Below are positions 1 to 64,000 of a DNA stretch of 64,000 nt, in pieces. A program made the translations under genes and the position numbers. The stretch is taken from assembly GCF_900112345.1 (NCBI RefSeq), contig NZ_FOLB01000010.1, positions 1 through 64,000 on the forward strand, given 5' to 3'. Under the pieces are notes generated by a model. That model was not told the DNA's origin. It worked only from the letters and a program-made list of their open reading frames with translations, and ran no database searches. Each line of letters starts with the position of its first letter. Within the stretch, counting starts at the first letter, position 1. This DNA is from Nocardioides terrae. Its GTDB lineage: Bacteria > Actinomycetota > Actinomycetes > Propionibacteriales > Nocardioidaceae.

Positions 1-324
1 GAACGTGGCGTCACCGTCCAGCGTGTTCTCAGCGACAACGGCAGCTGCTACCGCTCCTACCTATGGCGCGACACCTGCGCCGAGCTCGGCATCACGCCCA
101 AGCGCACCCGGCCCTACCGGCCCCAGACCAACGGCAAGATCGAGCGCTTCCACCGCACTCTGGCCGAGGGCTGGGCGTTCAAGAAGTTCTACAACTCCGA
201 ATCAGCCCGACTCGCGGCCCTGCCAGGATGGGTCCACCAGTACAACCACCACCGGCCCCACTCAGCAATCGGCAAGCAAGCACCCATCACCAGGTTGGAC
301 AACCTGGCTGGGCATCACATCTAG
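1..324 (+). CDS. IS481-type transposase, C-terminal part (5' end outside window)
   Basis: The frame is open from base 1 and ends in TAG, giving the last 107 residues of an integrase-core (DDE) transposase. The second catalytic Asp lies in LSDNGSCY near residue 12 and the catalytic Glu in NGKIERFH near residue 49. The run RPYRPQTNGKIERFHRTLAE and the ending YNHHRPHSAIG are typical of the IS481 group in actinobacteria. The truncation is only the window edge, so nothing suggests it is broken. No terminal inverted repeat is evident in the 8 bases before the next gene, so the right end of the element cannot be placed. Confidence 0.85.
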   Translation, partial: ERGVTVQRVLSDNGSCYRSYLWRDTCAELGITPKRTRPYRPQTNGKIERFHRTLAEGWAFKKFYNSESARLAALPGWVHQYNHHRPHSAIGKQAPITRLDNLAGHHI

Positions 325-332
325 TGCCCCCG

Positions 333-1565
333 ATGAACGTCACGCCCGCCGCCACAGCCGTACGCCGGCCAGGACCGCTGCGCCATCGCAACTTCCGCCT
401 GCTGGTGACCGGCGCGTCGACGAGCGCGCTCGGCAACGCCATCACGCCGGTCGCCCTGGCGTTCGCCGTGCTCGACCTCGGCGGCTCGGCCTCCGACCTC
501 GGCATGGTCGTCGCGGCGTTCGCGCTCGCCGAGGTCGTCACGACGCTCTTCGGCGGCGTCCTCGGGGACCGGACGTCCCGGCGGATGATGATGAGCGGCT
601 CGGCCGCGGGCAGCGCGCTGGTCCAGGCGGTGGTGGCCGGCACCCTGGTGGCCGACGTGGCCACGATCCCGCTGCTCACCGTGCTCGGCGTGGTGACCGG
701 CTGCCTGAGCGCGCTCAGCCAGCCGAGCGCCAGCGCGATGACCCGGATGACCGTCCCGGCGGATGTGCTCTCCCGCGCGATCGCGATGCGCAGCCTGCTC
801 CAGACGACGGCGTCGATGGTGGGATTCGCCGTCGGGGGCGTGCTCGTCGCCGGCATCGGGCCGGGCTGGGCGATCGCCGTCGACGCGGCGACGTTCGTGG
901 TCGCCGCGGTCTGCTTCGCTGCGCTCCGCGTCGAGCAGGCGCCGGCGACCACGGGCGGCACGATCCTGGCCGAGCTCCGGGAGGGCTTCGCCGAGGTGCG
1001 GACCCGCCGCTGGCTGTGGATCTGCATCCTGATGGCGCTCGTCTACCACCTCATGTTCGGCGGCGCCCAGGGCGTCGTCGGGCCGATCGTGGTGGGGGAG
1101 GGCATCGGTCGCGACGCCTGGGGCTTCGCGCTCGGCGCGATGATGGTCGGCTTCGTCGTGGGCGGCCTGCTGTGCCTGCGCTGGCATCCGAGGCGTGGTC
1201 TCTTCTGGGGGAGCGTGTTCCTCTGCCTGACGCCGCTGTTCCCGCTCGCCATGGTCTCCGACCGCCTGTCGGTCATCCTGCTCGGCGCCTTCCTGCACGG
1301 CTTCGGGCTCCAGGTCTACGACGTCCAGTGGAACGCCTCGATCCAGGAGCAGGTGCCCGACGCGAAGCTCTCCCGCGTCTACTCCGTCGACGTGGCCGGC
1401 TCCTTCGTCGCCCGCCCGGTCGGTCTCGCGCTGACCGGGCCGCTCGCGGAGGCCGTCGGCTTCGACCGGTGGCTCTTTCTCGTCGCAGGCGTGATGCTGC
1501 TCGCCGAGATCGCCCCGCTCCTCGTCCGCGACGTCCGCCGGCTGGAGCGGGTCGCCACCGGGTGA
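333..1565 (+). CDS. MFS transporter (drug/siderophore exporter type)
   Basis: A 410-residue integral membrane protein of the major facilitator superfamily, EntS/MFS_3-like. The N-terminus (RHRNFRLLVTGASTSALGNAITPVALAFAVLDLGGS) is the usual first helix, and the loop between helices 2 and 3 carries the MFS signature GGVLGDRTSRR. About ten to twelve hydrophobic segments follow. ATG at 333 is chosen because in-frame codons upstream fall inside the transposase gene; only 8 bases separate the two. It is probably a proton-driven exporter of small molecules. Substrate is unknown. Its place between an insertion sequence and a fatty-acid ligase gives no functional hint. Confidence 0.85.
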   Translation: MNVTPAATAVRRPGPLRHRNFRLLVTGASTSALGNAITPVALAFAVLDLGGSASDLGMVVAAFALAEVVTTLFGGVLGDRTSRRMMMSGSAAGSALVQAVVAGTLVADVATIPLLTVLGVVTGCLSALSQPSASAMTRMTVPADVLSRAIAMRSLLQTTASMVGFAVGGVLVAGIGPGWAIAVDAATFVVAAVCFAALRVEQAPATTGGTILAELREGFAEVRTRRWLWICILMALVYHLMFGGAQGVVGPIVVGEGIGRDAWGFALGAMMVGFVVGGLLCLRWHPRRGLFWGSVFLCLTPLFPLAMVSDRLSVILLGAFLHGFGLQVYDVQWNASIQEQVPDAKLSRVYSVDVAGSFVARPVGLALTGPLAEAVGFDRWLFLVAGVMLLAEIAPLLVRDVRRLERVATG

Positions 1566-1580
1566 GTCGCTTGTGCCGGC

Positions 1581-1598
1581 GTGTGGCCTGCGCCACAC
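1581..1598. promoter_or_regulatory. Perfect 7-bp inverted repeat before the acyl-CoA ligase gene
   Basis: GTGTGGC-CTGC-GCCACAC lies 7 bases before the ATG at 1606. The position would cover the start of transcription or the ribosome-binding zone. It could be a regulator operator or a short RNA hairpin that masks translation start; sequence alone does not decide. Confidence 0.45.
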
Positions 1599-1605
1599 TC
1601 CCGCC

Positions 1606-3162
1606 ATGGAAGCCCCCGAGCCCACCTTCGTCGACGACCGGCTCGCCCACTGGGCGAGCGTGAGCCCCGACGGCGACTGCATGACCTACGGGCAGCGGAC
1701 GTGGACCTGGGCGCAGTTCCACGACCGGGTACGCCGGGTGGCCGGTGGGCTGCGCGACCTCGGCGTCGGCCGCGGCGACATGGTGGCGTTCCTCGACAAG
1801 AACCACCCCGCGTGCGTCGAGCTGTCGCTCGGCGCCGGGCTGGTCGGCGCCGCCAATGCCGTCGTCAACTGGCGGCTGGCCGGCGAGGAGGTCGGCTTCA
1901 CCCTCAACGACTGCGGCGCCAAGGTGCTCGTCGTCGGCAGCGAGCTGATGCCGGCGATCGAGGCGATCCGCGGCGACCTGCCGCACGTCACCCGGGTGAT
2001 CGAGGTGACCACGGACGGTGCGCCGGGCGACCCCTACGAGGAGTGGCTGACCACCGCCACGCCGGCCGACCCGGACCCCGCCCGCACGGCCGACGACACG
2101 TGCCTGGTGCTCTACTCCAGCGGCACGACCGGCCGGCCCAAGGGCGTCATGCTGACCCACCGGAACTTCGTCCGGCACACGGTCGCCTCGCACGACGGCT
2201 GGGACTTCGAACCCGGTGACAAGAACCTGGTCGCGATGCCGCTCTTCCACGTCGGCGGGTCGTCGTACGTCCTCTTCGGGCTGCACGACGGCATCCCCAG
2301 TGTCATGACGCGGGAGCCCGACGGGATGTCGCTCGCCGGCGCCATCATGCAGGGCGCCAACCGGATGTTCCTCGTGCCGGCCGTGCTCGCGCAGGTGATC
2401 CAGTCCGGGCCACAGGGCGTCGAGATGTTCAGCCGGCTGAAGAGCTTCACCTACGGAGCCGCGCCGATGCCGCCGCCGCTGCTGCGCGCCGCGATGAAGA
2501 CGTGGCCCGACATGGACCTCATGCAGGTCTACGGCCTCACCGAGGTGTGCGGTGTCGCCACCCACCTCCTGCCCGACGAGCACCGCCGGGCGGAGGCCGA
2601 GGGCCACCCTGAGCGGCTGCTCAGCGCGGGCCGGGCCCTCCCCGGGATGGAGGTCCGCATCGTCGACATCGGCACCCTCGAGGACGTGCCGACCGGTGAC
2701 CCCGGTGAGATCTGGTTGCGGTCGGAGCAGGTGATGAAGGGCTTCCTCGGGCGGCCGGAGGAGACCCGGAAGGTCGTCACCGAGGACGGCTGGTTCCGGA
2801 CCGGCGACATCGGGCGCATCGACGCCGACGGGTTCGTCTATGTCGAGGACCGGCTCAAGGACATGATCATCAGCGGTGGCGAGAACATCTACTCACCCGA
2901 GGTCGAGCGCGTCCTGGCGGAGCACCCGGCCGTGCTCGAGTGCGCGGTCGTCGGCGTACCCGACGAGACGTGGGGCGAGTCCGTGCGGGCGTACGTCGCC
3001 CTCAAACCCGAGACGGCCGCGACCGAGGACGACGTGATCGCGTTCTGCCGGGAGCGGCTCGCGCACTTCAAGTGCCCCCGCTCGGTGGTCTTCCTCGGCG
3101 CGCTGCCGCGCAACCCGACCGGGAAGGTCCTCAAGCGCGACCTGCGCCCCGCGCAGGTCTGA
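1606..3162 (+). CDS. Acyl-CoA synthetase (AMP-forming fatty acid-CoA ligase)
   Basis: A 518-residue member of the ANL superfamily, which activates a carboxylic acid with ATP to an acyl-adenylate and then to the CoA thioester. Motifs in order: the phosphate loop YSSGTTGRPKGVMLTHRN near residue 170, the A5 motif YGLTEVCG near 310, GEIWLRS and GWFRTGDIG near 395-410, the hinge DRLKDMIISGGENIYSPEVE near 420, and the catalytic Lys in PRNPTGKVLKRDL at the C-terminus. An in-frame GTG at 1573 exists, but ATG 1606 gives the usual family N-terminus. The family handles medium/long-chain or aromatic acids, so the substrate stays open. The gene is monocistronic and converges with the next one. Confidence 0.9.
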   Translation: MEAPEPTFVDDRLAHWASVSPDGDCMTYGQRTWTWAQFHDRVRRVAGGLRDLGVGRGDMVAFLDKNHPACVELSLGAGLVGAANAVVNWRLAGEEVGFTLNDCGAKVLVVGSELMPAIEAIRGDLPHVTRVIEVTTDGAPGDPYEEWLTTATPADPDPARTADDTCLVLYSSGTTGRPKGVMLTHRNFVRHTVASHDGWDFEPGDKNLVAMPLFHVGGSSYVLFGLHDGIPSVMTREPDGMSLAGAIMQGANRMFLVPAVLAQVIQSGPQGVEMFSRLKSFTYGAAPMPPPLLRAAMKTWPDMDLMQVYGLTEVCGVATHLLPDEHRRAEAEGHPERLLSAGRALPGMEVRIVDIGTLEDVPTGDPGEIWLRSEQVMKGFLGRPEETRKVVTEDGWFRTGDIGRIDADGFVYVEDRLKDMIISGGENIYSPEVERVLAEHPAVLECAVVGVPDETWGESVRAYVALKPETAATEDDVIAFCRERLAHFKCPRSVVFLGALPRNPTGKVLKRDLRPAQV

Positions 3163-3173
3163 GCGACTCGGCG

Positions 3174-3473
3174 CTACGGCGTCGTGCCAGCGAGGTCGGT
3201 GATCGCCCGCAGTGCCGCGACATGACCCTCGAACGCCGTCCGGCCGGTCGGGGTCAGGCGTGCCCTCAGCCGGTGCCGGCTGCCGTCGAGACGGCGTTCG
3301 GTGGCGACGTAGCCCGCCTCCTCGAGCGTGGCCAGCTGCTTGGACAGCGCCGAGTCCGACATGCCCAGCCGCTCGCGCAGGAACGCGAACTCCGCCCAGT
3401 CCGCCGCCGCGAGCGTCGCCATCAGGGTCAGGCGCGTGCTCGGGTGGATGAGCTCGTCGAAGCGGCCGGTCAT
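3174..3473 (-). CDS. Winged-helix transcriptional regulator (MarR/HTH_34-like)
   Basis: A 99-residue one-domain DNA-binding protein. The segment FLRERLGMSDSALSKQLATLEEAGYV is a helix-turn-helix of the winged-helix type, followed by the wing ATERRLDGSRHRLRARLTPTGRTAF. The start ATG overlaps the stop of the upstream membrane protein gene (ATGA), so the two are translated together. Small regulators of this kind usually control their own operon. The doubled CTTTC-N7-GAAAG sites in front of the pair are the obvious candidate operators. Ligand unknown. Confidence 0.85.
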   Translation of the reverse strand: MTGRFDELIHPSTRLTLMATLAAADWAEFAFLRERLGMSDSALSKQLATLEEAGYVATERRLDGSRHRLRARLTPTGRTAFEGHVAALRAITDLAGTTP

Positions 3474-3934
3474 GCGCGGAACAACCGCCGCGCGCCCCGG
3501 AGCAGCTCGGGGCCGCCGAACCCGGTGATCGCGCCGACGAGCACGCCGGCCGCCAGGGACGGGTGACCTGCGCCGTCGGCGTCGAAGGCCAGTGCCGCGG
3601 CGAGTGTGAGCGCCACGAGTGCCACCAGCATGGAGACGACCGCGATCGGCGTACGCCGCCCGGCCGTGGCCGCGCTGACCCGCACCTGCTCCGACCGCCG
3701 GCGGCCGTCGAGCATCCGCGAGGCGATCACCGAGTGCACCATGCCGAAGCCGGCCGTCGCCACCGTGGTCACCCATGGGTTGCCGAGCTCGGCGATGGCG
3801 CCGAACCCGACCCAGGCCAGCCCCAGGCCCCACCAGTAGCCGCGCGGCAGGCCGATCTCGCCGGCCACTGTCGACTGCGCGTGCCGTACCGCGGCGAGCG
3901 CTGCGCTCGCCTCCTCAGGAGTCGTTCCTGACAT
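3470..3934 (-). CDS. Small membrane protein, partner of winged-helix regulator
   Basis: 154 residues with about four hydrophobic segments: roughly GYWWGLGLAWVGFGAIAEL (30-48), WVTTVATAGFGMVHSVIA (52-70), IAVVSMLVALVALTLAAALAF (97-117) and HPSLAAGVLVGAITGFGG (124-141). The basic segment RMLDGRRRSEQVRVSAATAGRR lies on the cytoplasmic side. A GGAGG sits 7 bases before ATG 3934; a GTG one codon earlier is possible but too close to the RBS. Pairing of such a membrane protein with a winged-helix gene is a recurrent actinobacterial arrangement, but the function is not known to me. Confidence 0.8.
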   Translation of the reverse strand: MSGTTPEEASAALAAVRHAQSTVAGEIGLPRGYWWGLGLAWVGFGAIAELGNPWVTTVATAGFGMVHSVIASRMLDGRRRSEQVRVSAATAGRRTPIAVVSMLVALVALTLAAALAFDADGAGHPSLAAGVLVGAITGFGGPELLRGARRLFRA

Positions 3935-3947
3935 CACTCCACCTCCA

Positions 3948-3991
3948 CTTTCCTGTCTAGAAAGAGACGTTCCTCTTTCCTGGATGGAAAG
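3948..3991. promoter_or_regulatory. Two identical-geometry operators CTTTC-N7-GAAAG
   Basis: The first site is CTTTC-CTGTCTA-GAAAG (3948-3964) and the second CTTTC-CTGGATG-GAAAG (3975-3991). Both have perfect 5-bp arms, a 7-bp spacer beginning CTG, and are offset by exactly 27 bp. They sit immediately upstream of the membrane protein/winged-helix operon, which suggests autoregulation by that regulator. Confidence 0.65.
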
Positions 3992-4730
3992 TCAAGCGCG
4001 GATGGGGGCTTGTGATCGTGTCGATGCTGCGGCAGCGACGGCGTGGTCGCGGTCGACCTTCACGTCCAGGCCGGTGGTGTGGGGGAAGACGGGGCCGATG
4101 GTGGTCACCGGGCCGTCCAGGGCGGCCTGGTGCAGGTGCACGAACAGCACCGCCCTGGCCCGACGCCCGGGACGCCGACCGTGGGCCTGGTCGTCGGCTC
4201 GGGTGTCGGCGGTGTGGTCGAGGAGGCCGGAGCTCGGCGAGATCGTGGGGCCGGGCGAGCCAGCCGAACGCCGCCGCCCGGAGCTCGTCGGTGCTGGGGT
4301 GCTCGCCGAGCCTGGGTGTCTGGTCGCGGGTGGCGGTGAGCCACACCCCTTTGGCGGCCTTCGCCGCCGCCTGCAGCTCGGCCAGCCGGAGGGCTTCGTC
4401 GGCCTCGATGACCTTGGCCTCGGCGATGGCGAGCAGGCGGCCGGCCGCCTGCCCGGCCGCCTCCGCCACCGCCTCGTCAACGAGCGCCGCGGCGTCGCGG
4501 GTGAGCTTGCGCGACATCGAGGCGATCTTGCGGGCCACCCACGGCTCGAGCCGTAGCCCTTGGACCGCGACCCAGAGCAGTGGGAGGCGGTGGCGCAGGT
4601 CGAGGAGGTCGGCCAGCAGGGACCGGGTGGCGTAGACGTGCTCGCACCGGGCGATCGCGAGCTCTTCGAGGCAGAGGTCGCGCACGGGCGGCGTACCGTC
4701 GCCGCGCGCGGGTGTGCGCCCACGGACGAG
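3992..4730 (-). pseudogene. Decayed DUF222/HNH endonuclease-type gene
   Basis: On the minus strand one frame reads RCEHVYATRSLLADLLDLRHRLPLLW...VARKIASMSRKLTRDAAALVDEAVAEAA...AAKAAKGVWLTATRDQ, the central part of the DUF222 proteins that carry a C-terminal HNH nuclease and are multicopy in actinobacteria. Near 4230 the match continues in another frame (LLDHTADTRADDQAHGRR...AVLFVHLHQAALDGPVTTIGPVFPHTTGLDVKVDRDH). No HNH motif follows and there is no plausible start. The gene is frameshifted, internally shortened and cut at both ends. It is a relic of a mobile or selfish gene family. Confidence 0.7.
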
Positions 4731-4746
4731 GCGGGGAGACGCCGAC

Positions 4747-4772
4747 GGCCCCCGACTGTTCAGTCGGGGGCC
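4747..4772 (-). terminator. Strong hairpin downstream of citrate synthase gene
   Basis: GGCCCCCGACTG-TT-CAGTCGGGGGCC is a perfect 12-bp stem with a 2-base loop, 69 bases past the citrate synthase stop on the minus strand. There is no long U-tract, as is usual for actinobacterial terminators. Confidence 0.65.
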
Positions 4773-4779
4773 GTTGATC

Positions 4780-4812
4780 GGTCTCGATACGCGCGCTACT
4801 CGACCAGCGAGG
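4780..4812. repeat. Truncated copy of the GGTCTCGATACGCG...CTACTCGACC intergenic repeat
   Basis: GGTCTCGATACGCG is followed directly by CGCTACTCGACC and AGCGAGG. The same two flanks enclose a longer hairpin core in the 98-bp units at 8750-8945; here the core is missing. It lies between the citrate synthase stop and its terminator-like hairpin. Confidence 0.6.
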
Positions 4813-4840
4813 AGATCGCTCGCTCCGACCAGCGAGGTCG

Positions 4841-6130
4841 TCAGGCCCAGCGCTGCTCGGTGGGGGTGTAGGTGAGACCCCGCGAGCCGGTGTAGATCTG
4901 CTTCGGGCGGGCGATCTTCTGCTCCTTGTCCTGGGTGAGCTCGAGCCACTGCGCGAGCCAGCCCGGCGTACGCCCGATGGCGAAGAGCACCGTGAACATC
5001 TCCGGCGGGAACTCCAGCGCCTCGTAGATCAGGCCGGAGTAGAAGTCGACGTTGGGGTAGAGCTTCCGCTTGACGAAGTACTCGTCCTCCAGCGCGATCT
5101 TCTCGAGCTCCTGGGCGACCTCGAGGAGCGGGTTGACCCCGGTCACCTCGAAGACGTCGTCGCAGGCCTTCTTGATGATCTTGGCGCGCGGGTCGTAGTT
5201 CTTGTAGACCCGGTGGCCGAAGCCCATCAGGCGCTCGTTGCCGTTCTTGACGCCCTCGATGAAGGCGGGGATCTCGGACTTGTTGCCGATCCGCTTGAGC
5301 ATGCGGAGGACAGCCTCGTTGGCGCCGCCGTGGAGCGGGCCGAAGAGGGCGCCGATGCCGGCGGAGACGGCCGAGTAGGGGTCAACCTGGGTCGACCCGA
5401 CGGCGCGGACGGCGTTGGCCGAGGCGTTCTGCTCGTGGTCGGCGTGCAGGATGAAGAGCGTGTCGAGCGCCTTCACGATCCGCTCGTCGGCCTGGTAGGT
5501 CGGCTCGCTCATCTTGAAGAGCATCGAGAGGAAGTTCTCGGTGTAGGACAGCTCGTTGTCGGGGTAGACGTAGGGCTTGCCCTGCGCGTGCCGGAAGGAC
5601 CAGGCGCCCAGCGTCGGCATCTTGGCGATCATCCGGATGATCTGGATGGCGCGGTTGTCGGCGTCGCTGATGTTGCGCGACTCCGGGTAGAACGTGGAGA
5701 GGGCCCCGACCGACGCCATCAGCATCCCCATCGGATGGGCGTCGTAGCGGAAGCCCTCCATGAAGCCCTTGACGTTCTCGTGCACGAACGTGTGGTAGGT
5801 GATGTTGTGCACCCACTGGTCGTACTCGTCCTTGCTGGGCAGGGAGCCGTGGACGAGGAGGTAGGCGACCTCGAGGAACGACGACTGCTCGGCGAGCTGC
5901 TCGATGGGGTAGCCGCGGTATTCCAGGATGCCCTTGTCACCGTCGATGAAGGTGACCGAGCTCCGGCAGGAGGCGGTGTTGACGAAACCGGGGTCGTACA
6001 CGGCCAGTCCCGGCTCGTCCTCGCCGGACCGGATCTTCCCGATGTCGGCGGCCTTGATGGCGCCGTCGAGGATCGGGACCTCGTACTCCTGTCCGGTGCG
6101 GTTGTCGCGGACGGTGAGAGAATCAGTCAC
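4841..6130 (-). CDS. gltA: Citrate synthase
   Basis: A 429-residue type II citrate synthase, which condenses oxaloacetate and acetyl-CoA as the first step of the TCA cycle. The catalytic triad is visible as His267 (GPLHGGAN), His306 (GFGHRVYKNYDPRA) and Asp362 (PNVDFYSG), with the family block ILHADHEQNASAN before it. The start is placed at GTG 6130 (TDSLTVRDN); GTG 6139, three codons earlier, is also possible because neither has a clear ribosome-binding site. It is transcribed away from rplM and ends at a strong hairpin. Confidence 0.95.
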   Translation of the reverse strand: MTDSLTVRDNRTGQEYEVPILDGAIKAADIGKIRSGEDEPGLAVYDPGFVNTASCRSSVTFIDGDKGILEYRGYPIEQLAEQSSFLEVAYLLVHGSLPSKDEYDQWVHNITYHTFVHENVKGFMEGFRYDAHPMGMLMASVGALSTFYPESRNISDADNRAIQIIRMIAKMPTLGAWSFRHAQGKPYVYPDNELSYTENFLSMLFKMSEPTYQADERIVKALDTLFILHADHEQNASANAVRAVGSTQVDPYSAVSAGIGALFGPLHGGANEAVLRMLKRIGNKSEIPAFIEGVKNGNERLMGFGHRVYKNYDPRAKIIKKACDDVFEVTGVNPLLEVAQELEKIALEDEYFVKRKLYPNVDFYSGLIYEALEFPPEMFTVLFAIGRTPGWLAQWLELTQDKEQKIARPKQIYTGSRGLTYTPTEQRWA

Positions 6131-6234
6131 GCTGCTCACGTTAGCCGCCGTGCGGGAAACCGGGTAAGCCGGTGCCCGCGTCGTGGGCGCAGCGGCGCCC
6201 GCGCGAGGGGGTCGCCGGGGCGGCGTACGCCGTT

Positions 6235-6263
6235 TTGACCGCCCGTGCGCCGGCCCGTAGCCT
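6235..6263 (+). promoter_or_regulatory. Probable housekeeping promoter of rplM-rpsI
   Basis: TTGACC (6235-6240), a 17-bp spacer and TAGCCT (6258-6263) match the actinobacterial primary-sigma pattern TTGAC-N17-TAnnnT. A start near 6270 would give a leader of about 155 bases before rplM. The 293-base gap between gltA and rplM holds no gene that I can see. Confidence 0.5.
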
Positions 6264-6423
6264 TGTTCGGTCGCGACTCCTGCCGCTTCCCGGCCACCCA
6301 CGGTCGAGGGGCAGCCCGGCTCCGCCAGATCCGTCTGGCGCTCCGGCAGTGTTCGTCAGAAGCCGCGAAGCACCGCCTCACCGGCAGCCGCCGGCGAGGA
6401 CCAACGAACGAATGAGGCACATC

Positions 6424-6867
6424 GTGGGCACTTACGCTCCGAAGCCGGGCGACATCGAGCGCGCCTGGCACGTGATCGACGCGACTGACGTCCGTCTCGG
6501 TCGCCTGTCGGTGCAGGTCGCGAACCTGCTCCGCGGCAAGCACAAGGCGATCTTCGCCCCCAACGCCGACACCGGCGACTTCGTCATCGTCATCAACGCC
6601 GAGAAGGTCTCCCTCTCCGGCACCAAGCGCACCACCAAGCTCGCCTACCGCCACTCCGGCTACCCGGGCGGTCTGACGGCCACGCCGATCGGCGAGATCC
6701 TGGACAAGGACGCGCGCAAGGCGATCGAGACCGCAGTGTGGGGCATGCTCCCGAAGAACAAGCTCGGTCGGCAGATCATCAAGAAGCTCAAGGTGTACTC
6801 CGGCCCGACGCACCCCCACGAGGCCCAGCAGGCCGTTCCGTTCGAGATCAAGCAGATCGCCCAGTGA
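6424..6867 (+). CDS. rplM: 50S ribosomal protein L13
   Basis: 147 residues, exactly the usual actinobacterial length. It starts [19 protein letters not shown] and contains [42 protein letters not shown] and [10 protein letters not shown], all hallmark L13 blocks. GTG 6424 is chosen because GAGG lies 6 bases upstream and the length fits; ATG 6412 would add four residues and leave no RBS. L13 binds 23S rRNA early in large-subunit assembly. It is followed 14 bases later by rpsI, the standard pair. Confidence 0.96.
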
Positions 6868-6881
6868 GCCAGGACCAGGAC

Positions 6882-7382
6882 ATGACTGAGAACACCGCTG
6901 AGGTCGAGGAGACCTTCGAGACCGACGAGCAGGGCGTTGCCTACACGTCCGAGAGCGCCGCGTCCGCCGACACCCCGGCCCGCCCGGCGACCATCGCGCC
7001 CGCCGGCGCCACCGGCCGCCGCAAGGAGGCCGTCGCCCGCGTCCGCATCGTGCCGGGCACCGGCAACTGGACCATCAACGGTCGCGGCTTCGAGGAGTAC
7101 TTCCCGAACGCGCTGCACCGCCAGGTCGCTGCCGAGCCGTTCGCCGCGCTGCAGCTCGAGGGCCGCTTCGACGTCATCGCCCGCATCCACGGCGGTGGCA
7201 TCACCGGCCAGGCCGGTGCGCTGCGTCTCGGTGTCGCCCGCGCGCTGAACGCCATCGACGTCGACGCCAACCGCCCGACCCTGAAGAAGGCCGGCCTGCT
7301 CACTCGCGACGCGCGCGTCGTCGAGCGCAAGAAGGCCGGTCTCAAGAAGGCCCGCAAGGCCTCGCAGTTCTCCAAGCGCTGA
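6882..7382 (+). CDS. rpsI: 30S ribosomal protein S9
   Basis: 166 residues: an acidic, low-complexity N-terminal extension of about 45 residues common in actinobacteria, then the S9 domain from [17 protein letters not shown] to the C-terminal [12 protein letters not shown]. The last Lys-Arg of S9 reaches the P-site tRNA in the ribosome. ATG 6882 follows an AGGA. An in-frame GTG overlapping the rplM stop (6864) would add six residues and cannot be excluded. Confidence 0.95.
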
Positions 7383-7394
7383 CGTAACGGCGAC

Positions 7395-8741
7395 ATGGCT
7401 CGCCTCTTCGGCACGGACGGGGTCCGGGGCCTGGCGAACGGTGAGATCCTCACCGCTCGGCTGGCCCTGGACCTCGCTGTTTCTGCGGCCCAGGTGCTCG
7501 GCGACGCCGGCCAGTTCGAGGGTCACCGCCCGCGGGCGGTCGTCGGCCGCGACCCCCGCGTCTCAGGCCAGTTCCTCGAGGCCGCCGTGGCCGCCGGCCT
7601 CGCGTCGGCGGGTGTCGACGTGCTCGACATCGGCGTCATGCCGACGCCCGGCATCGCGTTCCTGACCGGCTCGCTCGGGGTCGACCTCGGCGTCGTCATC
7701 ACGGCGTCGCACAACCCGATGCCCGACAACGGCATCAAGTTCCTCGCCCGTGGTGGGGTCAAGCTCGACGACACCCTCGAGGACGCGATCGAGGCACGGC
7801 TCGACCAGCCGTGGACGCACCCGACCGGCGCTGCCGTCGGCCGGATCGGCTTCTACCACGGCGGCATCGACGACTACGTCGACCACCTGCTCTCCTCGAT
7901 GCGCGGCCGGCTGGACGGCCTGACCGTGGTGCTCGACTGCGCCAACGGCGCCGCCCACGAGTCGGCGCCGCTCGCCTTCGAGCGGGCCGGCGCCCACGTG
8001 ATCCCCATCAACGACAAGCCCAACGGCACCAACATCAACGACGGCGTCGGCTCGACCCACATCGAGGGTCTGCGCCGGGCCGTCCTCGACGCGGGCGCCG
8101 ACGCCGGCTTCGCATTCGACGGCGACGCGGACCGCTGCCTGGCCGTCTCCGCAGACGGCGAGCTCGTCGACGGCGACCAGATCATGGGGATGCTCGCCCT
8201 CGCGCTGCGCGACGAGGGCCGGCTCGCCTCGGACACGCTCGTGGCGACGGTGATGAGCAACCTCGGCCTGCGCCGCGCGATGAAGGACGCCGGCGTCACC
8301 CTGCTGGCCACCGCCGTCGGCGACCGCTACGTCCTGGAGGCCATGAAGGCCGGCGGCTACTCCCTCGGCGGCGAGCAGTCCGGCCACGTCATCATGAGCG
8401 ACCACGCCACGACCGGCGACGGCACGCTCACCGCCCTGCACGTCGCCCAGCGGATCGCCTCGACCGGGCTCCCGCTCGCCGAGCTCGCCTCCGTCGTCGC
8501 CCGCTTCCCGCAGGTCCTGCTCAACGTCCCCGGCGTCGACAAGGCGCGCTGCGACGACGACGAGCTGCTGGCAGCGGTCGCCGCCGAGGAGGCCGACCTC
8601 GGCGACAGCGGGCGCGTCCTGCTGCGGCCGTCCGGCACCGAGCCGCTCGTCCGCGTCATGGTCGAGGCTCCGACCGCCGAGGTCGCGACCGGCGTCGCCG
8701 AGCGGCTCGCGGCCGTCGTACGGGCGCGGCTCTCTCTCTGA
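7395..8741 (+). CDS. glmM: Phosphoglucosamine mutase
   Basis: 448 residues, normal for GlmM, which converts glucosamine-6-phosphate to glucosamine-1-phosphate for peptidoglycan precursors. The phosphoserine loop is [16 protein letters not shown] with Ser105. The Mg site is [10 protein letters not shown], the sugar-binding loop is GGEQSGH and the C-terminal phosphate-binding loop is [14 protein letters not shown]. The N-terminal [10 protein letters not shown] is diagnostic. It stands 12 bases after rpsI, as in other actinobacteria, and works in the same pathway as glmS downstream. Confidence 0.96.
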
Positions 8742-8749
8742 GACGACTG

Positions 8750-8945
8750 GGTCTCGATACGCGGGTCGCGGCTTCGTTCCTCAGCCGCGCCGCTACTCGA
8801 CCTGGCGCCCGGTCAGCGCCTTCGCAAGCTCAGGCGCTGGGCGCTCAGGTCTCGATACGCGGGTCGCGGCTTCGTTCCTCAGCCGCGCCGCTACTCGACC
8901 TGGCGCCCGGTCAGCGCCTTCGCAAGCTCAGGCGCTGGGCGCTCA
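8750..8945. repeat. Perfect tandem duplication of a 98-bp palindromic intergenic element
   Basis: Unit 1 (8750-8847) and unit 2 (8848-8945) appear identical. Each runs GGTCTCGATACGCG ... CTACTCGACCTGGCG ... GGCGCTGGGCGCTCA. Each holds two hairpins: CGCGGCT-N9-AGCCGCG and CAGCGCCT-N10-AGGCGCTG. The array fills the gap between the convergent glmM and coaA genes, and the last three bases of unit 2 form the coaA stop codon on the minus strand. It may serve as a two-way terminator. Confidence 0.85.
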
Positions 8946-9938
8946 GAGCTTGCGCAGCCGCACGTAGCGGACCGAGTGGTCGCGGTCCTTGCGCAGCACC
9001 AGGGTCGCCCGCGAGCGGGTCGGCAGGACGTTCTGCTGCAGGTTGGGGCCGTTGATGGTGTCCCAGATCCGCTCCGCCTCGGCGATCGCCTCGTCGAGGT
9101 CGAGCTTGGCGTACTTCCGGAAGTAGGAGTCGGGGTCGCGGAAGGCGGTCTCTCGCAGCCGCAGGAAGCGCTCGACGTACCACCGCCGGATGTGCGCCGT
9201 GCCGGCGTCGACATAGACCGAGAAGTCGAAGAAGTCCGACAGGCCCAGGCCGGCGCGGCCGTCGTCGCGGACCCGGGCGGGCTGCAGGACGTTGAGGCCC
9301 TCGACGATGACGATGTCCGGGTGCCGGATGACGACCTTCTCGTCGGGCACCACGTCGTAGACCAGGTGGGAGTACGTCGGCGCCGCGACCTCCTCCTTGC
9401 CGGACTTGATGTCGACGACGAACTTGAGCAGCGCCCGCCGGTCGTAGGACTCGGGAAAGCCCTTGCGCTCCATCAGCCCGCGGCGCTGGAGCTCGTCGTT
9501 GGGGTAGAGGAACCCGTCGGTGGTGACCAGGGCGACGTTGGGGTGCTCGGGCCAGTGGGCGAGCATCTGCTGCAGCACGCGAGCGGTGGTGGACTTGCCG
9601 ACCGCGACCGACCCGGCGACGCCGATCACGAACGGCGTCCGCGGGGGCGTGCGACGGTGGAGGAACGCCTCCTGCTCGCGGTGCAGCTTGCCGGCCGCCG
9701 AGACGTAGAGCGACAGCAGCCGGGAGAGCGGGAGGTAGACCTGCTCCACCTCGGTCAGGTCGATCTGGTCGGCCAGGCCGCGCAGCCGCTCGAGCTCCTC
9801 GGCCGAGAGCGGGCTGACCGTCTCGCTGGCCAGCTGGGCCCACGCCTCGCGGCTCAGCTCGAGATAGGGCGACGCCTCACCCTCGTGGCTGCCGTCGCCG
9901 TGGGAGGACTCCCCGGGTTGGGCCTCGGTCGAGGTCAT
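8943..9938 (-). CDS. coaA: Type I pantothenate kinase
   Basis: 331 residues. It phosphorylates pantothenate as the first committed step of coenzyme A synthesis. The Walker A loop is [17 protein letters not shown] near residue 107. [10 protein letters not shown], the lid region [19 protein letters not shown] and IVEGLNVLQ follow in the PanK-I order. An acidic/Ser-rich N-terminal extension of about 20 residues precedes the core. ATG 9938 is 68 bases from the divergent glmS start, so the two share a promoter region. Type I enzymes are normally feedback-inhibited by CoA. Confidence 0.95.
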
Positions 9939-10006
9939 GGCAGGTGATTGTTACAGCCGGGCCGGTAGCGGCTGTCGCGCACCCCGCTCTCGTAGACTCC
10001 CGAGCC

Positions 10007-11851
10007 ATGTGCGGCATCGTGGGCTACGTCGGGAGGCAGCAGGCCGAGGGCGCCGTGATCGAGGGGCTGCGGCGGATGGAGTACCGCGGCTACGACTCCG
10101 CCGGCATCGCCGTCGTCGCCGACGGCGGGCCCAGCGTCCGCAAGAAGGCGGGCAAGCTGGCCAACCTCGACAAGGCGCTCGCCGCCGACCCGCTGCCGCC
10201 CTCGACGACGGGCATCGGGCACACCCGCTGGGCCACCCACGGCGGGCCGACGGACCACAACGCGCACCCGCACCTCGGCGCGGCCGGGCGAGTCGCGCTC
10301 GTCCACAACGGCATCATCGAGAACTTCGCCGAGCTGCGCGCCGAGCTCGAGGCCGCCGGCCACACGCTGCTCTCCGAGACCGACACCGAGGTCGTCGTCC
10401 ACCTGCTCGAGGCGGCCGTGCTCGACGGCGCCGACCTCACCAGCGCGATGCAGTCGGTGTGCGGCCGGCTCCAGGGCGCTTTCACCTTCGTCGCCGTCGA
10501 CTGCGCGGACCCGGAGCGCATCGTCGGCGCCCGCCGCAACAGCCCGCTCGTGGTCGGCCTCGGCGACGGCGAGAACTTCCTCGGCTCCGACGTCGCCGCC
10601 TTCATCGGCCGCACCCGCGACGCGCTCGAGCTCGGCCAGGACCAGGTCGTCACCATCAGCGCCGAGTCGGTCGACGTCACCGGCTTCGACGCTACGCCGG
10701 CCGAGGGCCGCCGCTACCACGTCGACTGGGACCTCTCGGCGGCCCAGAAGGACGGTCACGACTGGTTCATGCGCAAGGAGATCTTCGAGCAGCCGCGTGC
10801 GGTCGCCGACGCCCTGCTCGGTCGCCGCGCGGCCGACGGCCGGCTCCAGCTCGACGAGATGCGCCTCTCCGACCAGGAGCTGCGCGACATCGACAAGATC
10901 ATCATCATCGCGGCCGGCACGTCGTTCTACGCGGGCATGGTCGCGAAGTACGCCATCGAGCACTGGTGCCGCATCCCCGTCGAGGTCGAGCTGTCCTCGG
11001 AGTTCCGCTACCGCGACCCGATCCTCGACTACTCCACGCTTGTCGTGGCGATCTCGCAGTCCGGCGAGACCGCCGACACGCTCCAGGCGATCCGGCACGC
11101 CCGCCAGCAGCGCTCGAAGGTGCTCGCGATCTGCAACACCAACGGCTCCACCATCCCCCGCGAGTCCGACGCCGTCATCTACATGCACGCCGGGCCGGAG
11201 ATCGGGGTGGCCTCGACCAAGGGCTACGTCACCCAGCTCGTCGCCTGCTACCTGCTCGCGCTCTACCTCGCGCAGGTCAAGGGCACCCGCTACGGCGACG
11301 AGATCACCGCGGTCGTCGAGCAGCTGGAGGCGATCCCGGAGCAGATCGAGAAGGTGCTCGGCAAGGCCGACGAGATCTACGCCCTCGCCCGCGAGCACCT
11401 CGGGTCGCGCTCCTTCCTCTTCCTCGGGCGCCACGCGGGCTACCCGGTCGCCCTGGAGGGCGCCCTCAAGCTCAAGGAGCTGGCCTACCTGCACGCCGAG
11501 GGGTTCGCCGCGGGCGAGCTGAAGCACGGCCCGATCGCGCTGGTGGAGCCGGGCCTGCCCGTGCTCTGCGTGGTTCCGCCCCGCGGCCGCGACTCGCTGC
11601 GCGACAAGATGCTGTCCGGCATCCAGGAGGTGCGCGCCCGTGGCGCCCGAACCATCGTGCTGGCCGAGGAGGGCGACGACGGGATCGGCGCGTACGCCGA
11701 CGCGCTGGTCACCCTCCCGCAGGTGCCCGTCCTCCTCCAGCCGCTGGTGGCCGTCATCCCGCTGCAGCTCTTCGCGTGCGAGCTCGCGTCCGCGATGGGC
11801 CACGACGTGGACCAGCCGCGGAACCTGGCCAAGTCGGTGACCGTCGAGTGA
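10007..11851 (+). CDS. glmS: Glutamine-fructose-6-phosphate aminotransferase (isomerizing)
   Basis: 614 residues. The N-terminal glutaminase starts at the nucleophile Cys2 (MCGIVGYVG) and contains GHTRWATHG and HNGIIENF. Two SIS domains follow ([68 protein letters not shown]), ending in KSVTVE. It makes glucosamine-6-phosphate, the substrate of GlmM. The start at 10007 is fixed by the need for Cys at position 2. No glmS ribozyme is visible in the short leader. Confidence 0.97.
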
Positions 11852-11876
11852 GCCCGTCCACGTCGCGAGGTCCGCG

Positions 11877-12227
11877 ATGATCGTCGGCGTCGGGATCGAC
11901 GTCTGCGACATCGAGCGGTTCGCCGCCTCTCTCGAACGCACCCCGGGGCTGCGCGAGCGTCTCTTCACGGCCGCCGAGGCGACGCGGCCGACCGCCTCCC
12001 TCGCCGCTCGCTTCGCCGCCAAGGAGGCACTGGCCAAGGCGCTCGGCGCCCCGACCGGGCTCGCCTGGCACGACGCGGAGGTGGTCTCCGAGGAGTCGGG
12101 CCGGCCGCTCTTCGAGCTGCGCGGGACGGTCGCGGCCCGCGCTGCCGACCTGGGGGTGGCCCACGTCCACGTGTCCCTGTCGCACGATGCCGGGATCGCC
12201 TCGGCGATGGTGGTGCTGGAAGGATGA
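11877..12227 (+). CDS. acpS: Holo-[acyl-carrier-protein] synthase
   Basis: 116 residues. It transfers 4'-phosphopantetheine from CoA to the acyl carrier protein of fatty acid synthesis. The metal-binding Asp8 is in [12 protein letters not shown], and the second motif is [13 protein letters not shown] with its Glu. The C-terminal [17 protein letters not shown] is typical. It starts 25 bases after glmS and uses the CoA made by the coaA pathway. Confidence 0.95.
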
Positions 12228-12345
12228 CGCACGGCGCTGCCGCGTCGGTATAGTCCGAAATGCGACGGTCGCGGTCCGCTTCGCCACGGATTCCGCACCG
12301 TTCGATGCCTGTTGCTGATGATTCCGTTACTGCATGGAGGGTTCG

Positions 12346-13659
12346 ATGAGTGCTGACCTGGACGACCTGACCGTCTCCCTCGACCGGGCCCACGTCTTCC
12401 ACTCGTGGTCGGCGCAGGGCGCCCTGGCACCGCTGTCGATCGCCGGGGGCAAGGGCTGCCAGGTCTGGGACCACAGCGGCCGGCAGTACCTCGACTTCTC
12501 CAGCCAGCTGGTCAACACCAACATCGGCCACCTGCACCCGAAGGTCGTCGAGGCGATCCAGGAGCAGGCGGCCCTGCTGCCGACCATCGCCCCCTCGACC
12601 GCCAACCTGGCCCGCGGCGAGGCAGCGAAGCGGATCGTGGAGCGTTCGCCCGACGGCTTCGGCAAGGTCTTCTTCACCAACGGCGGCGCCGACGCGATCG
12701 AGAACGCGATCCGGATGGCCCGCCTGCACACGGGCCGCGACAAGGTGCTCTCCACCTACCGCAGCTATCACGGCAACACCGGCGCCGCGGTCGTCGCCAC
12801 CGGCGACTGGAGGCGGCTGCCCAACGAGTTCGCGCGCGGTCACGTGCACTTCTTCGGCCCCTACCTCTACCGCTCCGAGTTCTGGGCGACCACCCCCGAG
12901 GAGGAGTGCGCCCGGGCGCTCCACCACCTGCGCCGGGTGATCGAGGCCGAGGGCCCGTCGTCGATCGCGGCCGTCCTGCTCGAGACCATCCCGGGAACGG
13001 CCGGCGTCCTCGTCCCGCCGCCGGGCTACCTGCCCGGCGTACGTGCGCTCTGCGACGAGTTCGGGATCCTGCTGGTCCTCGACGAGGTCATGGCGGGCTT
13101 CGGCCGCACGGGGGAGTGGCTCGCCCTCGACGCGTTCAACGTCGACGGCGCCGTGGTCCCTGACCTGATCACCTTCGCCAAGGGCGTGAACTCCGGCTAC
13201 GTCCCGGTCGGCGGCGTGATCATCAGCGACCCCGTGGCCGCGACGTTCGACGAGCGGGTCTTCCCCGGTGGGCTCACCTACTCCGGCCACCCGCTCGCCG
13301 CCGCCTCGATCGTCGCCACGCTCGACGCGATGGAGTCCGAGGGCATCGTCGCCAACGCGAAGCGGATCGGCCAGGACGTCCTCGGCCCCGGCCTGCGTGC
13401 GCTGGCCGCGAAGCACGACGTCATCGGCGAGGTCCGCGGCACCGGCGTCTTCTGGGCCCTCGAGCTGGTCTCGGACCGGGACGACCGCACGCCTCTCGCC
13501 GCCGCCGACATGGGCCGGCTCAAGGCAAGCCTCCTCGACCGCGGGCTGCTCCCGTTCGTGCAGGACAACCGCGTGCACGTCGTCCCGCCGTGCATCGTCA
13601 CCGACGACGAGGTGGACCAGGCGCTGGCGATCTACGACGAGGCCCTCGCCGCGCTCTGA
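12346..13659 (+). CDS. Class III PLP-dependent aminotransferase
   Basis: 437 residues of the omega-aminotransferase fold (fold type I). Motifs: WDHSGRQYLDFSSQLVNTNIGHLHP, FFTNGGADAIENAIRMAR, YRSYHGNTGAA, LVLDEVMAGFGRTGEWL, and the PLP Lys279 in TFAKGVNSGYVPVGG. GGAGG four bases before ATG 12346 decides the start over ATG 12334. It resembles taurine- or beta-alanine-pyruvate-type enzymes more than GabT or ArgD, but the amino donor cannot be read from sequence. The 118-base upstream gap contains TATAGT near 12249, a possible -10 box. Confidence 0.85.
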   Translation: MSADLDDLTVSLDRAHVFHSWSAQGALAPLSIAGGKGCQVWDHSGRQYLDFSSQLVNTNIGHLHPKVVEAIQEQAALLPTIAPSTANLARGEAAKRIVERSPDGFGKVFFTNGGADAIENAIRMARLHTGRDKVLSTYRSYHGNTGAAVVATGDWRRLPNEFARGHVHFFGPYLYRSEFWATTPEEECARALHHLRRVIEAEGPSSIAAVLLETIPGTAGVLVPPPGYLPGVRALCDEFGILLVLDEVMAGFGRTGEWLALDAFNVDGAVVPDLITFAKGVNSGYVPVGGVIISDPVAATFDERVFPGGLTYSGHPLAAASIVATLDAMESEGIVANAKRIGQDVLGPGLRALAAKHDVIGEVRGTGVFWALELVSDRDDRTPLAAADMGRLKASLLDRGLLPFVQDNRVHVVPPCIVTDDEVDQALAIYDEALAAL

Positions 13660-13680
13660 GCGAGGGGCTAGCGTTCGCCC

Positions 13681-15069
13681 GTGAGATCGGCACATACCGT
13701 CGAGCAGGTCCGCGCGGCCGAGGCCGCCCTGATGGCGACCCTACCCGACGGGGCGCTGATGCAGCGCGCGGCGACGGGGCTGGCGACGGCGGTCGCGGAC
13801 CTTCTCGGCGGCGTCTACGGCCGCCGGATCGTGCTGCTGGTCGGGCCGGGCGACAACGGCGGCGATGCGCTGTACGCCGGCGGCGTGCTCGCCCGCCGGG
13901 GCGCGAGCGTCGAGGCGTGGCTGCTCGCCGACACCTGGCACGACGATGCCCTGGCCGCGCTGCGCCGCGCCGGCGGCCGGACGAGCGCCCCCCGCCCGCT
14001 GCGGGCCGGAGCGGTCGACGTCGTCGTCGACGGGGTCTTCGGCATCGGGGCCCGACCGGGCCTCCCGCCGCGCGTCGCGGAGGCGGTCATCCCGATCAGC
14101 TCCTCGATCCCGTTCGTGGCCGTCGACGTGCCCAGCGGCGTCGGCGTCGACACCGGCGAGGGCGGCGGGATGCACCTGCGGGCGGACCTCACCGTCACCT
14201 TCGGCACGCACAAGATCGCCCACCTGGCCGACCCGGCCGCCCAGGCCTGCGGCGTGGTGGAGCTCGTCGACATCGGGCTGGACCTGCCGCCGGCTCCGGT
14301 CGAGTCGCTCGGCGAGGCCGACGTGGCGGGGCTGCTGCCGCGGCCGCGGCCCGACGACCACAAGTACACCCGTGGCGTCGTCGGCGTCCGGGCCGGCAGC
14401 GCCACCTACCCGGGCGCCGGGCTGCTCGCCGTCGCAGGCGCGAACACCGGGCTGGCCGGCATGGTCCGCTACGTCGGCAGCGCGGCCGAGACGGTCAAGC
14501 AGCACCACCCCGAGGTGGTCGGGCCCGGCCGCGTCCAGGCCTGGGTGGTCGGGCCCGGCACGGCCGACGACGCCGAGCAGCACCTCGCCGAGGCGGTCGC
14601 GGACGACGTACCGCTCGTGGTCGACGCCGACGCGCTCGGGCACGTGACCGCCCCGCTCCCACAGGCGGTCCTGACGCCGCACGCGGGCGAGCTGGCCGCG
14701 ATGCTCGGCGTGGAGCGCAAGGCGGTCGAGGCCGCCCCGCTGCGGCACGCCACCGACGCCGCTGCGCGCTTCGGCTGTGTCGTGCTGCTCAAGGGCAACC
14801 ACACCGGGATCGCCGGTGAGCGGGTCCGCATCACGACCGCGGGCACGCCGTGGCTGGCGACCGCGGGAGCCGGCGACGTGCTCAGCGGTCTCATCGGCGC
14901 GCTGCTGGCCGCCGGCCTGGCGCCCTTCGACGCCGCGAGCGTCGGGTCCTGGCTGCACGGCGCCGCCGGCACGCTGGCGAGTGACGGCGGCCCGATCACC
15001 GCGACCGACCTGGCGCGGGCGATCCCTCGCGTGGTCCAGCAGATCGCGGTGAGACACTGGGGGCTATGA
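13681..15069 (+). CDS. nnr: Bifunctional NAD(P)H-hydrate epimerase / ADP-dependent dehydratase
   Basis: 462 residues. The N-terminal YjeF domain (about 1-215; VLLVGPGDNGGDALYAGGVLARRGASV, AVDVPSGVGVDTGE) epimerises damaged NAD(P)H hydrates. The C-terminal ribokinase-like domain (about 225-462; LTPHAGELAAML, VLLKGNHT, WLATAGAGDVLSGLIGALLAAG) dehydrates the S form. It is a house-cleaning enzyme. It starts at GTG 13681. Its stop overlaps the ATG of a 28-codon reading frame, which in turn overlaps alr. The nnr-alr-tsaE order is conserved in actinobacteria. Confidence 0.94.
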   Translation: MRSAHTVEQVRAAEAALMATLPDGALMQRAATGLATAVADLLGGVYGRRIVLLVGPGDNGGDALYAGGVLARRGASVEAWLLADTWHDDALAALRRAGGRTSAPRPLRAGAVDVVVDGVFGIGARPGLPPRVAEAVIPISSSIPFVAVDVPSGVGVDTGEGGGMHLRADLTVTFGTHKIAHLADPAAQACGVVELVDIGLDLPPAPVESLGEADVAGLLPRPRPDDHKYTRGVVGVRAGSATYPGAGLLAVAGANTGLAGMVRYVGSAAETVKQHHPEVVGPGRVQAWVVGPGTADDAEQHLAEAVADDVPLVVDADALGHVTAPLPQAVLTPHAGELAAMLGVERKAVEAAPLRHATDAAARFGCVVLLKGNHTGIAGERVRITTAGTPWLATAGAGDVLSGLIGALLAAGLAPFDAASVGSWLHGAAGTLASDGGPITATDLARAIPRVVQQIAVRHWGL

Positions 15070-15152
15070 GCCCGACCACCGTGACTCGCAGAGGCGACTC
15101 GCGCAGGCGGCTCCTCCTGCTGATGGCGGCCGCGAACGGGCTTCCCGGATGA
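15066..15152 (+). CDS. Possible 28-residue coupled small ORF between nnr and alr
   Basis: ATG 15066 overlaps the nnr stop as ATGA, and the frame ends at TGA 15150, which again overlaps the alr ATG as ATGA. It would encode MSPTTVTRRGDSRRRLLLLM and eight more residues: a basic start then a short Leu/Ala stretch. Third positions are mostly G/C. It could be a translated spacer that passes ribosomes from nnr to alr, or a chance frame. I recognise no family. Confidence 0.35.
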   Translation: MSPTTVTRRGDSRRRLLLLMAAANGLPG

Positions 15153-16315
15153 GCCGCGCGGAGATCGTCGTCGACGTCGCCGCGATCCGCCACAACGTCC
15201 GCCGGCTGGCGCAGTTCACGCAGACGCCGGTGATGGCCGTGGCGAAGGCGGACGGCTACGGCCACGGCATGCTCCCCGCGGCGCGCGCCGCCCGCGAGGC
15301 GGGCGCGCGGTGGATCGGTGTCGCCACTCTCGACGAGGCGCTCGCGCTGCGCGACGACGGCGACGCCGGCCACGTCCTCTGCTGGCTGACCGTCCCGGGC
15401 GACGACCTGATGCCCGCCGTCGCCCGCGGCATCGACGTCACGGCCTACACAACCGACGAGCTGGACGCCATCGCGCAGGCGGCAGGCCGCGCCGGCCGCA
15501 AGGCCCGCGTGCAGCTCAAGATCGACACCGGGCTCTCCCGCGGCGGCGCGACGGCGGCGCACTGGCCGGACCTGGTCGCCCGAGCCCGGGCGGGCGAGGA
15601 GGCCGGGACGTGGCGGATCACCGGCATCTGGTCGCACTTCGCGAGCAGCGAGCTCCCCGACGATCCCGCCAACGACGCCCAGGAGAAGCTCTTCCGCGAG
15701 GCGCTCGACCTCGCCGGCGCGGCGGGTCTGCAGCCCGAGGTGCGCCACCTCGCCAACAGCGCCGCCGCGATCCTCCGGCCGAGCGCCCGCTTCGACCTGG
15801 TCAGGTGCGGCATCGCGACGTACGGCCTCGACCCGGCGCCGGGCCTCACCCCGTCCGACCTCGGCCTGCGGCCGGCGATGACCGTGCGGGCCGACCTCGC
15901 GCTGGTCAAGCACGTCGACGCGGGGGCGGCGGTGTCCTACAACGGGCGCTGGGTCGCGCCCGCGGCGACGACGCTGGGCCTGGTCCCGGTCGGGTACGCC
16001 GACGGCGTCCTGCGCAGCGCCGCCAACCGGGCCGAGGTGCTCGTCGGCGGCGCCCGCCGGCCGATCCGCGGCAGCGTCTGCATGGACCAGGTCGTCGTCG
16101 ACCTGTCCGGAGACGAGCCCGACCCGGGCGAGCCGGTCATCCTCTTCGGGCCGGGCGACGACGGTGAGCCGACCGCCGAGGACTGGGCCGAGGCGGCCGG
16201 CACCATCAGCTACGAGATCGTGACCCGCATGGGCGGGCGTCTGACCCGCCGGGTCGTGGATACCGAGCGCGACGACAGGCTCGAGGACGGGCCCGACGAC
16301 AGCAGGGAGCAGTAG
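15149..16315 (+). CDS. alr: Alanine racemase
   Basis: 388 residues. The PLP enzyme makes D-alanine for peptidoglycan. The PLP Lys33 lies in VMAVAKADGYGHG near the N-terminus. The catalytic Tyr of the C-terminal barrel is in GAAVSYNGRWVAP, and VPVGYADGVLR and RGSVCMDQVVVDLS follow as expected. The start ATG overlaps the stop of the small ORF, and its stop overlaps the next GTG by one base. A short charged C-terminal tail is unusual but harmless. Confidence 0.96.
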   Translation: MSRAEIVVDVAAIRHNVRRLAQFTQTPVMAVAKADGYGHGMLPAARAAREAGARWIGVATLDEALALRDDGDAGHVLCWLTVPGDDLMPAVARGIDVTAYTTDELDAIAQAAGRAGRKARVQLKIDTGLSRGGATAAHWPDLVARARAGEEAGTWRITGIWSHFASSELPDDPANDAQEKLFREALDLAGAAGLQPEVRHLANSAAAILRPSARFDLVRCGIATYGLDPAPGLTPSDLGLRPAMTVRADLALVKHVDAGAAVSYNGRWVAPAATTLGLVPVGYADGVLRSAANRAEVLVGGARRPIRGSVCMDQVVVDLSGDEPDPGEPVILFGPGDDGEPTAEDWAEAAGTISYEIVTRMGGRLTRRVVDTERDDRLEDGPDDSREQ

Positions 16316-17370
16316 TGGGCCTCACCGCACGCATCGCCGGCGCCGTCGCCGGCGCGGCCGGCATCGCTGCGACGGGCGCGGCGGTCGGGGTGGCGCAGCG
16401 ACGCCGGACGATCGCGCGGCGCTCGGGCGACCAGGCGCCGTTCGGGTCGCTCCACTCGCCGGCCCACACCGTGATCACCGACGACGGCGTCCCGCTGCAC
16501 GTCGAGGTGGACGAGGCGCCCGATGCCGAGTCGCCGGTCACGGTGGTGTTCGTGCACGGCTACTCCCTCAACCTCGACTGCTGGCACTTCCAGCGGGCCG
16601 CCTTCCGCGGGCTGGTCCGCACGGTGTTCTACGACCAGCGCTCCCACGGCCGGTCGGGCCGCGGCCCGGTCACCGGGGGCACCATCGACCAGCTCGGCCG
16701 CGACCTCAAGGGCGTCCTCGACGCGGTGGTCCCCGACGGCCCGGTGGTCCTGGTCGGCCACTCGATGGGCGGGATGACGATCGTGGCACTCGCCGAGCTC
16801 CACCCCGAGCTCTTCGCCCCGGACGGCAAGGTCGTCGGGGTCGCCCTCATCGCCACGACCGCGGGTGGGCTCGACCCGGCCCGGCTACTCCTCCCGCTGG
16901 TGCCGCGCCGGCTCAGCTCGGGGATCACCGACAGCACCCTGCGCACGCTCGCCCGCGGTCACCGGGCCGTGGACGGCGTACGTCGCCTCGGCCGGTCGAT
17001 CGCGACGGTGGTGACCGACGCCTACGCGTTCGGCGACGCGGTGCCGCAGTCCTACGTCGAGTTCGTCGACGACATGCTGTCGGCGACGCCGTTCCAGGTG
17101 GTCGCGGAGTTCTTCCCCGGCATGCGTGAGCTCGACAAGTTCGACCACGTCGGGGTGCTCGGGATGATCCCGACGACGATCATCGGCGGCACCGCTGACA
17201 AGCTCACCTCGATCGGGCACAGCCGCAAGCTGCACAGCCGGATCCCCGGCTCGACCCTCGTCGAGTGCGAGGGCGCCGGCCACATGGTGATCCTCGAGCG
17301 GCACGGACAGGTCAATGCCTGCCTCGACCAGCTGCTCGCCGCCGCCTCCGCCGGGTCGGGTGCCCGATGA
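16315..17370 (+). CDS. Alpha/beta hydrolase with N-terminal hydrophobic segment
   Basis: 351 residues. An Ala/Gly-rich hydrophobic segment (about 5-28) suggests a signal or membrane anchor. The hydrolase core follows, with oxyanion motif VVFVHGYSLN, nucleophile Ser150 in VGHSMGG and the acid/His side at GHMVILERHGQVN. The N-terminal anchor followed by TVITDDGVPLHVEVDE is the pattern of the hydrolase found between alr and tsaE in many actinobacteria. Substrate unknown, with lipase/esterase activity likely. Its stop overlaps the next start as ATGA. Confidence 0.85.
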   Translation: MGLTARIAGAVAGAAGIAATGAAVGVAQRRRTIARRSGDQAPFGSLHSPAHTVITDDGVPLHVEVDEAPDAESPVTVVFVHGYSLNLDCWHFQRAAFRGLVRTVFYDQRSHGRSGRGPVTGGTIDQLGRDLKGVLDAVVPDGPVVLVGHSMGGMTIVALAELHPELFAPDGKVVGVALIATTAGGLDPARLLLPLVPRRLSSGITDSTLRTLARGHRAVDGVRRLGRSIATVVTDAYAFGDAVPQSYVEFVDDMLSATPFQVVAEFFPGMRELDKFDHVGVLGMIPTTIIGGTADKLTSIGHSRKLHSRIPGSTLVECEGAGHMVILERHGQVNACLDQLLAAASAGSGAR

Positions 17371-18359
17371 GCACACCGCTGACGTGGGACCTTGGGCTCG
17401 TCACCGTCCGCCGGGTCGGCCCCGAGGAGGCGCCGACGGTCCTCGACATCGTGCAGGAGGCCTTCGGGGCGCGCCCGCCCCTCGACCCGCCGGCGGCCGC
17501 CCTGCAGGAGACCGAGGAGACGATCGCGACCCGGCTGTCGTCGTACGGCGGCCTGGTGGCGAGCGTCGACGACCGGCCCGTCGGCGCGCTGGTGATGGAC
17601 CCGGTCGGCCACACCGTCTACCTGCGCCGCTTCGCCGTGCGACCGGAGGCGCAGCAGCACGGCGTGGCCCACGCGATGGTCGCCGCCGCGGTCGAGGCCG
17701 CGGACGGCTTCGCCGACCTCACCGTGATCGCCCGCGAGGAGCTGCCGCACAACGTGCGCTTCTGGGAGAAGCAGGGCTTCCACGAGGTCGCCCGCCACTC
17801 GCCCGACATCGAGCTGCGCCGGCCGCTGCGCACCCATGTCGTGGAGGTGCCGCAACCCGACGAGATGCGCGAGCTGGGGGAGCGGCTGGCGACCCAGCTG
17901 CGCGCCGGTGACCTGCTGGTGCTGACCGGTGAGCTGGGGGCGGGGAAGACGACCTTCACCCAGGGACTCGGCACCGGGCTCGGCGTACGCGGCGCTGTCA
18001 CCTCACCGACCTTCGTCATCGCACGGGTGCACCCCTCGGAGGTCGGCGGCCCGGCCCTGGTGCACGTCGACGCCTACCGGCTGGGCGGCGGCAGCGACCC
18101 ACGCGCCGAGCTCGACGACCTCGACCTCGACGCCGACCTCGACGCCGCGGTGACGGTGGTCGAATGGGGGGAGGGCCTGGCCGAGGGGCTCGCCGAGTCG
18201 CGGCTGGAGATCCGGATCGTGCGGGCCCTGACCGTCGACGAGCTCATCGACGACCGGGATCCCCGCCGCGTCGAGATCACGCCGGTCGGTCCGCGCTGGC
18301 ACGACGTCGACTGGTCGGCCGTCGACGCGGACCTCCACCACGAGGGAGCCACACACTGA
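17367..18359 (+). CDS. tsaE: GNAT acetyltransferase domain fused to TsaE (tRNA t6A ATPase)
   Basis: 330 residues with two domains. Residues 1-155 form a GNAT fold with the acetyl-CoA loop VRPEAQQHGVAHAMV and LPHNVRFWEKQGFHEV. Residues 165-330 are TsaE, with Walker A LTGELGAGKTTFTQGLG, then SPTFVIARV, HVDAYRLGG and VVEWGEGL. TsaE drives the cycle of the TsaB-TsaD complex that makes threonylcarbamoyl-adenosine 37 in ANN-decoding tRNAs. TsaE alone is normally about 150 residues, so the GNAT part is an addition. The start overlaps the upstream gene as ATGA and no internal start with an RBS separates the two domains. Confidence 0.9.
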   Translation: MSTPLTWDLGLVTVRRVGPEEAPTVLDIVQEAFGARPPLDPPAAALQETEETIATRLSSYGGLVASVDDRPVGALVMDPVGHTVYLRRFAVRPEAQQHGVAHAMVAAAVEAADGFADLTVIAREELPHNVRFWEKQGFHEVARHSPDIELRRPLRTHVVEVPQPDEMRELGERLATQLRAGDLLVLTGELGAGKTTFTQGLGTGLGVRGAVTSPTFVIARVHPSEVGGPALVHVDAYRLGGGSDPRAELDDLDLDADLDAAVTVVEWGEGLAEGLAESRLEIRIVRALTVDELIDDRDPRRVEITPVGPRWHDVDWSAVDADLHHEGATH

Positions 18360-18982
18360 TGCTCTTGGCCTTCGACACCGCCACCCCCTCCGTGACCGTC
18401 GCGCTCCACGACGGCGCCGACGTGGTCGCCGAGCTCGGCTCCGAGCGCGCGATGAGCCACGGCGAGCAGCTGGCCCCGCTGATCGACCGGGTCCTGCGCG
18501 AGGCCGGCGCCGAGCGGCACGACCTCACCGCCGTCGCGGTCGGCGCGGGGCCCGGACCGTTCACCGGCCTGCGCGTCGGCCTGGTCACCGCCCGCACCCT
18601 CGGCTACGCGTTGGAGGTTCCCGTCTACGCCGTCTGCACCCTCGACGTGCTCGCGGTCGAGGCGCTCGACACCGGCGCCGTCCACGGACCGTTCAGCGTC
18701 GCCACCGACGCTCGCCGCAAGGAGGTCTACCTCGCGACCTACGGCGAGAACGGCGAGCGGCTGACCGGCCCCGTCGTCGCCAAGCCCGCGGCCCTCGCCA
18801 CCGACGGCCCCGTCGTCGGGGAGGGCGCCGTGCTCTACCCGGACGCCTTCCCGAAGCCCGTCGGCCCCACCCGGCCGAGCGCGGGCTGGCTGGCCCGGGC
18901 GGTCGCCGAGGAGCGTGCCGAGCTGCTCGACCCCGAGCCGCTCTACCTGCGCCGCCCCGACGCGGTCGCCAAGCACGGATGA
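18359..18982 (+). CDS. tsaB: tRNA threonylcarbamoyladenosine protein TsaB
   Basis: 207 residues of the ASKHA fold: LLAFDTATPSVTVALHDG, SHGEQLAPLIDRVL, and the TsaB block AVGAGPGPFTGLRVGLVTARTLGYAL, then ATDARRKEVYLATYG. It forms the scaffold that dimerises with TsaD and binds TsaE. ATG 18359 overlaps the tsaE stop by one base (TGATG), showing translational coupling. It is slightly shorter than the E. coli protein, as is common in actinobacteria. Confidence 0.94.
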   Translation: MLLAFDTATPSVTVALHDGADVVAELGSERAMSHGEQLAPLIDRVLREAGAERHDLTAVAVGAGPGPFTGLRVGLVTARTLGYALEVPVYAVCTLDVLAVEALDTGAVHGPFSVATDARRKEVYLATYGENGERLTGPVVAKPAALATDGPVVGEGAVLYPDAFPKPVGPTRPSAGWLARAVAEERAELLDPEPLYLRRPDAVAKHG

Positions 18983-19443
18983 CAACGGTCCGTCCGGCCA
19001 CCCTCGACGACATCCCGGCGGTCGTCCTGCTCGAGCTCGACGGGTTCCCCGGCGACGCCTGGACGGCCGACTACCTGCGCATCGCGGCCGAGGGCGGCAT
19101 GCCGACGGTCCGGCTGCTGGTCGCTGAGTCCGACGGCCCCGACCGCACGGTCGTCGGCCACGCGATCGCCAGCATCGTCTTCGAGGTCGCCGAGCTCCAG
19201 CGGATCGCGGTCGGGCCGGCGTACCGCCGCCGTGGCCATGCGCAAGCGCTCCTCGCCGCGGTCATCGAGCAGGCCACCGCCGAGGGAGCCGAGCGGCTGG
19301 TGCTCGAGGTCCGCGAGACCAACGAGCCCGCGCTCGCCTTCTACGCGAGCGCGGGCTTCGTCGAGATCGACCGGCGGCCCCGCTACTACCGTGACGGGAC
19401 CACCGGCGTCGTGCTTGAGCTGACCCTGGATCAGGGCAGGTAG
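18979..19443 (+). CDS. rimI: RimI-type ribosomal protein N-acetyltransferase
   Basis: 154 residues of GNAT fold with [27 protein letters not shown] as the acetyl-CoA loop and [32 protein letters not shown] at the C-terminus. RimI acetylates the N-terminus of S18 in E. coli and is broader in actinobacteria. It overlaps tsaB as ATGA. Its 3' end overlaps by 13 bases the convergent phosphatase gene that separates it from tsaD. Confidence 0.9.
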
Positions 19444-21374
19444 TACGTCGGGTTCGGCAGCTTGTACGTCGAGTCCGCGTACCCGCCGTGCAGGTCGGAG
19501 AACTGGTCGCCCAGGTTGGCCACGATGTCGAGGCCCTTCTGGGTCTCCAGGTACTCCCGCGTACCGGCCTTGTACTCGATGGTCGAGCAGACCTTGTCGT
19601 CGCCGCAGTCGATGTACGACGGCTGCGGCGCGCCGCTCACCCACTTGGTGTAGTAGTTCGCGGCGGTGAACAGAGGCCTGCCCGCGGCGTCGACGTACCC
19701 GACCTTGGTCAGGTTGTCGATCGTGGCCGCCTGCTGGCCGGTGTTCCGGCCGGTGAGGCCGACGATCGTGCAGCCGGCCGCCTGGACCGCCTTGACCACT
19801 GCCGGCATGCCGGGCGTGGCCAGGAACCACTCGTTCTGCACCCAGTCGTTCTGCAGGGTCGGGTTGAAGTTGAACTGCATGCCGGCGTGCGGGGCGGTCG
19901 GGTTGCCGTCCTCCATGTCGTAGGTCCACAGCGTGGTGTCGTCGGCGTCGAAGACGGCGGCCGGCGACCTCGGCACGGTGATCCCGGCGAGGGTCCGCTG
20001 AGCACGGGCCAGCCTCCGCTCGGCCCTGGTCAGGACGCGCTCGGCGGCCGCGAGCCTCCGCTTGGCCGCGCGCTTGGCCCTACCGTGCGACCGCTTCACC
20101 GCGCGCTTCGCCTTGCGGACGTCCCTCGCGGCGTCCCGCACCGCGCGAGCGTCCTCGGTCACGACGGCACGGGCGCCGACGATCGCGGTCTGGGCGGCCG
20201 CGACCTTCGCCGCGCCGCGCTGGCACGCGGTCGTGATCTGCGAGGTCCAGGCGGACTCGAGCGAGGCCAGCTGGCTGATGTAGGGCGAGCTGGTCTTGTC
20301 GGCGATGCCGCCGGTCGCGCCGTAGTAGGCCCGGATCAGCGTCGCGACGTTGCCCTCGTTCGGGATGTTGTCGCCGTCGGTGGTCGTCGCGCCCGTGGAG
20401 CCGTCGGGAGCCATCGTGTAGTGGGTCGGCGGCTTCATGTCGGCGTCGCTCGCCGGGGCTCCCGCGATGTTCGGGCTGCCCAGGTAGTACGTCGGGTTCG
20501 GGACCTTCTGCGTGTCGTCGGCGAAGCCACCCTGGAGGTCGCTCCACTGGTCGCCGACGTTCATCACGATGTCGGCGCCGCCGTCCTCCAGGTGCTGGCG
20601 CGTGAGCGCCTTGTACTGGACGGTCGTGCACTTGGAGAGGGTCGCGGTGGCGACGATCGCGCAGCCGGTGATGTAGCTCGGCTGCGAGGCGTTGTCGGCC
20701 GGCTTCGTGTAGAGGTTGTCGGCGTCGAACAGCGGCCCGTTGGAGTCGGCGTACCCGACCCCGGTGAGGTTGCCGATCGTGTCGTCCTCCTGGCCCGCCG
20801 GCCGGCCCGTGATGCCGTAGATCGCGTAGCCCTCGGCGGCCAGGGTCTTCACCGCGGCGACCATGCCCGGCACCGCCGGCATGAGCTGGTGCGTCACCCA
20901 GTTGCCGTTCAGCGCCGGAGAGTAGTTGTAGTTCATCTCCTCCTCGTTGGCGTAGTCCGAGAGGAGGGTGGAGTCCACGTCGAAGACGACGGCATCCGCT
21001 GCGCCAGGGACGTCGGGGAGCGCGTCGAGGAGACCCTCGGCGACCGCCGTGGTGTTCTTGGCGTACGCCGACGTCGTCAGGTTCGGCAGGTAGGTCGTGG
21101 CCGGAGCCGACGCGTCGAAGGCGTGGGCGGGGTTGTCGCCCTTCGTCGCACCGTAGTAGGCCCGGATCGTCGACTTGACCGAGTCGATGTTCGGGATGGC
21201 GCTGCCGTCGGTCGGCGCGACCACGGTGCCGTCCTGGTGGACGGTGTAGTCGAAGCTGGTCGCGGGGTTGAGCTGACCGGCAGCCTGTGCGGTCGGCGCT
21301 GCGGCGAGCCCGGCGGCCACCAGGGCCGCCGAGGCCGCGACGGTGGTCGCGGCCTTGGTGTGGATGAGTCTCAT
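19431..21374 (-). CDS. Secreted tandem HAD acid phosphatase (two class B/C-like domains)
   Basis: 647 residues. A signal peptide (MRLIHTK, then an Ala-rich core ending near AAPTAQAAG) is followed by two HAD acid-phosphatase-like domains. The first has [24 protein letters not shown] and [14 protein letters not shown]. The second has [25 protein letters not shown] and [14 protein letters not shown]. Between them is a roughly 100-residue Ala/Arg/Lys helical stretch likely to form a coiled coil. Both domains keep the DxDxT nucleophile motif, so both may be active. An internal duplication is likely. It lies backwards between rimI and tsaD. Confidence 0.85.
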
Positions 21375-21503
21375 GCTCTCTCCGGAAGAAAGGCGATAGG
21401 AGTTCGGAACCTAATACACCGGCCGTTCTTCCGGGAGTGGCAAACGTTCACCAAGTCGGGAGCGGCCGGCGGTGCCCTCGGAGCGCCACGGCACAATGGC
21501 CGC

Positions 21504-22553
21504 ATGACCGCCGACGAACCGCTTGTCCTCGGGATCGAGACCTCCTGCGACGAGACCGGCGTCGGCATCGTCCGCGGCCACACGCTCCTGGCCGACGCCA
21601 TCGCGAGCAGCGTCGACGAGCACGCCCGCTTCGGCGGTGTCGTGCCCGAGGTCGCCTCTCGCGCGCACCTCGAGGCGATGGTCCCGACCATCGAGCGGGC
21701 CTGCGAGACGGCCGGGATCAGGCCCTACGACGTCGACGCGATCGCGGTCACCAGCGGGCCGGGCCTCGCCGGCGCGCTCCTGGTCGGCGTCGCTGCCGCC
21801 AAGGCGCTCGCCTTCGCGCTCGGCAAGCCGCTGTACGGCGTCAACCACCTGGCCTCGCATGTGGCGGTCGACCAGCTCGAGCACGGGCCGCTGCCCGAGC
21901 CGACGATCGCGATGCTCGTCAGCGGAGGGCACTCCTCGCTGCTGCGGGTCACCGACGTCACCGGCGGGGTGGAGCCGATGGGCGCCACGATCGACGACGC
22001 GGCGGGGGAGGCGTTCGACAAGGTCGCCCGGCTGCTCGGGCTCGGCTTCCCCGGCGGTCCGGTGATCGACCGGGAGGCGCGCTCCGGGTCGTCGGTCGCC
22101 ATCGACTTCCCGCGCGGCCTGACCGCCCGGCACGACCTCGAGCGGCACCGGTTCGACTTCTCGTTCTCCGGCCTCAAGACCGCCGTGGCCCGCTGGGTCG
22201 AGGCGCGGGAGCGCTCGGGTGAGCCGGTGCCGATCGCTGACGTCGCCGCGTCCTTCCAGGAGGCGGTGTGCGACGTCCTCGTCCGCAAGGCGCTCGACGC
22301 CGCGTCCTCCGAGGGGATCGAGGACCTGGTGATCGGCGGCGGTGTCGCGGCCAACTCACGGCTGCGGGTGCTCGCGGAGTCGCGCGCTGCCGACCTCGGC
22401 ATCCGCGTCCGCGTCCCGCGCCCCGGCCTGTGCACCGACAACGGCGCCATGGTCGCCGCACTCGGTGCCGAGATGGTCGCCCGCGGCCGTACGCCGTCCC
22501 CGCTCGACCTGCCCGCCGACTCCTCCCAGCCGATCACCACCGTCCTCGTCTGA
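21504..22553 (+). CDS. tsaD: tRNA N6-adenosine threonylcarbamoyltransferase TsaD
   Basis: 349 residues. The ASKHA enzyme transfers the threonylcarbamoyl group to A37. It starts [17 protein letters not shown] and contains [31 protein letters not shown], the metal-binding His pair in [38 protein letters not shown], and [15 protein letters not shown] 21504 lies 129 bases from the divergent phosphatase start. It is therefore cut off from rimI and probably has its own promoter here. Confidence 0.95.
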
Positions 22554-22558
22554 GGCGG

Positions 22559-24676
22559 TCAGACCTCGGACATCTCCGTCGGGGCCTTCTCGTCACCGTG
22601 GCCCGGCCACCAGGCGGCGTGGCCGATGATCGCGGTGAGCGCCGGCGTGAAGAACATCGCCATGACGAAGGCGGCGACGGCGATGCCGAACGAGATCGCG
22701 AAGCCCATCGACGTCAGCAGGGAGTTGCCGGCCAGCATCAGCGAGGCGAACGTTCCGGCCAGGATGAGACCGGCCGCGCCGACGGTCGGTCCGGCATGGC
22801 GGACCGCCAGGGCCGCAGCCTCACGCGGTGGTCGGCCCTCGCGCGCCTCCTCCCGCAGTCGGGCGATCATCAAGATGTTGTAGTCGGTGCCGAGCGCGAC
22901 CACGAACAGGTAGATGTAGATCGGCAGCAGGAAGATCAGCCCTGTGTCCCCGGCGATGTGCTGGAAGACGATCACCGAGGCGCCGAGCGTCGCGGCGAAG
23001 CCGAGGCCGACGGAGACCATGAGGTACCACGGCGCGACCAGCGACCTCAGCAGCAGCCCGAGGATGAGCAGGATGATGACCGCCGCGACGGGGAAGACGA
23101 CGGCGTAGTCCCGGTTCATCGCGGCCTTGAAGTCGACGAAGACGGAGGTGATGCCGCCGACGTAGGCCGTGGCCCCGTCGGGTGCGGCGTCGTGGACGGC
23201 CGGCCGGATGACGTCGCGGACAGCGACGAGCGCGGTGTCGGAGGCCGGGTCGTGGTCCAGCACGGTCATCACGACGGCGGTCGACGGGTCGGCCGGTGAG
23301 ATCTGGCCGCTGATCACCTGGGCGATGCCGTCGACGTTCTTCAGCGAGTCGGCGAAGGAGTCGACGGCGGCCTGGGAGAGGTCACCCTTCGACTTGAGCA
23401 CGACGGGCGTGGGCTGCGTCGCGCCGGCGGAGAACCCGCCGTCCTCCAGGGTCTTGGTGGCCGTGGCGGACTCGACGTCTGACGCCGAGCTCGACGCCCC
23501 GAGGTCGAAGGTGGGGTTGAAGCCGAGGGCGAAGACGGCGAGGACGGCGAGCAGGCCGCCCGACGCGATCGCGTAGCGGACGGGGTTCTTCCCCAGTGAG
23601 GTGCCGATCCTGGCGAAGCGGCTGCCGGTCGACGGGCGCTTCCACTTCTTGGAGGGCCAGAAGAGCGCCCGGCCGAGGACGGTGACGACGGCCGGGACGA
23701 GCGTCAGCGCGGCGATCACGGTGACCGCGACGGCGATCGCCAGCGACGGGCCGATCGAGCGGAAGATGCCGAGCGTCGAGAGGACCAGCGTCATGAAAGC
23801 GACGAAGACGGCCGCCCCGGCGGAGGCGATCGCCTCGCCGGCCCGCTCGATGGCGTGCGCCACGGCGTTGCGGTGCTCGTCGCCGTCGCGCATCCGCTCC
23901 CGGTAGCGGAACAGGAAGAAGAGGATGTAGTCCGTGCCGATGCCGAAGAGGACCACGATCAGGATGACGCTCGTCGAGGGGTCCTTCTGCAGGCCGAAGA
24001 GCTTGGCCGCGGTGTCGATGAGACCGTTCGCGACGGGCGTCAGGAAGAAGCCGATGATGAAGATCGGGAGCAGTGTGATGATGACGCTGCGGAAGATCAG
24101 GGCGAGCAGCACGATGATGAGCAGGATGGTCGCGAGGCCGACGATCGCCTCGGCGTTGCTGCCCGACTCCGACTGGTCGTAGGTCTGCGGCAGCGATCCG
24201 GTGGTCTGGGCCCGCAGGCCCGTCCCCTTGGTCGCGTCCTTCAGTCCGTCACGCAGGTCCTTGACCTGGTTGTAGTCCTCCGGGTCCTGCCCGGTGACGC
24301 CCTTGGCGAGGGTGAGGTTGGCGATCGCGACCTGGTTGGTCGGCGACACCTGCGGGTCCTGCGCTCCGGTGAAGACCTTGGGCAGGTCGAGACCGGTCAC
24401 GATCTCGCCGACCTTCGACACGTCCGCCTGGGTGAGCTTCGACCCGTCGGTGCGGTCGAAGACCACCGTGGCGCCCGAGTCCTGCTGCTGCGGAAAGGCG
24501 TCGGTGATCAGGGACGTGGCCTTGATCGACTCGTACTTGTCGGGCAGGAAGTCGGCCTGGTCCGTCGTCGCCTCGACCTTCGGGTGGAAGGCCACCACGA
24601 CGACGGCGAGCACGATCCACGCGGCGATCACGAACCAGGGACGACGAGAGGCCAGGCGGCCCAGCGCAGCGAACAT
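22559..24676 (-). CDS. MMPL/RND-family exporter
   Basis: 705 residues with the RND layout of two halves, each with one N-terminal membrane helix, a large extracytoplasmic loop and five further helices. The proton-relay region reads FGIGTDYILFFLFRYRERMRDG in the first half and VALGTDYNILMIARLREEAREG in the second. The first helix is WFVIAAWIVLAVVVVAF. ATG 24676 is used; an upstream ATG (24715) would add 13 non-hydrophobic residues. Relatives export lipids or drugs. It converges with tsaD, 5 bases apart. Confidence 0.9.
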   Translation of the reverse strand: MFAALGRLASRRPWFVIAAWIVLAVVVVAFHPKVEATTDQADFLPDKYESIKATSLITDAFPQQQDSGATVVFDRTDGSKLTQADVSKVGEIVTGLDLPKVFTGAQDPQVSPTNQVAIANLTLAKGVTGQDPEDYNQVKDLRDGLKDATKGTGLRAQTTGSLPQTYDQSESGSNAEAIVGLATILLIIVLLALIFRSVIITLLPIFIIGFFLTPVANGLIDTAAKLFGLQKDPSTSVILIVVLFGIGTDYILFFLFRYRERMRDGDEHRNAVAHAIERAGEAIASAGAAVFVAFMTLVLSTLGIFRSIGPSLAIAVAVTVIAALTLVPAVVTVLGRALFWPSKKWKRPSTGSRFARIGTSLGKNPVRYAIASGGLLAVLAVFALGFNPTFDLGASSSASDVESATATKTLEDGGFSAGATQPTPVVLKSKGDLSQAAVDSFADSLKNVDGIAQVISGQISPADPSTAVVMTVLDHDPASDTALVAVRDVIRPAVHDAAPDGATAYVGGITSVFVDFKAAMNRDYAVVFPVAAVIILLILGLLLRSLVAPWYLMVSVGLGFAATLGASVIVFQHIAGDTGLIFLLPIYIYLFVVALGTDYNILMIARLREEAREGRPPREAAALAVRHAGPTVGAAGLILAGTFASLMLAGNSLLTSMGFAISFGIAVAAFVMAMFFTPALTAIIGHAAWWPGHGDEKAPTEMSEV

Positions 24677-24743
24677 GGGCAAGAACCTAGCGGCTGCGCC
24701 GGGCCGGCCCCGCACCGTTGAGAGAGGTCCGGACGAACATCAC

Positions 24744-24766
24744 GTGACACCCCTGACAGATGTCAC
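24744..24766. promoter_or_regulatory. Nested inverted repeat upstream of the MMPL exporter gene
   Basis: GTGACA-N11-TGTCAC spans the site, and inside it TGACA-GA-TGTCA (24754-24765) is another near-perfect palindrome. The site lies 68 bases before the exporter start. Such symmetry is usual for TetR-type repressors of exporters, but no regulator gene is adjacent. Confidence 0.45.
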
Positions 24767-24799
24767 TGACGCGGCGTCAGGGTCCCGGCCGGGTCCGGG

Positions 24800-26005
24800 T
24801 CACTGGGTCCCGAAGACGTACGCCGGCTGCTCGCCGCCGCCCTTCTGCGCCGTGCCGCGGCCGACCGTGAAGCCGTCGCCGGAGAGCCGGACCAGCGACC
24901 ACTCGCCGCTGCCGCGGTCGTAGAGGTCGGCGAGCAGCTCGTCGCCGTCCCAGGTCCAGCTCCCGAAGTAGCCGTTCTCGGGTGCCACGAAGGCCGCGAC
25001 GGGCAGCAGGTCGGCCGCCGTACGGATCCAGATCGTGCTGGTGGCGGTGGCGGAGTCCCAGTCGGTGCTTCCCGGGATCCGGTGCTCGCGGTCGCCGACC
25101 AGCGCGACGTAGCGGCCGTTCGGGCTGAACGAGTTGACCCCTGCCCAGTCCACCGTCCAGCGGGTCGCACCGTCGGGGTCGCGCGCCTCCCAGGTGCCGT
25201 CGCTGCGGCCGTAGGCGACGAGCCCCGTCGGCACGGACGTCACCGCCGTGGCCGGGGAGGGCACGGACTCGATCGTGTCGGTGGCCAGGTGGACGACCTC
25301 GACGCCGTCGGCGCCCTGGACGACCACGTCCCCGTTGGGCATGACGCCGTAGATCTGCGACCACTCCAGGCCGGTCCCGAGGTCGACGACGTGGTCGCCG
25401 GCGGTCAGGGTCGTCCGGGTGTTGTGCTGGGTGAGGGTGACGATCTCGCCACGCGGCCCGACTGCCAGGCCGCGCTCGAAGGTAGGCACGGGCTGGCCCA
25501 CCCGCTGGCCGGCGTCGGTGACGCGCACCAGGTCGGCGTGGGCCTCGTCGAGGACGACGACGACCCAGTCGCCGGACGCCTCGTCACGCACGAAGGTGGC
25601 CGGGCGGTCGGGGAAGGGGGTGACCGAGCCGTCGCTGTCGATGATCTGCCCGTCGGACCAGTAGGGCACCCGCGGCTCGGCACCGGAGGTCTGGTCGGCC
25701 GGGACGGCGAGCTTCACCGCGAAGACCGGCCCGACGGCGTTCGCGTCCTGGGCCGTCGGCGTTGCGCTCGGTGTGGCGTCCGCGGTCTGGCTGGCCGGCG
25801 GCACGCTGTCGTTGCCGGAGTCCGACGGCGCGATCGCCACGCCGAGGCCGGCGATGGCGGCGACCGCGGCGGCGGTGCCGAGCACCGCTGTCGTCGTACG
25901 ACGCCGCCGGATCTGCTTCGCCCGGCCGCGGACCTGCTCGAGGGAGAGGGGGGTGGGTGCCGAGGCGTCGGCGACGCGGGTCAGGGCGTCCTTGAAGTCG
26001 TTCAT
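24800..26005 (-). CDS. Membrane-anchored partner of the ECF sigma factor (anti-sigma-like, propeller ectodomain)
   Basis: 401 residues: a short cytoplasmic part (1-40, MNDFKDALTRVADASAPTPLSLEQVRGRAKQIRRRR), one membrane helix (about 41-63, TTAVLGTAAAVAAIAGLGVAIA), a Thr/Ala/Pro linker, then an extracytoplasmic domain rich in blades with NGRYVALVGD-like repeats, suggestive of a beta-propeller. Its start overlaps the sigma gene stop as ATGA. The cytoplasmic part resembles actinobacterial anti-sigma tails, but no zinc-binding HxxxCxxC motif is present. Role in sensing is inferred from context. Confidence 0.75.
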   Translation of the reverse strand: MNDFKDALTRVADASAPTPLSLEQVRGRAKQIRRRRTTTAVLGTAAAVAAIAGLGVAIAPSDSGNDSVPPASQTADATPSATPTAQDANAVGPVFAVKLAVPADQTSGAEPRVPYWSDGQIIDSDGSVTPFPDRPATFVRDEASGDWVVVVLDEAHADLVRVTDAGQRVGQPVPTFERGLAVGPRGEIVTLTQHNTRTTLTAGDHVVDLGTGLEWSQIYGVMPNGDVVVQGADGVEVVHLATDTIESVPSPATAVTSVPTGLVAYGRSDGTWEARDPDGATRWTVDWAGVNSFSPNGRYVALVGDREHRIPGSTDWDSATATSTIWIRTAADLLPVAAFVAPENGYFGSWTWDGDELLADLYDRGSGEWSLVRLSGDGFTVGRGTAQKGGGEQPAYVFGTQ

Positions 26006-26514
26006 CGCTCCTCCAGCCCGGAGGCGAGGTCGGGGTGAGTGGCACGGAGCGTCGCGAGGGCGCGTGACGCCTGGGACTTGACCGTCCCGGTGGAGATGCC
26101 GAGGACGTCGGCGATCTCCGCCTCGCTCAGCTCCTCGTAGTAGCGCAGCACGACGACCGCCCGCTGGCGCGTCGGCAGCGAGGTGACCGCGCGCCACACC
26201 GCGTCGGCCCGTCCGTCGTCGTAGGTCTCCTCGCGGCTGCGCTCGGGCAGCACGTCGGCGACGACCTCGCGCCGGCGCCACGGGCGCCGCCACAGCGACG
26301 TGGTCTCGTTCGCGATGATCCGGCGGACGTAGCCGTCGACGGAGTCGCGCTCGCGGACCTTGTCCCACGAGAGGTAGAGCTTCGCGAGCGCGGTGGCGAC
26401 GACGTCCTCGGCGATGTGCCGGTCGCCGGTCAGCAGGAAGGCCGTACGGAGCAGGGCGGGCTGCCGGGCTTGCATGTAGGCCGCGAAGTCGGCATCGCGG
26501 GTCCGGTCGGCCAT
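26002..26514 (-). CDS. SigE-family ECF RNA polymerase sigma factor
   Basis: 170 residues. Region 2 reads ADFAAYMQARQPALLRTAFLLTGDRHIAEDVVATALAKLYLSWDKV, and region 4 reads SLPTRQRAVVVLRYYEELSEAEIADVLGISTGTVKSQASRALATLR. This is the layout of the short actinobacterial SigE-type (TIGR02983-like) sigma factors. GGAGG before ATG 26514 supports this start. ATG 26559 also has a good RBS and would add 15 residues. A fitting ECF promoter lies upstream, so self-activation is likely. Confidence 0.88.
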   Translation of the reverse strand: MADRTRDADFAAYMQARQPALLRTAFLLTGDRHIAEDVVATALAKLYLSWDKVRERDSVDGYVRRIIANETTSLWRRPWRRREVVADVLPERSREETYDDGRADAVWRAVTSLPTRQRAVVVLRYYEELSEAEIADVLGISTGTVKSQASRALATLRATHPDLASGLEER

Positions 26515-26632
26515 GCCACCTCCTCGGTCCACGCCAGGCGCGAGTGCTGTCGGGTCCATCCTGTCCTCCTCGCGCCCGGTCGTGCCGGTCGAGCTCGTCG
26601 GGGCCCGGTGTGTTCGGGCCTGTCACGAGGAG

Positions 26633-26658
26633 GACGCGATCCGGTCCGTCAGGGTTGC
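26633..26658 (-). promoter_or_regulatory. ECF-type promoter GCAACC-N16-CGTC
   Basis: On the minus strand GCAACC (26658-26653) is followed after exactly 16 bases by CGTC (26636-26633). This is the classic pattern for SigE-like ECF sigma factors in actinobacteria. It sits between the upstream membrane protein gene and the sigma gene, giving a leader of roughly 70-110 bases depending on which start is used. Confidence 0.65.
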
Positions 26659-26665
26659 ATCGCGG

Positions 26666-27607
26666 CTAGGGCAGCACCAGCGCGGCACGCCCCGGGTCCT
26701 TGCCGCCGCCGGCGAGGAACAGGTCGTCGAAGGCGCCGTCGACGGCATCCATCCGGGACAGCCGGGACTCCCGCGTGGTGGCGTCGTAGCTGACCACGAG
26801 CAGCGCGCCGTCGCTCTCCCAAGCCACGTCGAGGACCCGGCCGATGCGTACGTCCAGGACCGGCGAGGCGTGCCGCAGGCCGATCCGCACCCGGCGCGGG
26901 TACACCTCAGCGACGTAGCGGCCGTCCGGGCTGACCAGATCGCCGTCCTCGTCGCACGACCGCCAGGGCTCGCGTGGCTCCGTCGACGACTCCCACCCGC
27001 GGCACGCGGGCGAGAGGAGGCGGCCGTCGGTCGTCCGGGCCGGCCCGGGGTCGTCGGCCTCGAGCTCCATGACCGGGCCGTCGGGCGTGCGCCAGGCGAC
27101 GGCCGTCCCGTCCCGCCGTCGCGCCAGGTCGCCCTCGATGGGGTACGTCGACCGCGGACCGCGCGTGCCGACGACCGTGACGCTGCCGTCCCCGACCAGC
27201 ACCACGCGACCGTCGGTGAGGCGGGCGAGGTCGTGCCACCGACCGTCCGGCAGTGCCCGCTGCCGGCCGTCGACGTCATGGAGGATGCCGTTGCGGATGT
27301 AGGGCAGGCCCGGCGCCGCCGGCGTACCGCCGTCGAGCTCCTCGAGCGAGCCGACGTAGGGCGTGCTCGAGGGGCTCGGCGGCGTGGAGGCCGCCGTCGA
27401 CCGGCGTGGCGTGGCCGGCGGGTCGTCGAGGGCGCCGTGGGCGACCGCCCAGCCACCGGCGGCGAGGAGTGCGACCGCGATCAGCAGCGCCGTGCCGCGT
27501 CGGCCCAGGCGGGCGGTCAGCCGGCCGGCCAGTCGGGCGGCCAGTCGGGTGAGGGGACCGTTCGGCCGCCGCGGTGGGCCGCCGAGGTCCAGCTGCTCCT
27601 CGCTCAC
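26666..27607 (-). CDS. Single-pass membrane protein with propeller-like ectodomain, unknown function
   Basis: 313 residues. A basic cytoplasmic N-terminus (RLAARLAGRLTARLGRRG) leads into one helix (ALLIAVALLAAGGWAVAHGAL, about 40-60). A Pro/Ser/Thr linker follows, then an extracytoplasmic part with repeated strands such as LPDGRWHDLARLTDGRVVLVGDGSVTVVG and LVSPDGRYVAEVYP. It resembles the sigma partner next door in layout, without clear sequence similarity. It starts at GTG 27607, 22 bases after the methyltransferase, so the two are probably co-transcribed. No family recognised. Confidence 0.65.
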   Translation of the reverse strand: MSEEQLDLGGPPRRPNGPLTRLAARLAGRLTARLGRRGTALLIAVALLAAGGWAVAHGALDDPPATPRRSTAASTPPSPSSTPYVGSLEELDGGTPAAPGLPYIRNGILHDVDGRQRALPDGRWHDLARLTDGRVVLVGDGSVTVVGTRGPRSTYPIEGDLARRRDGTAVAWRTPDGPVMELEADDPGPARTTDGRLLSPACRGWESSTEPREPWRSCDEDGDLVSPDGRYVAEVYPRRVRIGLRHASPVLDVRIGRVLDVAWESDGALLVVSYDATTRESRLSRMDAVDGAFDDLFLAGGGKDPGRAALVLP

Positions 27608-27629
27608 GTCCGTGTGCTCCGGACCGACG

Positions 27630-28802
27630 TCACAACCGGCGCACGAGCAGGCACGTGCCCTCGCCGCTCACCCGGGTCAGCACGATGGTGGCCTCGTTGG
27701 GGCCCTCGAGGGAGAGCGCGCGGCGCAGCTGCTCGGGGACCACCGACACCCCGCGCTTCTTGATGGTCAGCCGCCCGATGCCGCGCTCACGCAGGGCGGC
27801 GCGCAGCGCCCGCTCGCGGTAGGGGAGCTCCTCGAGCACCTGGTAGGTGGTGGCGAACGGCGTTCGGAAGGCGTCGTCGGAGGTCACGTAGGCGATGTGC
27901 TCGTCGACGAGTCCGCCGCCCACGCCGTCGGCCACGGCGGTGACGAGGCCGGCGCGTATGACGGCGCCGTCGGGCTCGTAGAGGAAGTCGCCGACGCTCC
28001 GGACAGACGCCGGCGCGTCGTCCTCGTCGGTCAGCGTGGCCAGACCGCCGTTCCCGATCACGGTCGCCCGTCGGCGTACCGTCGCCAGGCCGCCGGCCCA
28101 CAGCGCTGCCTCCTTGACGTCGCCGTGGTGACTGACCCACTCGGCCTCGACGCCGGCCGGGACCATCCCGTGGGGGATGCCGGGCGCGACCTTCACGCAC
28201 GCGTCGCGGGTCAGCAGCGTCTCGACGAACGACCACGACGGCGTCCAGCCCTCGGCGTCGAAGACCCGGCCGCGGGCACCCCGGCGGGCCGGGTCGGCGA
28301 AGGCGACCTCGAAGGCGGTGTGGTCGATCTCGGTGGCGTCCGCGACCTGCACGGCACCGGCCAGCCCGAGGGCGGCCAGGTTGGCCTGCGCCACCGCGAC
28401 GCGCTCGGGGTCCAGGTCGACGCCCGCGACGATGAGCCCCGCCCGCGACGCGGCGATCAGGTCGCCACCGACGCCGCAGCCCAGGTCGATCAGCGTCCGG
28501 GTGCCGTAGGCGGCCAGCCGTGCGGCGCGGTGCTCGGCGACGGCGAACCGGGTGGCCTGCTCGAGGCCGTCGGGGGTGAAGTACATCCGCTCGGCGAGCG
28601 CCCCGAACTTCTCCGCGGCCTTCGCCCGCAGCTCCGCCTGGGTCATCGCGACGGCGACGTACGACGCCGCCGTGTCCCCCGGGACCTCCTTGCGCAGGGT
28701 GCTCTGCGCCTTGAGCGGGTCGAGCCCGCGCAGCTCGGTCGCCCGGGCCAGGAGTCGCTGGCCGTCGTCGGTCAGCAGCCAGGCGAACGCGTCGAGCTCC
28801 AT
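27630..28802 (-). CDS. Class I SAM-dependent methyltransferase with THUMP-like C-terminal domain
   Basis: 390 residues. The N-terminal helical part (ELDAFAWLLTDDGQRLLARA, RKEVPGDTAASYVAVAMTQAELRAKAAEKFG) precedes a Rossmann SAM-binding core with LIDLGCGVGGDLIAAS, VAGVDLDPERVAVAQANLAALG and AFADPARRGARGRVF, an NPPY-like position reading DPAR. The C-terminal IGRLTIKKRGVSVVPEQLRRALSLEGPNEATIVLTR is THUMP-like. RNA is therefore a likely substrate, but no target is proven for this group to my knowledge. Confidence 0.8.
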   Translation of the reverse strand: MELDAFAWLLTDDGQRLLARATELRGLDPLKAQSTLRKEVPGDTAASYVAVAMTQAELRAKAAEKFGALAERMYFTPDGLEQATRFAVAEHRAARLAAYGTRTLIDLGCGVGGDLIAASRAGLIVAGVDLDPERVAVAQANLAALGLAGAVQVADATEIDHTAFEVAFADPARRGARGRVFDAEGWTPSWSFVETLLTRDACVKVAPGIPHGMVPAGVEAEWVSHHGDVKEAALWAGGLATVRRRATVIGNGGLATLTDEDDAPASVRSVGDFLYEPDGAVIRAGLVTAVADGVGGGLVDEHIAYVTSDDAFRTPFATTYQVLEELPYRERALRAALRERGIGRLTIKKRGVSVVPEQLRRALSLEGPNEATIVLTRVSGEGTCLLVRRL

Positions 28803-28851
28803 CCGGGCAGTCTCTCAGAGCGTGCCTCACGGACGGACGGGCGCAACCACC

Positions 28852-28878
28852 CTGGCACTCCCTCCGGGTGAGTGCTAA
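28852..28878 (+). promoter_or_regulatory. CIRCE operator 1 overlapping the groES promoter
   Basis: CTGGCACTC-N9-GAGTGCTAA matches the CIRCE consensus TTAGCACTC-N9-GAGTGCTAA with two changes in the left arm and a perfect right arm. A promoter overlaps it: TGGCAC (28853-28858), 17 bases, TAACGT (28876-28881). HrcA repression of groES-groEL is expected. Confidence 0.85.
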
Positions 28879-28886
28879 CGTCTGAC

Positions 28887-28913
28887 TTGGCACTCTCGAC
28901 CCGAGTGTGCCAA
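28887..28913 (+). promoter_or_regulatory. CIRCE operator 2 upstream of groES
   Basis: TTGGCACTC-N9-GTGTGCCAA is a second, weaker CIRCE-like repeat 8 bases after the first. The left arm has one change and the right arm two from consensus. Its arms complement each other with one mismatch. Confidence 0.7.
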
Positions 28914-29015
28914 CTGCCTGCCGGCTCGTGAGCGACCCCCGCGACGGCGCTGGAGCCAAGCAGGCGAAGACGTCCACTGATTCGCCCATCGAAGTGTGAA
29001 GGGGAGGTCGACACC

Positions 29016-29309
29016 GTGTCGATCAACATCAAGCCTCTCGAGGACCGCATCGTCATCAAGCAGGTCGAGGCTGAGCAGACGACCGCCTCCGGCCTGGTCA
29101 TCCCGGACACCGCCAAGGAGAAGCCCCAGGAGGGCGAGGTCCTGGCGGTCGGCCCGGGTCGCATCGACGACAACGGCAACCGCGTCCCGCTCGACGTCGC
29201 CGTCGGCGACAAGATCATCTACAGCAAGTACGGCGGCACCGAGGTCAAGTACGGCGGCGAGGAGTTCCTCATCCTCTCCGCCCGCGACATCCTCGCAGTC
29301 ATCGGCTGA
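29016..29309 (+). CDS. groES: Co-chaperonin GroES
   Basis: 97 residues, the standard length: [46 protein letters not shown], with the mobile loop at TTASGLVIP and the C-terminal [13 protein letters not shown]. It caps the GroEL ring. GTG 29016 follows a GGGGAGG. Two CIRCE operators precede it, and an unusually strong hairpin separates it from groEL. Confidence 0.97.
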
Positions 29310-29325
29310 CGCAGCCCTGACATCC

Positions 29326-29377
29326 CGGGACGTCATGCGGACGGAGCGACTGCTCGCGCCGTCCGCATGACGTCCCG
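29326..29377 (+). terminator. 19-bp perfect hairpin between groES and groEL (attenuator/processing site)
   Basis: The left arm (29326-29344) starts CGGGACGTCATG and pairs without mismatch with the right arm (29359-29377) across a 14-base loop. It is followed by CTCCGTTTTC, a short T run. This looks like an intrinsic terminator inside the operon and could set a higher GroES than GroEL output, or act as an RNase site. Confidence 0.7.
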
Positions 29378-29390
29378 CTCCGTTTTCTGA

Positions 29391-31034
<1,644 letters not shown>

Positions 31035-31047
31035 CCTGAGCCACTGA

Positions 31048-31163
31048 CGAGTCGGCACAAGTTCGCCTCTCACAACGCCCGAGTCGGCAGAAGCTCGCGG
31101 AACCTCGCGAGCTTCTGCCGACTCGGCGTTTCTGGGGCGAAAGCTTCTGCCGACTCGGCGTGA
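31048..31163. repeat. Three copies of a GAGTCGGCAGAAGCT-type repeat; central pair forms a 20-bp terminator hairpin
   Basis: A partial copy at 31049-31066 (GAGTCGGCACAAGTTCGCC) precedes a perfect inverted pair, 31080-31099 and 31106-31125, with 20-bp arms and a 6-base loop. Another arm copy (AAGCTTCTGCCGACTCGGCG) is at 31141-31160. The hairpin lies 45 bases past groEL and is followed by GTTTCT, so it is the likely operon terminator. Confidence 0.75.
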
Positions 31164-31189
31164 GGTCGGGAACCGTCCACAATGGAGCG

Positions 31190-32374
31190 ATGCGAGCCAA
31201 GAGGACAGTGACGGCGCCGGTGACGGCGCTGGCGACGGCGCTGGCGTGCACGGCGACGGTGGCGGTCAGCGGGAACCCCGCCACAGCGGCCCCGGCGCTG
31301 GCCCGGGCCGGGACGCGGACGTGGCACGTGGGACCCGGCCGGACGCTCGCGACGCCCAGCGCCGCTGCCGCGGTGGCCCACGACGGGGACACCGTGCTGA
31401 TCGACGCTGCCACCTACGTCGGCGACGTGGCCACCTGGACCCAGGACGACCTGACTCTGCGCGGCGTGGGCGGCCGGGCCCGGCTGCGGGCCGGCGGCAG
31501 GAGCGCCCAGGGCAAGGCGATCTGGGTGATCGCCGGCGACCACACCAGGGTGGACCGCGTCGACTTCAGCGGCGCCGCGGTGCGTGACGGCAACGGCGCG
31601 GGCATCCGCCAGGAGGGTGTCGGGCTCACCGTCACCCGCAGCTGGTTCCACGACAACCAGGACGGCATCCTGACCGGTGCCGCCCCGGGCAGCGACGTCG
31701 TGGTCCGGCGGTCGCGGTTCTTCCGCAACGGCGCCGGCGACGGTTACACCCACAACCTCTACGTCGGCGGCGTCCGCTCGCTCACGGTCACCGGCAGCTA
31801 CCTCGGCCTCGCCGACGCCGGCCACGAGCTCAAGTCGCGCGCGGCCAGGAACACGATCGTCGGCAACCTGATCACCGACGGCGACGCGACGGCCAGCTAC
31901 TCCATCGACCTGCCCAACGGCGGCAGGTCGCTGGTCGCCGGCAACGTCATCGTCCAGGGGCCGCACTCGGAGAACTCGGCCCTGGTCTCCTACGGCGCCG
32001 AGGGCTTCGCGCCCGGCTCGCGCGAGCTGTGGGTGGTCAACAACACCTTCGTCAACCGGCGCACGACGGGCACGTTCGTCCGGCTCGCCAGCGGCAGCCA
32101 CGCCCAGCTCCGCAACAACCTGCTGGTCGGCCGGGGCGACCTCACCAACCTGGCCGGGATCTCGGCGCGGGCCAACCGCAGGGTCGGGAGCGGAAGGTTC
32201 GTAGACCCGCGCGCCGGCGACTTCCGGCTCCGGTCGGGGTCGCCGGCCATCGATCGCGGCGTGCGGGTGCCGAGGCGGTGGCGGGCGCGCTGGGAGTTCG
32301 TCCGCCCGGTCGGCCAGGTGCGCCGCCCGGTCGCCGGACGGATCGACCTGGGCGCCTACGAGCGGCGCCGCTGA
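31190..32374 (+). CDS. Secreted right-handed beta-helix repeat protein
   Basis: 394 residues. A signal peptide (about 1-40, basic start, Ala/Thr-rich core, ending near GNPATAAPALA) is followed by a Pro/Ser-poor parallel beta-helix with regularly spaced short strands: VDRVDFSGAAV, LTVTRSWFHDNQDGILTG, VVVRRSRFFRNGAGDG, LTVTGSYLG, NTIVGNLITDGD, SLVAGNVIVQG, LWVVNNTFVNRR. The C-terminal SPAIDRGV...GRIDLGAYERRR is typical of secreted beta-helix proteins. Catalytic type (polysaccharide lyase or other) cannot be told. ATG 31190 has GGAG upstream. Confidence 0.82.
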   Translation: MRAKRTVTAPVTALATALACTATVAVSGNPATAAPALARAGTRTWHVGPGRTLATPSAAAAVAHDGDTVLIDAATYVGDVATWTQDDLTLRGVGGRARLRAGGRSAQGKAIWVIAGDHTRVDRVDFSGAAVRDGNGAGIRQEGVGLTVTRSWFHDNQDGILTGAAPGSDVVVRRSRFFRNGAGDGYTHNLYVGGVRSLTVTGSYLGLADAGHELKSRAARNTIVGNLITDGDATASYSIDLPNGGRSLVAGNVIVQGPHSENSALVSYGAEGFAPGSRELWVVNNTFVNRRTTGTFVRLASGSHAQLRNNLLVGRGDLTNLAGISARANRRVGSGRFVDPRAGDFRLRSGSPAIDRGVRVPRRWRARWEFVRPVGQVRRPVAGRIDLGAYERRR

Positions 32375-32464
32375 CGTCCGACCGGTGGCGGAGCCGGCAG
32401 ATCGTCTCGTCCGCGAAACCGAAGGGGAACGACACCGTGACCCGACGTCGGTCAGACTGTCCCC

Positions 32465-33400
32465 ATGCTGTGGAGAGTGCGCACCACCCTTCCGGACAGT
32501 CCAGGCACGCTGGCGCTGCTCGCGCAGCGCTGCGGTGACGCCGACGTCAACATCCTGCGGCTGCAGATCTTCCCGGGCGTCGAGGACGTCACCGACGAGA
32601 TCGTGCTGAGCACCGACGACTCGTGGTCGGCGGGCCGGATCGTCGAGCTCGTCTCCGGGGCTGGCGGTAGGGACGTCGTCGCGCAGCCGAGCACGGAGGC
32701 GGCGCTGGAGGACCAGCCGACCCGCTACGTCAGGGCCGCCCGCGCGACCCTCGACCACCCGATGCACTTCCCCGAGATCGTCGCCCAGCTCTTCGACGCG
32801 GAGGCCGAGCCCACCGACCCCGGCGTCGTCCACGACACCATGGAGATGGTGGTCGGCGACGTCCAGGTCCAGGTGCACCGGACGGCTCCGTTCACTCCCA
32901 CCGAGCGCGCTCGCGGCGCGGCCATGGCCGACCTCGTCAACGACCGGCTCGCCCGGACCGGTCACCTGCACGCGGCGGAGGCCACCACCGAGCCGGAGCC
33001 CGAGCCGGCCGAGCAGAGCCCCGCACCGCTCGGCACCCCCACCTCGCCGGCGTACGTCGTCGAGGACGACTCGATCTCGGCCTACGTCGAGGGCGTGGTC
33101 GTGGGGACGGCCACGCTCGGCGCGACCGAGACGCACGGCGACGGCACCACCGCCCTCGACCTCGACCTCGACGTCGAAGCCGCCTGGCAACGACGCGGGA
33201 TCGGCACCCGACTGCTGCTCGGCGCCGGGCGGATCGCGCGCACCCGGGGCGCTGACGAGCTGCTGCTGACCACCGCCGCGGACAACGACGCGGTCCTCCC
33301 CATGGTGCTCGGGGCCGGCCTGCGCGGCCGGATCAGGATGGCCGGCGACCAGCTCACCGTGCGGGTCTCGGTCGGCGGCCTCAAGCCCCTGGCCGGCTAG
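32465..33400 (+). CDS. ACT-domain/GNAT N-acetyltransferase fusion
   Basis: 311 residues. The N-terminal 75 residues fit an ACT fold (MLWRVRTTLPDSPGTLALLAQRCGDADVNILRLQIFPG), the usual amino-acid sensor. A middle region follows, then a Glu/Pro/Thr linker (about 165-190) and a C-terminal GNAT fold (LDLDLDVEAAWQRRGIGTRLLLGAGRIARTRGADELLLTTAADNDAVLPMVLGAGLRG). ACT-GNAT enzymes regulated by amino acids have been described in actinobacteria as protein lysine acetyltransferases. Assigning that role here is an inference. It stands alone upstream of guaB. Confidence 0.75.
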   Translation: MLWRVRTTLPDSPGTLALLAQRCGDADVNILRLQIFPGVEDVTDEIVLSTDDSWSAGRIVELVSGAGGRDVVAQPSTEAALEDQPTRYVRAARATLDHPMHFPEIVAQLFDAEAEPTDPGVVHDTMEMVVGDVQVQVHRTAPFTPTERARGAAMADLVNDRLARTGHLHAAEATTEPEPEPAEQSPAPLGTPTSPAYVVEDDSISAYVEGVVVGTATLGATETHGDGTTALDLDLDVEAAWQRRGIGTRLLLGAGRIARTRGADELLLTTAADNDAVLPMVLGAGLRGRIRMAGDQLTVRVSVGGLKPLAG

Positions 33401-33462
33401 GAGGCTGGTCCCTCGTCTCGCCTCCGACCGTGGATTCGGGGTCGAGGCGGAAACCGCCGTAG

Positions 33463-35333
<1,871 letters not shown>

Positions 35334-35354
35334 CGGCCGCCGCGACCGGGAGGG

Positions 35355-36272
35355 TCAGGCCACGTCCCGCCGGCGGACGACCACCAGCGTGAGGCCGACC
35401 AGCGCGACGACGTAAGCCACGACGGTGACAAGCGCCCGGCCGCCGGAGATGTCGACCAGCACCCCGGGCGCGCCGCCCGCCTTGCCGACCAGGGCGCCGA
35501 CCAGCGAGCCGGCCGCGGTCCCGGGCAGCACGTGGGTGATCGCGTCCACGACCGAGAGCAGGCTGCCGACACCGCGCAGCAGGTTCTCGACGACCAGCAG
35601 CCAGACCAGGCCGAGGCCGACGGCCAGGGCCGGGCCCTTGGCGAGCACGCCGGCGGCGAAGCCGAGCAGCGCCCACATCTCCAGGACCAGCAGCCCGCCG
35701 CCGAACGACCGTGCCACGTCGCCGAGCCCCGGCATGGTGAGCGAGTGCCCCTCGGTGGCCGCGATCAGCGACGAGCAGCCCAGGCACAGCACCGTCGAGA
35801 CCAGCATGACCAGCACGACGAACGCGCTGACCGCCAGCAGCGACCCGATCGTCACCGACGTGCGAGGCTTCCCCTGGGTGAAGACCGTCTTCCAGGTGCC
35901 CCAGGCGAAGCCGTTGCCGGCCGCCAGCGCGCCGAGCACCATCACCAGCGCGCCGCCGAACATCGGCAGGCCCTGCACCATCACGTCGGGGACCGCCGGA
36001 GGTAACAGGCCGGCGAGCAGCTGCGCCTTCGTCTCGCCCTCGTTGGAGAAGCCGCTGTCCCCGCTCCGGTAGGCCAGGTAGTCGAAGAGGTAGCCGAACA
36101 TCAGCGAGAGCGCGAGCCACGCGCCGACGACGATCCAGACCGCCGGCCACTTGCGCAGCCGCATCAGCTCGGCCCTCGTGCTGTCGACGATCCCGCCCAG
36201 GGTCCCGTTCATGGTCCCGTTCATGGTCCCGTTCGTGGTCCCGTTCGTGGTCCCGTTCGTGGTCGCGTTCAT
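35355..36272 (-). CDS. ABC-2 type transporter permease with NGT-repeat N-terminus
   Basis: 305 residues with six predicted membrane segments, starting at WPAVWIVVGAWLALSLMFGYLFDYLAY and ending VTVVAYVVALVGLTLVVVRRRDVA. The first 24 residues are a four-residue repeat, (T/M)NGT, coded by a 12-bp tandem repeat. In-frame ATGs at 36224 and 36212 offer later starts. The gene overlaps the ATPase gene upstream as ATGA. It is one half of an exporter adjacent to a two-component system, a common drug or peptide defence layout. Confidence 0.85.
   Translation of the reverse strand: MNATTNGTTNGTTNGTMNGTMNGTLGGIVDSTRAELMRLRKWPAVWIVVGAWLALSLMFGYLFDYLAYRSGDSGFSNEGETKAQLLAGLLPPAVPDVMVQGLPMFGGALVMVLGALAAGNGFAWGTWKTVFTQGKPRTSVTIGSLLAVSAFVVLVMLVSTVLCLGCSSLIAATEGHSLTMPGLGDVARSFGGGLLVLEMWALLGFAAGVLAKGPALAVGLGLVWLLVVENLLRGVGSLLSVVDAITHVLPGTAAGSLVGALVGKAGGAPGVLVDISGGRALVTVVAYVVALVGLTLVVVRRRDVA
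36201..36272. repeat. Six tandem 12-bp repeats inside the permease start
   Basis: The plus-strand unit GGTCCCGTTC(A/G)T occurs six times, the last with one change (GGTCGCGTTCAT). Units are in frame and code for (T/M)NGT. A change in copy number would lengthen or shorten the N-terminus and change the number of candidate start codons without breaking the frame. Confidence 0.9.
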
Positions 36273-37225
36273 GACACCTTCTCCTTCGTCGTGTGCTGGT
36301 CGCCGGTCATCTCGAAGAAGACCTCCTCGAGCGACCGCTCCCTCGCGCTGATCTCGTGCACGTCCAGTCCGGCGGCCACCAGGGCCCGGGCCAGCTCCGG
36401 TGCCGCGTCGGCGGCCAGGTCCAGGTCGAGCGACCCGTCCTTCTCGCGGCGCACGCCGTCGTCGCCGGCCAGCCGCATCGCGACCGCGATCGCGGCGTCC
36501 TCGGGCTCGGCCCGCACGCGCAGCGTGACGCCGCCGCGGAGCTCGGCGACCGTGGACTCGCGCAGCAGCCGGCCCTGGTCGATCACGCCGACCCGGTCGC
36601 AGATCTCCTGCACCTCCGCCAGCAGGTGGCTGGAGAGGAGCACGGTCTGGCCGCCGCGCGCCAGCGACACCACCAGCGCGCGCATGTCGGCCATGCCGGC
36701 CGGGTCGAGGCCGTTCGTCGGCTCGTCGAGCACGATCAGCTCGGGCGAGCCGAGCAGCGCGGCGGCGACGCCGAGCCGCTGCTTCATGCCCAGGGAGTAG
36801 CCCTTGAACCGGTCGTCGGCGCGCCCGGTCAGGTCCACCAGGTCGAGCACCCGCTCGACCTCCTCGTCACCGAGCCGCCGGTAGCGGGCCAGTGCGCGGA
36901 GGTTGTCGCGCCCGCTCAGGTAGGGGAAGAAGCCCGGCCCCTCGATCAGTGCTCCCACCCGGGCGGTCACGTCGGCGGCACCGGCGGGTCGCCCCACCAC
37001 CGTCGCCGTGCCCGCGGTGGGCCGAACCAGGCCGAGCACCATCCGCAGCGTGGTCGTCTTGCCGGCGCCGTTGGGTCCCAGGAAGCCGTAGACCTCGCCG
37101 CGCCGGACCGTCATGCCGACCCCGTCGACGGCCAGCCGGTCGCTGTACCGCTTGGTCAGCCCGTCGGTCCTCACCACCAGGTCGTCCCTGGGCTCGTTCC
37201 TCACGTCGTTCCGTAGCTCATCCAT
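36269..37225 (-). CDS. ABC transporter ATP-binding protein (exporter type)
   Basis: 318 residues. Walker A GPNGAGKTTTLRMVLGL near residue 50, Q-loop region ALIEGPGFFPYLSGRDNL, ABC signature YSLGMKQRLGVAAALLG, Walker B LIVLDEPTNGLDPAGM, and the switch His in VLLSSHLLAEV. A C-terminal DUF4162-like tail (SARERSLEEVFFEMTGD) is typical of drug-export ATPases. ATG 37225 is used; ATG 37237 adds four residues. It forms an operon with the permease and faces the sensor kinase gene. Confidence 0.92.
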   Translation of the reverse strand: MDELRNDVRNEPRDDLVVRTDGLTKRYSDRLAVDGVGMTVRRGEVYGFLGPNGAGKTTTLRMVLGLVRPTAGTATVVGRPAGAADVTARVGALIEGPGFFPYLSGRDNLRALARYRRLGDEEVERVLDLVDLTGRADDRFKGYSLGMKQRLGVAAALLGSPELIVLDEPTNGLDPAGMADMRALVVSLARGGQTVLLSSHLLAEVQEICDRVGVIDQGRLLRESTVAELRGGVTLRVRAEPEDAAIAVAMRLAGDDGVRREKDGSLDLDLAADAAPELARALVAAGLDVHEISARERSLEEVFFEMTGDQHTTKEKVS

Positions 37226-37283
37226 GCGTCCCACCATCGCCGAGCAGATCCCGCCGCGCGTCGCCCCGCAGGAGGCTCCGGCC

Positions 37284-37299
37284 TACGCAGGACCGCGTA
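37284..37299. promoter_or_regulatory. Candidate response-regulator site 1, TACGCA-GGAC-CGCGTA
   Basis: A 16-bp inverted repeat in the 131-base divergent region between the ABC exporter and the sensor kinase. The same motif, with the same 4-base spacer, recurs just after the response regulator gene. Confidence 0.55.
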
Positions 37300-37356
37300 G
37301 ATCCGAGGCGCCCCGGGCCGTACGCGTCAGGGCCCGCGCGCGGCTAGCGTCGAGGC

Positions 37357-38478
37357 ATGTCACAACCCGCTCGTGCCCTCGTCCCCTGGCTGGCCGGAGT
37401 GGCGCTGGTCGTCATCGTGATGGGAACCCTGGGCGCGAACCTGCACGCCGACGTCTCGGGGCCGGCCGTGTGGGGTGCCCTGCTCGCCGGCGGCGCGGTG
37501 CTGCCCGCGCTGCTCCCCCTCCCGACCCAGGTCGCCCTGCCGCTGAGCGGCGTCTTGGTCGGCCTCTACTTCACGGCGGGGTACGCCGACGGGCCGGTGT
37601 TCCTCGCGGTCCCGGCCCTGGCGCTGGTGCACGCGTCCCGGGTCGCGCCGCGTCGCTGGGCCGTCCCGGCCCTCCTGGCCGTGGTCGCCGTCGTGGCCGG
37701 CCTGTGGCTGCGCCACGTCCTCCACAACGCCGACCGCGCACCCAGCCTGTGGCAGGCCGTCGGCGTGACCGCCCTCGTCGCCGCCGCGGGCGCCGCAGGA
37801 GCGGCCGGCCGGTCCCGCCGCGCCGCGGCCGCCGAGCGCGCCCGCAGCGTCGCGGGGGAGGAGCGGCTCCGGATGGCCGCCGACCTGCACGACGGCGTGG
37901 GGCACGGGCTCGCGGTGATCGCCATGCAGGCCGGTGCCGCGCTGCACGTCCTCGACCGGGACACCGAGGCGGCGCGGGCCAGCCTCGAGGCGATCCGGTC
38001 GACCAGCAAGGAGTCGCTGGACCTGCTCCGCACCCAGCTCGCCCGACTGTCCGACCCGGCCGACGCGCCCCGGACACCGGTGCCGGGCCCGGCCGACCTC
38101 CGGGCCCTCGTGGCGCGGGTCAGGGCGGGCGGGCTGGCCGTCGGGCTCGACGCCCCCGACGACCTCGACGACCTCCCCGACGACGTCGGGCGCGCCGTCT
38201 ACGCCGTGGTGCAGGAGGGGCTGACCAACGTGCTCCGGCACGCCGCCGCCTCCAGTGCCGCGGTCTCCGTCCGCAGGTCTCCGTCGGGCGTCGTGGTGAC
38301 CGTCGAGGACGACGGCCACGGCCCGGCCGCTGACAGCGCGGGCGGCGGGCTCGGGCTGGTCGGGATGCGCTCGCGCGTGGAGGCGCTCGGCGGCAGGCTC
38401 GAGGCGGGCCCGCGCGGAGGCACGGCCGGCTTCCGGGTCCGGGCGACGATGCCCCTGACCGCCGGAGTGACCCGATGA
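37357..38478 (+). CDS. Two-component sensor histidine kinase (NarL-linked HisKA_3 type)
   Basis: 373 residues. Four to five membrane helices fill residues 8-140, with no large extracytoplasmic loop. The dimerisation domain carries the phosphorylated His178 in RMAADLHDGVGHGLAVIAMQ. The ATPase domain has VVQEGLTNVLRHA, VTVEDDGHGP and GGGLGLVGMRSRVEALGG. Kinases with short loops often sense within the membrane or through a nearby transporter. The stop overlaps the regulator start as ATGA. Confidence 0.9.
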   Translation: MSQPARALVPWLAGVALVVIVMGTLGANLHADVSGPAVWGALLAGGAVLPALLPLPTQVALPLSGVLVGLYFTAGYADGPVFLAVPALALVHASRVAPRRWAVPALLAVVAVVAGLWLRHVLHNADRAPSLWQAVGVTALVAAAGAAGAAGRSRRAAAAERARSVAGEERLRMAADLHDGVGHGLAVIAMQAGAALHVLDRDTEAARASLEAIRSTSKESLDLLRTQLARLSDPADAPRTPVPGPADLRALVARVRAGGLAVGLDAPDDLDDLPDDVGRAVYAVVQEGLTNVLRHAAASSAAVSVRRSPSGVVVTVEDDGHGPAADSAGGGLGLVGMRSRVEALGGRLEAGPRGGTAGFRVRATMPLTAGVTR

Positions 38479-39140
38479 GCCACGAGAGGATCCGGGTGGC
38501 CCTCGTCGACGACCAGCCGCTCCTGCGGATGGGGCTGGCCACCATCGTGAACGCCGAGCCGGACCTCGAGCTGGTCGGCGAGGCCGGCGACGGGCGCGAG
38601 GGGTTGGCGCTCCTGCGCCGGACCCGGCCGGACGTCGTGCTGTGCGACATCCGGATGCCCGTGCTCGACGGGCTGGGCCTGCTCGAGCAGGTCGGCCGGG
38701 ACGAGTCGCTGGCCGGCGTACGCGTGGTGGTGCTGACGACGTTCGAGCTCGACGAGTACGTCTTCGAGGCGCTGCGCCTGGGCGCGAGCGGCTTCCTGCT
38801 CAAGGACGCCGAGCCGAGCGCGCTGCTCGACGCGGTGCGGGTCGTCGCCGACGGAGGGTCGTTGCTCGCCCCCTCGGTCACCCGTCGGGTGATCGAGGAG
38901 TTCGGTGCGAGCAAGCGGGCGCCCCGGCCGCACCCCCGTCTGGGCGACCTCACCGAGCGCGAGCGCGAGATCGTGGGCTGGGTGGCGACCGGACGCTCGA
39001 ACACCGAGATCGCCGACGCCCTCTTCCTCAGCCCGGACACGGTCCGCACCCACGTCAGCCGCGCGATGGTGAAGCTGCAGGCACGCGACCGGGCCCAGCT
39101 CGTCGTCTTCGCCATCGAGTCAGGTCTCCGGGCGGACTGA
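38475..39140 (+). CDS. LuxR/NarL-family response regulator
   Basis: 221 residues. The receiver domain (1-120) has VALVDDQPLLRMG, the phospho-acceptor Asp58 in VVLCDIRMPVLDG, the Thr of VVLTTF and the Lys of FLLKDAEP. A GerE/LuxR helix-turn-helix closes the protein (LTEREREIVGWVATGRSNTEIADALFLSPDTVRTHVSRAMVKL). With the kinase it most likely controls the facing ABC exporter. Confidence 0.93.
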   Translation: MSHERIRVALVDDQPLLRMGLATIVNAEPDLELVGEAGDGREGLALLRRTRPDVVLCDIRMPVLDGLGLLEQVGRDESLAGVRVVVLTTFELDEYVFEALRLGASGFLLKDAEPSALLDAVRVVADGGSLLAPSVTRRVIEEFGASKRAPRPHPRLGDLTEREREIVGWVATGRSNTEIADALFLSPDTVRTHVSRAMVKLQARDRAQLVVFAIESGLRAD

Positions 39141-39146
39141 GCGGCG

Positions 39147-39162
39147 TACGCAACACTGCGTA
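39147..39162. promoter_or_regulatory. Candidate response-regulator site 2, TACGCA-ACAC-TGCGTA
   Basis: A perfect 16-bp inverted repeat (8-bp arms if the outer C/G is counted), 6 bases after the response regulator stop and 58 before the oxidoreductase start. It matches site 1 at 37284 in arms and spacing, so the oxidoreductase may belong to the same regulon. Confidence 0.5.
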
Positions 39163-39220
39163 CGTCGGTGCCGCGAGCGCGCGGACGCGCCCGGCCCTCG
39201 GGAGTGCCACCGTGGAGGGC

Positions 39221-40111
39221 ATGGACACGAGAACTCCGTTCAGGTTCGGCGTCGTCACCTCGCAGGCGCCCTCGGGATCGGCCTGGCTCGACCGGGCCCG
39301 CCGGGTCGAGGCGCTCGGCTACGACACGCTCGTGATGCCCGACAACGTGGCCGCCGGCCTCTCGGTGTTCCCCGCGCTCGCGGCGGCGGCTGCGGCCACG
39401 TCGCGGCTTCGCGTGGGGAGCTATGTCCTCGCCAACGACTTCCGCCATCCCGTCCAGGTCGCCAAGGACGCGGTCGCCCTCGCGGTGCTCTCCGAGGGGC
39501 GCTTCGAGCTCGGCCTCGGCGCCGGCCGCCCCGGCGCCGACCGCGACAACGCGATGCTCGGCCTGCACTGGGACGACGCCGGCACCCGGGTGAGCCGGCT
39601 GGCCGAGTCGGTGTCGATCATCAAGCGCCTGGTGGCCGGTGCGACGGTGACCGCCGACGGGCCGCACTACCGGGCGACCGAGGCGTCGGTCGTGCCGCCG
39701 GGCGTCGAGCCACCGCCCGTGCCGGTCCTGGTCGCCGCGCGCGGTCCCAGGATGCTCGACCTGGCCGGCCGGGAGGCCGACATCGCCGCCCTCGGGGTGC
39801 CCTTCGACATGGACGCGGAGGCGGTGGCCGGGCTCGCCGGGCGGGTGCGCGCCGCGGCCGGTGACCGTCCGGTGGAGCTCAACCTCAACCTGATGGCCGT
39901 CGGCGACGCGGTGCCCCGCTTCCTCGCGGGACGGCTGGATCCGGCCGCGCTCGCTGCTGCGGGGTCGGTCTGCGTCGTCACCGGGTCGGCCGAGGAGATG
40001 GCCGGGCAGGTCCGCGACCGCCGCGAACGGCTCGGCCTGTCCTACCTCCTCGTCGCCGACGAGCTGATGGAGGCGTTCGCGCCGGTCGTCGCGATCCTCG
40101 CCGGGGAGTGA
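39221..40111 (+). CDS. LLM-class F420-dependent oxidoreductase
   Basis: 296 residues of the luciferase-like barrel. It starts PFRFGVVTSQAPSGSAWLDRARRVEALGYDTLVMPDNV and contains ATSRLRVGSYVLANDFRHPVQVAKDAVALAVLSEGRFELGLGAGRP. This is close to the MSMEG_2516-type F420 subfamily. Redox substrate unknown. GGAGGGC directly before ATG 39221 is tight for an RBS; GTG 39212 is an alternative three codons earlier. Confidence 0.85.
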   Translation: MDTRTPFRFGVVTSQAPSGSAWLDRARRVEALGYDTLVMPDNVAAGLSVFPALAAAAAATSRLRVGSYVLANDFRHPVQVAKDAVALAVLSEGRFELGLGAGRPGADRDNAMLGLHWDDAGTRVSRLAESVSIIKRLVAGATVTADGPHYRATEASVVPPGVEPPPVPVLVAARGPRMLDLAGREADIAALGVPFDMDAEAVAGLAGRVRAAAGDRPVELNLNLMAVGDAVPRFLAGRLDPAALAAAGSVCVVTGSAEEMAGQVRDRRERLGLSYLLVADELMEAFAPVVAILAGE

Positions 40112-40175
40112 GCCCTCGTGGTGCATGCGGGCCCACGGTTTCCACCGATCCCTCCGACGGTGCCAGAATCGGCGC

Positions 40176-41282
40176 GTGACTGACATCGAGATCGGCCGGG
40201 CCAAGCGGGCGCGTCGCGCCTACGCGTTCGACGACGTGGCGATCGTCCCCAGCCGCAGGACGCGTGACGTCGGGGAGGTCAGCGTCGACTGGCAGATCGA
40301 CGCCTACCGCTTCGAGCTGCCCGTGCTCGCCGCTCCCATGGACTCGGTCATGTCACCGGCCACCGCCATCAAGCTGGGCAAGCTCGGCGGCCTCGGCGTG
40401 CTCAACCTCGAGGGCATCTGGACGCGGTACGCCGACCCGGAGGCGCTCCTCGAGGAGGTCGCCGGCCTGCGCGGCGCCGACGCGACGCGTCGCCTCCAGG
40501 AGATCTACACCGAGCCGATCAAGCCCGAGCTGATCACCGAGCGGCTGCACGAGATCCGCGAGTCCGGCGTGACCGTGGCGGGCGCGCTCAGCCCGCAGCG
40601 CACCAAGGAGTTCGCCAAGACGGTGACCGACGCGGGCGTCGACCTCTTCGTCATCCGCGGGACGACCGTCTCCGCCGAGCACGTGAGCAGCCAGGCCGAG
40701 CCGCTGAACCTCAAGGAGTTCATCTACGAGCTCGACGTCCCGGTCATCGTCGGCGGCTGCGCGACCCACCAGGCCGCGCTCCACCTGATGCGGACCGGCG
40801 CGGCCGGCGTACTCGTGGGGTTCGGTGGCGGTGCCGCCCACACGACCCGCACCGTCCTCGGCGTCGCCGTCCCGATGGCCAGCGCCGTCGCCGACGTCGC
40901 CGCGGCTCGCCGCGACTATCTCGACGAGTCGGGCGGCCGCTACGTCCACGTCATCGCCGACGGCTCGATCGGCCGGTCCGGCGACATCTCGAAGGCGATC
41001 GCCTGTGGCGCGGACGCCGTCATGGTCGGCAGCCCGTTCGCGCGGGCGACCGACGCCCCGGGCCGCAGCTTCCACTGGGGCGCCGAGGCGCACCACGCGG
41101 ACCTGCCGCGCGGCCAGCGCGTGGAGTTCGAGCCCGTCGGGACGTTCGAGGAGATCCTGCTCGGTCCGAGCCACGTCGCCGACGGCACGATGAACCTGAT
41201 CGGCGCGCTGAAGCGGTCGATGGCCACCACCGGCTACACCGACCTCAAGGAGTTCCAGCGGGTCGAAGTAGTGGTGGGGTAG
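40176..41282 (+). CDS. guaB3: GuaB3-type IMP dehydrogenase family protein
   Basis: 368 residues, starting at GTG 40176 with TDIEIGRAKRARRAYAFDDVAIVPSRRTRDVGEV. The barrel aligns with IMPDH but has no CBS domains. Where IMPDH has its catalytic Cys, this protein reads VIRGTTVSAEHVSSQAEPLNLKEF, as in the mycobacterial GuaB3. HVIADGSIGRSGDISKAIACGADAVMVGSPFA is the phosphate-binding part. It is therefore unlikely to work by the classic Cys mechanism. A GMP-reductase role has been proposed for some GuaB3 proteins. It ends the conserved core block. Confidence 0.88.
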   Translation: MTDIEIGRAKRARRAYAFDDVAIVPSRRTRDVGEVSVDWQIDAYRFELPVLAAPMDSVMSPATAIKLGKLGGLGVLNLEGIWTRYADPEALLEEVAGLRGADATRRLQEIYTEPIKPELITERLHEIRESGVTVAGALSPQRTKEFAKTVTDAGVDLFVIRGTTVSAEHVSSQAEPLNLKEFIYELDVPVIVGGCATHQAALHLMRTGAAGVLVGFGGGAAHTTRTVLGVAVPMASAVADVAAARRDYLDESGGRYVHVIADGSIGRSGDISKAIACGADAVMVGSPFARATDAPGRSFHWGAEAHHADLPRGQRVEFEPVGTFEEILLGPSHVADGTMNLIGALKRSMATTGYTDLKEFQRVEVVVG

Positions 41283-41286
41283 CAGG

Positions 41287-41883
41287 TCAGGCGCCGACGA
41301 TCCGCAGCGCCAGCACCGCCATGTGGTCACCGACGTCGTCGGGCGTCCAGCGGCCGTCGTCGCGGTACCACCGGGCGATGTCGATGCCGAGCGACAGGAC
41401 CGCCGTCGTCGCCATGCTCACCTCGGGGACGTCGAACTCGCCCGAGGCGATGCCGTCCTCGATGACCGCGCGCACCTCCTGCTCGATGGCGATGCGCAGC
41501 GCGCGGATCTCCTCGCGGTGGTCGGGGGAGAGCGCCTCGAGCTCGTAGTTCACGATCCGCGCCCAGGTGTGGCCCTGCGCGTGGTGCCGGCCGAACTCGC
41601 GCGCGATGGCCGCCAGTCGCTCGCTCGGCGTCGCAGCCGAGCCGGCCGCGCCAGCGCGACGCACCAGGTCGAGCGTCGTCCGGTGCCCGTCGCGGGAGAT
41701 GACGTGGAGAAGCTCCTCCTTGGAGCGGTGGTGCACGTAGACCGCCGCCGGGCTCATCCCGGCCGCGGCGGCGATGTCGCGCGTCGTCGTGCCGTGGAAC
41801 CCCTTCGCGCCGAAGGCCCGCACCGCGGCCTCGATCAGCCGGGCGCGGGTGAGGTCGCCACGGGTCTCGGGCAACGCGCTCAT
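41287..41883 (-). CDS. TetR-family transcriptional repressor
   Basis: 198 residues. The N-terminal helix-turn-helix reads RLIEAAVRAFGAKGFHGTTTRDIAAAAGMSPAAVYVHHRSKEELLHVI. The C-terminal ligand domain begins HRTTLDLVRRAG and resembles fatty-acid/CoA-sensing members that sit beside acyl-CoA dehydrogenases. It is divergent from the eight-gene operon, and a 16-bp palindrome lies between them. Acyl-CoA is the probable inducer class. Confidence 0.9.
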   Translation of the reverse strand: MSALPETRGDLTRARLIEAAVRAFGAKGFHGTTTRDIAAAAGMSPAAVYVHHRSKEELLHVISRDGHRTTLDLVRRAGAAGSAATPSERLAAIAREFGRHHAQGHTWARIVNYELEALSPDHREEIRALRIAIEQEVRAVIEDGIASGEFDVPEVSMATTAVLSLGIDIARWYRDDGRWTPDDVGDHMAVLALRIVGA

Positions 41884-41945
41884 CGGGCCTCCTCATCGTG
41901 ACGCGGGGATTGACCGCGCCGACGTCGTACGGCATCGTGGCCATC

Positions 41946-41961
41946 CTAAGCAAGCGCTTAG
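41946..41961. promoter_or_regulatory. TetR operator CTAAGC-AAGC-GCTTAG
   Basis: A palindrome with perfect 6-bp arms, 27 bases before the first operon gene and 62 before the regulator start. The sequence type (TAAGCnnnnGCTTA) is common in front of actinobacterial fatty-acid catabolism genes. Confidence 0.7.
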
Positions 41962-41988
41962 TCATGTGACCAGCCCAGAGGAGACCAC

Positions 41989-42744
41989 GTGCCCGGACGG
42001 TTCGACGGCAGGACAGCGATCGTGACGGGGGCGAGCCGGGGCATCGGCCTCGCGATCGCCCAGCGACTGGTGAGCGACGGAGCCCGTGTGGTCCTCACCG
42101 CCCGCAAGACCGACGCCCTCGAGCAGGCGGTCGCCGAGCTCGGCGGCCCCGAGCACGCGATCTTCGTCGCCGGGCACGCCGACGACCCCGACCACCGGGC
42201 CGAGACGGTCACTGCGGCGGTGGAGACGTTCGGCAGCCTTGACCTGCTGGTCAACAACACCGGCATCAATCCGACCTACGGACCGCTGATGGGCCTCGAC
42301 CTCTCGGCCGCGCGCAAGATGGTCGAGGTCAACTGCCTCTCGGCGATCGCGTGGATCCAGCAGGCCCACCGGGCCTGGATGGGCGAGCACGGCGGGGCGG
42401 TCGTCAACGTCGCCTCAGTCGGCGGCCTCCGGCCGGCGCCCGGCATCGCGATGTACGGCGCCACCAAGGCGATGCTCATCCACCTCACCCAGGAGCTCGC
42501 CGTCGAGCTCGGCCCGAGCATCCGGGTCAACGCGGTCGCCCCCGCGGTGGTGAAGACGAAGTTCGCGACCGCGCTCTACGAAGGGCGCGAGGACGAGGTC
42601 GCGGCGACCTACCCGCTCAAGCGGCTTGGCGTCCCCGACGACGTGGGCTCCGTCGTGGCCTTCCTGCTCTCCGACGACGCGGCGTGGATGACCGGCCAGG
42701 CGCTCGTCATCGACGGCGGCCTGCTGCTCGCCGGCGGCGTCTGA
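41989..42744 (+). CDS. SDR family oxidoreductase (FabG/3-hydroxyacyl-CoA dehydrogenase-like)
   Basis: 251 residues. The cofactor loop is TAIVTGASRGIGLAIAQRL, then LLVNNTGINP, Ser in NVASVGGL and the catalytic pair YGATKA, ending FLLSDDAAWMTGQALVIDGG, all of the classical NAD(P)-dependent fold. As first gene after the TetR operator it may oxidise a hydroxyacyl-CoA or hydroxy acid. It starts at GTG 41989. The next gene begins 3 bases after its stop. Confidence 0.9.
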   Translation: MPGRFDGRTAIVTGASRGIGLAIAQRLVSDGARVVLTARKTDALEQAVAELGGPEHAIFVAGHADDPDHRAETVTAAVETFGSLDLLVNNTGINPTYGPLMGLDLSAARKMVEVNCLSAIAWIQQAHRAWMGEHGGAVVNVASVGGLRPAPGIAMYGATKAMLIHLTQELAVELGPSIRVNAVAPAVVKTKFATALYEGREDEVAATYPLKRLGVPDDVGSVVAFLLSDDAAWMTGQALVIDGGLLLAGGV

Positions 42745-42747
42745 GCG

Positions 42748-43527
42748 ATGGACCTCACCGGCAAGGGCGTCGTGGTCACCGGCGCCGGTCACGGGATCGG
42801 CCGGGCGCTCGCCCGGCGGATGGCCGCGGGCGGCGCCAGGGTCGTGGTCAACGACCTCGATGCCGAGGCGGCCGAGGCCGTCGCCACCGAGATCCAGGGG
42901 TACGCCGCACCCGGCGACGCGGCCTCGGCCGTCGGCGTCGCCGCGCTGGTCGAGCGTGCGAGGGCGGCACTCGGCGACATCGACGTCTGGTTCGGCAACG
43001 CCGGGATCGACCGCGGCAACGGGCTCGACGCACCCGACGAGGACTGGTCGGCGGCGCTCGACGTCAACGTGATGGCCCACGTGCGGGCCGCCCGGCTGCT
43101 CGTCCCCGACTGGGCCGAGCGCGGAGCCGGGCGCTTCGTCGTCACCGCCTCCGCGGCCGGCCTGCTGACGATGCTCGGCAGCCCGACGTACTCCGTCTCC
43201 AAGCACGGTGCAGTCGCCTTCGCCGAGTGGCTGTCGGCGACCTATCGTCACCGCGGCGTCGTCGTGCAGGCCATCTGCCCGCAAGGCGTTCGGACCCGCA
43301 TGTACGAGGACGCCGGGGCGCTCAAGGAGGTGCTCAGCCACGACTCCGTGCTGACGCCCGAGGAGGTCGCCGAGGCCGCGTGGGCGGCGCTCGACGGCGA
43401 CCGGTTCCTGGTGCTGCCGCACCCGCAGGTGCAGGACTATTACGCCGCCCGGGCCACCGACACCGACCGGTGGCTGGGCGGGATGAACCGGGTGCAGCAG
43501 CACCTCGACCAGAAGGGCGACTCATGA
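42748..43527 (+). CDS. SDR family oxidoreductase
   Basis: 259 residues. Cofactor loop GVVVTGAGHGIGRALARRMAAGGARVVVNDLD with an acidic NAD-preferring residue (D) after strand 2; FGNAGIDRG; Ser in TASAAGLL; catalytic YSVSKHGAVAF. The C-terminal tail (TDTDRWLGGMNRVQQHLDQKGDS) is typical of SDRs linked to acyl-CoA dehydrogenase clusters. It overlaps the next gene as ATGA. Substrate unknown. Confidence 0.9.
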   Translation: MDLTGKGVVVTGAGHGIGRALARRMAAGGARVVVNDLDAEAAEAVATEIQGYAAPGDAASAVGVAALVERARAALGDIDVWFGNAGIDRGNGLDAPDEDWSAALDVNVMAHVRAARLLVPDWAERGAGRFVVTASAAGLLTMLGSPTYSVSKHGAVAFAEWLSATYRHRGVVVQAICPQGVRTRMYEDAGALKEVLSHDSVLTPEEVAEAAWAALDGDRFLVLPHPQVQDYYAARATDTDRWLGGMNRVQQHLDQKGDS

Positions 43528-44540
43528 GCGGGCCGCAGATGAAGGCGTGGCGCGTGGCCGAGCTCGGCGAGCCGGGGGCGGTGATGCGGCTCGAGGACGT
43601 CGAGGCGCCGACGCCGGGCCCGCGCCAGCTGGTCGTGAAGGTGCTGGCGTCGCCCGCGAACTTCCCCGACGCGCTGATGTGCCGTGGGCTCTACCAGGTC
43701 CGGCCCGACCTGCCGTTCACGCCGGGCGTCGAGCTGTGCGGCGAGGTCATCGCGCTCGGTGACGAGCTCGACGGCACGGGGTTCGCCGTCGGCGACCGCG
43801 TCATCGGCGGCGCCGTGCTGCCGTACGGCGGCTTCGCCGAGGTCGCCCTGATGGACGCCGCGACGACCTTCCCCGCGCCCGCGTCGCTCGACGACGCCCA
43901 GGCGGCCTCTCTCTACATCGGCTACCAGACCGGCTGGTTCGGGCTGCACCGCCGAGCGGCCCTGAAGGCCGGCGAGACGCTGCTGGTCCACGCCGCCGCG
44001 GGCGGCGTCGGCAGCGCGGCCGTCCAGCTCGGCAAGGCGGCCGGTGCGACGGTCATCGGCGTGGTGGGCGGCCCGGAGAAGGCCGAGGTCGCCCGCGCCC
44101 TCGGCGCCGACGTCGTGGTGGACCGGCACACGGAAGGCCCCGCCGGTGACTGGGTGGCGGTCGTCAAGGAGCACACGGGCGGCCGCGGCGCCGACGTCGT
44201 CTACGACCCCGTCGGCGGCGAGACCTACCAGCGGTCCACGAAGTGCGTCGCCTTCGAGGGGCGCATCCTGGTGATCGGCTTCGCCGGCGGCGACATCCAG
44301 TCCGCGGCGCTCAACCACGCGCTGATCAAGAACTACTCGATCGTCGGGCTGCACTGGGGCCTCTACAACCTGGTCGACCCGGCAGCAGTCGCCCAGTGCC
44401 ACACCGAGCTCACCGACCTCGCCGACCGTGGGCTCGTGCGGCCGTTCGTCAGCGAGCGGCTCGGGCTGGAGCAGGCGGCGGACGGCGTACAACGGCTCGC
44501 CGACGGCACCACCGTCGGCCGGGTCGTGATCACGCCATGA
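43524..44540 (+). CDS. Quinone oxidoreductase-like MDR family protein
   Basis: 338 residues, zinc-free medium-chain reductase: MKAWRVAELGEPGAVMRLEDV, FTPGVELCGEVIALGDELDG, HAAAGGVGSAAVQLGKAAGATVIGVVGG (NADPH site), DVVYDPVGGETYQRS. Relatives reduce quinones or enoyl-CoA double bonds with NADPH. Inside this operon a reduction of an unsaturated acyl intermediate is plausible. ATGA overlaps both neighbours. Confidence 0.9.
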   Translation: MSGPQMKAWRVAELGEPGAVMRLEDVEAPTPGPRQLVVKVLASPANFPDALMCRGLYQVRPDLPFTPGVELCGEVIALGDELDGTGFAVGDRVIGGAVLPYGGFAEVALMDAATTFPAPASLDDAQAASLYIGYQTGWFGLHRRAALKAGETLLVHAAAGGVGSAAVQLGKAAGATVIGVVGGPEKAEVARALGADVVVDRHTEGPAGDWVAVVKEHTGGRGADVVYDPVGGETYQRSTKCVAFEGRILVIGFAGGDIQSAALNHALIKNYSIVGLHWGLYNLVDPAAVAQCHTELTDLADRGLVRPFVSERLGLEQAADGVQRLADGTTVGRVVITP

Positions 44541-45202
44541 CGCAGGTGGAGGCGGTCGTCCTCGACTACGGCGGCGTGATGACGACGCCGATGGGCGACT
44601 CGATCCGGGCGTGGATCGCCGCCGACGGCATCGACCCCCAGTCGTTCAGTCGGACCCTCAAGGCATGGCTCGCCCGCGACGCGCCGGCCGGTACGCCGAT
44701 CCACCGGCTCGAGACCGGTGAGCTGGACGCCGACGAGTTCGGTGTGCTGCTCGCCGCCGAGCTGGCCCGTCACGACGGCGAGCCGGTCGACCCCGAGGGC
44801 CTCCTCGGCCGGCTCTTCGCGGAGATCCGCGTCGAGTCGGCGATGTTCGACCTCGTCGCCGACCTGCGCCCGCTCGGCGTGCGCACCGGGCTGCTCTCCA
44901 ACAGCTGGGGCGACATCTACCCGCGCGAGCGGATCGCGGCCGCGTTCGACCACGTCGTCATCTCCGCCGAGGTGGGCCTGCGCAAGCCCCAGCCGGAGAT
45001 CTTCCGTCTCGCTCTCGACGGGCTCGGCGTCGCGGCCGGGCAGGCCGTCTTCGTCGACGACGCCGAGCCGAACCTCATCGGCGCCCGTGCGGTCGGGCTG
45101 CGCACGATCCTGCACACCGACCCGGTCACGACCCGCGCGGAGCTCGTCGCGCTCGTGCCGGGACTCCGCCCGACCCCGACCGGCCGAGGAGCCATCCAGT
45201 GA
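44537..45202 (+). CDS. HAD-family hydrolase, ACAD10 N-domain-like
   Basis: 221 residues. HAD motif I is AVVLDYGGVMTTP with nucleophile Asp10; the second Asp of the usual DxD is Gly12. Motif II is LLSNSWGD, motif III Lys is in GLRKPQPEIFRLAL, and motif IV is FVDDAEPNLIGA. The FDxGGV-type motif is shared with the HAD domain of ACAD10 and soluble epoxide hydrolase relatives. It is followed at once by the kinase-like and dehydrogenase genes in the ACAD10 domain order. It may act on a phosphorylated intermediate, but loss of the general acid leaves activity open. Confidence 0.85.
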   Translation: MTQVEAVVLDYGGVMTTPMGDSIRAWIAADGIDPQSFSRTLKAWLARDAPAGTPIHRLETGELDADEFGVLLAAELARHDGEPVDPEGLLGRLFAEIRVESAMFDLVADLRPLGVRTGLLSNSWGDIYPRERIAAAFDHVVISAEVGLRKPQPEIFRLALDGLGVAAGQAVFVDDAEPNLIGARAVGLRTILHTDPVTTRAELVALVPGLRPTPTGRGAIQ

Positions 45203-46245
45203 GCGACGTCCCCGGACTCGACCTGTCCCGGCTGGGTGCGTGGTTCGCCGACCACGTGCCCGGGGTCTCGACGGGCTCGACCGCCGAGGTCCGGCTCACC
45301 GCCCGCCACATCAGCGGCGGCAAGTCCAACCTCACCTACGAGGTCTCCGACGGATCGAGCTCCTGGATCGTGCGCCGGCCGCCGCTCGGGCACGTGCTGG
45401 CGACCGCTCACGACATGGCCCGCGAGCACCGGGTGATGACGGCCCTGCGCGAGACCGTCGTCCCGGTGCCGCTCACCTACGCGCTCTGCGAGGACACCGA
45501 CGTGGTCGGCGCGCCCTTCTACGTCATGGAGAAGGTCGACGGGACCCCCTACCGCAGCGCCGCGGAGCTGCGCGGGCTCGGCGCTGAGCGCACCCGTGCG
45601 ATCACCGAGCGGCTCGTCGACACCCTCGTCGCCCTGCACGAGGTCGACCCGGCAGCGGTCGGGCTGGCCGACTTCGGCCGCCCCGAGGGCTTCCTCGCCC
45701 GCCAGGTCGGCCGCTGGCGCAAGCAGATGGAGGCGTCGTACCACCGCGACCTCCCCGCCGCCGACGAGCTGCACGCACGGCTCGCGGCGAGCATCCCGCC
45801 CGAGGGGGCGGCGGGGATCGTGCACGGCGACTACCGGCTCGACAACGTGCTGGTCGGGACCGGCCCCGACGACCGTGACCGCCTCAACGCGGTCGTCGAC
45901 TGGGAGATGGCCACGCTCGGCGACCCGCTCACCGACCTGGCCCTGATGCTGCTCTACCAGCGCCTGGCCGCCTTCGGCGGCGACACGGTCAGCGACGTCA
46001 GCACCGCACCCGGCTACCTCGCCGAGCAGGAGATCCTGGCCCGCTACGACGCCGCGAGCCACCGCGACCTCGGCCACTTCGGCTTCTACCTCGGGCTGGC
46101 GGCCTACAAGCTCGCCGCGATCCTCGAGGGCATCCACTACCGCTTCCTCCAGGGCCAGACGGTCGGGGAGGGGTTCGACACCATCGGCGACGCCATCCAC
46201 CCGCTGCTCGACGCCGGCCTGGCCGCACTCAAGGAGAAGAACTGA
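45199..46245 (+). CDS. APH-like kinase (ACAD10/11-associated phosphotransferase)
   Basis: 348 residues of the aminoglycoside phosphotransferase/choline kinase fold. Nucleotide loop HISGGKSNLTYEV, hinge FYVMEKVDGTPYR, catalytic loop GIVHGDYRLDNVLVG (HxDxxxxN) and metal site VVDWEMATLGDPLTDLALML. This subgroup is not an antibiotic resistance enzyme: it is the free-standing form of the kinase domain in ACAD10 and ACAD11 and of LvaA in levulinate catabolism, where a 4-hydroxyacyl-CoA is phosphorylated. Overlaps both neighbours (ATGA, TGATG). Confidence 0.87.
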   Translation: MSDVPGLDLSRLGAWFADHVPGVSTGSTAEVRLTARHISGGKSNLTYEVSDGSSSWIVRRPPLGHVLATAHDMAREHRVMTALRETVVPVPLTYALCEDTDVVGAPFYVMEKVDGTPYRSAAELRGLGAERTRAITERLVDTLVALHEVDPAAVGLADFGRPEGFLARQVGRWRKQMEASYHRDLPAADELHARLAASIPPEGAAGIVHGDYRLDNVLVGTGPDDRDRLNAVVDWEMATLGDPLTDLALMLLYQRLAAFGGDTVSDVSTAPGYLAEQEILARYDAASHRDLGHFGFYLGLAAYKLAAILEGIHYRFLQGQTVGEGFDTIGDAIHPLLDAGLAALKEKN

Positions 46246-47492
46246 TGGACTTCGCGTTCGACGCGCGCACCGAGGAGCTGCGTGCCGACCTGCTCGACCT
46301 CATGGAGAGCCACATCCACCCGGCCGAGCAGACCTTCCACGAGCAGGTCGAGGCGCTCGACGACCGCTTCGCCTGGGACTCCGCGCCCGTGCTCGCCGAG
46401 CTCCGCGCCGAGGCGCGTCGCCGCGGCCTGTGGAACGTCTGGCTCCCGGGCGAGCGCGGCGCCGGGCTGACCAACCTGGCCTACGCCCCGCTCGCCGAGA
46501 TCACGGGCCGGGCGATCCAGCTCGCGCCCGCCGTGCTCAACTCCGCCGCGCCGGACACCGGCAACATGGAGGTCCTCAACGACTTCGGCACCGACGCGCA
46601 GAAGGAGCAGTGGCTGACGCCGCTGCTCGAGGGTGAGATCCGCTCGGCCTTCGCGATGACCGAGCCCGACGTCGCCTCCTCCGACGCGACCAACATCCAG
46701 CTCAGCATCGTCCGTGACGGCGACCACTACGTCCTCAACGGCCGCAAGTGGTGGATCACCGGGGCGATGAACCCGAACTGCCGGATCTTCGTCGTGATGG
46801 GCAGGACCGACCCGTCGCGCCCAGAGAATCCGGCGCAGCGGCACCGCCAGCAGTCGATGGTGCTCGTCCCGCGCGACACCCCCGGTCTCGAGGTCAAGCG
46901 CGCCATGCACGTCCTCGGGTACGACGACCACGACCACGGCGGCCACGCCGAGCTGTCCTTCACCGACGTGCGGGTGCCGGTCGAGAACCTGATCGGCGAT
47001 GAGGGCTCGGGCTTCGCGATCGCCCAGGCGCGGCTCGGGCCCGGCCGCATCCACCACTGCATGCGCTCGATCGGCGTCGCCGAGCGGGCGATCGAGCTGA
47101 TGTGCGCCCGGGCGTCCTCCCGGGTCGCGTTCGGCCGGCCGATCGCCGACCAGGGCGTCGTACGCGACTGGATCGCTGAGTCCCGCGTCCGGATCGAGCA
47201 GCTGCGCCTGCTGGTGCTCAAGACCGCCTGGCTGATGGACACCGTCGGCAACCGCGGAGCGCACACCGAGATCCAGGCGATCAAGATCGCCACGCCGACG
47301 ACGGTCCAGTGGATCCTCGACAAGGCGATCCAGGTGCACGGCGCCGGCGGGCTGTCCCAGGACTTCCCGCTCGCCGCGGCCTACGCCGGCATCCGCACCC
47401 TGCGGTTCGCCGACGGCCCTGACGAGGTGCACAAGAACGCGCTGGCGAAGGCCGAGCTCGCCCGCCAGTCCACCCGGGAGGTGACCCGATGA
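46245..47492 (+). CDS. Acyl-CoA dehydrogenase, ACAD10/11 type
   Basis: 415 residues. FAD/substrate motifs AFAMTEPDVASSDATNIQ and GRKWWITGAMNPNCRIFVVMGRTDP, then RVAFGRPIADQGVVRDWIAESR and HGAGGLSQDFPLAAAYAGIRTLRFADGPDEVHKNALAKAEL. The GAxxPxCxxxxVMG and LRFADGPDEVH blocks match ACAD10/11 rather than ordinary FadE. The position of the usual catalytic Glu (YEGT) is Asp in ADGP. With the preceding kinase it could remove a phosphate from a 4-phosphoacyl-CoA to give an enoyl-CoA. Confidence 0.9.
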   Translation: MDFAFDARTEELRADLLDLMESHIHPAEQTFHEQVEALDDRFAWDSAPVLAELRAEARRRGLWNVWLPGERGAGLTNLAYAPLAEITGRAIQLAPAVLNSAAPDTGNMEVLNDFGTDAQKEQWLTPLLEGEIRSAFAMTEPDVASSDATNIQLSIVRDGDHYVLNGRKWWITGAMNPNCRIFVVMGRTDPSRPENPAQRHRQQSMVLVPRDTPGLEVKRAMHVLGYDDHDHGGHAELSFTDVRVPVENLIGDEGSGFAIAQARLGPGRIHHCMRSIGVAERAIELMCARASSRVAFGRPIADQGVVRDWIAESRVRIEQLRLLVLKTAWLMDTVGNRGAHTEIQAIKIATPTTVQWILDKAIQVHGAGGLSQDFPLAAAYAGIRTLRFADGPDEVHKNALAKAELARQSTREVTR

Positions 47493-48676
47493 CGCCTGCC
47501 GAGCTGCGGGAGCGGGTCGAGGCCTTCCTCGCCGAGCACCCGCCGGCCACCACCGACCGGCGCGAGTTCCTCCACGCCCGCTACGCCGCCGGGCTGGCCT
47601 GGGTGCACTTCCCGGAGGGCCACGGCGGCCTCGGCCTCTCCCGCGGCCTGCACCCGCTGGTCGAGTCGCTCTTCACGACCGCCGGAGCGCCGGACAACAA
47701 CTCCCGCACCAACGGCATCGGGCTCGGCATGGTCGCCCCGACGATCCTGACCTACGGCAGCGAGGAGCAGCGCGAGCGGTTCCTCGAGCCGCTGTGGTGC
47801 GGCGAGGAGATCTGGTGCCAGCTCTTCTCCGAGCCCGGCGCGGGCTCCGACCTCGCCGGCCTCGCCACCCGGGCCGTCCCCGACGGCGAGGAGTGGGTCG
47901 TCAACGGGCAGAAGGTGTGGACGTCAGGCGCTCACAACGCCGACTTCGCCATCCTGGTCGCGCGCACCGACCCTGACGTACCCAAGCACCGCGGGATCAC
48001 CTACTTCCTCGCCGACATGCACGACCCGGGCGTCGACGTACGCCCGCTGCGCCAGATCACGGGCGAGGCGGAGTTCAACGAGGTCTTCCTGACCGACGTC
48101 CGCATCCCCGACCCGATGCGGGTCGGCGCGGTCGGCGACGGCTGGCGGGTCGCCAACGGCACCCTCAACAACGAGCGGGTCGCGATCGGCGGAAGCGCGC
48201 TTCCCCGCGAGGGCGGCATGCTCGGCACCGTGGCGCGGTCCTGGCGCGAGCACCACGACCAGCACACCCCCGAGCTGCACGACCGGCTGATGCGCCTCTA
48301 CGTCGAGGGGGAGGTCGCGCGGCACACCGGCCAGCGGCTGCGCCAGCAACTCGCCTCCGGCCAGCCCGGCCCGGCCGGCGCGACGATGAAGCTCACCTTC
48401 GCCCGGCTCAACCAGCAGCTCAGCGGCCTCGACCTGGAGATCCGCGGGGCCGAGGGGCTGCGCTACGAGAGCGAGCCCGGCTGGACCATGCGCCGGCCCG
48501 ACGAGGTCGACTTCACCGGCCGCGACGCGGTCTACCGCTACCTGCGCGCCAAGGGGAACTCCATCGAGGGCGGAACCTCGGAGATCCTGCGCAACATCGT
48601 CGCCGAGCGCGTGCTGGGCCTGCCGGCCGAGCCGCGCGTCGACAAGGACGTCCCCTGGAACGAGGTGCCACGATGA
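47489..48676 (+). CDS. Acyl-CoA dehydrogenase (FadE, catalytic partner)
   Basis: 395 residues. WCQLFSEPGAGSDLAGLATRA, GEEWVVNGQKVWTSGAHNADFAILVARTDP and the catalytic-base region AKGNSIEGGTSEILRNIVAERVLGLP, keeping the Glu. The N-terminus is short, starting directly at HFPEGHGGLGLSRGLHP. Size and motifs fit the catalytic half of the heteromeric FadE pairs known from actinobacterial steroid side-chain catabolism, with the next gene as partner. ATGA overlaps both neighbours. Confidence 0.9.
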   Translation: MTPAELRERVEAFLAEHPPATTDRREFLHARYAAGLAWVHFPEGHGGLGLSRGLHPLVESLFTTAGAPDNNSRTNGIGLGMVAPTILTYGSEEQRERFLEPLWCGEEIWCQLFSEPGAGSDLAGLATRAVPDGEEWVVNGQKVWTSGAHNADFAILVARTDPDVPKHRGITYFLADMHDPGVDVRPLRQITGEAEFNEVFLTDVRIPDPMRVGAVGDGWRVANGTLNNERVAIGGSALPREGGMLGTVARSWREHHDQHTPELHDRLMRLYVEGEVARHTGQRLRQQLASGQPGPAGATMKLTFARLNQQLSGLDLEIRGAEGLRYESEPGWTMRRPDEVDFTGRDAVYRYLRAKGNSIEGGTSEILRNIVAERVLGLPAEPRVDKDVPWNEVPR

Positions 48677-49812
48677 CCGCCCCCACCACCGGCCCCAACC
48701 CCGACCCGAGCCCCGACGAGCTGGTGCTGCTCGACACCGACGACGACCGGGACCTGCGCGCGACCGTCGCCGGCTACCTGGCCGCCCGCTGTCCCTCGAC
48801 CGCGGTCGCCGCGGTCTACGATGGCGACCGGTCCGTCGTCGCGCCGCTCTGGCGCGGGCTGGCCACCGAGCTCGGCCTCGCCGGCCTCCTCGTCCCCGAG
48901 TCGTACGCCGGCGCCGGCGCGACCCCCCGCGACGCCGCCGTCGTCCTGGAGGAGCTCGGCCGGTCTGTCGCCCCGGTGCCGTTCCTGACCAGCTCGGTGA
49001 TCGCCGCGACAACGCTCGCGCACGCCTCGACCGACGCCGGCCGCTCCCTGCTGGCGGACCTCGCCGAGGGCGGGCGGACGGTCGCCCTGGTGGTCCCGCT
49101 GACGACCGCCTTCGACGCCGACGTCCCGGTCGTGCAGGGACACGGGCAGGTGCACGTGCGCAGCGTGGCCGGAGCCCTTGACGCCGACACCCTGCTGGTC
49201 CCGGTCGCGGCCGGCGACGGGATCGAGCTCCACGCGGTCCCGGCGGGCGACGCCCGGATCGAGCCGGTGGTCTCGCTCGACATGAGCCGCGAGCTCGCCG
49301 ACGTCACCGTCGACCCGACGGCCGGCACGGTCGCCGTCGAGGGCGATGCTGCGGCCGGCGTACGCGCGGGGCTGCTGGCGGGGACCACCCTGCTCGCCTC
49401 CGAGCAGGTCGGGATCGCGCAGTGGTGCCTGCAGGCGACCGTCGGCCACCTTCAGGAGCGCCGCCAGTTCGGCCGGGTAGTGGGCGGCTTCCAGGCGCTC
49501 AAGCACCGGCTCGCCGACCTCTACACGGCGGTCGAGGGCGCGAGCGCGACGGCCCGGTTCGCGGCGGCCGCGCTCGCTGCCGACCCGCACGGCGAGGAGG
49601 CTCGGATCGCCGCTCACACGGCCGCGGCCTGGTGCTCGGACGTCGCCGTGCTGGCCGCGGAGGAGGCGGTGCAGCTTCACGGGGGCATCGGCATGACGTG
49701 GGAGCACCCCGCCCACCTCTACCTCAAGCGGGCGAAGGCGGATCAGCTGGCGCTGGGCCTGCCCGGCCACCACCGCGCGCGGCTGGGAGAGCTGGTCGGC
49801 CTCACGGTGTGA
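48673..49812 (+). CDS. Acyl-CoA dehydrogenase (FadE, likely non-catalytic partner)
   Basis: 379 residues. Recognisable core blocks are LATELGLAGLLVPESYAGAGATPRDAAVVLEELGRSVAP, SEQVGIAQWCLQATVGHLQERRQFGRVVGGFQALKHRLADLYTAVE and the C-terminal VQLHGGIGMTWEHPAHLYLKRAKAD. The central flavin motif is degenerate and the Glu of EGGTSEI is absent at the C-terminus. This is the pattern of the partner subunit in alpha2-beta2 FadE complexes. Overlaps its upstream neighbour as ATGA and the convergent regulator by 11 bases. Confidence 0.87.
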   Translation: MTAPTTGPNPDPSPDELVLLDTDDDRDLRATVAGYLAARCPSTAVAAVYDGDRSVVAPLWRGLATELGLAGLLVPESYAGAGATPRDAAVVLEELGRSVAPVPFLTSSVIAATTLAHASTDAGRSLLADLAEGGRTVALVVPLTTAFDADVPVVQGHGQVHVRSVAGALDADTLLVPVAAGDGIELHAVPAGDARIEPVVSLDMSRELADVTVDPTAGTVAVEGDAAAGVRAGLLAGTTLLASEQVGIAQWCLQATVGHLQERRQFGRVVGGFQALKHRLADLYTAVEGASATARFAAAALAADPHGEEARIAAHTAAAWCSDVAVLAAEEAVQLHGGIGMTWEHPAHLYLKRAKADQLALGLPGHHRARLGELVGLTV

Positions 49813-51034
49813 TCGGGTCGACCGCCAGGAGGGCCAGCATCAGCAGCAGCCTGTCCTCGGGGTCGGCGAGGTCGCGGCCGGTGAGCGCCTGCAGCTGCCG
49901 CATCCGGTAGATCACGGTGTTGCGGTGGCAGTAGAGGTCCTGGGCGGCGTGGGTCGGCGAGCCATGATGGGCGAGCAGCGCCCGCAGCGTCGTCATGAGG
50001 ACCTCGGCCTGGTGTGCCGGCTGGGCCAGGACCGGCCCGATCGAGCGACGGACCAGGAGCGCCGTGATCGCGGGGCTGGCCGCGAGCAGCACCTTCGGGA
50101 GCCGCTCCTCCCCGTCCGCGACCTCGGCGGTGCCGCGAGGGATGGTGTCGACCGTGTGAGCGGCGAGCTGGAAGGCGGTGCAGAACCCGGTCAGCCCCTC
50201 CGGTGAGGCCGCCACGCCGACCCGCCCGGACGTGCACGGGCGCAACAGCTGGACGACGTCCACGACGGCCGCGGAGCCCAGCTGGACCAGCCCGAAGTGC
50301 AGGTCGCCCCGCACTTGCCAGTACGACGCCAGGCCGGCTCCGTCGAGCCGGTCGTCGGGATTGCGCAGGGGGCTGTCCCGGTCACCGTCGAAGGCCGCGA
50401 CCACGCAGGCGACGGCGTCGTCGGGCGCGACGCCGAGCACCTCCTGCACCTCCGCGGCGAAGGCGGGGTCGCTGCCCCGGCCCTCGACCAGTCCGTCGAG
50501 CAGCCGGCCCTGCCGGTGGAGGTCGCGACGCTGCAGCAGCGCGCTCTCCTTGCGGTAGGCCGCCGACATCACCGAGTTCTGCACGTCGAGGTTGGACCAG
50601 ACCTTCCGGCCGGCCACCAGCAGGACGTGGTCGTCGACCTGGAGGACCGGGTCGGTCTGGCGCCGTACCAGCGCCTCCCAGAGCACGCGGGTGCCGATCG
50701 TGTAGGCGTTGAGCACCAGCTCCAACGGCACGCCCTGGCGCGCTCGCCGACGCCCCGTCTCGCGCCAGAGGGCGAGCAGCGTGTCGAAGTCCTCGTCCCC
50801 GGCCATTGCCCGCAGCCCGAGCCGGATGTGGTCGCGGGTGCTCCTCCTCAGGTCGGCGCGGATCTCCGGGTCGGCGTGGTCGTACCAGTCCTTGTCGTGG
50901 TCGAGGAGGGTGAGGGTGATCTCGTCGGCGATCGCGTCGCCGCTGCTCAGCAGCGACGCCCAGGCGCGGCCGACGTCGCTCGGTAGGGCGGCCTTCTCCG
51001 GCGCCGTCGCCCGTGTGTCACCCGTCACACGCAT
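49802..51034 (-). CDS. PucR/CdaR-type transcriptional regulator
   Basis: 410 residues. An N-terminal all-helical RsbRD-like region (SDVGRAWASLLSSGDAIADEITLTLLDHDKDW), a middle GGDEF-like domain, and the C-terminal PucR helix-turn-helix LMTTLRALLAHHGSPTHAAQDLYCHRNTVIYRMRQLQALTGRDL. Members usually activate adjacent uptake or catabolic genes. It faces the livG gene; two identical palindromes lie between. ATG 51034 is selected because the long upstream frame is non-coding in character. Confidence 0.88.
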   Translation of the reverse strand: MRVTGDTRATAPEKAALPSDVGRAWASLLSSGDAIADEITLTLLDHDKDWYDHADPEIRADLRRSTRDHIRLGLRAMAGDEDFDTLLALWRETGRRRARQGVPLELVLNAYTIGTRVLWEALVRRQTDPVLQVDDHVLLVAGRKVWSNLDVQNSVMSAAYRKESALLQRRDLHRQGRLLDGLVEGRGSDPAFAAEVQEVLGVAPDDAVACVVAAFDGDRDSPLRNPDDRLDGAGLASYWQVRGDLHFGLVQLGSAAVVDVVQLLRPCTSGRVGVAASPEGLTGFCTAFQLAAHTVDTIPRGTAEVADGEERLPKVLLAASPAITALLVRRSIGPVLAQPAHQAEVLMTTLRALLAHHGSPTHAAQDLYCHRNTVIYRMRQLQALTGRDLADPEDRLLLMLALLAVDPITP

Positions 51035-51099
51035 GCCCCGACACTTGCACGCGGCGCACAGCCCTGCCAAGGCGTCCCGGCGTGTTCCCCGTGCAGTTC

Positions 51100-51135
51100 G
51101 GGCGCTGCGCCCCAACAGGTTTGGGCGCTGCGCCC
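51100..51135. promoter_or_regulatory. Two direct copies of the palindrome GGGCGCTGCGCCC
   Basis: Copies at 51100-51112 and 51123-51135 are offset by 23 bp, about two helical turns, in the divergent region between the PucR-type gene and livG. Both are preceded by TT(C/T). Likely binding site for the regulator, upstream of the importer operon. Confidence 0.6.
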
Positions 51136-51214
51136 ATGTCGGCCACTGTGCGGAGCGACCAAGGTGAGCCCGGAGTGGTGGACAGCCACCCCCCGAGCAG
51201 AGGGACGAGGTGCG

Positions 51215-52015
51215 ATGGCGCAGCCGGTCTCGACCAAAGCCGCAGAGCCGTTGTTCGCAGCCCGCGGCGTCTCCGTCCGCTTCGGCGGCGTGCAGGCGCT
51301 GTCCCAGGTGTCCCTCGAGGTGGCGCCCCACGAGGTCCTCGGCGTCATCGGCCCCAACGGCGCCGGCAAGACGACGCTCTTCAACGTGCTGTGCGGGTTC
51401 GCCGTGCCGGACGAGGGGGAGCTGGCCTGGGAGGGCCGCCCGCTCGGCCGGGTCCGGCCGTCCCAGCTGGCCGGGCTGGGCATGGCCCGCACCCTGCAGG
51501 GCCTCGGCCTCTTCGACCGGATGACGGTGCTCGAGAACGTCATGGTCGGTGCCGACCACCACGCCCGGGCCGGCTTCTGGACGGGCCTGTTCGGTCTCGG
51601 CCACCGCGACGAGGCCCGGCTCGTGGAGCGGTCCCGCGCGGTGCTCGCCAGGCTAGGCGTCGAGGACTACGCCGAGCGGATGCCCGGCGGCCTGCCCTAC
51701 GGCGTGCGCAAGAAGGTCGCGCTGGCCCGTGCCCTCGTCAGCGAGCCGCGGCTGCTGCTGCTCGACGAGCCGGCCAGCGGCCTGTCGCCCCACGAGATGG
51801 AGGAGCTCGGCGGCGTCGTGCGCGACCTCACCGCCACCACCGCGACGCTGCTCGTCGAGCACCACATGGACCTGGTGATGAGCGTGTGCGATCACGTCAC
51901 TGTGCTCGACTTCGGCCGGGTCATCGCCAGCGGGACGCCGGCGCAGGTTCAGGACGACCCGGCGGTCACCGCCGCCTACCTCGGCACGCCCGTCGCCGAC
52001 GGCGAGGTGAGCTGA
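51215..52015 (+). CDS. livG: Branched-chain-type ABC importer ATPase 1
   Basis: 266 residues. Walker A GPNGAGKTTLFNVLCGF, signature region PYGVRKKVALARALVSEPRLLLLDEPASGLSP, with the extended LivG-type insertion (AGFWTGLFGLGHRDEARLVERSRA) and EHHMDLVMSVCDHVTVLDFG. The signature has Gly in YGVRKK in place of LSGGQ, usual for LivG. GAGG precedes ATG 51215. First gene of the importer operon. Confidence 0.92.
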   Translation: MAQPVSTKAAEPLFAARGVSVRFGGVQALSQVSLEVAPHEVLGVIGPNGAGKTTLFNVLCGFAVPDEGELAWEGRPLGRVRPSQLAGLGMARTLQGLGLFDRMTVLENVMVGADHHARAGFWTGLFGLGHRDEARLVERSRAVLARLGVEDYAERMPGGLPYGVRKKVALARALVSEPRLLLLDEPASGLSPHEMEELGGVVRDLTATTATLLVEHHMDLVMSVCDHVTVLDFGRVIASGTPAQVQDDPAVTAAYLGTPVADGEVS

Positions 52016-52719
52016 TGCTCGCCGTCCACGACCTCACCACCACCTACGGCGCCGTCACGGCGCTCGACGGCGTCAGCCTGGAGGCGCCGGCCGGTCAGGT
52101 CACCGCCGTCCTCGGCGCCAACGGCGCGGGCAAGACCACTCTGCTGCGCACGGTGTCCGGGCTGGTCCGGGCGCAGCGCGGCGCGGTCAGCCTCGAGGGC
52201 ACCGACATCACCCGGCTCCCGGCCGAGCGGATGACCGGCCTCGGCATCGCACACGTCCCCGAGGGGCGCGGCGTGATCGCGGAGCTCACCGTCGCGGAGA
52301 ACCTCCGCCTCGGCGGCCTCCACCGGAGGCAGGGGAGCGAGCCGGAGCGTCTCGAGCGGGTCTACGAGCTCTTCCCCGTGCTCGGCGACCGCAGCAACGC
52401 GCTGGCGCACGTGCTGTCCGGCGGCGAGCGGCAGATGCTGGTCATCGGCCGTGCGCTGATGGCCCGGCCCCGGGTGCTGCTCCTCGACGAGCCGTCGCTC
52501 GGGCTGGCGCCCCGGGTGGTGGCGCAGATCTTCGCGCTGCTGCGCACCCTCGTCGAGCGCGACGGCCTCACCGTGCTGCTGGTCGAGCAGAACGCCACCA
52601 GCGCCCTGTCCATCGCTGACCGCGGCGTCGTGCTCGGCCTCGGCCGGGTCGTCGCGACCGAGCCCGCCGAGCGCCTGGCGGCGGACGAGAAGCTCCGCCA
52701 CGCCTACCTGGGATTCTGA
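52015..52719 (+). CDS. livF: Branched-chain-type ABC importer ATPase 2
   Basis: 234 residues, the shorter LivF form: LGANGAGKTTLLRTVSGL, HVPEGRGVIAELTVAENL, VLSGGERQMLVIGRALMARPRVLLLDEPSLGLAP, LLVEQNATSALSIADRGVVLGLG. ATG overlaps the livG stop by one base. It completes the ATPase pair of the importer. Confidence 0.93.
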   Translation: MLAVHDLTTTYGAVTALDGVSLEAPAGQVTAVLGANGAGKTTLLRTVSGLVRAQRGAVSLEGTDITRLPAERMTGLGIAHVPEGRGVIAELTVAENLRLGGLHRRQGSEPERLERVYELFPVLGDRSNALAHVLSGGERQMLVIGRALMARPRVLLLDEPSLGLAPRVVAQIFALLRTLVERDGLTVLLVEQNATSALSIADRGVVLGLGRVVATEPAERLAADEKLRHAYLGF

Positions 52720-52729
52720 GGAGGGCACC

Positions 52730-53608
52730 GTGCAACAGTTCATGACCACGCTGCTGGGGGGCCTCACGCTCGGCGCCGTCTACGCGTCCTTCGCGCTGGC
52801 GCTCTGCCTGATCTGGCGCTCGACCCGCGTGGTGAACTTCGCGCAGGCGCCGATGGCGATGGTGACGACGTACGTCGGCCTGGAGGTCATCGAGGCGACC
52901 GGCTCCTACTGGCTCGGCTTCGCCGTCGCGCTGGCGGCCGGCTTCGTGCTCGGTGCCCTCGTCGAGCGGCTCCTCGTCCGCCACGTCGAGGGGGCCGGCG
53001 ACCTCAACATCGTCATCTTGACGCTCGGGCTCTTCGTGGCGCTGCACGGGCTGGCCGCGCTCGTCTTCGGCTCCGACTACCGCTCGTTCCCCGCGCCCTT
53101 CGGCCTGAAGGGGCTGCACGTCGGCGGCCACAACGTGGCGATCACGCCCTTCGGCGTCTTCACGATCGTCGCGGTGGGCATCGTGCTGGTGCTCCTCGTG
53201 CTGCTCTTCCGCTCCACCGACGTCGGCCTGCGGATGCGGGCCGCCGCGTTCAGCCCCGAGGTCGCCCGGCTCCTCGGCGTCCGGGTCGGCGCGATGCTCA
53301 CGCTCGGCTGGGCGCTCGCCGCCGTGGTCGGCTCGCTCGCCGGTCTCCTCATCGCCGGCGGCAACCTGGTCTTCCCCCAATACATGGACTCGGTCGTCGT
53401 CTACGGCTTCGTCGCCGCGGTGCTCGGAGGGCTGGACAGCCCGGTCGGGTCGGTCGTCGGCGGCCTGATCCTCGGCCTGGTCCTCAGCTTCGTCAGCGGG
53501 TACGTCGCCGGCGACCTCGTCCCGGTGACCGCGCTCATCGTCCTGGTCGGCGTCCTGCTGGTCAGGCCCGGCGGTCTCTTCTCCCACGTCGCCGAGCGGA
53601 GGGTCTGA
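52730..53608 (+). CDS. livH: Branched-chain-type ABC importer permease LivH
   Basis: 292 residues with about eight membrane helices. It starts FMTTLLGGLTLGAVYASFALALCLIWRSTRVVNFAQAPMAMVTTYV, the LivH hallmark of helix-Ala-rich-NFAQ. The cytoplasmic loop MRAAAFSPEVARLLGVRV is the ATPase-coupling region. GTG 52730 follows GAGGAGG. Membrane subunit forming the channel with LivM. Confidence 0.93.
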   Translation: MQQFMTTLLGGLTLGAVYASFALALCLIWRSTRVVNFAQAPMAMVTTYVGLEVIEATGSYWLGFAVALAAGFVLGALVERLLVRHVEGAGDLNIVILTLGLFVALHGLAALVFGSDYRSFPAPFGLKGLHVGGHNVAITPFGVFTIVAVGIVLVLLVLLFRSTDVGLRMRAAAFSPEVARLLGVRVGAMLTLGWALAAVVGSLAGLLIAGGNLVFPQYMDSVVVYGFVAAVLGGLDSPVGSVVGGLILGLVLSFVSGYVAGDLVPVTALIVLVGVLLVRPGGLFSHVAERRV

Positions 53609-54658
53609 GTGTCCACTCTCGCCGTGCGGTCGGCCGCCCTGTGGCGGGTTCCGCTGCTGCGCCACGTCGTCCTCGGCCTGGTCGGGCTGACCGTGATGCT
53701 CTTCGTGCTCGGCTCGCTCAGCCCGTTCCGCGACGCCCAGCTCGCGACCATGGCCTACCTCGCCATCGCCGCGGGCGGGCTGACCGTGCTGACCGGCTTC
53801 AGCGGTCAGCTCTCCCTCGGCCACGGGGCCTTCCTGGCCGTCGGCGCCTACACCACCGCCGTGCTGCTGGAGGACGGTGACCCGCCCTTCCCGCTGGTCG
53901 GCGTCATGGTCGCCGCCGTGGTGGTCACCGTGGCCGTCGGCGCGGTCGTCGGCATCGCCGCCGCCCGGCTGCATGGCCCCTACGTCGCGGGGGCGACCCT
54001 CGCCCTGGCCGTCGCCGTCCCCTCCCTGGCCCGTTACCTCGACGGGCTCGGCCAGGAGCAGGGGCTGCACGTCCGGGTCCCCGACGTGCCGACGTGGTTC
54101 GACGACACCGTCTGGATGATCACGGGGGCCGACGTCGACCCGACCAGCTACGTCGCCTACCTGGGCTGGACGGCGCTGGTGGTCACCTACGTCCTGCTCG
54201 CCAACCTGATGCGCAGCCGGGTCGGACGCACCTGGCGGGCACTGAGCAACGACGACGTCGCCGCTGAGATCGCCGGGGTCCGGCTGGGCCGGGCGCGGGT
54301 GCTCGCCTTCGTGGTCAGCACGGCCGCCGCCGGCCTGGCCGGCTCGCTGATGGCGATGGCGGTGCGGGTGACCTCGCCCAGCGGCTTCTCCGTCGACCTG
54401 TCGGTCACCCTCCTGAGCGCCATCGTGCTCGGCGGCCTGGGCACGCTCAGCGGCGCGCTCATCGGCTCGGCCCTCCTCACGTTCCTGCCCCAGGCAGTCA
54501 CCAGCTGGGGCACCTCGGCCGGTCTCTCCGACGTCCGCGCCGCCGAGCTCGCCCCCGTCGCCTACGGGCTGATCATGATCGCGGTCGTCCTGCTCGCCCC
54601 CGCCGGGATCGTGGGCAGTCTCCGCCGGGTCTGGTGGCGCCGACGAGGCATCGCATGA
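53609..54658 (+). CDS. livM: Branched-chain-type ABC importer permease LivM
   Basis: 349 residues, about nine helices. AYLAIAAGGLTVLTGFSGQLSLGHGAFLAVGAYTTAVL is the LivM signature. The coupling loop is TWRALSNDDVAAEIAGVRLGRARVLAFVVS, followed by LLSAIVLGGLGTLSGALIGSALL. GTG directly follows the livH stop. Second channel subunit. Confidence 0.93.
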   Translation: MSTLAVRSAALWRVPLLRHVVLGLVGLTVMLFVLGSLSPFRDAQLATMAYLAIAAGGLTVLTGFSGQLSLGHGAFLAVGAYTTAVLLEDGDPPFPLVGVMVAAVVVTVAVGAVVGIAAARLHGPYVAGATLALAVAVPSLARYLDGLGQEQGLHVRVPDVPTWFDDTVWMITGADVDPTSYVAYLGWTALVVTYVLLANLMRSRVGRTWRALSNDDVAAEIAGVRLGRARVLAFVVSTAAAGLAGSLMAMAVRVTSPSGFSVDLSVTLLSAIVLGGLGTLSGALIGSALLTFLPQAVTSWGTSAGLSDVRAAELAPVAYGLIMIAVVLLAPAGIVGSLRRVWWRRRGIA

Positions 54659-54736
54659 GCCGTCCGCGCCGTACCCCCAGACGCACCCCAGTCGCACCCA
54701 CGCCCGCACCGGGCAGATGACGAGAAGGAGACAACG

Positions 54737-56047
54737 ATGAGGAGATACAGGAGGCTCGGCGCCGTCCTGCTGGTCGCCGCGCTCGCGACGTCCGCCTGCG
54801 GCCGCGACCCCGACAAGCGCGACAGCGACAAGAAGGCGGGGGACACCACCGGCGTCACCGACACGTCGATCAAGGTCGGCGGCACGTTCCCGCTGACGGG
54901 CGTCGCGGCGCCCGGCTACAGCGAGATCCCGAAGGGCATCAAGGCCTACTTCGACTACGTCAACGCCCAGGGCGGGGTGCACGGCCGCAAGATCCAGTGG
55001 ACCGTCAAGGACGACGGCTACAACCCCACCCAGACGAGCGCGGTCACCAACGAGCTGGTGCTCAAGGACAAAGTCTTCGCGATGCTCGGCTCGCTGGGCA
55101 CTCCCACCCACGAGGCGGTCGTCGACTTCCTCAACGACAACAAGGTGCCCGACATCTTCGTCTCCAGCGGCTCGGTCGCCTGGGGCGACGACCCCGACAA
55201 GTACCCCTGGACCTTCGGCTGGCAGACCGACTACGAGTCCGAGGGCAAGGTGATCGGGCAGTACATCGCCGACAACATGCCCGACGCCAAGATCGGCCTC
55301 TTCCTGCAGGACGACGACTTCGGGGCCAGCGGCGAGGCGGGGCTGCGCAAGTACGTCGACAAGCAGATCGTCGAGGTGCAGAAGTACACCCCGGGCGGCA
55401 CCGACGTCACGCCGCAGGTCGCCGCGCTCAAGGCGTCGGGCGCCGACCTGGTGGTGGGCTTCAACGTGCCGTCGTACACGGCGCTGACCCAGCTCGTCTC
55501 GCTCAAGGTCGGCTACAAGCCGCAGTGGTTCTACAGCAACGTCGGCTCCGACCCGACCCTCGTCGGGGCACTGCTCGCCAACTTCTCCAAGGGCGCGGTC
55601 AGCAACGGCGCCAGTCTCCTCGACGGCGTGATGTCGACGGCGTACCTGCCGGGCGTGGACCAGCCCGACAACCCGTGGGTCACGCTCTACCAGAAGGTCT
55701 GGGACGCCAACGGCGAGGGCGGTCCGCTGACCAACTACCTGGTCTACGGCATGTCGGAGGCCTACACGTTCGTGCAGGCGCTGCAGGCGGCCGGTCAGGA
55801 CCTCACCCGCGAGGGCCTGGTCGACGCGCTCGCCTCGGACGGCGGCGACTTCAAGGGGCCGACCTACGGTCCGTTCCGCTACTCCGACGACAGCCACCTC
55901 GGCACCTCCGGCTTCCAGGTCGTGAAGCTCGCCGGTGGTGCCACCCAGCCGCTCACCGATGTGCTGACCACCGACATCGGCGACGCCGACATCGAGAAGT
56001 ACGACGGCGAGCCGGCCACCCCGCCGAGCAACGGCATCCCGAAGTAG
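54737..56047 (+). CDS. Lipoprotein solute-binding protein of the importer
   Basis: 436 residues. Lipoprotein signal MRRYRRLGAVLLVAALATSAC with Cys21 as lipid site, then the Leu/Ile/Val-binding-like periplasmic fold (SIKVGGTFPLTGVAAPGYSEIPKGIKAYFDYVNAQGGVHGRKI, DDFGASGEAGLRKYV, ADLVVGFNVPSYTALT). This family binds many amino acids, amides and carboxylic acids. Ligand unknown, but the neighbour operon suggests a fatty or aromatic acid. GAAGGAG precedes ATG 54737. Confidence 0.9.
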   Translation: MRRYRRLGAVLLVAALATSACGRDPDKRDSDKKAGDTTGVTDTSIKVGGTFPLTGVAAPGYSEIPKGIKAYFDYVNAQGGVHGRKIQWTVKDDGYNPTQTSAVTNELVLKDKVFAMLGSLGTPTHEAVVDFLNDNKVPDIFVSSGSVAWGDDPDKYPWTFGWQTDYESEGKVIGQYIADNMPDAKIGLFLQDDDFGASGEAGLRKYVDKQIVEVQKYTPGGTDVTPQVAALKASGADLVVGFNVPSYTALTQLVSLKVGYKPQWFYSNVGSDPTLVGALLANFSKGAVSNGASLLDGVMSTAYLPGVDQPDNPWVTLYQKVWDANGEGGPLTNYLVYGMSEAYTFVQALQAAGQDLTREGLVDALASDGGDFKGPTYGPFRYSDDSHLGTSGFQVVKLAGGATQPLTDVLTTDIGDADIEKYDGEPATPPSNGIPK

Positions 56048-56071
56048 CCGCACGCCGACCCCGGTGCGGAC

Positions 56072-56104
56072 AGGAGGCCGTGGCGCTCGGCGCCACGGCC
56101 TCCT
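56072..56104 (+). terminator. Terminator of the importer operon
   Basis: AGGAGGCCGTGGCG-CTCGG-CGCCACGGCCTCCT, a perfect 14-bp stem with a 5-base loop, starting 25 bases past the binding-protein stop. Confidence 0.8.
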
Positions 56105-56119
56105 GACTAGGGTGACCGC

Positions 56120-56902
56120 GTGATCGATCTGGGCGTGGGGCCGCTGGTCTCGGTGTGGCTCGCCGACCTCGACGGCACTGTGCGGCAGGCGCAGAACGTC
56201 AACCACCAGCACTACGCCGCGAGCCTGGTGAAGCTGCCGATCGCGCTGGCGGCCTACCGCATGCACGATCGCGGCGAGCTGGACCTGGACGCCGTCGTGC
56301 CGGTCCACCCGGACTTCGCCTCGGCGGTCGAGGGCGAGCGGTTCGAGATGCATGAGGCCTACGACCAGGACCCGGAGACCTGGGCGGCCGACACGGTGCC
56401 GCTGCGAGAGCTCGTCGCCCGCTCGCTGGCCCGCTCCGGCAACCTCGCGGCCAACCTCGTCCTCGAGCAGGTCGGCCCGGCAGAGGTGGCCGCCGTGCTC
56501 GCCGACGCGGGGTGCTCGCCGATGACGGAGGTCGGCCGGGCCATCGAGGACGCGCCGGCCGAGGAGGCCGGCCTGACCAACCTGATGACCGCCCACGACG
56601 CCGGCCGCCTGCTCGCGGGCATCGCGGAGCGCACCCTCGCCTCCGCAGCCGCCTGCCAGGAGGTCGAGCAGGTCCTGACCCGTCAGCGGCACCGCGACGG
56701 CATCCCGCTCGGCCTGCCCGAGGGGACGGCGGTCGCCAACAAGACCGGCTGGGTCGACGGCGTCCGCCACGACATCGCGCTGGTCCGGCCCGACGACCGG
56801 CCCGGCTTCGTCCTCGCCATCCTCACCAGTGGGCTCGACGACGACGAGGCGGAGTGGCGCATCAGCGAGCTGGCGCGGTTCCTGTGGCAGTCCGCGTGGT
56901 AG
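56120..56902 (+). CDS. Serine hydrolase of the class A beta-lactamase/PBP fold
   Basis: 260 residues, no signal peptide, so cytoplasmic. The catalytic SxxK is Ser35-Lys38 (SLVKL), the SxN is in ARSGNLAANLVLE, and the KTG box is in VANKTGWVDGVRHD. These are the three motifs of active-site-serine peptidases and beta-lactamases; a cytoplasmic one is more likely a peptidase or amidase than a resistance enzyme. It overlaps the dipeptide epimerase gene, suggesting a role in murein peptide turnover. Confidence 0.8.
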   Translation: MIDLGVGPLVSVWLADLDGTVRQAQNVNHQHYAASLVKLPIALAAYRMHDRGELDLDAVVPVHPDFASAVEGERFEMHEAYDQDPETWAADTVPLRELVARSLARSGNLAANLVLEQVGPAEVAAVLADAGCSPMTEVGRAIEDAPAEEAGLTNLMTAHDAGRLLAGIAERTLASAAACQEVEQVLTRQRHRDGIPLGLPEGTAVANKTGWVDGVRHDIALVRPDDRPGFVLAILTSGLDDDEAEWRISELARFLWQSAW

Positions 56903-58002
56903 CGCCCGTCGTCTCGCTCGAGACCGAGGTCGTCCGCGTGCCGCTGCACACGCCGTTCGTCACCGCCCTGCGCCGCACCGAGCACGCCGAGACGCTGGTG
57001 CTGCGGCTGACCGACGCCGACGGCGTGACCGGTTGGGGCGAGGCGCCGCAGGTGTGGCGGGTCACCGGCGACTCCCTCGCCGGGTCGCAGGCGTGCCTGG
57101 AGGGCCCGTTGCGCGACGTGCTCCTGGGCGCCACCGGGCTCACCGCGGCCGTCGGCGCGGTCCAGCGTGCGGTCGTCGGCAATGCGGCGGCCAGGTCGGC
57201 CGCCGACGTCGCCCTCCACGACCTCGCGGCGCGACAGGCCGGCCTCACCCTCGCCGCCCACCTCGCGGCGTACGCCGGCGCGGAGCCGGACCGCGGCGAG
57301 GTGCTGACCGACATGACCCTGTCGGCCGGCACCGCCGACGTGCTGGCCGAGGCCGCGCGGGCCCGCGTGGCCGACGGCTTCGGCACGCTCAAGCTCAAGG
57401 TCGGCGCCGACCCGGCCGGGGACGCTGCGCGGGTCCGGTCCGTGCGCGAGGCGGTCGGGCCAGGCGTCGTGCTGCGGCTCGACGCCAACCAGGGCTGGGA
57501 CGCCCATCAGGCCGTGCGCATCCTCGACGAGATCCGCGACCTCGGCGTCGAGCTGGTCGAGCAGCCGGTGCCGCGCCGCGACCTCCTCGGCCTCGCCCAC
57601 GTCCGGACCCACGCCCGCGAGGTCGGCGTCCCCCTGCTGGCCGACGAGTCGGTCTTCGACCTCGACGACCTCGTCGAGGTGGTCCGGCACCGGGCGGCCG
57701 ACCTGGTCAACGTCAAGCTGGCCAAGTGCGGCGGCCTGACGCCCGCCCTCGAGCTCATCCGGGTCGCGAGGCACCACGACCTCGGCGTCGTCATCGGCTG
57801 CATGATGGAGAGCCACCTCGGCGTCGGCGCCGCCGCGGCGCTCGCACAGGCCACCGGGCTGGCCGGCGCCGGTCATGTGCACGACCTCGACGCCGGCTGG
57901 TGGGTGACCGGCTCGCCGTACGTCGGCGGCGTGTCCTACGACCGCGACCGGATCGTCCTGCCGGACGCCCCGGGCCTCGGGATCACCGGCCCGGCCGGCT
58001 GA
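56896..58002 (+). CDS. L-Ala-D/L-Glu-type dipeptide epimerase (enolase superfamily)
   Basis: 368 residues. Enolase-superfamily residues in order: base pair Lys-x-Lys in TLKLKVGAD; metal ligands in RLDANQGW, LVEQPVP and LLADES; second base Lys in NVKLAKCGG; and GCMMESHLGVGAAAA, the mark of dipeptide epimerases. It likely epimerises the murein-derived L-Ala-D-Glu so that it can be degraded. GTG 56896 is used; GTG 56884 would add four residues. The start overlaps the hydrolase stop. Confidence 0.85.
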   Translation: MVAPVVSLETEVVRVPLHTPFVTALRRTEHAETLVLRLTDADGVTGWGEAPQVWRVTGDSLAGSQACLEGPLRDVLLGATGLTAAVGAVQRAVVGNAAARSAADVALHDLAARQAGLTLAAHLAAYAGAEPDRGEVLTDMTLSAGTADVLAEAARARVADGFGTLKLKVGADPAGDAARVRSVREAVGPGVVLRLDANQGWDAHQAVRILDEIRDLGVELVEQPVPRRDLLGLAHVRTHAREVGVPLLADESVFDLDDLVEVVRHRAADLVNVKLAKCGGLTPALELIRVARHHDLGVVIGCMMESHLGVGAAAALAQATGLAGAGHVHDLDAGWWVTGSPYVGGVSYDRDRIVLPDAPGLGITGPAG

Positions 58003-58056
58003 GCCGGCGCCCGCCGAGGCGGACCTGCCGGCCCCGGTGCCTGACAGACTGGCGGC

Positions 58057-59796
58057 ATGACCCAGCCCGGAGCGCTCAGCCCTGCGGCCCGTGAGGCTGC
58101 GATCACGGCGATGACCCGAGCCGGTGTTGAGGGCGAGCTGGACGTCCTGGTCGTGGGCGGCGGTGTGGTCGGGGCCGGCGTGGCGTTGGACGCGGTGACC
58201 CGCGGCCTGTCGACGGGCCTGCTGGAGCAGCGCGACCTGGCGTCGGGCACGTCCTCGCGGAGCTCGAAGCTGATCCACGGCGGGCTGCGCTACCTGGAGA
58301 TGATGGACTTCGCGCTGGTGCGTGAGGCGCTGACCGAGCGCGGCCTGCTGCTGACCCGGCTGGCGCCGCACCTGGTCCGGCCCGTGTCGTTCCTCTACCC
58401 GCTGACCCACAAGGGGTGGGAGCGCCCGTACGTCGGGGCGGGGCTCGCGCTCTACGACGGGATGGCGGCTGTCGGCGGTCTGGCGCAGGGTGGCGGGATG
58501 GGGCTGCCCCGACACCGGCACCTGACCCGCAAGGGCGTCGCGCGGATCGCGCCGGACTTCCGGTCCGAGACGGTGACCGGGGCGATCAAGTACTACGACT
58601 GCCAGGTCGATGACGCACGGCTCGTGGTGACGATCGCCCGCACCGCCGCGCGGCACGGCGCGCAGGTCGCGACCCGGGTGCGGGTGACCGGGTTCCTGCG
58701 CGAGGGGGATCGGGTCGTGGGCGTCACGGCCCGCGATCTCGAGCAGGGCCGGGACCTCGAGATCCGTGCCCGGGTGGTGGTCAACGCGGCCGGGGTGTGG
58801 ACCGACGAGATCCAGGAGATGGTCGGCGGTCGCGGCGCGCTGCACGTGCAGGCGTCGAAGGGCGTCCACCTCGTCGTACCCCGCGACCGGATCCGCAGCG
58901 ACTCCGGGTTCATCGTGCGCACCGAGAAGTCGGTCCTCTTCGTGATCCCCTGGGGCCGGCACTGGATCATCGGGACCACCGACACCGACTGGAACCTCGA
59001 CAAGGCGCACCCAGCCGCGTCGCGGACCGACATCGACTACATCCTCGCCCACGTCAACGCGATCCTGCGGGAGCCGCTGGACCACGACGACGTCGAGGGC
59101 GTGTACGCCGGCCTGCGGCCGCTGCTCAAGGGGGAGTCCGAGCCGACGTCGAAGATCAGCCGCGAGCACACGGTGGTCACCCCGGTGCTGGGGCTGGTCA
59201 TGATCGCGGGCGGGAAGCTGACGACCTACCGGGTGATGGCCAAGGACGCCGTGGACGCCGCCGGTCACTCGCTGCGCACCACGTCGAACCTCAGCCTGCG
59301 CGAGTCGATCACCGACAAGGTGCGCCTGCTGGGTGCCGACGGCTTCGAGACCCGGTCCAACCAGCGGGTCCTCCTGGCCCGGCGCTCGGGGCTGCACGTG
59401 GCGCGCATCGACCACCTGCTCGGCCGGTACGGCGGCCTGGTCGACGACATCCTCGACCTGGTCACCGCCCGCCCCGACCTCGGCGTGCCGCTGGCGGGTG
59501 CCGAGGACTACCTGGCCGCCGAGGTCGTCTATGGGGTCACGCACGAGGGCGCCCGTCACCTCGACGACCTGCTCACCCGGCGGACCCGGATCTCGATCGA
59601 GACCTTCGACCGCGGCGTCTCGTCCGCTCCCGTCGTCGCCCGGCTGATGGCCGGCGAGCTGGGCTGGACCGACGAGACCGTGTCCGAGGAGGTCGACCAC
59701 TACCGTCGCCGCGTCGAGGCGGAGCGCCAGTCGCAGCTGATGGTGACCGACCAGGAGGCCGACGAGGCCCGCATCCAGGTCACCGACCTCCTCTGA
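58057..59796 (+). CDS. glpD: Glycerol-3-phosphate dehydrogenase (aerobic, FAD)
   Basis: 579 residues. FAD loop LVVGGGVVGAGVALDAVTRGLSTGLLEQRDLASGTSSRSSKLIHGGLRYLEMMDFALVREAL is diagnostic, followed by YYDCQVDDARLVVTIARTAARHGA, WGRHWIIGTTDTDW and AGLRPLL. It oxidises glycerol-3-phosphate to dihydroxyacetone phosphate and feeds electrons to quinone. The C-terminal domain (after 400) is the regulatory helical cap of the family. Confidence 0.96.
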   Translation: MTQPGALSPAAREAAITAMTRAGVEGELDVLVVGGGVVGAGVALDAVTRGLSTGLLEQRDLASGTSSRSSKLIHGGLRYLEMMDFALVREALTERGLLLTRLAPHLVRPVSFLYPLTHKGWERPYVGAGLALYDGMAAVGGLAQGGGMGLPRHRHLTRKGVARIAPDFRSETVTGAIKYYDCQVDDARLVVTIARTAARHGAQVATRVRVTGFLREGDRVVGVTARDLEQGRDLEIRARVVVNAAGVWTDEIQEMVGGRGALHVQASKGVHLVVPRDRIRSDSGFIVRTEKSVLFVIPWGRHWIIGTTDTDWNLDKAHPAASRTDIDYILAHVNAILREPLDHDDVEGVYAGLRPLLKGESEPTSKISREHTVVTPVLGLVMIAGGKLTTYRVMAKDAVDAAGHSLRTTSNLSLRESITDKVRLLGADGFETRSNQRVLLARRSGLHVARIDHLLGRYGGLVDDILDLVTARPDLGVPLAGAEDYLAAEVVYGVTHEGARHLDDLLTRRTRISIETFDRGVSSAPVVARLMAGELGWTDETVSEEVDHYRRRVEAERQSQLMVTDQEADEARIQVTDLL

Positions 59797-59840
59797 CCCC
59801 GCCCGGCCGGATGAGCGCGACACGATGTGACAGATATTTC

Positions 59841-59874
59841 CTACCAACGGGTAGCAACTGAGACGCCCGTCTCA
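59841..59874. promoter_or_regulatory. Two adjacent inverted repeats before the SSADH gene
   Basis: CTACC-AACG-GGTAG (59841-59854) and TGAGAC-GCCC-GTCTCA (59859-59874) lie 5 bases apart and 14 before ATG 59889. Both have 4-base spacers but different arms, so two regulators, or a regulator overlapping a hairpin leader, are possible. Confidence 0.6.
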
Positions 59875-59888
59875 TACGCTCAGGTCAC

Positions 59889-61505
59889 ATGAGCGCCCCC
59901 AACTCCGAGAACCACCCGCTCGTCGACGGTCCGCTCGATCCGGAGCACGACGCAGGTGCGTCGTACGTCCTGGAGCCCGGGGACGTCGCCGCGCTGACCG
60001 GCCGCCTGGTCGCCACCTCGGGGGAGGCCCACGAGGTCCGCTCGCCGATCGACGGCGCGCCGCTGGCGCACATCCCGCAGTCGAGCGAGGCGGACGTCGT
60101 CGAGGCGTTCGCGCGGGCCCGTCGCGCGCAGGCGGAGTGGGCGACCACGACGTACGGGCACCGGCAGCGGCTGCTGCTGCGGTTGCACGACCTCGTCCTC
60201 GACCGGCAGGACGAGATCATCGACCTCATCGTGCTCGAGTCCGGCAAGGCGCGGAAGCACGCCTTCGACGAGCCGCTCCACATCGCGCTCACCGCCCGCT
60301 ACTACGGCCGCACGCTCGCCGACCACCTCGCGAGCGAGCGCAAGCCCGGCGTGCTGCCCGGCCTGACCCGGGTCGACGTCAACCACGTCCCGAAGGGCGT
60401 CGTCGGCGTGATCTCGCCGTGGAACTACCCCTTCACGATGGCGCTCTGCGACGGCCTCGCCGCGCTCGCGGCGGGCAACGCCGTCGTCGCCAAGCCCGAC
60501 GCGCAGACGATGCTGAGCGGGCTGTTCGCCGCGCAGCTGCTCGAGGAGGCCGGCTTCCCGAAGGACCTCTGGCAGGTCGTCGCCGGGCCCGGATCGCGGG
60601 TCGGCACGAGCATCATCGGATGCGCCGACTACATCTGCTTCACCGGCTCGACCGCGACCGGCAAGCTCGTCGCGAAGGGCTGCGCCGAACGACTGATCGG
60701 CTGCTCGCTGGAGCTGGGCGGCAAGAACCCGATGCTGGTGCTGGCCGACGCCGACATCGAGAAGGCCGCCGAGGGCGCCGTGCGGGCAGCCTTCTCCAAC
60801 GGCGGCCAGCTCTGCGTCTCGATCGAGCGGATGTACGTCGCCGACGCGATCTACGACCGGTTCGTCGAGCGCTTCGTCTCGCGGGTGCAGGCGATGTCGC
60901 TCGGCGCGGGCCTGTCGTGGGACATCGACATGGGCACGCTCGTCAGCGCCGCCCAGGTCGAGACGGCCCAGAAGCACGTCGACGACGCGGTCGCCAAGGG
61001 CGCTCGGCTGCTGACCGGCGGCAGGGCCAGGCCCGACCTGGCGCCGTACTTCTTCGAGCCCACGGTGCTCGAGGGCGTGACCTCCGACATGACCTGCTTC
61101 GGCAACGAGACGTTCGGGCCGGTCGTCAGCCTCTACCGCTTCGGCGACGAGGCGGAGGCGATCGCGCGTGCCAACGAGGGCGACTACGGCCTCAACGCCT
61201 CGATCTACAGCCGTGACGGCGCGCGCGCCCGGGCGGTCGCGCGGCAGGTCAAGGCCGGCACGGTCAACGTCAACGAGGCGTTCAGCGCGACGTTCGCGAG
61301 CCTGGCCGCGCCGATGGGCGGCATGCGCTCCTCCGGCATGGGCCGGCGGCAGGGCCGCGAGGGCCTCCTGCGTTACACCGAGACCCAGTCGGTCGCGACC
61401 CAGCGGGTCGTCCCGATCGCGCCGTCGTTCGGCATGTCGGACCGCGCCTATGCCAAGACGATGACGCTCGGCCTGCGCCTGCTCAAGAAGCTGGGCCGCG
61501 CATGA
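59889..61505 (+). CDS. gabD2: Succinate-semialdehyde dehydrogenase (aldehyde dehydrogenase family)
   Basis: 538 residues. NAD(P) motifs VISPWNYPFTMALCDGL, AKPDAQT, FTGSTATGKLVAKG; general base Glu in CSLELGGKNPMLV; catalytic Cys309 in SNGGQLCVSIERM; ETFGPVVSLYRF. The first 45 residues are an extension as in the mycobacterial GabD2 type. Converts succinate semialdehyde to succinate; other aldehydes remain possible. Followed by a GMC oxidoreductase as in other actinobacteria. Confidence 0.85.
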   Translation: MSAPNSENHPLVDGPLDPEHDAGASYVLEPGDVAALTGRLVATSGEAHEVRSPIDGAPLAHIPQSSEADVVEAFARARRAQAEWATTTYGHRQRLLLRLHDLVLDRQDEIIDLIVLESGKARKHAFDEPLHIALTARYYGRTLADHLASERKPGVLPGLTRVDVNHVPKGVVGVISPWNYPFTMALCDGLAALAAGNAVVAKPDAQTMLSGLFAAQLLEEAGFPKDLWQVVAGPGSRVGTSIIGCADYICFTGSTATGKLVAKGCAERLIGCSLELGGKNPMLVLADADIEKAAEGAVRAAFSNGGQLCVSIERMYVADAIYDRFVERFVSRVQAMSLGAGLSWDIDMGTLVSAAQVETAQKHVDDAVAKGARLLTGGRARPDLAPYFFEPTVLEGVTSDMTCFGNETFGPVVSLYRFGDEAEAIARANEGDYGLNASIYSRDGARARAVARQVKAGTVNVNEAFSATFASLAAPMGGMRSSGMGRRQGREGLLRYTETQSVATQRVVPIAPSFGMSDRAYAKTMTLGLRLLKKLGRA

Positions 61506-61513
61506 ACACCCCA

Positions 61514-61558
61514 CTCGATTCTTCGCTCCTCCGCTTCGCTCCCCCGCGAACAATCGAG
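61514..61558. repeat. Long-loop inverted repeat, CTCGATT...AATCGAG
   Basis: Arms at 61514-61520 and 61552-61558 enclose a 31-base stretch with short direct motifs (TTCGCTCC and CTTCGCTCC). It fills the gap between the two genes and resembles an extragenic repeat rather than a coding part. Confidence 0.45.
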
Positions 61559-61572
61559 CGGGGGCCCCGCTG

Positions 61573-63336
61573 ATGCACTACGACGTCCTCGTCATCGGCT
61601 CGGGCTTCGGTGGCTCCGTCAGCGCGCTGCGCCTGACCGAGAAGGGATACCGGGTCGGCGTCCTCGAGGCGGGCGCGCGGATGGACGACAGCGACTTCGC
61701 CGACACCTCGTGGGACCTGAAGCGCTTCCTCTTCAACCCCGCGCTCGGCTGCTACGGCATCCAGCGCATCGACATGGTCCGCGACTGCCTCATCCTCGCC
61801 GGGGCCGGCGTCGGCGGCGGCTCGCTCGTCTACGCCAACACCCTCTATGAGCCGCTCGACCCGTTCTACGCCGACCCGTCCTGGTCGCACATCACCGACT
61901 GGAAGGCGGAGCTCGCGCCCTACTACGACCAGGCCAAGCGGATGCTCGGCGTGGTCGAGAACCCGTTCGTCACCCCGGCCGACAAGGTGATGCAGCAGGT
62001 CGCCGAGGAGATGGGCGTCGGCGACACCTACCACCAGGCGCCGGTCGGCGTGTTCTTCGGTCAGGAGGGCGTCGCGCCCGGCACCCCCGTGGCCGACCCC
62101 TACTTCGGTGGTGTCGGCCCGAGCCGCAACACCTGCCTGCAGTGTGGGGAGTGCATGGTCGGCTGCCGGCACAACGCCAAGAACACGCTGGTCAAGAACT
62201 ACCTCTACCTCGCCGAGCAGAACGGCGCCGAGGTCCACCCGCTCACCACGGTGACTCGGGTGATCCCGCGCAGGGGCGGCGGCTACGAGGTGCACGCGCG
62301 CTGGACCAAGGCCAAGCTCAGCCGGCTCTCCCGGAGCGGGAGGGCGACCAAGGTCTTCACCGCCGACCAGGTCGTCTTCAGCGCCGCCGCGATCGGCACC
62401 CAGAAGCTGCTCCACAAGCTCCGGAGCACCGGCGACCTGTCGGCCATCTCCGAACGGCTCGGCGAGCGCACCCGCACCAACTCCGAGGCGATCCTGGGTG
62501 CCATCGCACCCGACCTGAGCGTCGACTACACCGAGGGCGTCGCGATCACCTCGTCGATCCACCCGGACCCGACGACGCACTTCGAGCCGGTCCGCTACGG
62601 CAAGGGCTCCAACGCCATGTCGCTGCTCCAGACAGTCCTCACCGACGGCGGGCCCGGCCGCAAGAAGCGGTGGCTCAAGGAGCTGTGGACGCAGCGGGCC
62701 AACATCACCAAGCTCTACGACTTCAAGCACTGGTCGGAGCGGATGGTCGTGCTCCTGGTCATGCAGGCGCTCGACAACTCGATCACGACCTTCCCCAAGA
62801 AGACGCCGTTGGGCTGGCGGCTCTCCTCCAAGCAGGGGCACGGCCAGCCGAACCCGTCGTGGATCCCGGCGGCCAACGAGGGCGCGCGCCGGATGGCCGC
62901 GGTGATGTCCAACGAGTCGGGGGAGGGATACGCCGGCGGCACCGTCGGAGAGCCCTTCGACGTCCCGATGACGGCGCACTTCATCGGCGGCTGCGCGATC
63001 GGCGACTCGCCCGAGAGCGGCGTGATCGACCCCTATCAGCGTCTCTACGGGTACGACGGCCTGCACGTCGTCGACGGGTCGGCGATCTCCGCCAACCTCG
63101 GCGTGAACCCGTCGCTGACGATCACCGCGCAGGCCGAGCGGGCGATGGCCTTCTGGCCGAACAAGGGGCAGTCCGACCCGCGGCCGCGGCTCGGGTCGGC
63201 GTACGTGCCCGTGGCGCCGGTCCAGCCGCTGCGCCCCGCCGTCCCGGAGGCTGCTCCCGGGGCGCTGCGACTGCCGATCGTCGGTGTCTCGGGAGGCCGC
63301 CCGACGCGGCGCGGAAAAGATTCCGAGATTTCTTGA
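61573..63336 (+). CDS. GMC-type FAD oxidoreductase (ChoD-like)
   Basis: 587 residues. FAD loop VLVIGSGFGGSVSALRLTEKGYRVGVLEAG at the N-terminus, the second FAD stretch AGAGVGGGSLVYAN, and the C-terminal active-site region MTAHFIGGCAIGDSPESGVIDPYQRLYGYDGLHVVDGSAISANLGVNPSLTITAQAERAM. A four-Cys cluster Cys188-x2-Cys191-x2-Cys194-x3-Cys198 (NTCLQCGECMVGCRHNAKN) could bind a metal or Fe-S centre. The mycobacterial counterpart in this position is ChoD. Substrate not settled. Its position after gabD2 fits the conserved actinobacterial order. Confidence 0.85.
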   Translation: MHYDVLVIGSGFGGSVSALRLTEKGYRVGVLEAGARMDDSDFADTSWDLKRFLFNPALGCYGIQRIDMVRDCLILAGAGVGGGSLVYANTLYEPLDPFYADPSWSHITDWKAELAPYYDQAKRMLGVVENPFVTPADKVMQQVAEEMGVGDTYHQAPVGVFFGQEGVAPGTPVADPYFGGVGPSRNTCLQCGECMVGCRHNAKNTLVKNYLYLAEQNGAEVHPLTTVTRVIPRRGGGYEVHARWTKAKLSRLSRSGRATKVFTADQVVFSAAAIGTQKLLHKLRSTGDLSAISERLGERTRTNSEAILGAIAPDLSVDYTEGVAITSSIHPDPTTHFEPVRYGKGSNAMSLLQTVLTDGGPGRKKRWLKELWTQRANITKLYDFKHWSERMVVLLVMQALDNSITTFPKKTPLGWRLSSKQGHGQPNPSWIPAANEGARRMAAVMSNESGEGYAGGTVGEPFDVPMTAHFIGGCAIGDSPESGVIDPYQRLYGYDGLHVVDGSAISANLGVNPSLTITAQAERAMAFWPNKGQSDPRPRLGSAYVPVAPVQPLRPAVPEAAPGALRLPIVGVSGGRPTRRGKDSEIS

Positions 63337-63440
63337 GGACCGGCGTAACCGGGCCCGACGGGTCTCGTTGGAAGGTCGGACCCGGGACTTGCTCCCTCCC
63401 TTAGATTTCCGGGTCTTCCGCCCGCGCTCAGTGCGGACGA

Positions 63441-63479
63441 CCAGGGCCCGGCCACCCTCCCTCCCCGGCCGGGCCCTGG
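63441..63479 (+). terminator. Terminator hairpin after the GMC oxidoreductase gene
   Basis: CCAGGGCCCGGCC (63441-63453) pairs perfectly with GGCCGGGCCCTGG (63467-63479), 13 bp, 13-base loop. The surrounding 63337-63737 stretch has no other clear gene; a weaker inverted pair GACCCGG...CCGGGTC lies just before. Confidence 0.75.
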
Positions 63480-63528
63480 TGCACTCTCAGCAGTCGTCGG
63501 CTTCGCGAGGAACGAGCGAAGGCGACGA

Positions 63529-63984
63529 GTGCGGCGAGACCAGAGGATCGACCCCGACACCGGTCTCAGGCTCAGTGGCGAGGAGCTGCGGGGACGAGCG
63601 TCGGCCGAGCTGGTCGACCGGATCCCGAAGGGCACGCTGATCCCGGCTGCCGGCCCCACCACACCTACGCCGACCACCCCGACCACAGCGTCGAACGGCT
63701 ACGCCCCGGCCGCATCCGCCTCCACCGGCGATGCTGATCAGCCCGCCCGTGAGATGGCGAAGGACGTGAGGAAACCGAGCGTGGCCAGCAGGCCGGCGTA
63801 CATGTGCGTCCGCTCGAAGGCCTCGGGGATCATCGTGTCGGCGATCATGGTGAGGATCGCGCCGGCCGCGATGGCGGTGATGACCGCGATGGTCCCGTCC
63901 GAGGCGCCGTCCAGGAGCAGGCAGCCGAGCAGTCCGGCGGTGCCGCTGGCGACGGCGATACCGATCCACACGCCGAAGACGTAG
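63529..63984 (+). CDS. Doubtful ORF, antisense to ZIP-like gene in its 3' half
   Basis: A 151-codon frame from GTG 63529. The first 65 codons (RIDPDTGLRLSGEELRGRASAELVDRIPKG, then a Pro/Thr-rich part) have some coding character, but the rest lies opposite the ZIP-like gene and has no recognisable domain. A shorter real gene or none at all is equally possible. Confidence 0.2.
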   Translation: MRRDQRIDPDTGLRLSGEELRGRASAELVDRIPKGTLIPAAGPTTPTPTTPTTASNGYAPAASASTGDADQPAREMAKDVRKPSVASRPAYMCVRSKASGIIVSAIMVRIAPAAMAVMTAMVPSEAPSRSRQPSSPAVPLATAIPIHTPKT

Positions 63985-64000
63985 CCCGGGCCACGGCCGT
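63738..64000 (-). CDS. ZIP-family metal transporter, C-terminal part (5' end outside window)
   Basis: The frame remains open to the window edge. The visible last 87 residues read ...GYVFGVWIGIAVASGTAGLLGCLLLDGASDGTIAVITAIAAGAILTMIADTMIPEAFE and a final helix AGLLATLGFLTSFAISRAG. The block AAGAILTMIADTMIPEAFE is the end of ZIP-like transporters (zinc/iron uptake). Metal selectivity cannot be judged from the fragment. Confidence 0.75.
   Translation of the reverse strand, partial: GRGPGYVFGVWIGIAVASGTAGLLGCLLLDGASDGTIAVITAIAAGAILTMIADTMIPEAFERTHMYAGLLATLGFLTSFAISRAG

What the first reader, a model, noticed from the sequence alone, without database searches (positions are those of the whole stretch)
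44537..47492. Split ACAD10: HAD, APH-type kinase and ACAD10/11-type dehydrogenase as consecutive overlapping genes
Seen: three overlapping genes encode HAD, APH and ACAD proteins in the same order as the fused domains of vertebrate ACAD10 (ACAD11 has APH-ACAD). The dehydrogenase carries GAMNPNCRIFVVMG and LRFADGPDEVH blocks, matching ACAD10/11 rather than FadE. Known: LvaA-type APH kinases phosphorylate 4-hydroxyacyl-CoA in levulinate catabolism and the ACAD partner eliminates phosphate. Inferred: the operon, with two SDRs, an MDR and a FadE pair, degrades a gamma-hydroxylated or branched acid through a phospho-acyl-CoA, and the adjoining Liv-type importer brings the acid in.
Basis: partly seen in the sequence, partly recalled or inferred. 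Interest (0 to 1): 0.72.

Follow-up and report, generated by a model that had tools for sequence, protein, structure and literature searches.

The report
Split bacterial version of human ACAD10
A soil bacterium keeps, as three overlapping genes, the same kinase, dehydrogenase and phosphatase-like parts that animals fuse into one protein for breaking down 4-hydroxy fatty acids, and the repeated pairing of such kinases with a phosphatase-like gene suggests that the poorly understood third part guards the phosphorylation step.

Summary
HAD (44537-45202), APH kinase (45199-46245) and ACAD10/11-type dehydrogenase (46245-47492) overlap by 4 and 1 bases, in ACAD10's domain order. The dehydrogenase is ACAD10/11 proper: 440 bits to ACAD11 against 161 for the best other ACAD; the phosphate contacts and catalytic Asp align. 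[quoted passage not shown]

The less known part is the HAD gene. Of the 80 best loci found with the HAD alone, 42 also hold the kinase and ACAD10/11; in 296 phylum genomes 23 of 67 HAD genes lie within 500 bases of such a kinase. The HAD lacks the second Asp of motif I (DxG), as reported for ACAD10; E. coli YihX, annotated as a phosphatase, has DxG too. In other bacteria a histidine phosphatase sits beside the kinase, and in four mycobacterium-like genomes a PtpB-type phosphatase beside the dehydrogenase. I read the HAD as the companion that restrains or resets the kinase step (inferred). It is optional: 8 of 111 ACAD10/11 genes have it within 10 kb.

The Liv importer is not a fixed part: three Nocardioides loci with the same flanking gene lack it. 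The substrate is open.

The parts
41287..41883 (-). divergent TetR-family regulator
   Evidence: Pfam PF00440 61.0 bits, PF17932 112.5; a TetR gene also lies upstream and divergent in L039, L040, L063 and the Tsukamurella plasmid
41989..42744 (+). SDR oxidoreductase SDRa, perhaps a 4-oxo/4-hydroxyacyl-CoA or 3-hydroxyacyl-CoA dehydrogenase (inferred)
   Evidence: PF13561 198.9 bits; 73% to the Tsukamurella SDRa
42748..43527 (+). second SDR oxidoreductase SDRb
   Evidence: PF00106 138.8 bits; 69%
43524..44540 (+). MDR, NADPH:quinone oxidoreductase family; scanned without its start Met from 43527
   Evidence: PF00107 101.1 bits; TIGR02824 217.3, under its cut-off 296.8; 78%
44537..45202 (+). HAD protein with motif I DYG; proposed companion of the kinase that restrains or resets its reaction
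   Evidence: PF00702 over cut-off; D10, K150, D174, D175 invariant in 27 and in 32 rows, S121 nearly so in the first set and invariant in the second, position 12 G (A once), never D; DxG in all 80 loci; model pLDDT 93.9, nearest folds sEH phosphatase domain and YihX; linkage to kinase
45199..46245 (+). APH-fold 4-hydroxyacyl-CoA kinase, LvaA / ACAD10-11 kinase type
   Evidence: PF01636 181 bits; HGDYRLDN and DWE present, R of the CKRQV/LARQV block kept; PDB hits 9o56, 3dxp, ACAD11
46245..47492 (+). ACAD10/11-type (LvaC-type) 4-phosphoacyl-CoA dehydrogenase
   Evidence: 440.7 bits to ACAD11 against 161 for the next ACAD; ARLGPGRIHHCMR and ADGPDEVH match R626, R631, H634, R637, D753 of ACAD11
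47489..48676 (+). ordinary acyl-CoA dehydrogenase, large partner of a pair
   Evidence: PF02770 72.1 bits; pimC-like 177.7 bits, under cut-off; sequence lacks the R.R.H.R block
48673..49812 (+). ordinary acyl-CoA dehydrogenase, small partner of the pair
   Evidence: PF00441 80.7 bits; IpdE2-like 173.1 bits, under cut-off

Best explanation
An operon for 4-hydroxyacyl-CoA catabolism by the ACAD10/LvaAC route, with the three ACAD10 domains as separate, overlapping genes. The kinase puts phosphate on the 4-hydroxyl of an acyl-CoA; the ACAD10/11 enzyme removes it with a flavin-mediated step and gives the 2-enoyl-CoA, which enters beta-oxidation (by family knowledge; not assayed here). The SDRs and MDR prepare the 4-hydroxyacyl-CoA from oxo or unsaturated precursors or oxidise later products, and the ACAD pair acts in the next round (inferred). 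The HAD protein is the kinase's companion: it binds, and perhaps hydrolyses, the phosphorylated kinase product, and so restrains the kinase or resets wrongly phosphorylated CoA esters that the dehydrogenase cannot use (inferred, mechanism not shown).
For: Dehydrogenase identity and residues: with the residue list of PMC12440821 (section read). Kinase. Linkage: of 80 loci found by the HAD alone, 42 hold the kinase and ACAD10/11 (the latter on the HAD's strand), 14 hold ACAD10/11 on the opposite strand without kinase, 3 the kinase only, 1 ACAD10/11 only, 20 neither (the motif-based count gave 41/14/4/1/20). ACAD10/11 within 10 kb is expected in about 0.0045 of loci by chance, under an assumed 5-Mb genome with 1.1 copies. 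Second sample: 23 of 67 HAD genes in 296 phylum genomes, window included, have the kinase within 500 bases, 22 of 23 on the same strand and 21 of these with the kinase upstream, the reverse of the window's order. Kinase tree of 71 rows: the two gene orders lie mostly in different supported clades, 13 label changes against 31.4 in shuffles. All 80 HADs read DxG (79 by pattern, L058 by eye). HAD active-site residues are kept. ACAD10's HAD domain lowers kinase activity and has one of the two Asp (PMC11342911, passages and first part of the discussion). An unrelated phosphatase stands beside the kinase elsewhere: histidine phosphatase with RHG motif.
Against: Most ACAD10/11 genes do without the HAD: of 111 at E<=1e-95 in 296 genomes, 8 have it within 10 kb and 26 have the kinase within 5 kb, the kinase list being cut. 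20 of 80 HAD loci have neither partner and 14 have ACAD10/11 without the kinase, so the HAD also has other settings; some of its neighbours there look like housekeeping genes by eye. The 80 loci are the best of 437 matches, found through one conserved HAD pattern, and near relatives are over-represented. Of 8 plasmid ACAD10/11 loci read without regard to phosphatases, none has a HAD and 2 a histidine phosphatase. ACAD10's HAD showed negligible phosphatase activity (PMC11342911). No eukaryotic HAD sequence was available, so homology to ACAD10's HAD beyond fold class and motif was not tested; TIGR02247 scores 84.0, under its cut-off 125.4. G062, with the nearest HAD of the phylum sample, has HAD-MaoC-ACAD10/11 with no kinase between. 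The substrate is unknown.
Confidence: 0.66

Rival explanations
1. The HAD is a pure regulatory subunit, not an enzyme: it occupies its phosphate site with phospho-acyl-CoA and inhibits the kinase by feedback, as proposed for ACAD10.
For: DxG motif in all 80 loci; mutation of the one Asp in ACAD10's HAD raises kinase activity and HAD phosphatase activity was negligible (PMC11342911); HAD gene overlaps the kinase gene.
Against: E. coli YihX, annotated as glucose-1-phosphate phosphatase, also reads DLG at motif I, so DxG does not exclude catalysis; nucleophile Asp, Lys and both acidic residues are invariant in 27 and 32 rows and the Ser nearly so, perhaps more than binding alone needs; phosphatase families of other folds stand beside the kinase elsewhere.
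Confidence: 0.35
2. The HAD is a phosphatase for another metabolite of the pathway (for example a phosphorylated side product of the substrate) and its place next to the kinase is shared regulation only.
For: In 20 of 80 loci the HAD has neither partner within reach; in several Streptomyces (L044, L048, L052, L056) it sits with SDR, thiolase, MaoC or ligase genes and neither partner; on the Rhodococcus opacus plasmid it has the kinase nearby but the best ACAD10/11 match is about 33 kb away.
Against: The recurrent immediate adjacency to the kinase in two gene orders and the HAD-kinase part of ACAD10 point to the kinase step.
Confidence: 0.2
3. The operon serves an ordinary beta-oxidation substrate (for example a branched or steroid side-chain acid) and the kinase/ACAD10/11 pair acts only on a minor hydroxylated by-product.
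For: The ACAD2/ACAD3 pair resembles PimC/PimD and IpdE2 by best hit, and two SDRs and an MDR are general.
Against: In L063 the ACAD pair is absent while SDRa-SDRb-MDR-HAD-APH-ACAD10/11 stays together, so the 4-phospho unit is the core and the pair the option; the ACAD names are all under their cut-offs.
Confidence: 0.2

Closest known systems
Mammalian ACAD10 (HAD-kinase-ACAD chain, cleaved between kinase and ACAD; PMC11342911)
   Same: Same three parts in the same order; ACAD10/11-type residues; HAD with one Asp of the DxD motif (their report)
   Different: Three genes instead of one chain; bacterial operon with SDRs, MDR and an ACAD pair; HAD homology to ACAD10's own domain not tested
Pseudomonas putida lva operon (LvaA kinase, LvaB, LvaC; as described in PMC6692424 and PMC12440821, original paper not held)
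   Same: Separate kinase and ACAD10/11-type genes with an SDR; phospho-acyl-CoA intermediate
   Different: lva has LvaB, reported to bind LvaA; PMC12440821 finds no homologue of ACAD10's HAD in it. The window has a HAD and no CoA ligase gene within the operon
Pseudomonas citronellolis LA18T lva cluster (PMC6692424, passages)
   Same: Kinase, ACAD and a phosphatase gene in the cluster; its authors suggest that the phosphatase may act on 4-phosphovaleryl-CoA
   Different: The phosphatase is a histidine phosphatase, an unrelated fold; its function was not assayed in the passages seen
E. coli YihX and the N-terminal phosphatase domain of soluble epoxide hydrolase
   Same: Among the nearest solved folds to the HAD model (TM 0.73 and 0.77); YihX shares DxG
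   Different: 22-27% identity; yihX has no kinase of this kind or ACAD in its 10-kb surroundings

Membership tests
ACAD10/11 (LvaC) dehydrogenases | closer to ACAD10/11 than to any other ACAD | tested here: met
   440.7 bits to ACAD11, 161 to the best other ACAD in the PDB
ACAD10/11 (LvaC) dehydrogenases | catalytic Asp (D753 in ACAD11) in place of Glu | tested here: met
   ADGPDEVH aligned to the same block of ACAD11
ACAD10/11 (LvaC) dehydrogenases | phosphate site R626, H634, R637, and R631 | tested here: met
   ARLGPGRIHHCMR aligned without gap
ACAD10/11 (LvaC) dehydrogenases | turns 4-phosphoacyl-CoA into 2-enoyl-CoA without electron acceptor | not testable with these tools
   needs an assay
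LvaA / ACAD10-11 kinases | APH fold with catalytic Asp and Asn (D220, N225) and metal Asp | tested here: met
   HGDYRLDN and DWE in the alignment; PF01636
LvaA / ACAD10-11 kinases | CoA contacts R86 and R176 | tested here: inconclusive
   R176 matches the R of LARQV; the R86 numbering could not be matched to the printed chain
ACAD10 HAD domain | first Asp of motif I kept, second absent | tested here: met
   D10-Y-G12 in the window; no D at position 12 in any row
ACAD10 HAD domain | sequence homology to ACAD10's HAD closer than to other HADs | not testable with these tools
   no eukaryotic proteomes held; TIGR02247, which I recall as covering that domain, scores 84.0 under its cut-off 125.4
lva operon | LvaB beside LvaA | not tested
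   no LvaB sequence at hand; no gene lies between HAD and APH or APH and ACAD
lva operon | CoA ligase (LvaE) in the cluster | tested here: not met
   no match to the Tsukamurella ligase in 41-50 kb; the best in the own genome is on another contig, 48%. PMC6692424 reports that lvaE is dispensable in P. putida

The most novel reading that the evidence does not exclude
A phosphatase is a recurrent, though dispensable, third component of the 4-phosphoacyl-CoA pathway, recruited at least three times from unrelated folds (HAD in actinobacteria and, fused, in animals; histidine phosphatase in proteobacteria, deinococci and two streptomycete plasmids; PtpB-type phosphatase beside ACAD10/11 in mycobacterium-like genomes). 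It resets wrongly phosphorylated CoA esters. ACAD10's HAD domain is what remains of it, and PtpB-like proteins, known as secreted virulence factors, would have a metabolic job at home.
Probability: 0.33. Interest if true: 0.8.

Novelty: new variant of a known kind. Interest (0 to 1): 0.58.

Why it matters
The role of the HAD domain of human ACAD10 is open: one group found that it restrains the kinase (PMC11342911), another did not evaluate it and noted that the lva operon has no homologue (PMC12440821). A bacterium with the HAD, kinase and dehydrogenase as separate proteins makes the question directly testable by mixing, leaving out and mutating single proteins. The linkage data also say where to look: at the kinase step. 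If phosphatases of several folds fill the same slot, 4-phosphoacyl-CoA needs a reset, which bears on 4-hydroxy acid and lipid-peroxide metabolism in animals and on engineered levulinate use.

Tried and rejected
Liv importer as part of the unit: rejected. Gamma-lactone entry through a PTE-family lactonase: a PTE-family gene (Pfam PF02126, 289 bits) stands in the Tsukamurella operon, in L060 (74%) and in L167, with weak 30-31% matches in L076 and L090, but the own genome has none (the control rang in 2 of 14 genomes), so it is only a hint about substrates. HAD-kinase fusions in bacteria: none seen; of 29 non-window HAD loci, 18 had a kinase on the same strand, in no case in one reading frame. 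Kinase contact R86: numbering not matched. The alignment with YihX lost motif I in two short rows, so the DLG of YihX was read from the translation. The pattern for motif I misread L040 and missed L058; L040 is caught by the second pattern and L058 reads FDYGGV in the printed letters. ACAD calls by motif missed the truncated L076 and L077; best-hit calls recover one of them. Three of 20 ACAD10/11 regions (L190, L199, L200) were not called and were read. Papers: the lva paper (PMC5705400) is not held. No paper that I found describes a bacterial HAD gene with this kinase (searches; open-licence PMC only). PMC6692424 describes the histidine phosphatase in one species (passages). For PtpB beside ACAD10/11 I searched (listings) and saw passages; none of these passages speaks of the pair; (a Nocardioides paper, passages) gave nothing on the question.
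Full report
What is there. Nine genes form the unit: a divergent TetR gene, then SDRa, SDRb, MDR, HAD, APH kinase, ACAD10/11-type dehydrogenase and a pair of ordinary acyl-CoA dehydrogenases, 41287-49812, with overlaps of 1 to 4 bases from the SDRb/MDR junction on. By nearest sequences (Nocardioides sp. CER19, L039: HAD 74%, a flanking GuaB-like gene 94%, GlpD-type 90%) the organism is Nocardioides-like (GlpD-, ALDH- and GMC-type genes by Pfam, GuaB-like by eye).

The dehydrogenase. It scores 440.7, 440.2 and 438.4 bits against ACAD11 chains and 432.7 against 4hr3, then falls to 161. Against the residue list of Rashan et al. (PMC12440821; abstract, passages and the section on structure), R626, R631, H634, R637 and D753 all align; I checked the numbering by counting along the printed chain, which runs one lower than the paper. 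A deeper relative, 37-41% identical to the Tsukamurella enzyme, keeps R.R.H.R in L129-L132 and L145; the Asp block was matched in four of these five, not in L129.

The kinase. PF01636 at 181 bits; nearest solved chains are 9o56, 3dxp and ACAD11's kinase; catalytic HGDYRLDN and DWE are present. Rashan et al. and Paquay et al. (PMC11342911; abstract, passages and the first of two parts of the discussion) show that the mammalian enzymes phosphorylate 4-hydroxyacyl-CoA and eliminate the phosphate; Paquay et al. also report that bacterial orthologues can replace either part of ACAD10. The window's pair is therefore very likely to do the same; this is inference by family, not shown here.

The HAD and its neighbours. 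A search with the HAD tests linkage without presupposing the partners. In genome contigs 437 places encoded a relative and the best 80 were kept. By best hit, 42 of 80 also hold the kinase, and ACAD10/11 on the HAD's strand; 14 hold ACAD10/11 on the opposite strand and no kinase; 3 the kinase only; 1 ACAD10/11 only; 20 neither (by motif 41/14/4/1/20). Five of the 20 are cut by a contig end 323 to 1,885 bases after the HAD. In 296 genomes of the phylum, 67 HAD genes were found at E<=1e-15; 23, the window's included, have the kinase within 500 bases, 21 of these with the kinase upstream on the same strand, the reverse of the window's order. Of 20 larger stretches then read, chosen mostly because HAD and kinase were adjacent, seven had kinase, HAD and an R.R.H.R dehydrogenase (L129-L132, L144, L145, and L147 with the dehydrogenase on the other strand), one more (L146) had the kinase on the other strand, one had HAD-MaoC-ACAD10/11 without kinase (L148), and 11 had only the kinase-HAD pair. 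A kinase tree of 71 thinned rows puts the two gene orders mostly in different, supported clades; the rows were largely chosen by HAD, so this shows repeated linkage, not frequency.

The other direction. Of 111 ACAD10/11 genes (E<=1e-95) in the same 296 genomes, 26 have the kinase within 5 kb and 8 the HAD within 10 kb, 6 both; the kinase list was cut, so its counts are lower bounds. The HAD is an accessory, as in mammals, where ACAD10 has it and ACAD11 does not.

What the HAD may do. In 27 and in 32 aligned rows D10, K150, D174 and D175 are invariant; S121 is nearly invariant in the first set and invariant in the second; position 12 is G (A once, L038), never D. All 80 loci read DxG. Paquay et al. 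report the same state in ACAD10, negligible phosphatase activity, and more kinase product when the one Asp is mutated. But E. coli YihX, among the nearest solved folds (TM 0.73) and annotated as a phosphatase, reads FDLGN at the same place, so DxG alone does not make a pseudo-enzyme. The AlphaFold model (pLDDT 93.9, pTM 0.89) has the sEH/YihX fold.

Other phosphatases in the neighbourhood. Of 8 plasmid ACAD10/11 neighbourhoods read without regard to phosphatases (8 of the 30 records listed), 2 have a histidine phosphatase beside the kinase (Deinococcus radiodurans, Azospirillum), 6 have the kinase and none a HAD (by annotation). A search with the Azospirillum protein found 22 plasmid records, itself included, at E<=1e-15. 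Eight were read: all 8 have the kinase directly beside it and an RHG motif, and 7 of 8 have an ACAD10/11-type gene within 5 kb; Sulfitobacter CB2047 has other ACADs instead. Five more have an ACAD10/11 match within 3 kb by coordinates alone. Nine were not read; in two of them, Sulfitobacter, the ACAD10/11 match lies about 15 kb off. The same kind of gene in Pseudomonas citronellolis was described in 2019 with the suggestion that it may act on 4-phosphovaleryl-CoA (PMC6692424, passages), so that part is not new. Of 20 further ACAD10/11 regions of the phylum without the HAD, four (L181, L183, L184, L185) have a PtpB-type phosphatase gene directly after the dehydrogenase, three by Pfam PF13350 and the fourth by 61% identity and the HCFAGKDRTG motif; in two others the next gene is a thioesterase-type (L182) or an SDR (L186). 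PMC12323669 (passages) calls PtpB a secreted virulence factor; a table in PMC10598944 (passages) marks it as required for growth on cholesterol, which would fit a metabolic role but proves none.

Surroundings. The fuller operon is seen on a Tsukamurella plasmid: thiolase, SDRa, SDRb, MDR, HAD, FabG, MaoC, kinase, ACAD10/11, ACAD pair, PTE-family gene, CoA ligase. Among the 42 loci with kinase and ACAD10/11 the companions over 150 bits are SDRa 19, MaoC 18, SDRb 17, FabG 16, each ACAD of the pair 13, MDR 11, thiolase 8, TetR 7, ligase 6, PTE 1. In the three loci that share the flanking GlpD-type gene (L039, L040, L063) the operon runs into that gene and the PucR and Liv genes of the window are missing between them, so these were inserted in the window's line or lost in the others; the importer is not a fixed part.

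Verdict. Observation confirmed; chemistry known; the split HAD-kinase-ACAD operon is a variant that I did not find described in the held literature, and its value lies in the HAD.

Noticed in passing
window 49802-56047: PucR-type regulator and Liv-type transporter genes lie between the operon and the GlpD-type gene; three Nocardioides loci that share the GlpD-type gene (L039, L040, L063) lack them there, so they are an insertion here or a loss there.
   Followed up: yes
L181, L183, L184, L185 (unnamed mycobacterium-like genomes): A PtpB-type tyrosine phosphatase gene directly follows the ACAD10/11-type dehydrogenase; no kinase motif was flagged among called genes within 3.6 kb.
   Followed up: partly
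L174, L175, L201-L205, L207: Kinase and ACAD10/11 genes with a histidine phosphatase in proteobacteria, a Deinococcus and a Streptomyces plasmid.
   Followed up: partly
L180 6001-7200 and L200 6255-7448: ACAD10/11-like enzymes with Tyr in place of the phosphate-binding His (RLGPGRMHYAMR), next to a kinase with HGDYRLGN: perhaps another substrate.
   Followed up: no
L081, L082, L087, L088, L092, L094-L097, L100, L106, L107, L112, L114: A HAD (DWGGV in 13, DYGGV in L095) head to head with ACAD10/11 and no kinase found in the stretch (Actinomadura, Nocardiopsis, Thermobifida and others).
   Followed up: partly
L129-L132, L145: A deep relative of ACAD10/11 (37-41% identity; blocks such as RLGPARLAHAMRWIG and RIYDGPSEVH) in ACAD-kinase-HAD order.
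   Followed up: partly
L128 18456-19439, L060, L167 4805-5749: PTE-family genes (possible lactonases) beside the kinase/ACAD10/11 operon, pointing to gamma-lactones as a source of 4-hydroxy acids.
   Followed up: partly
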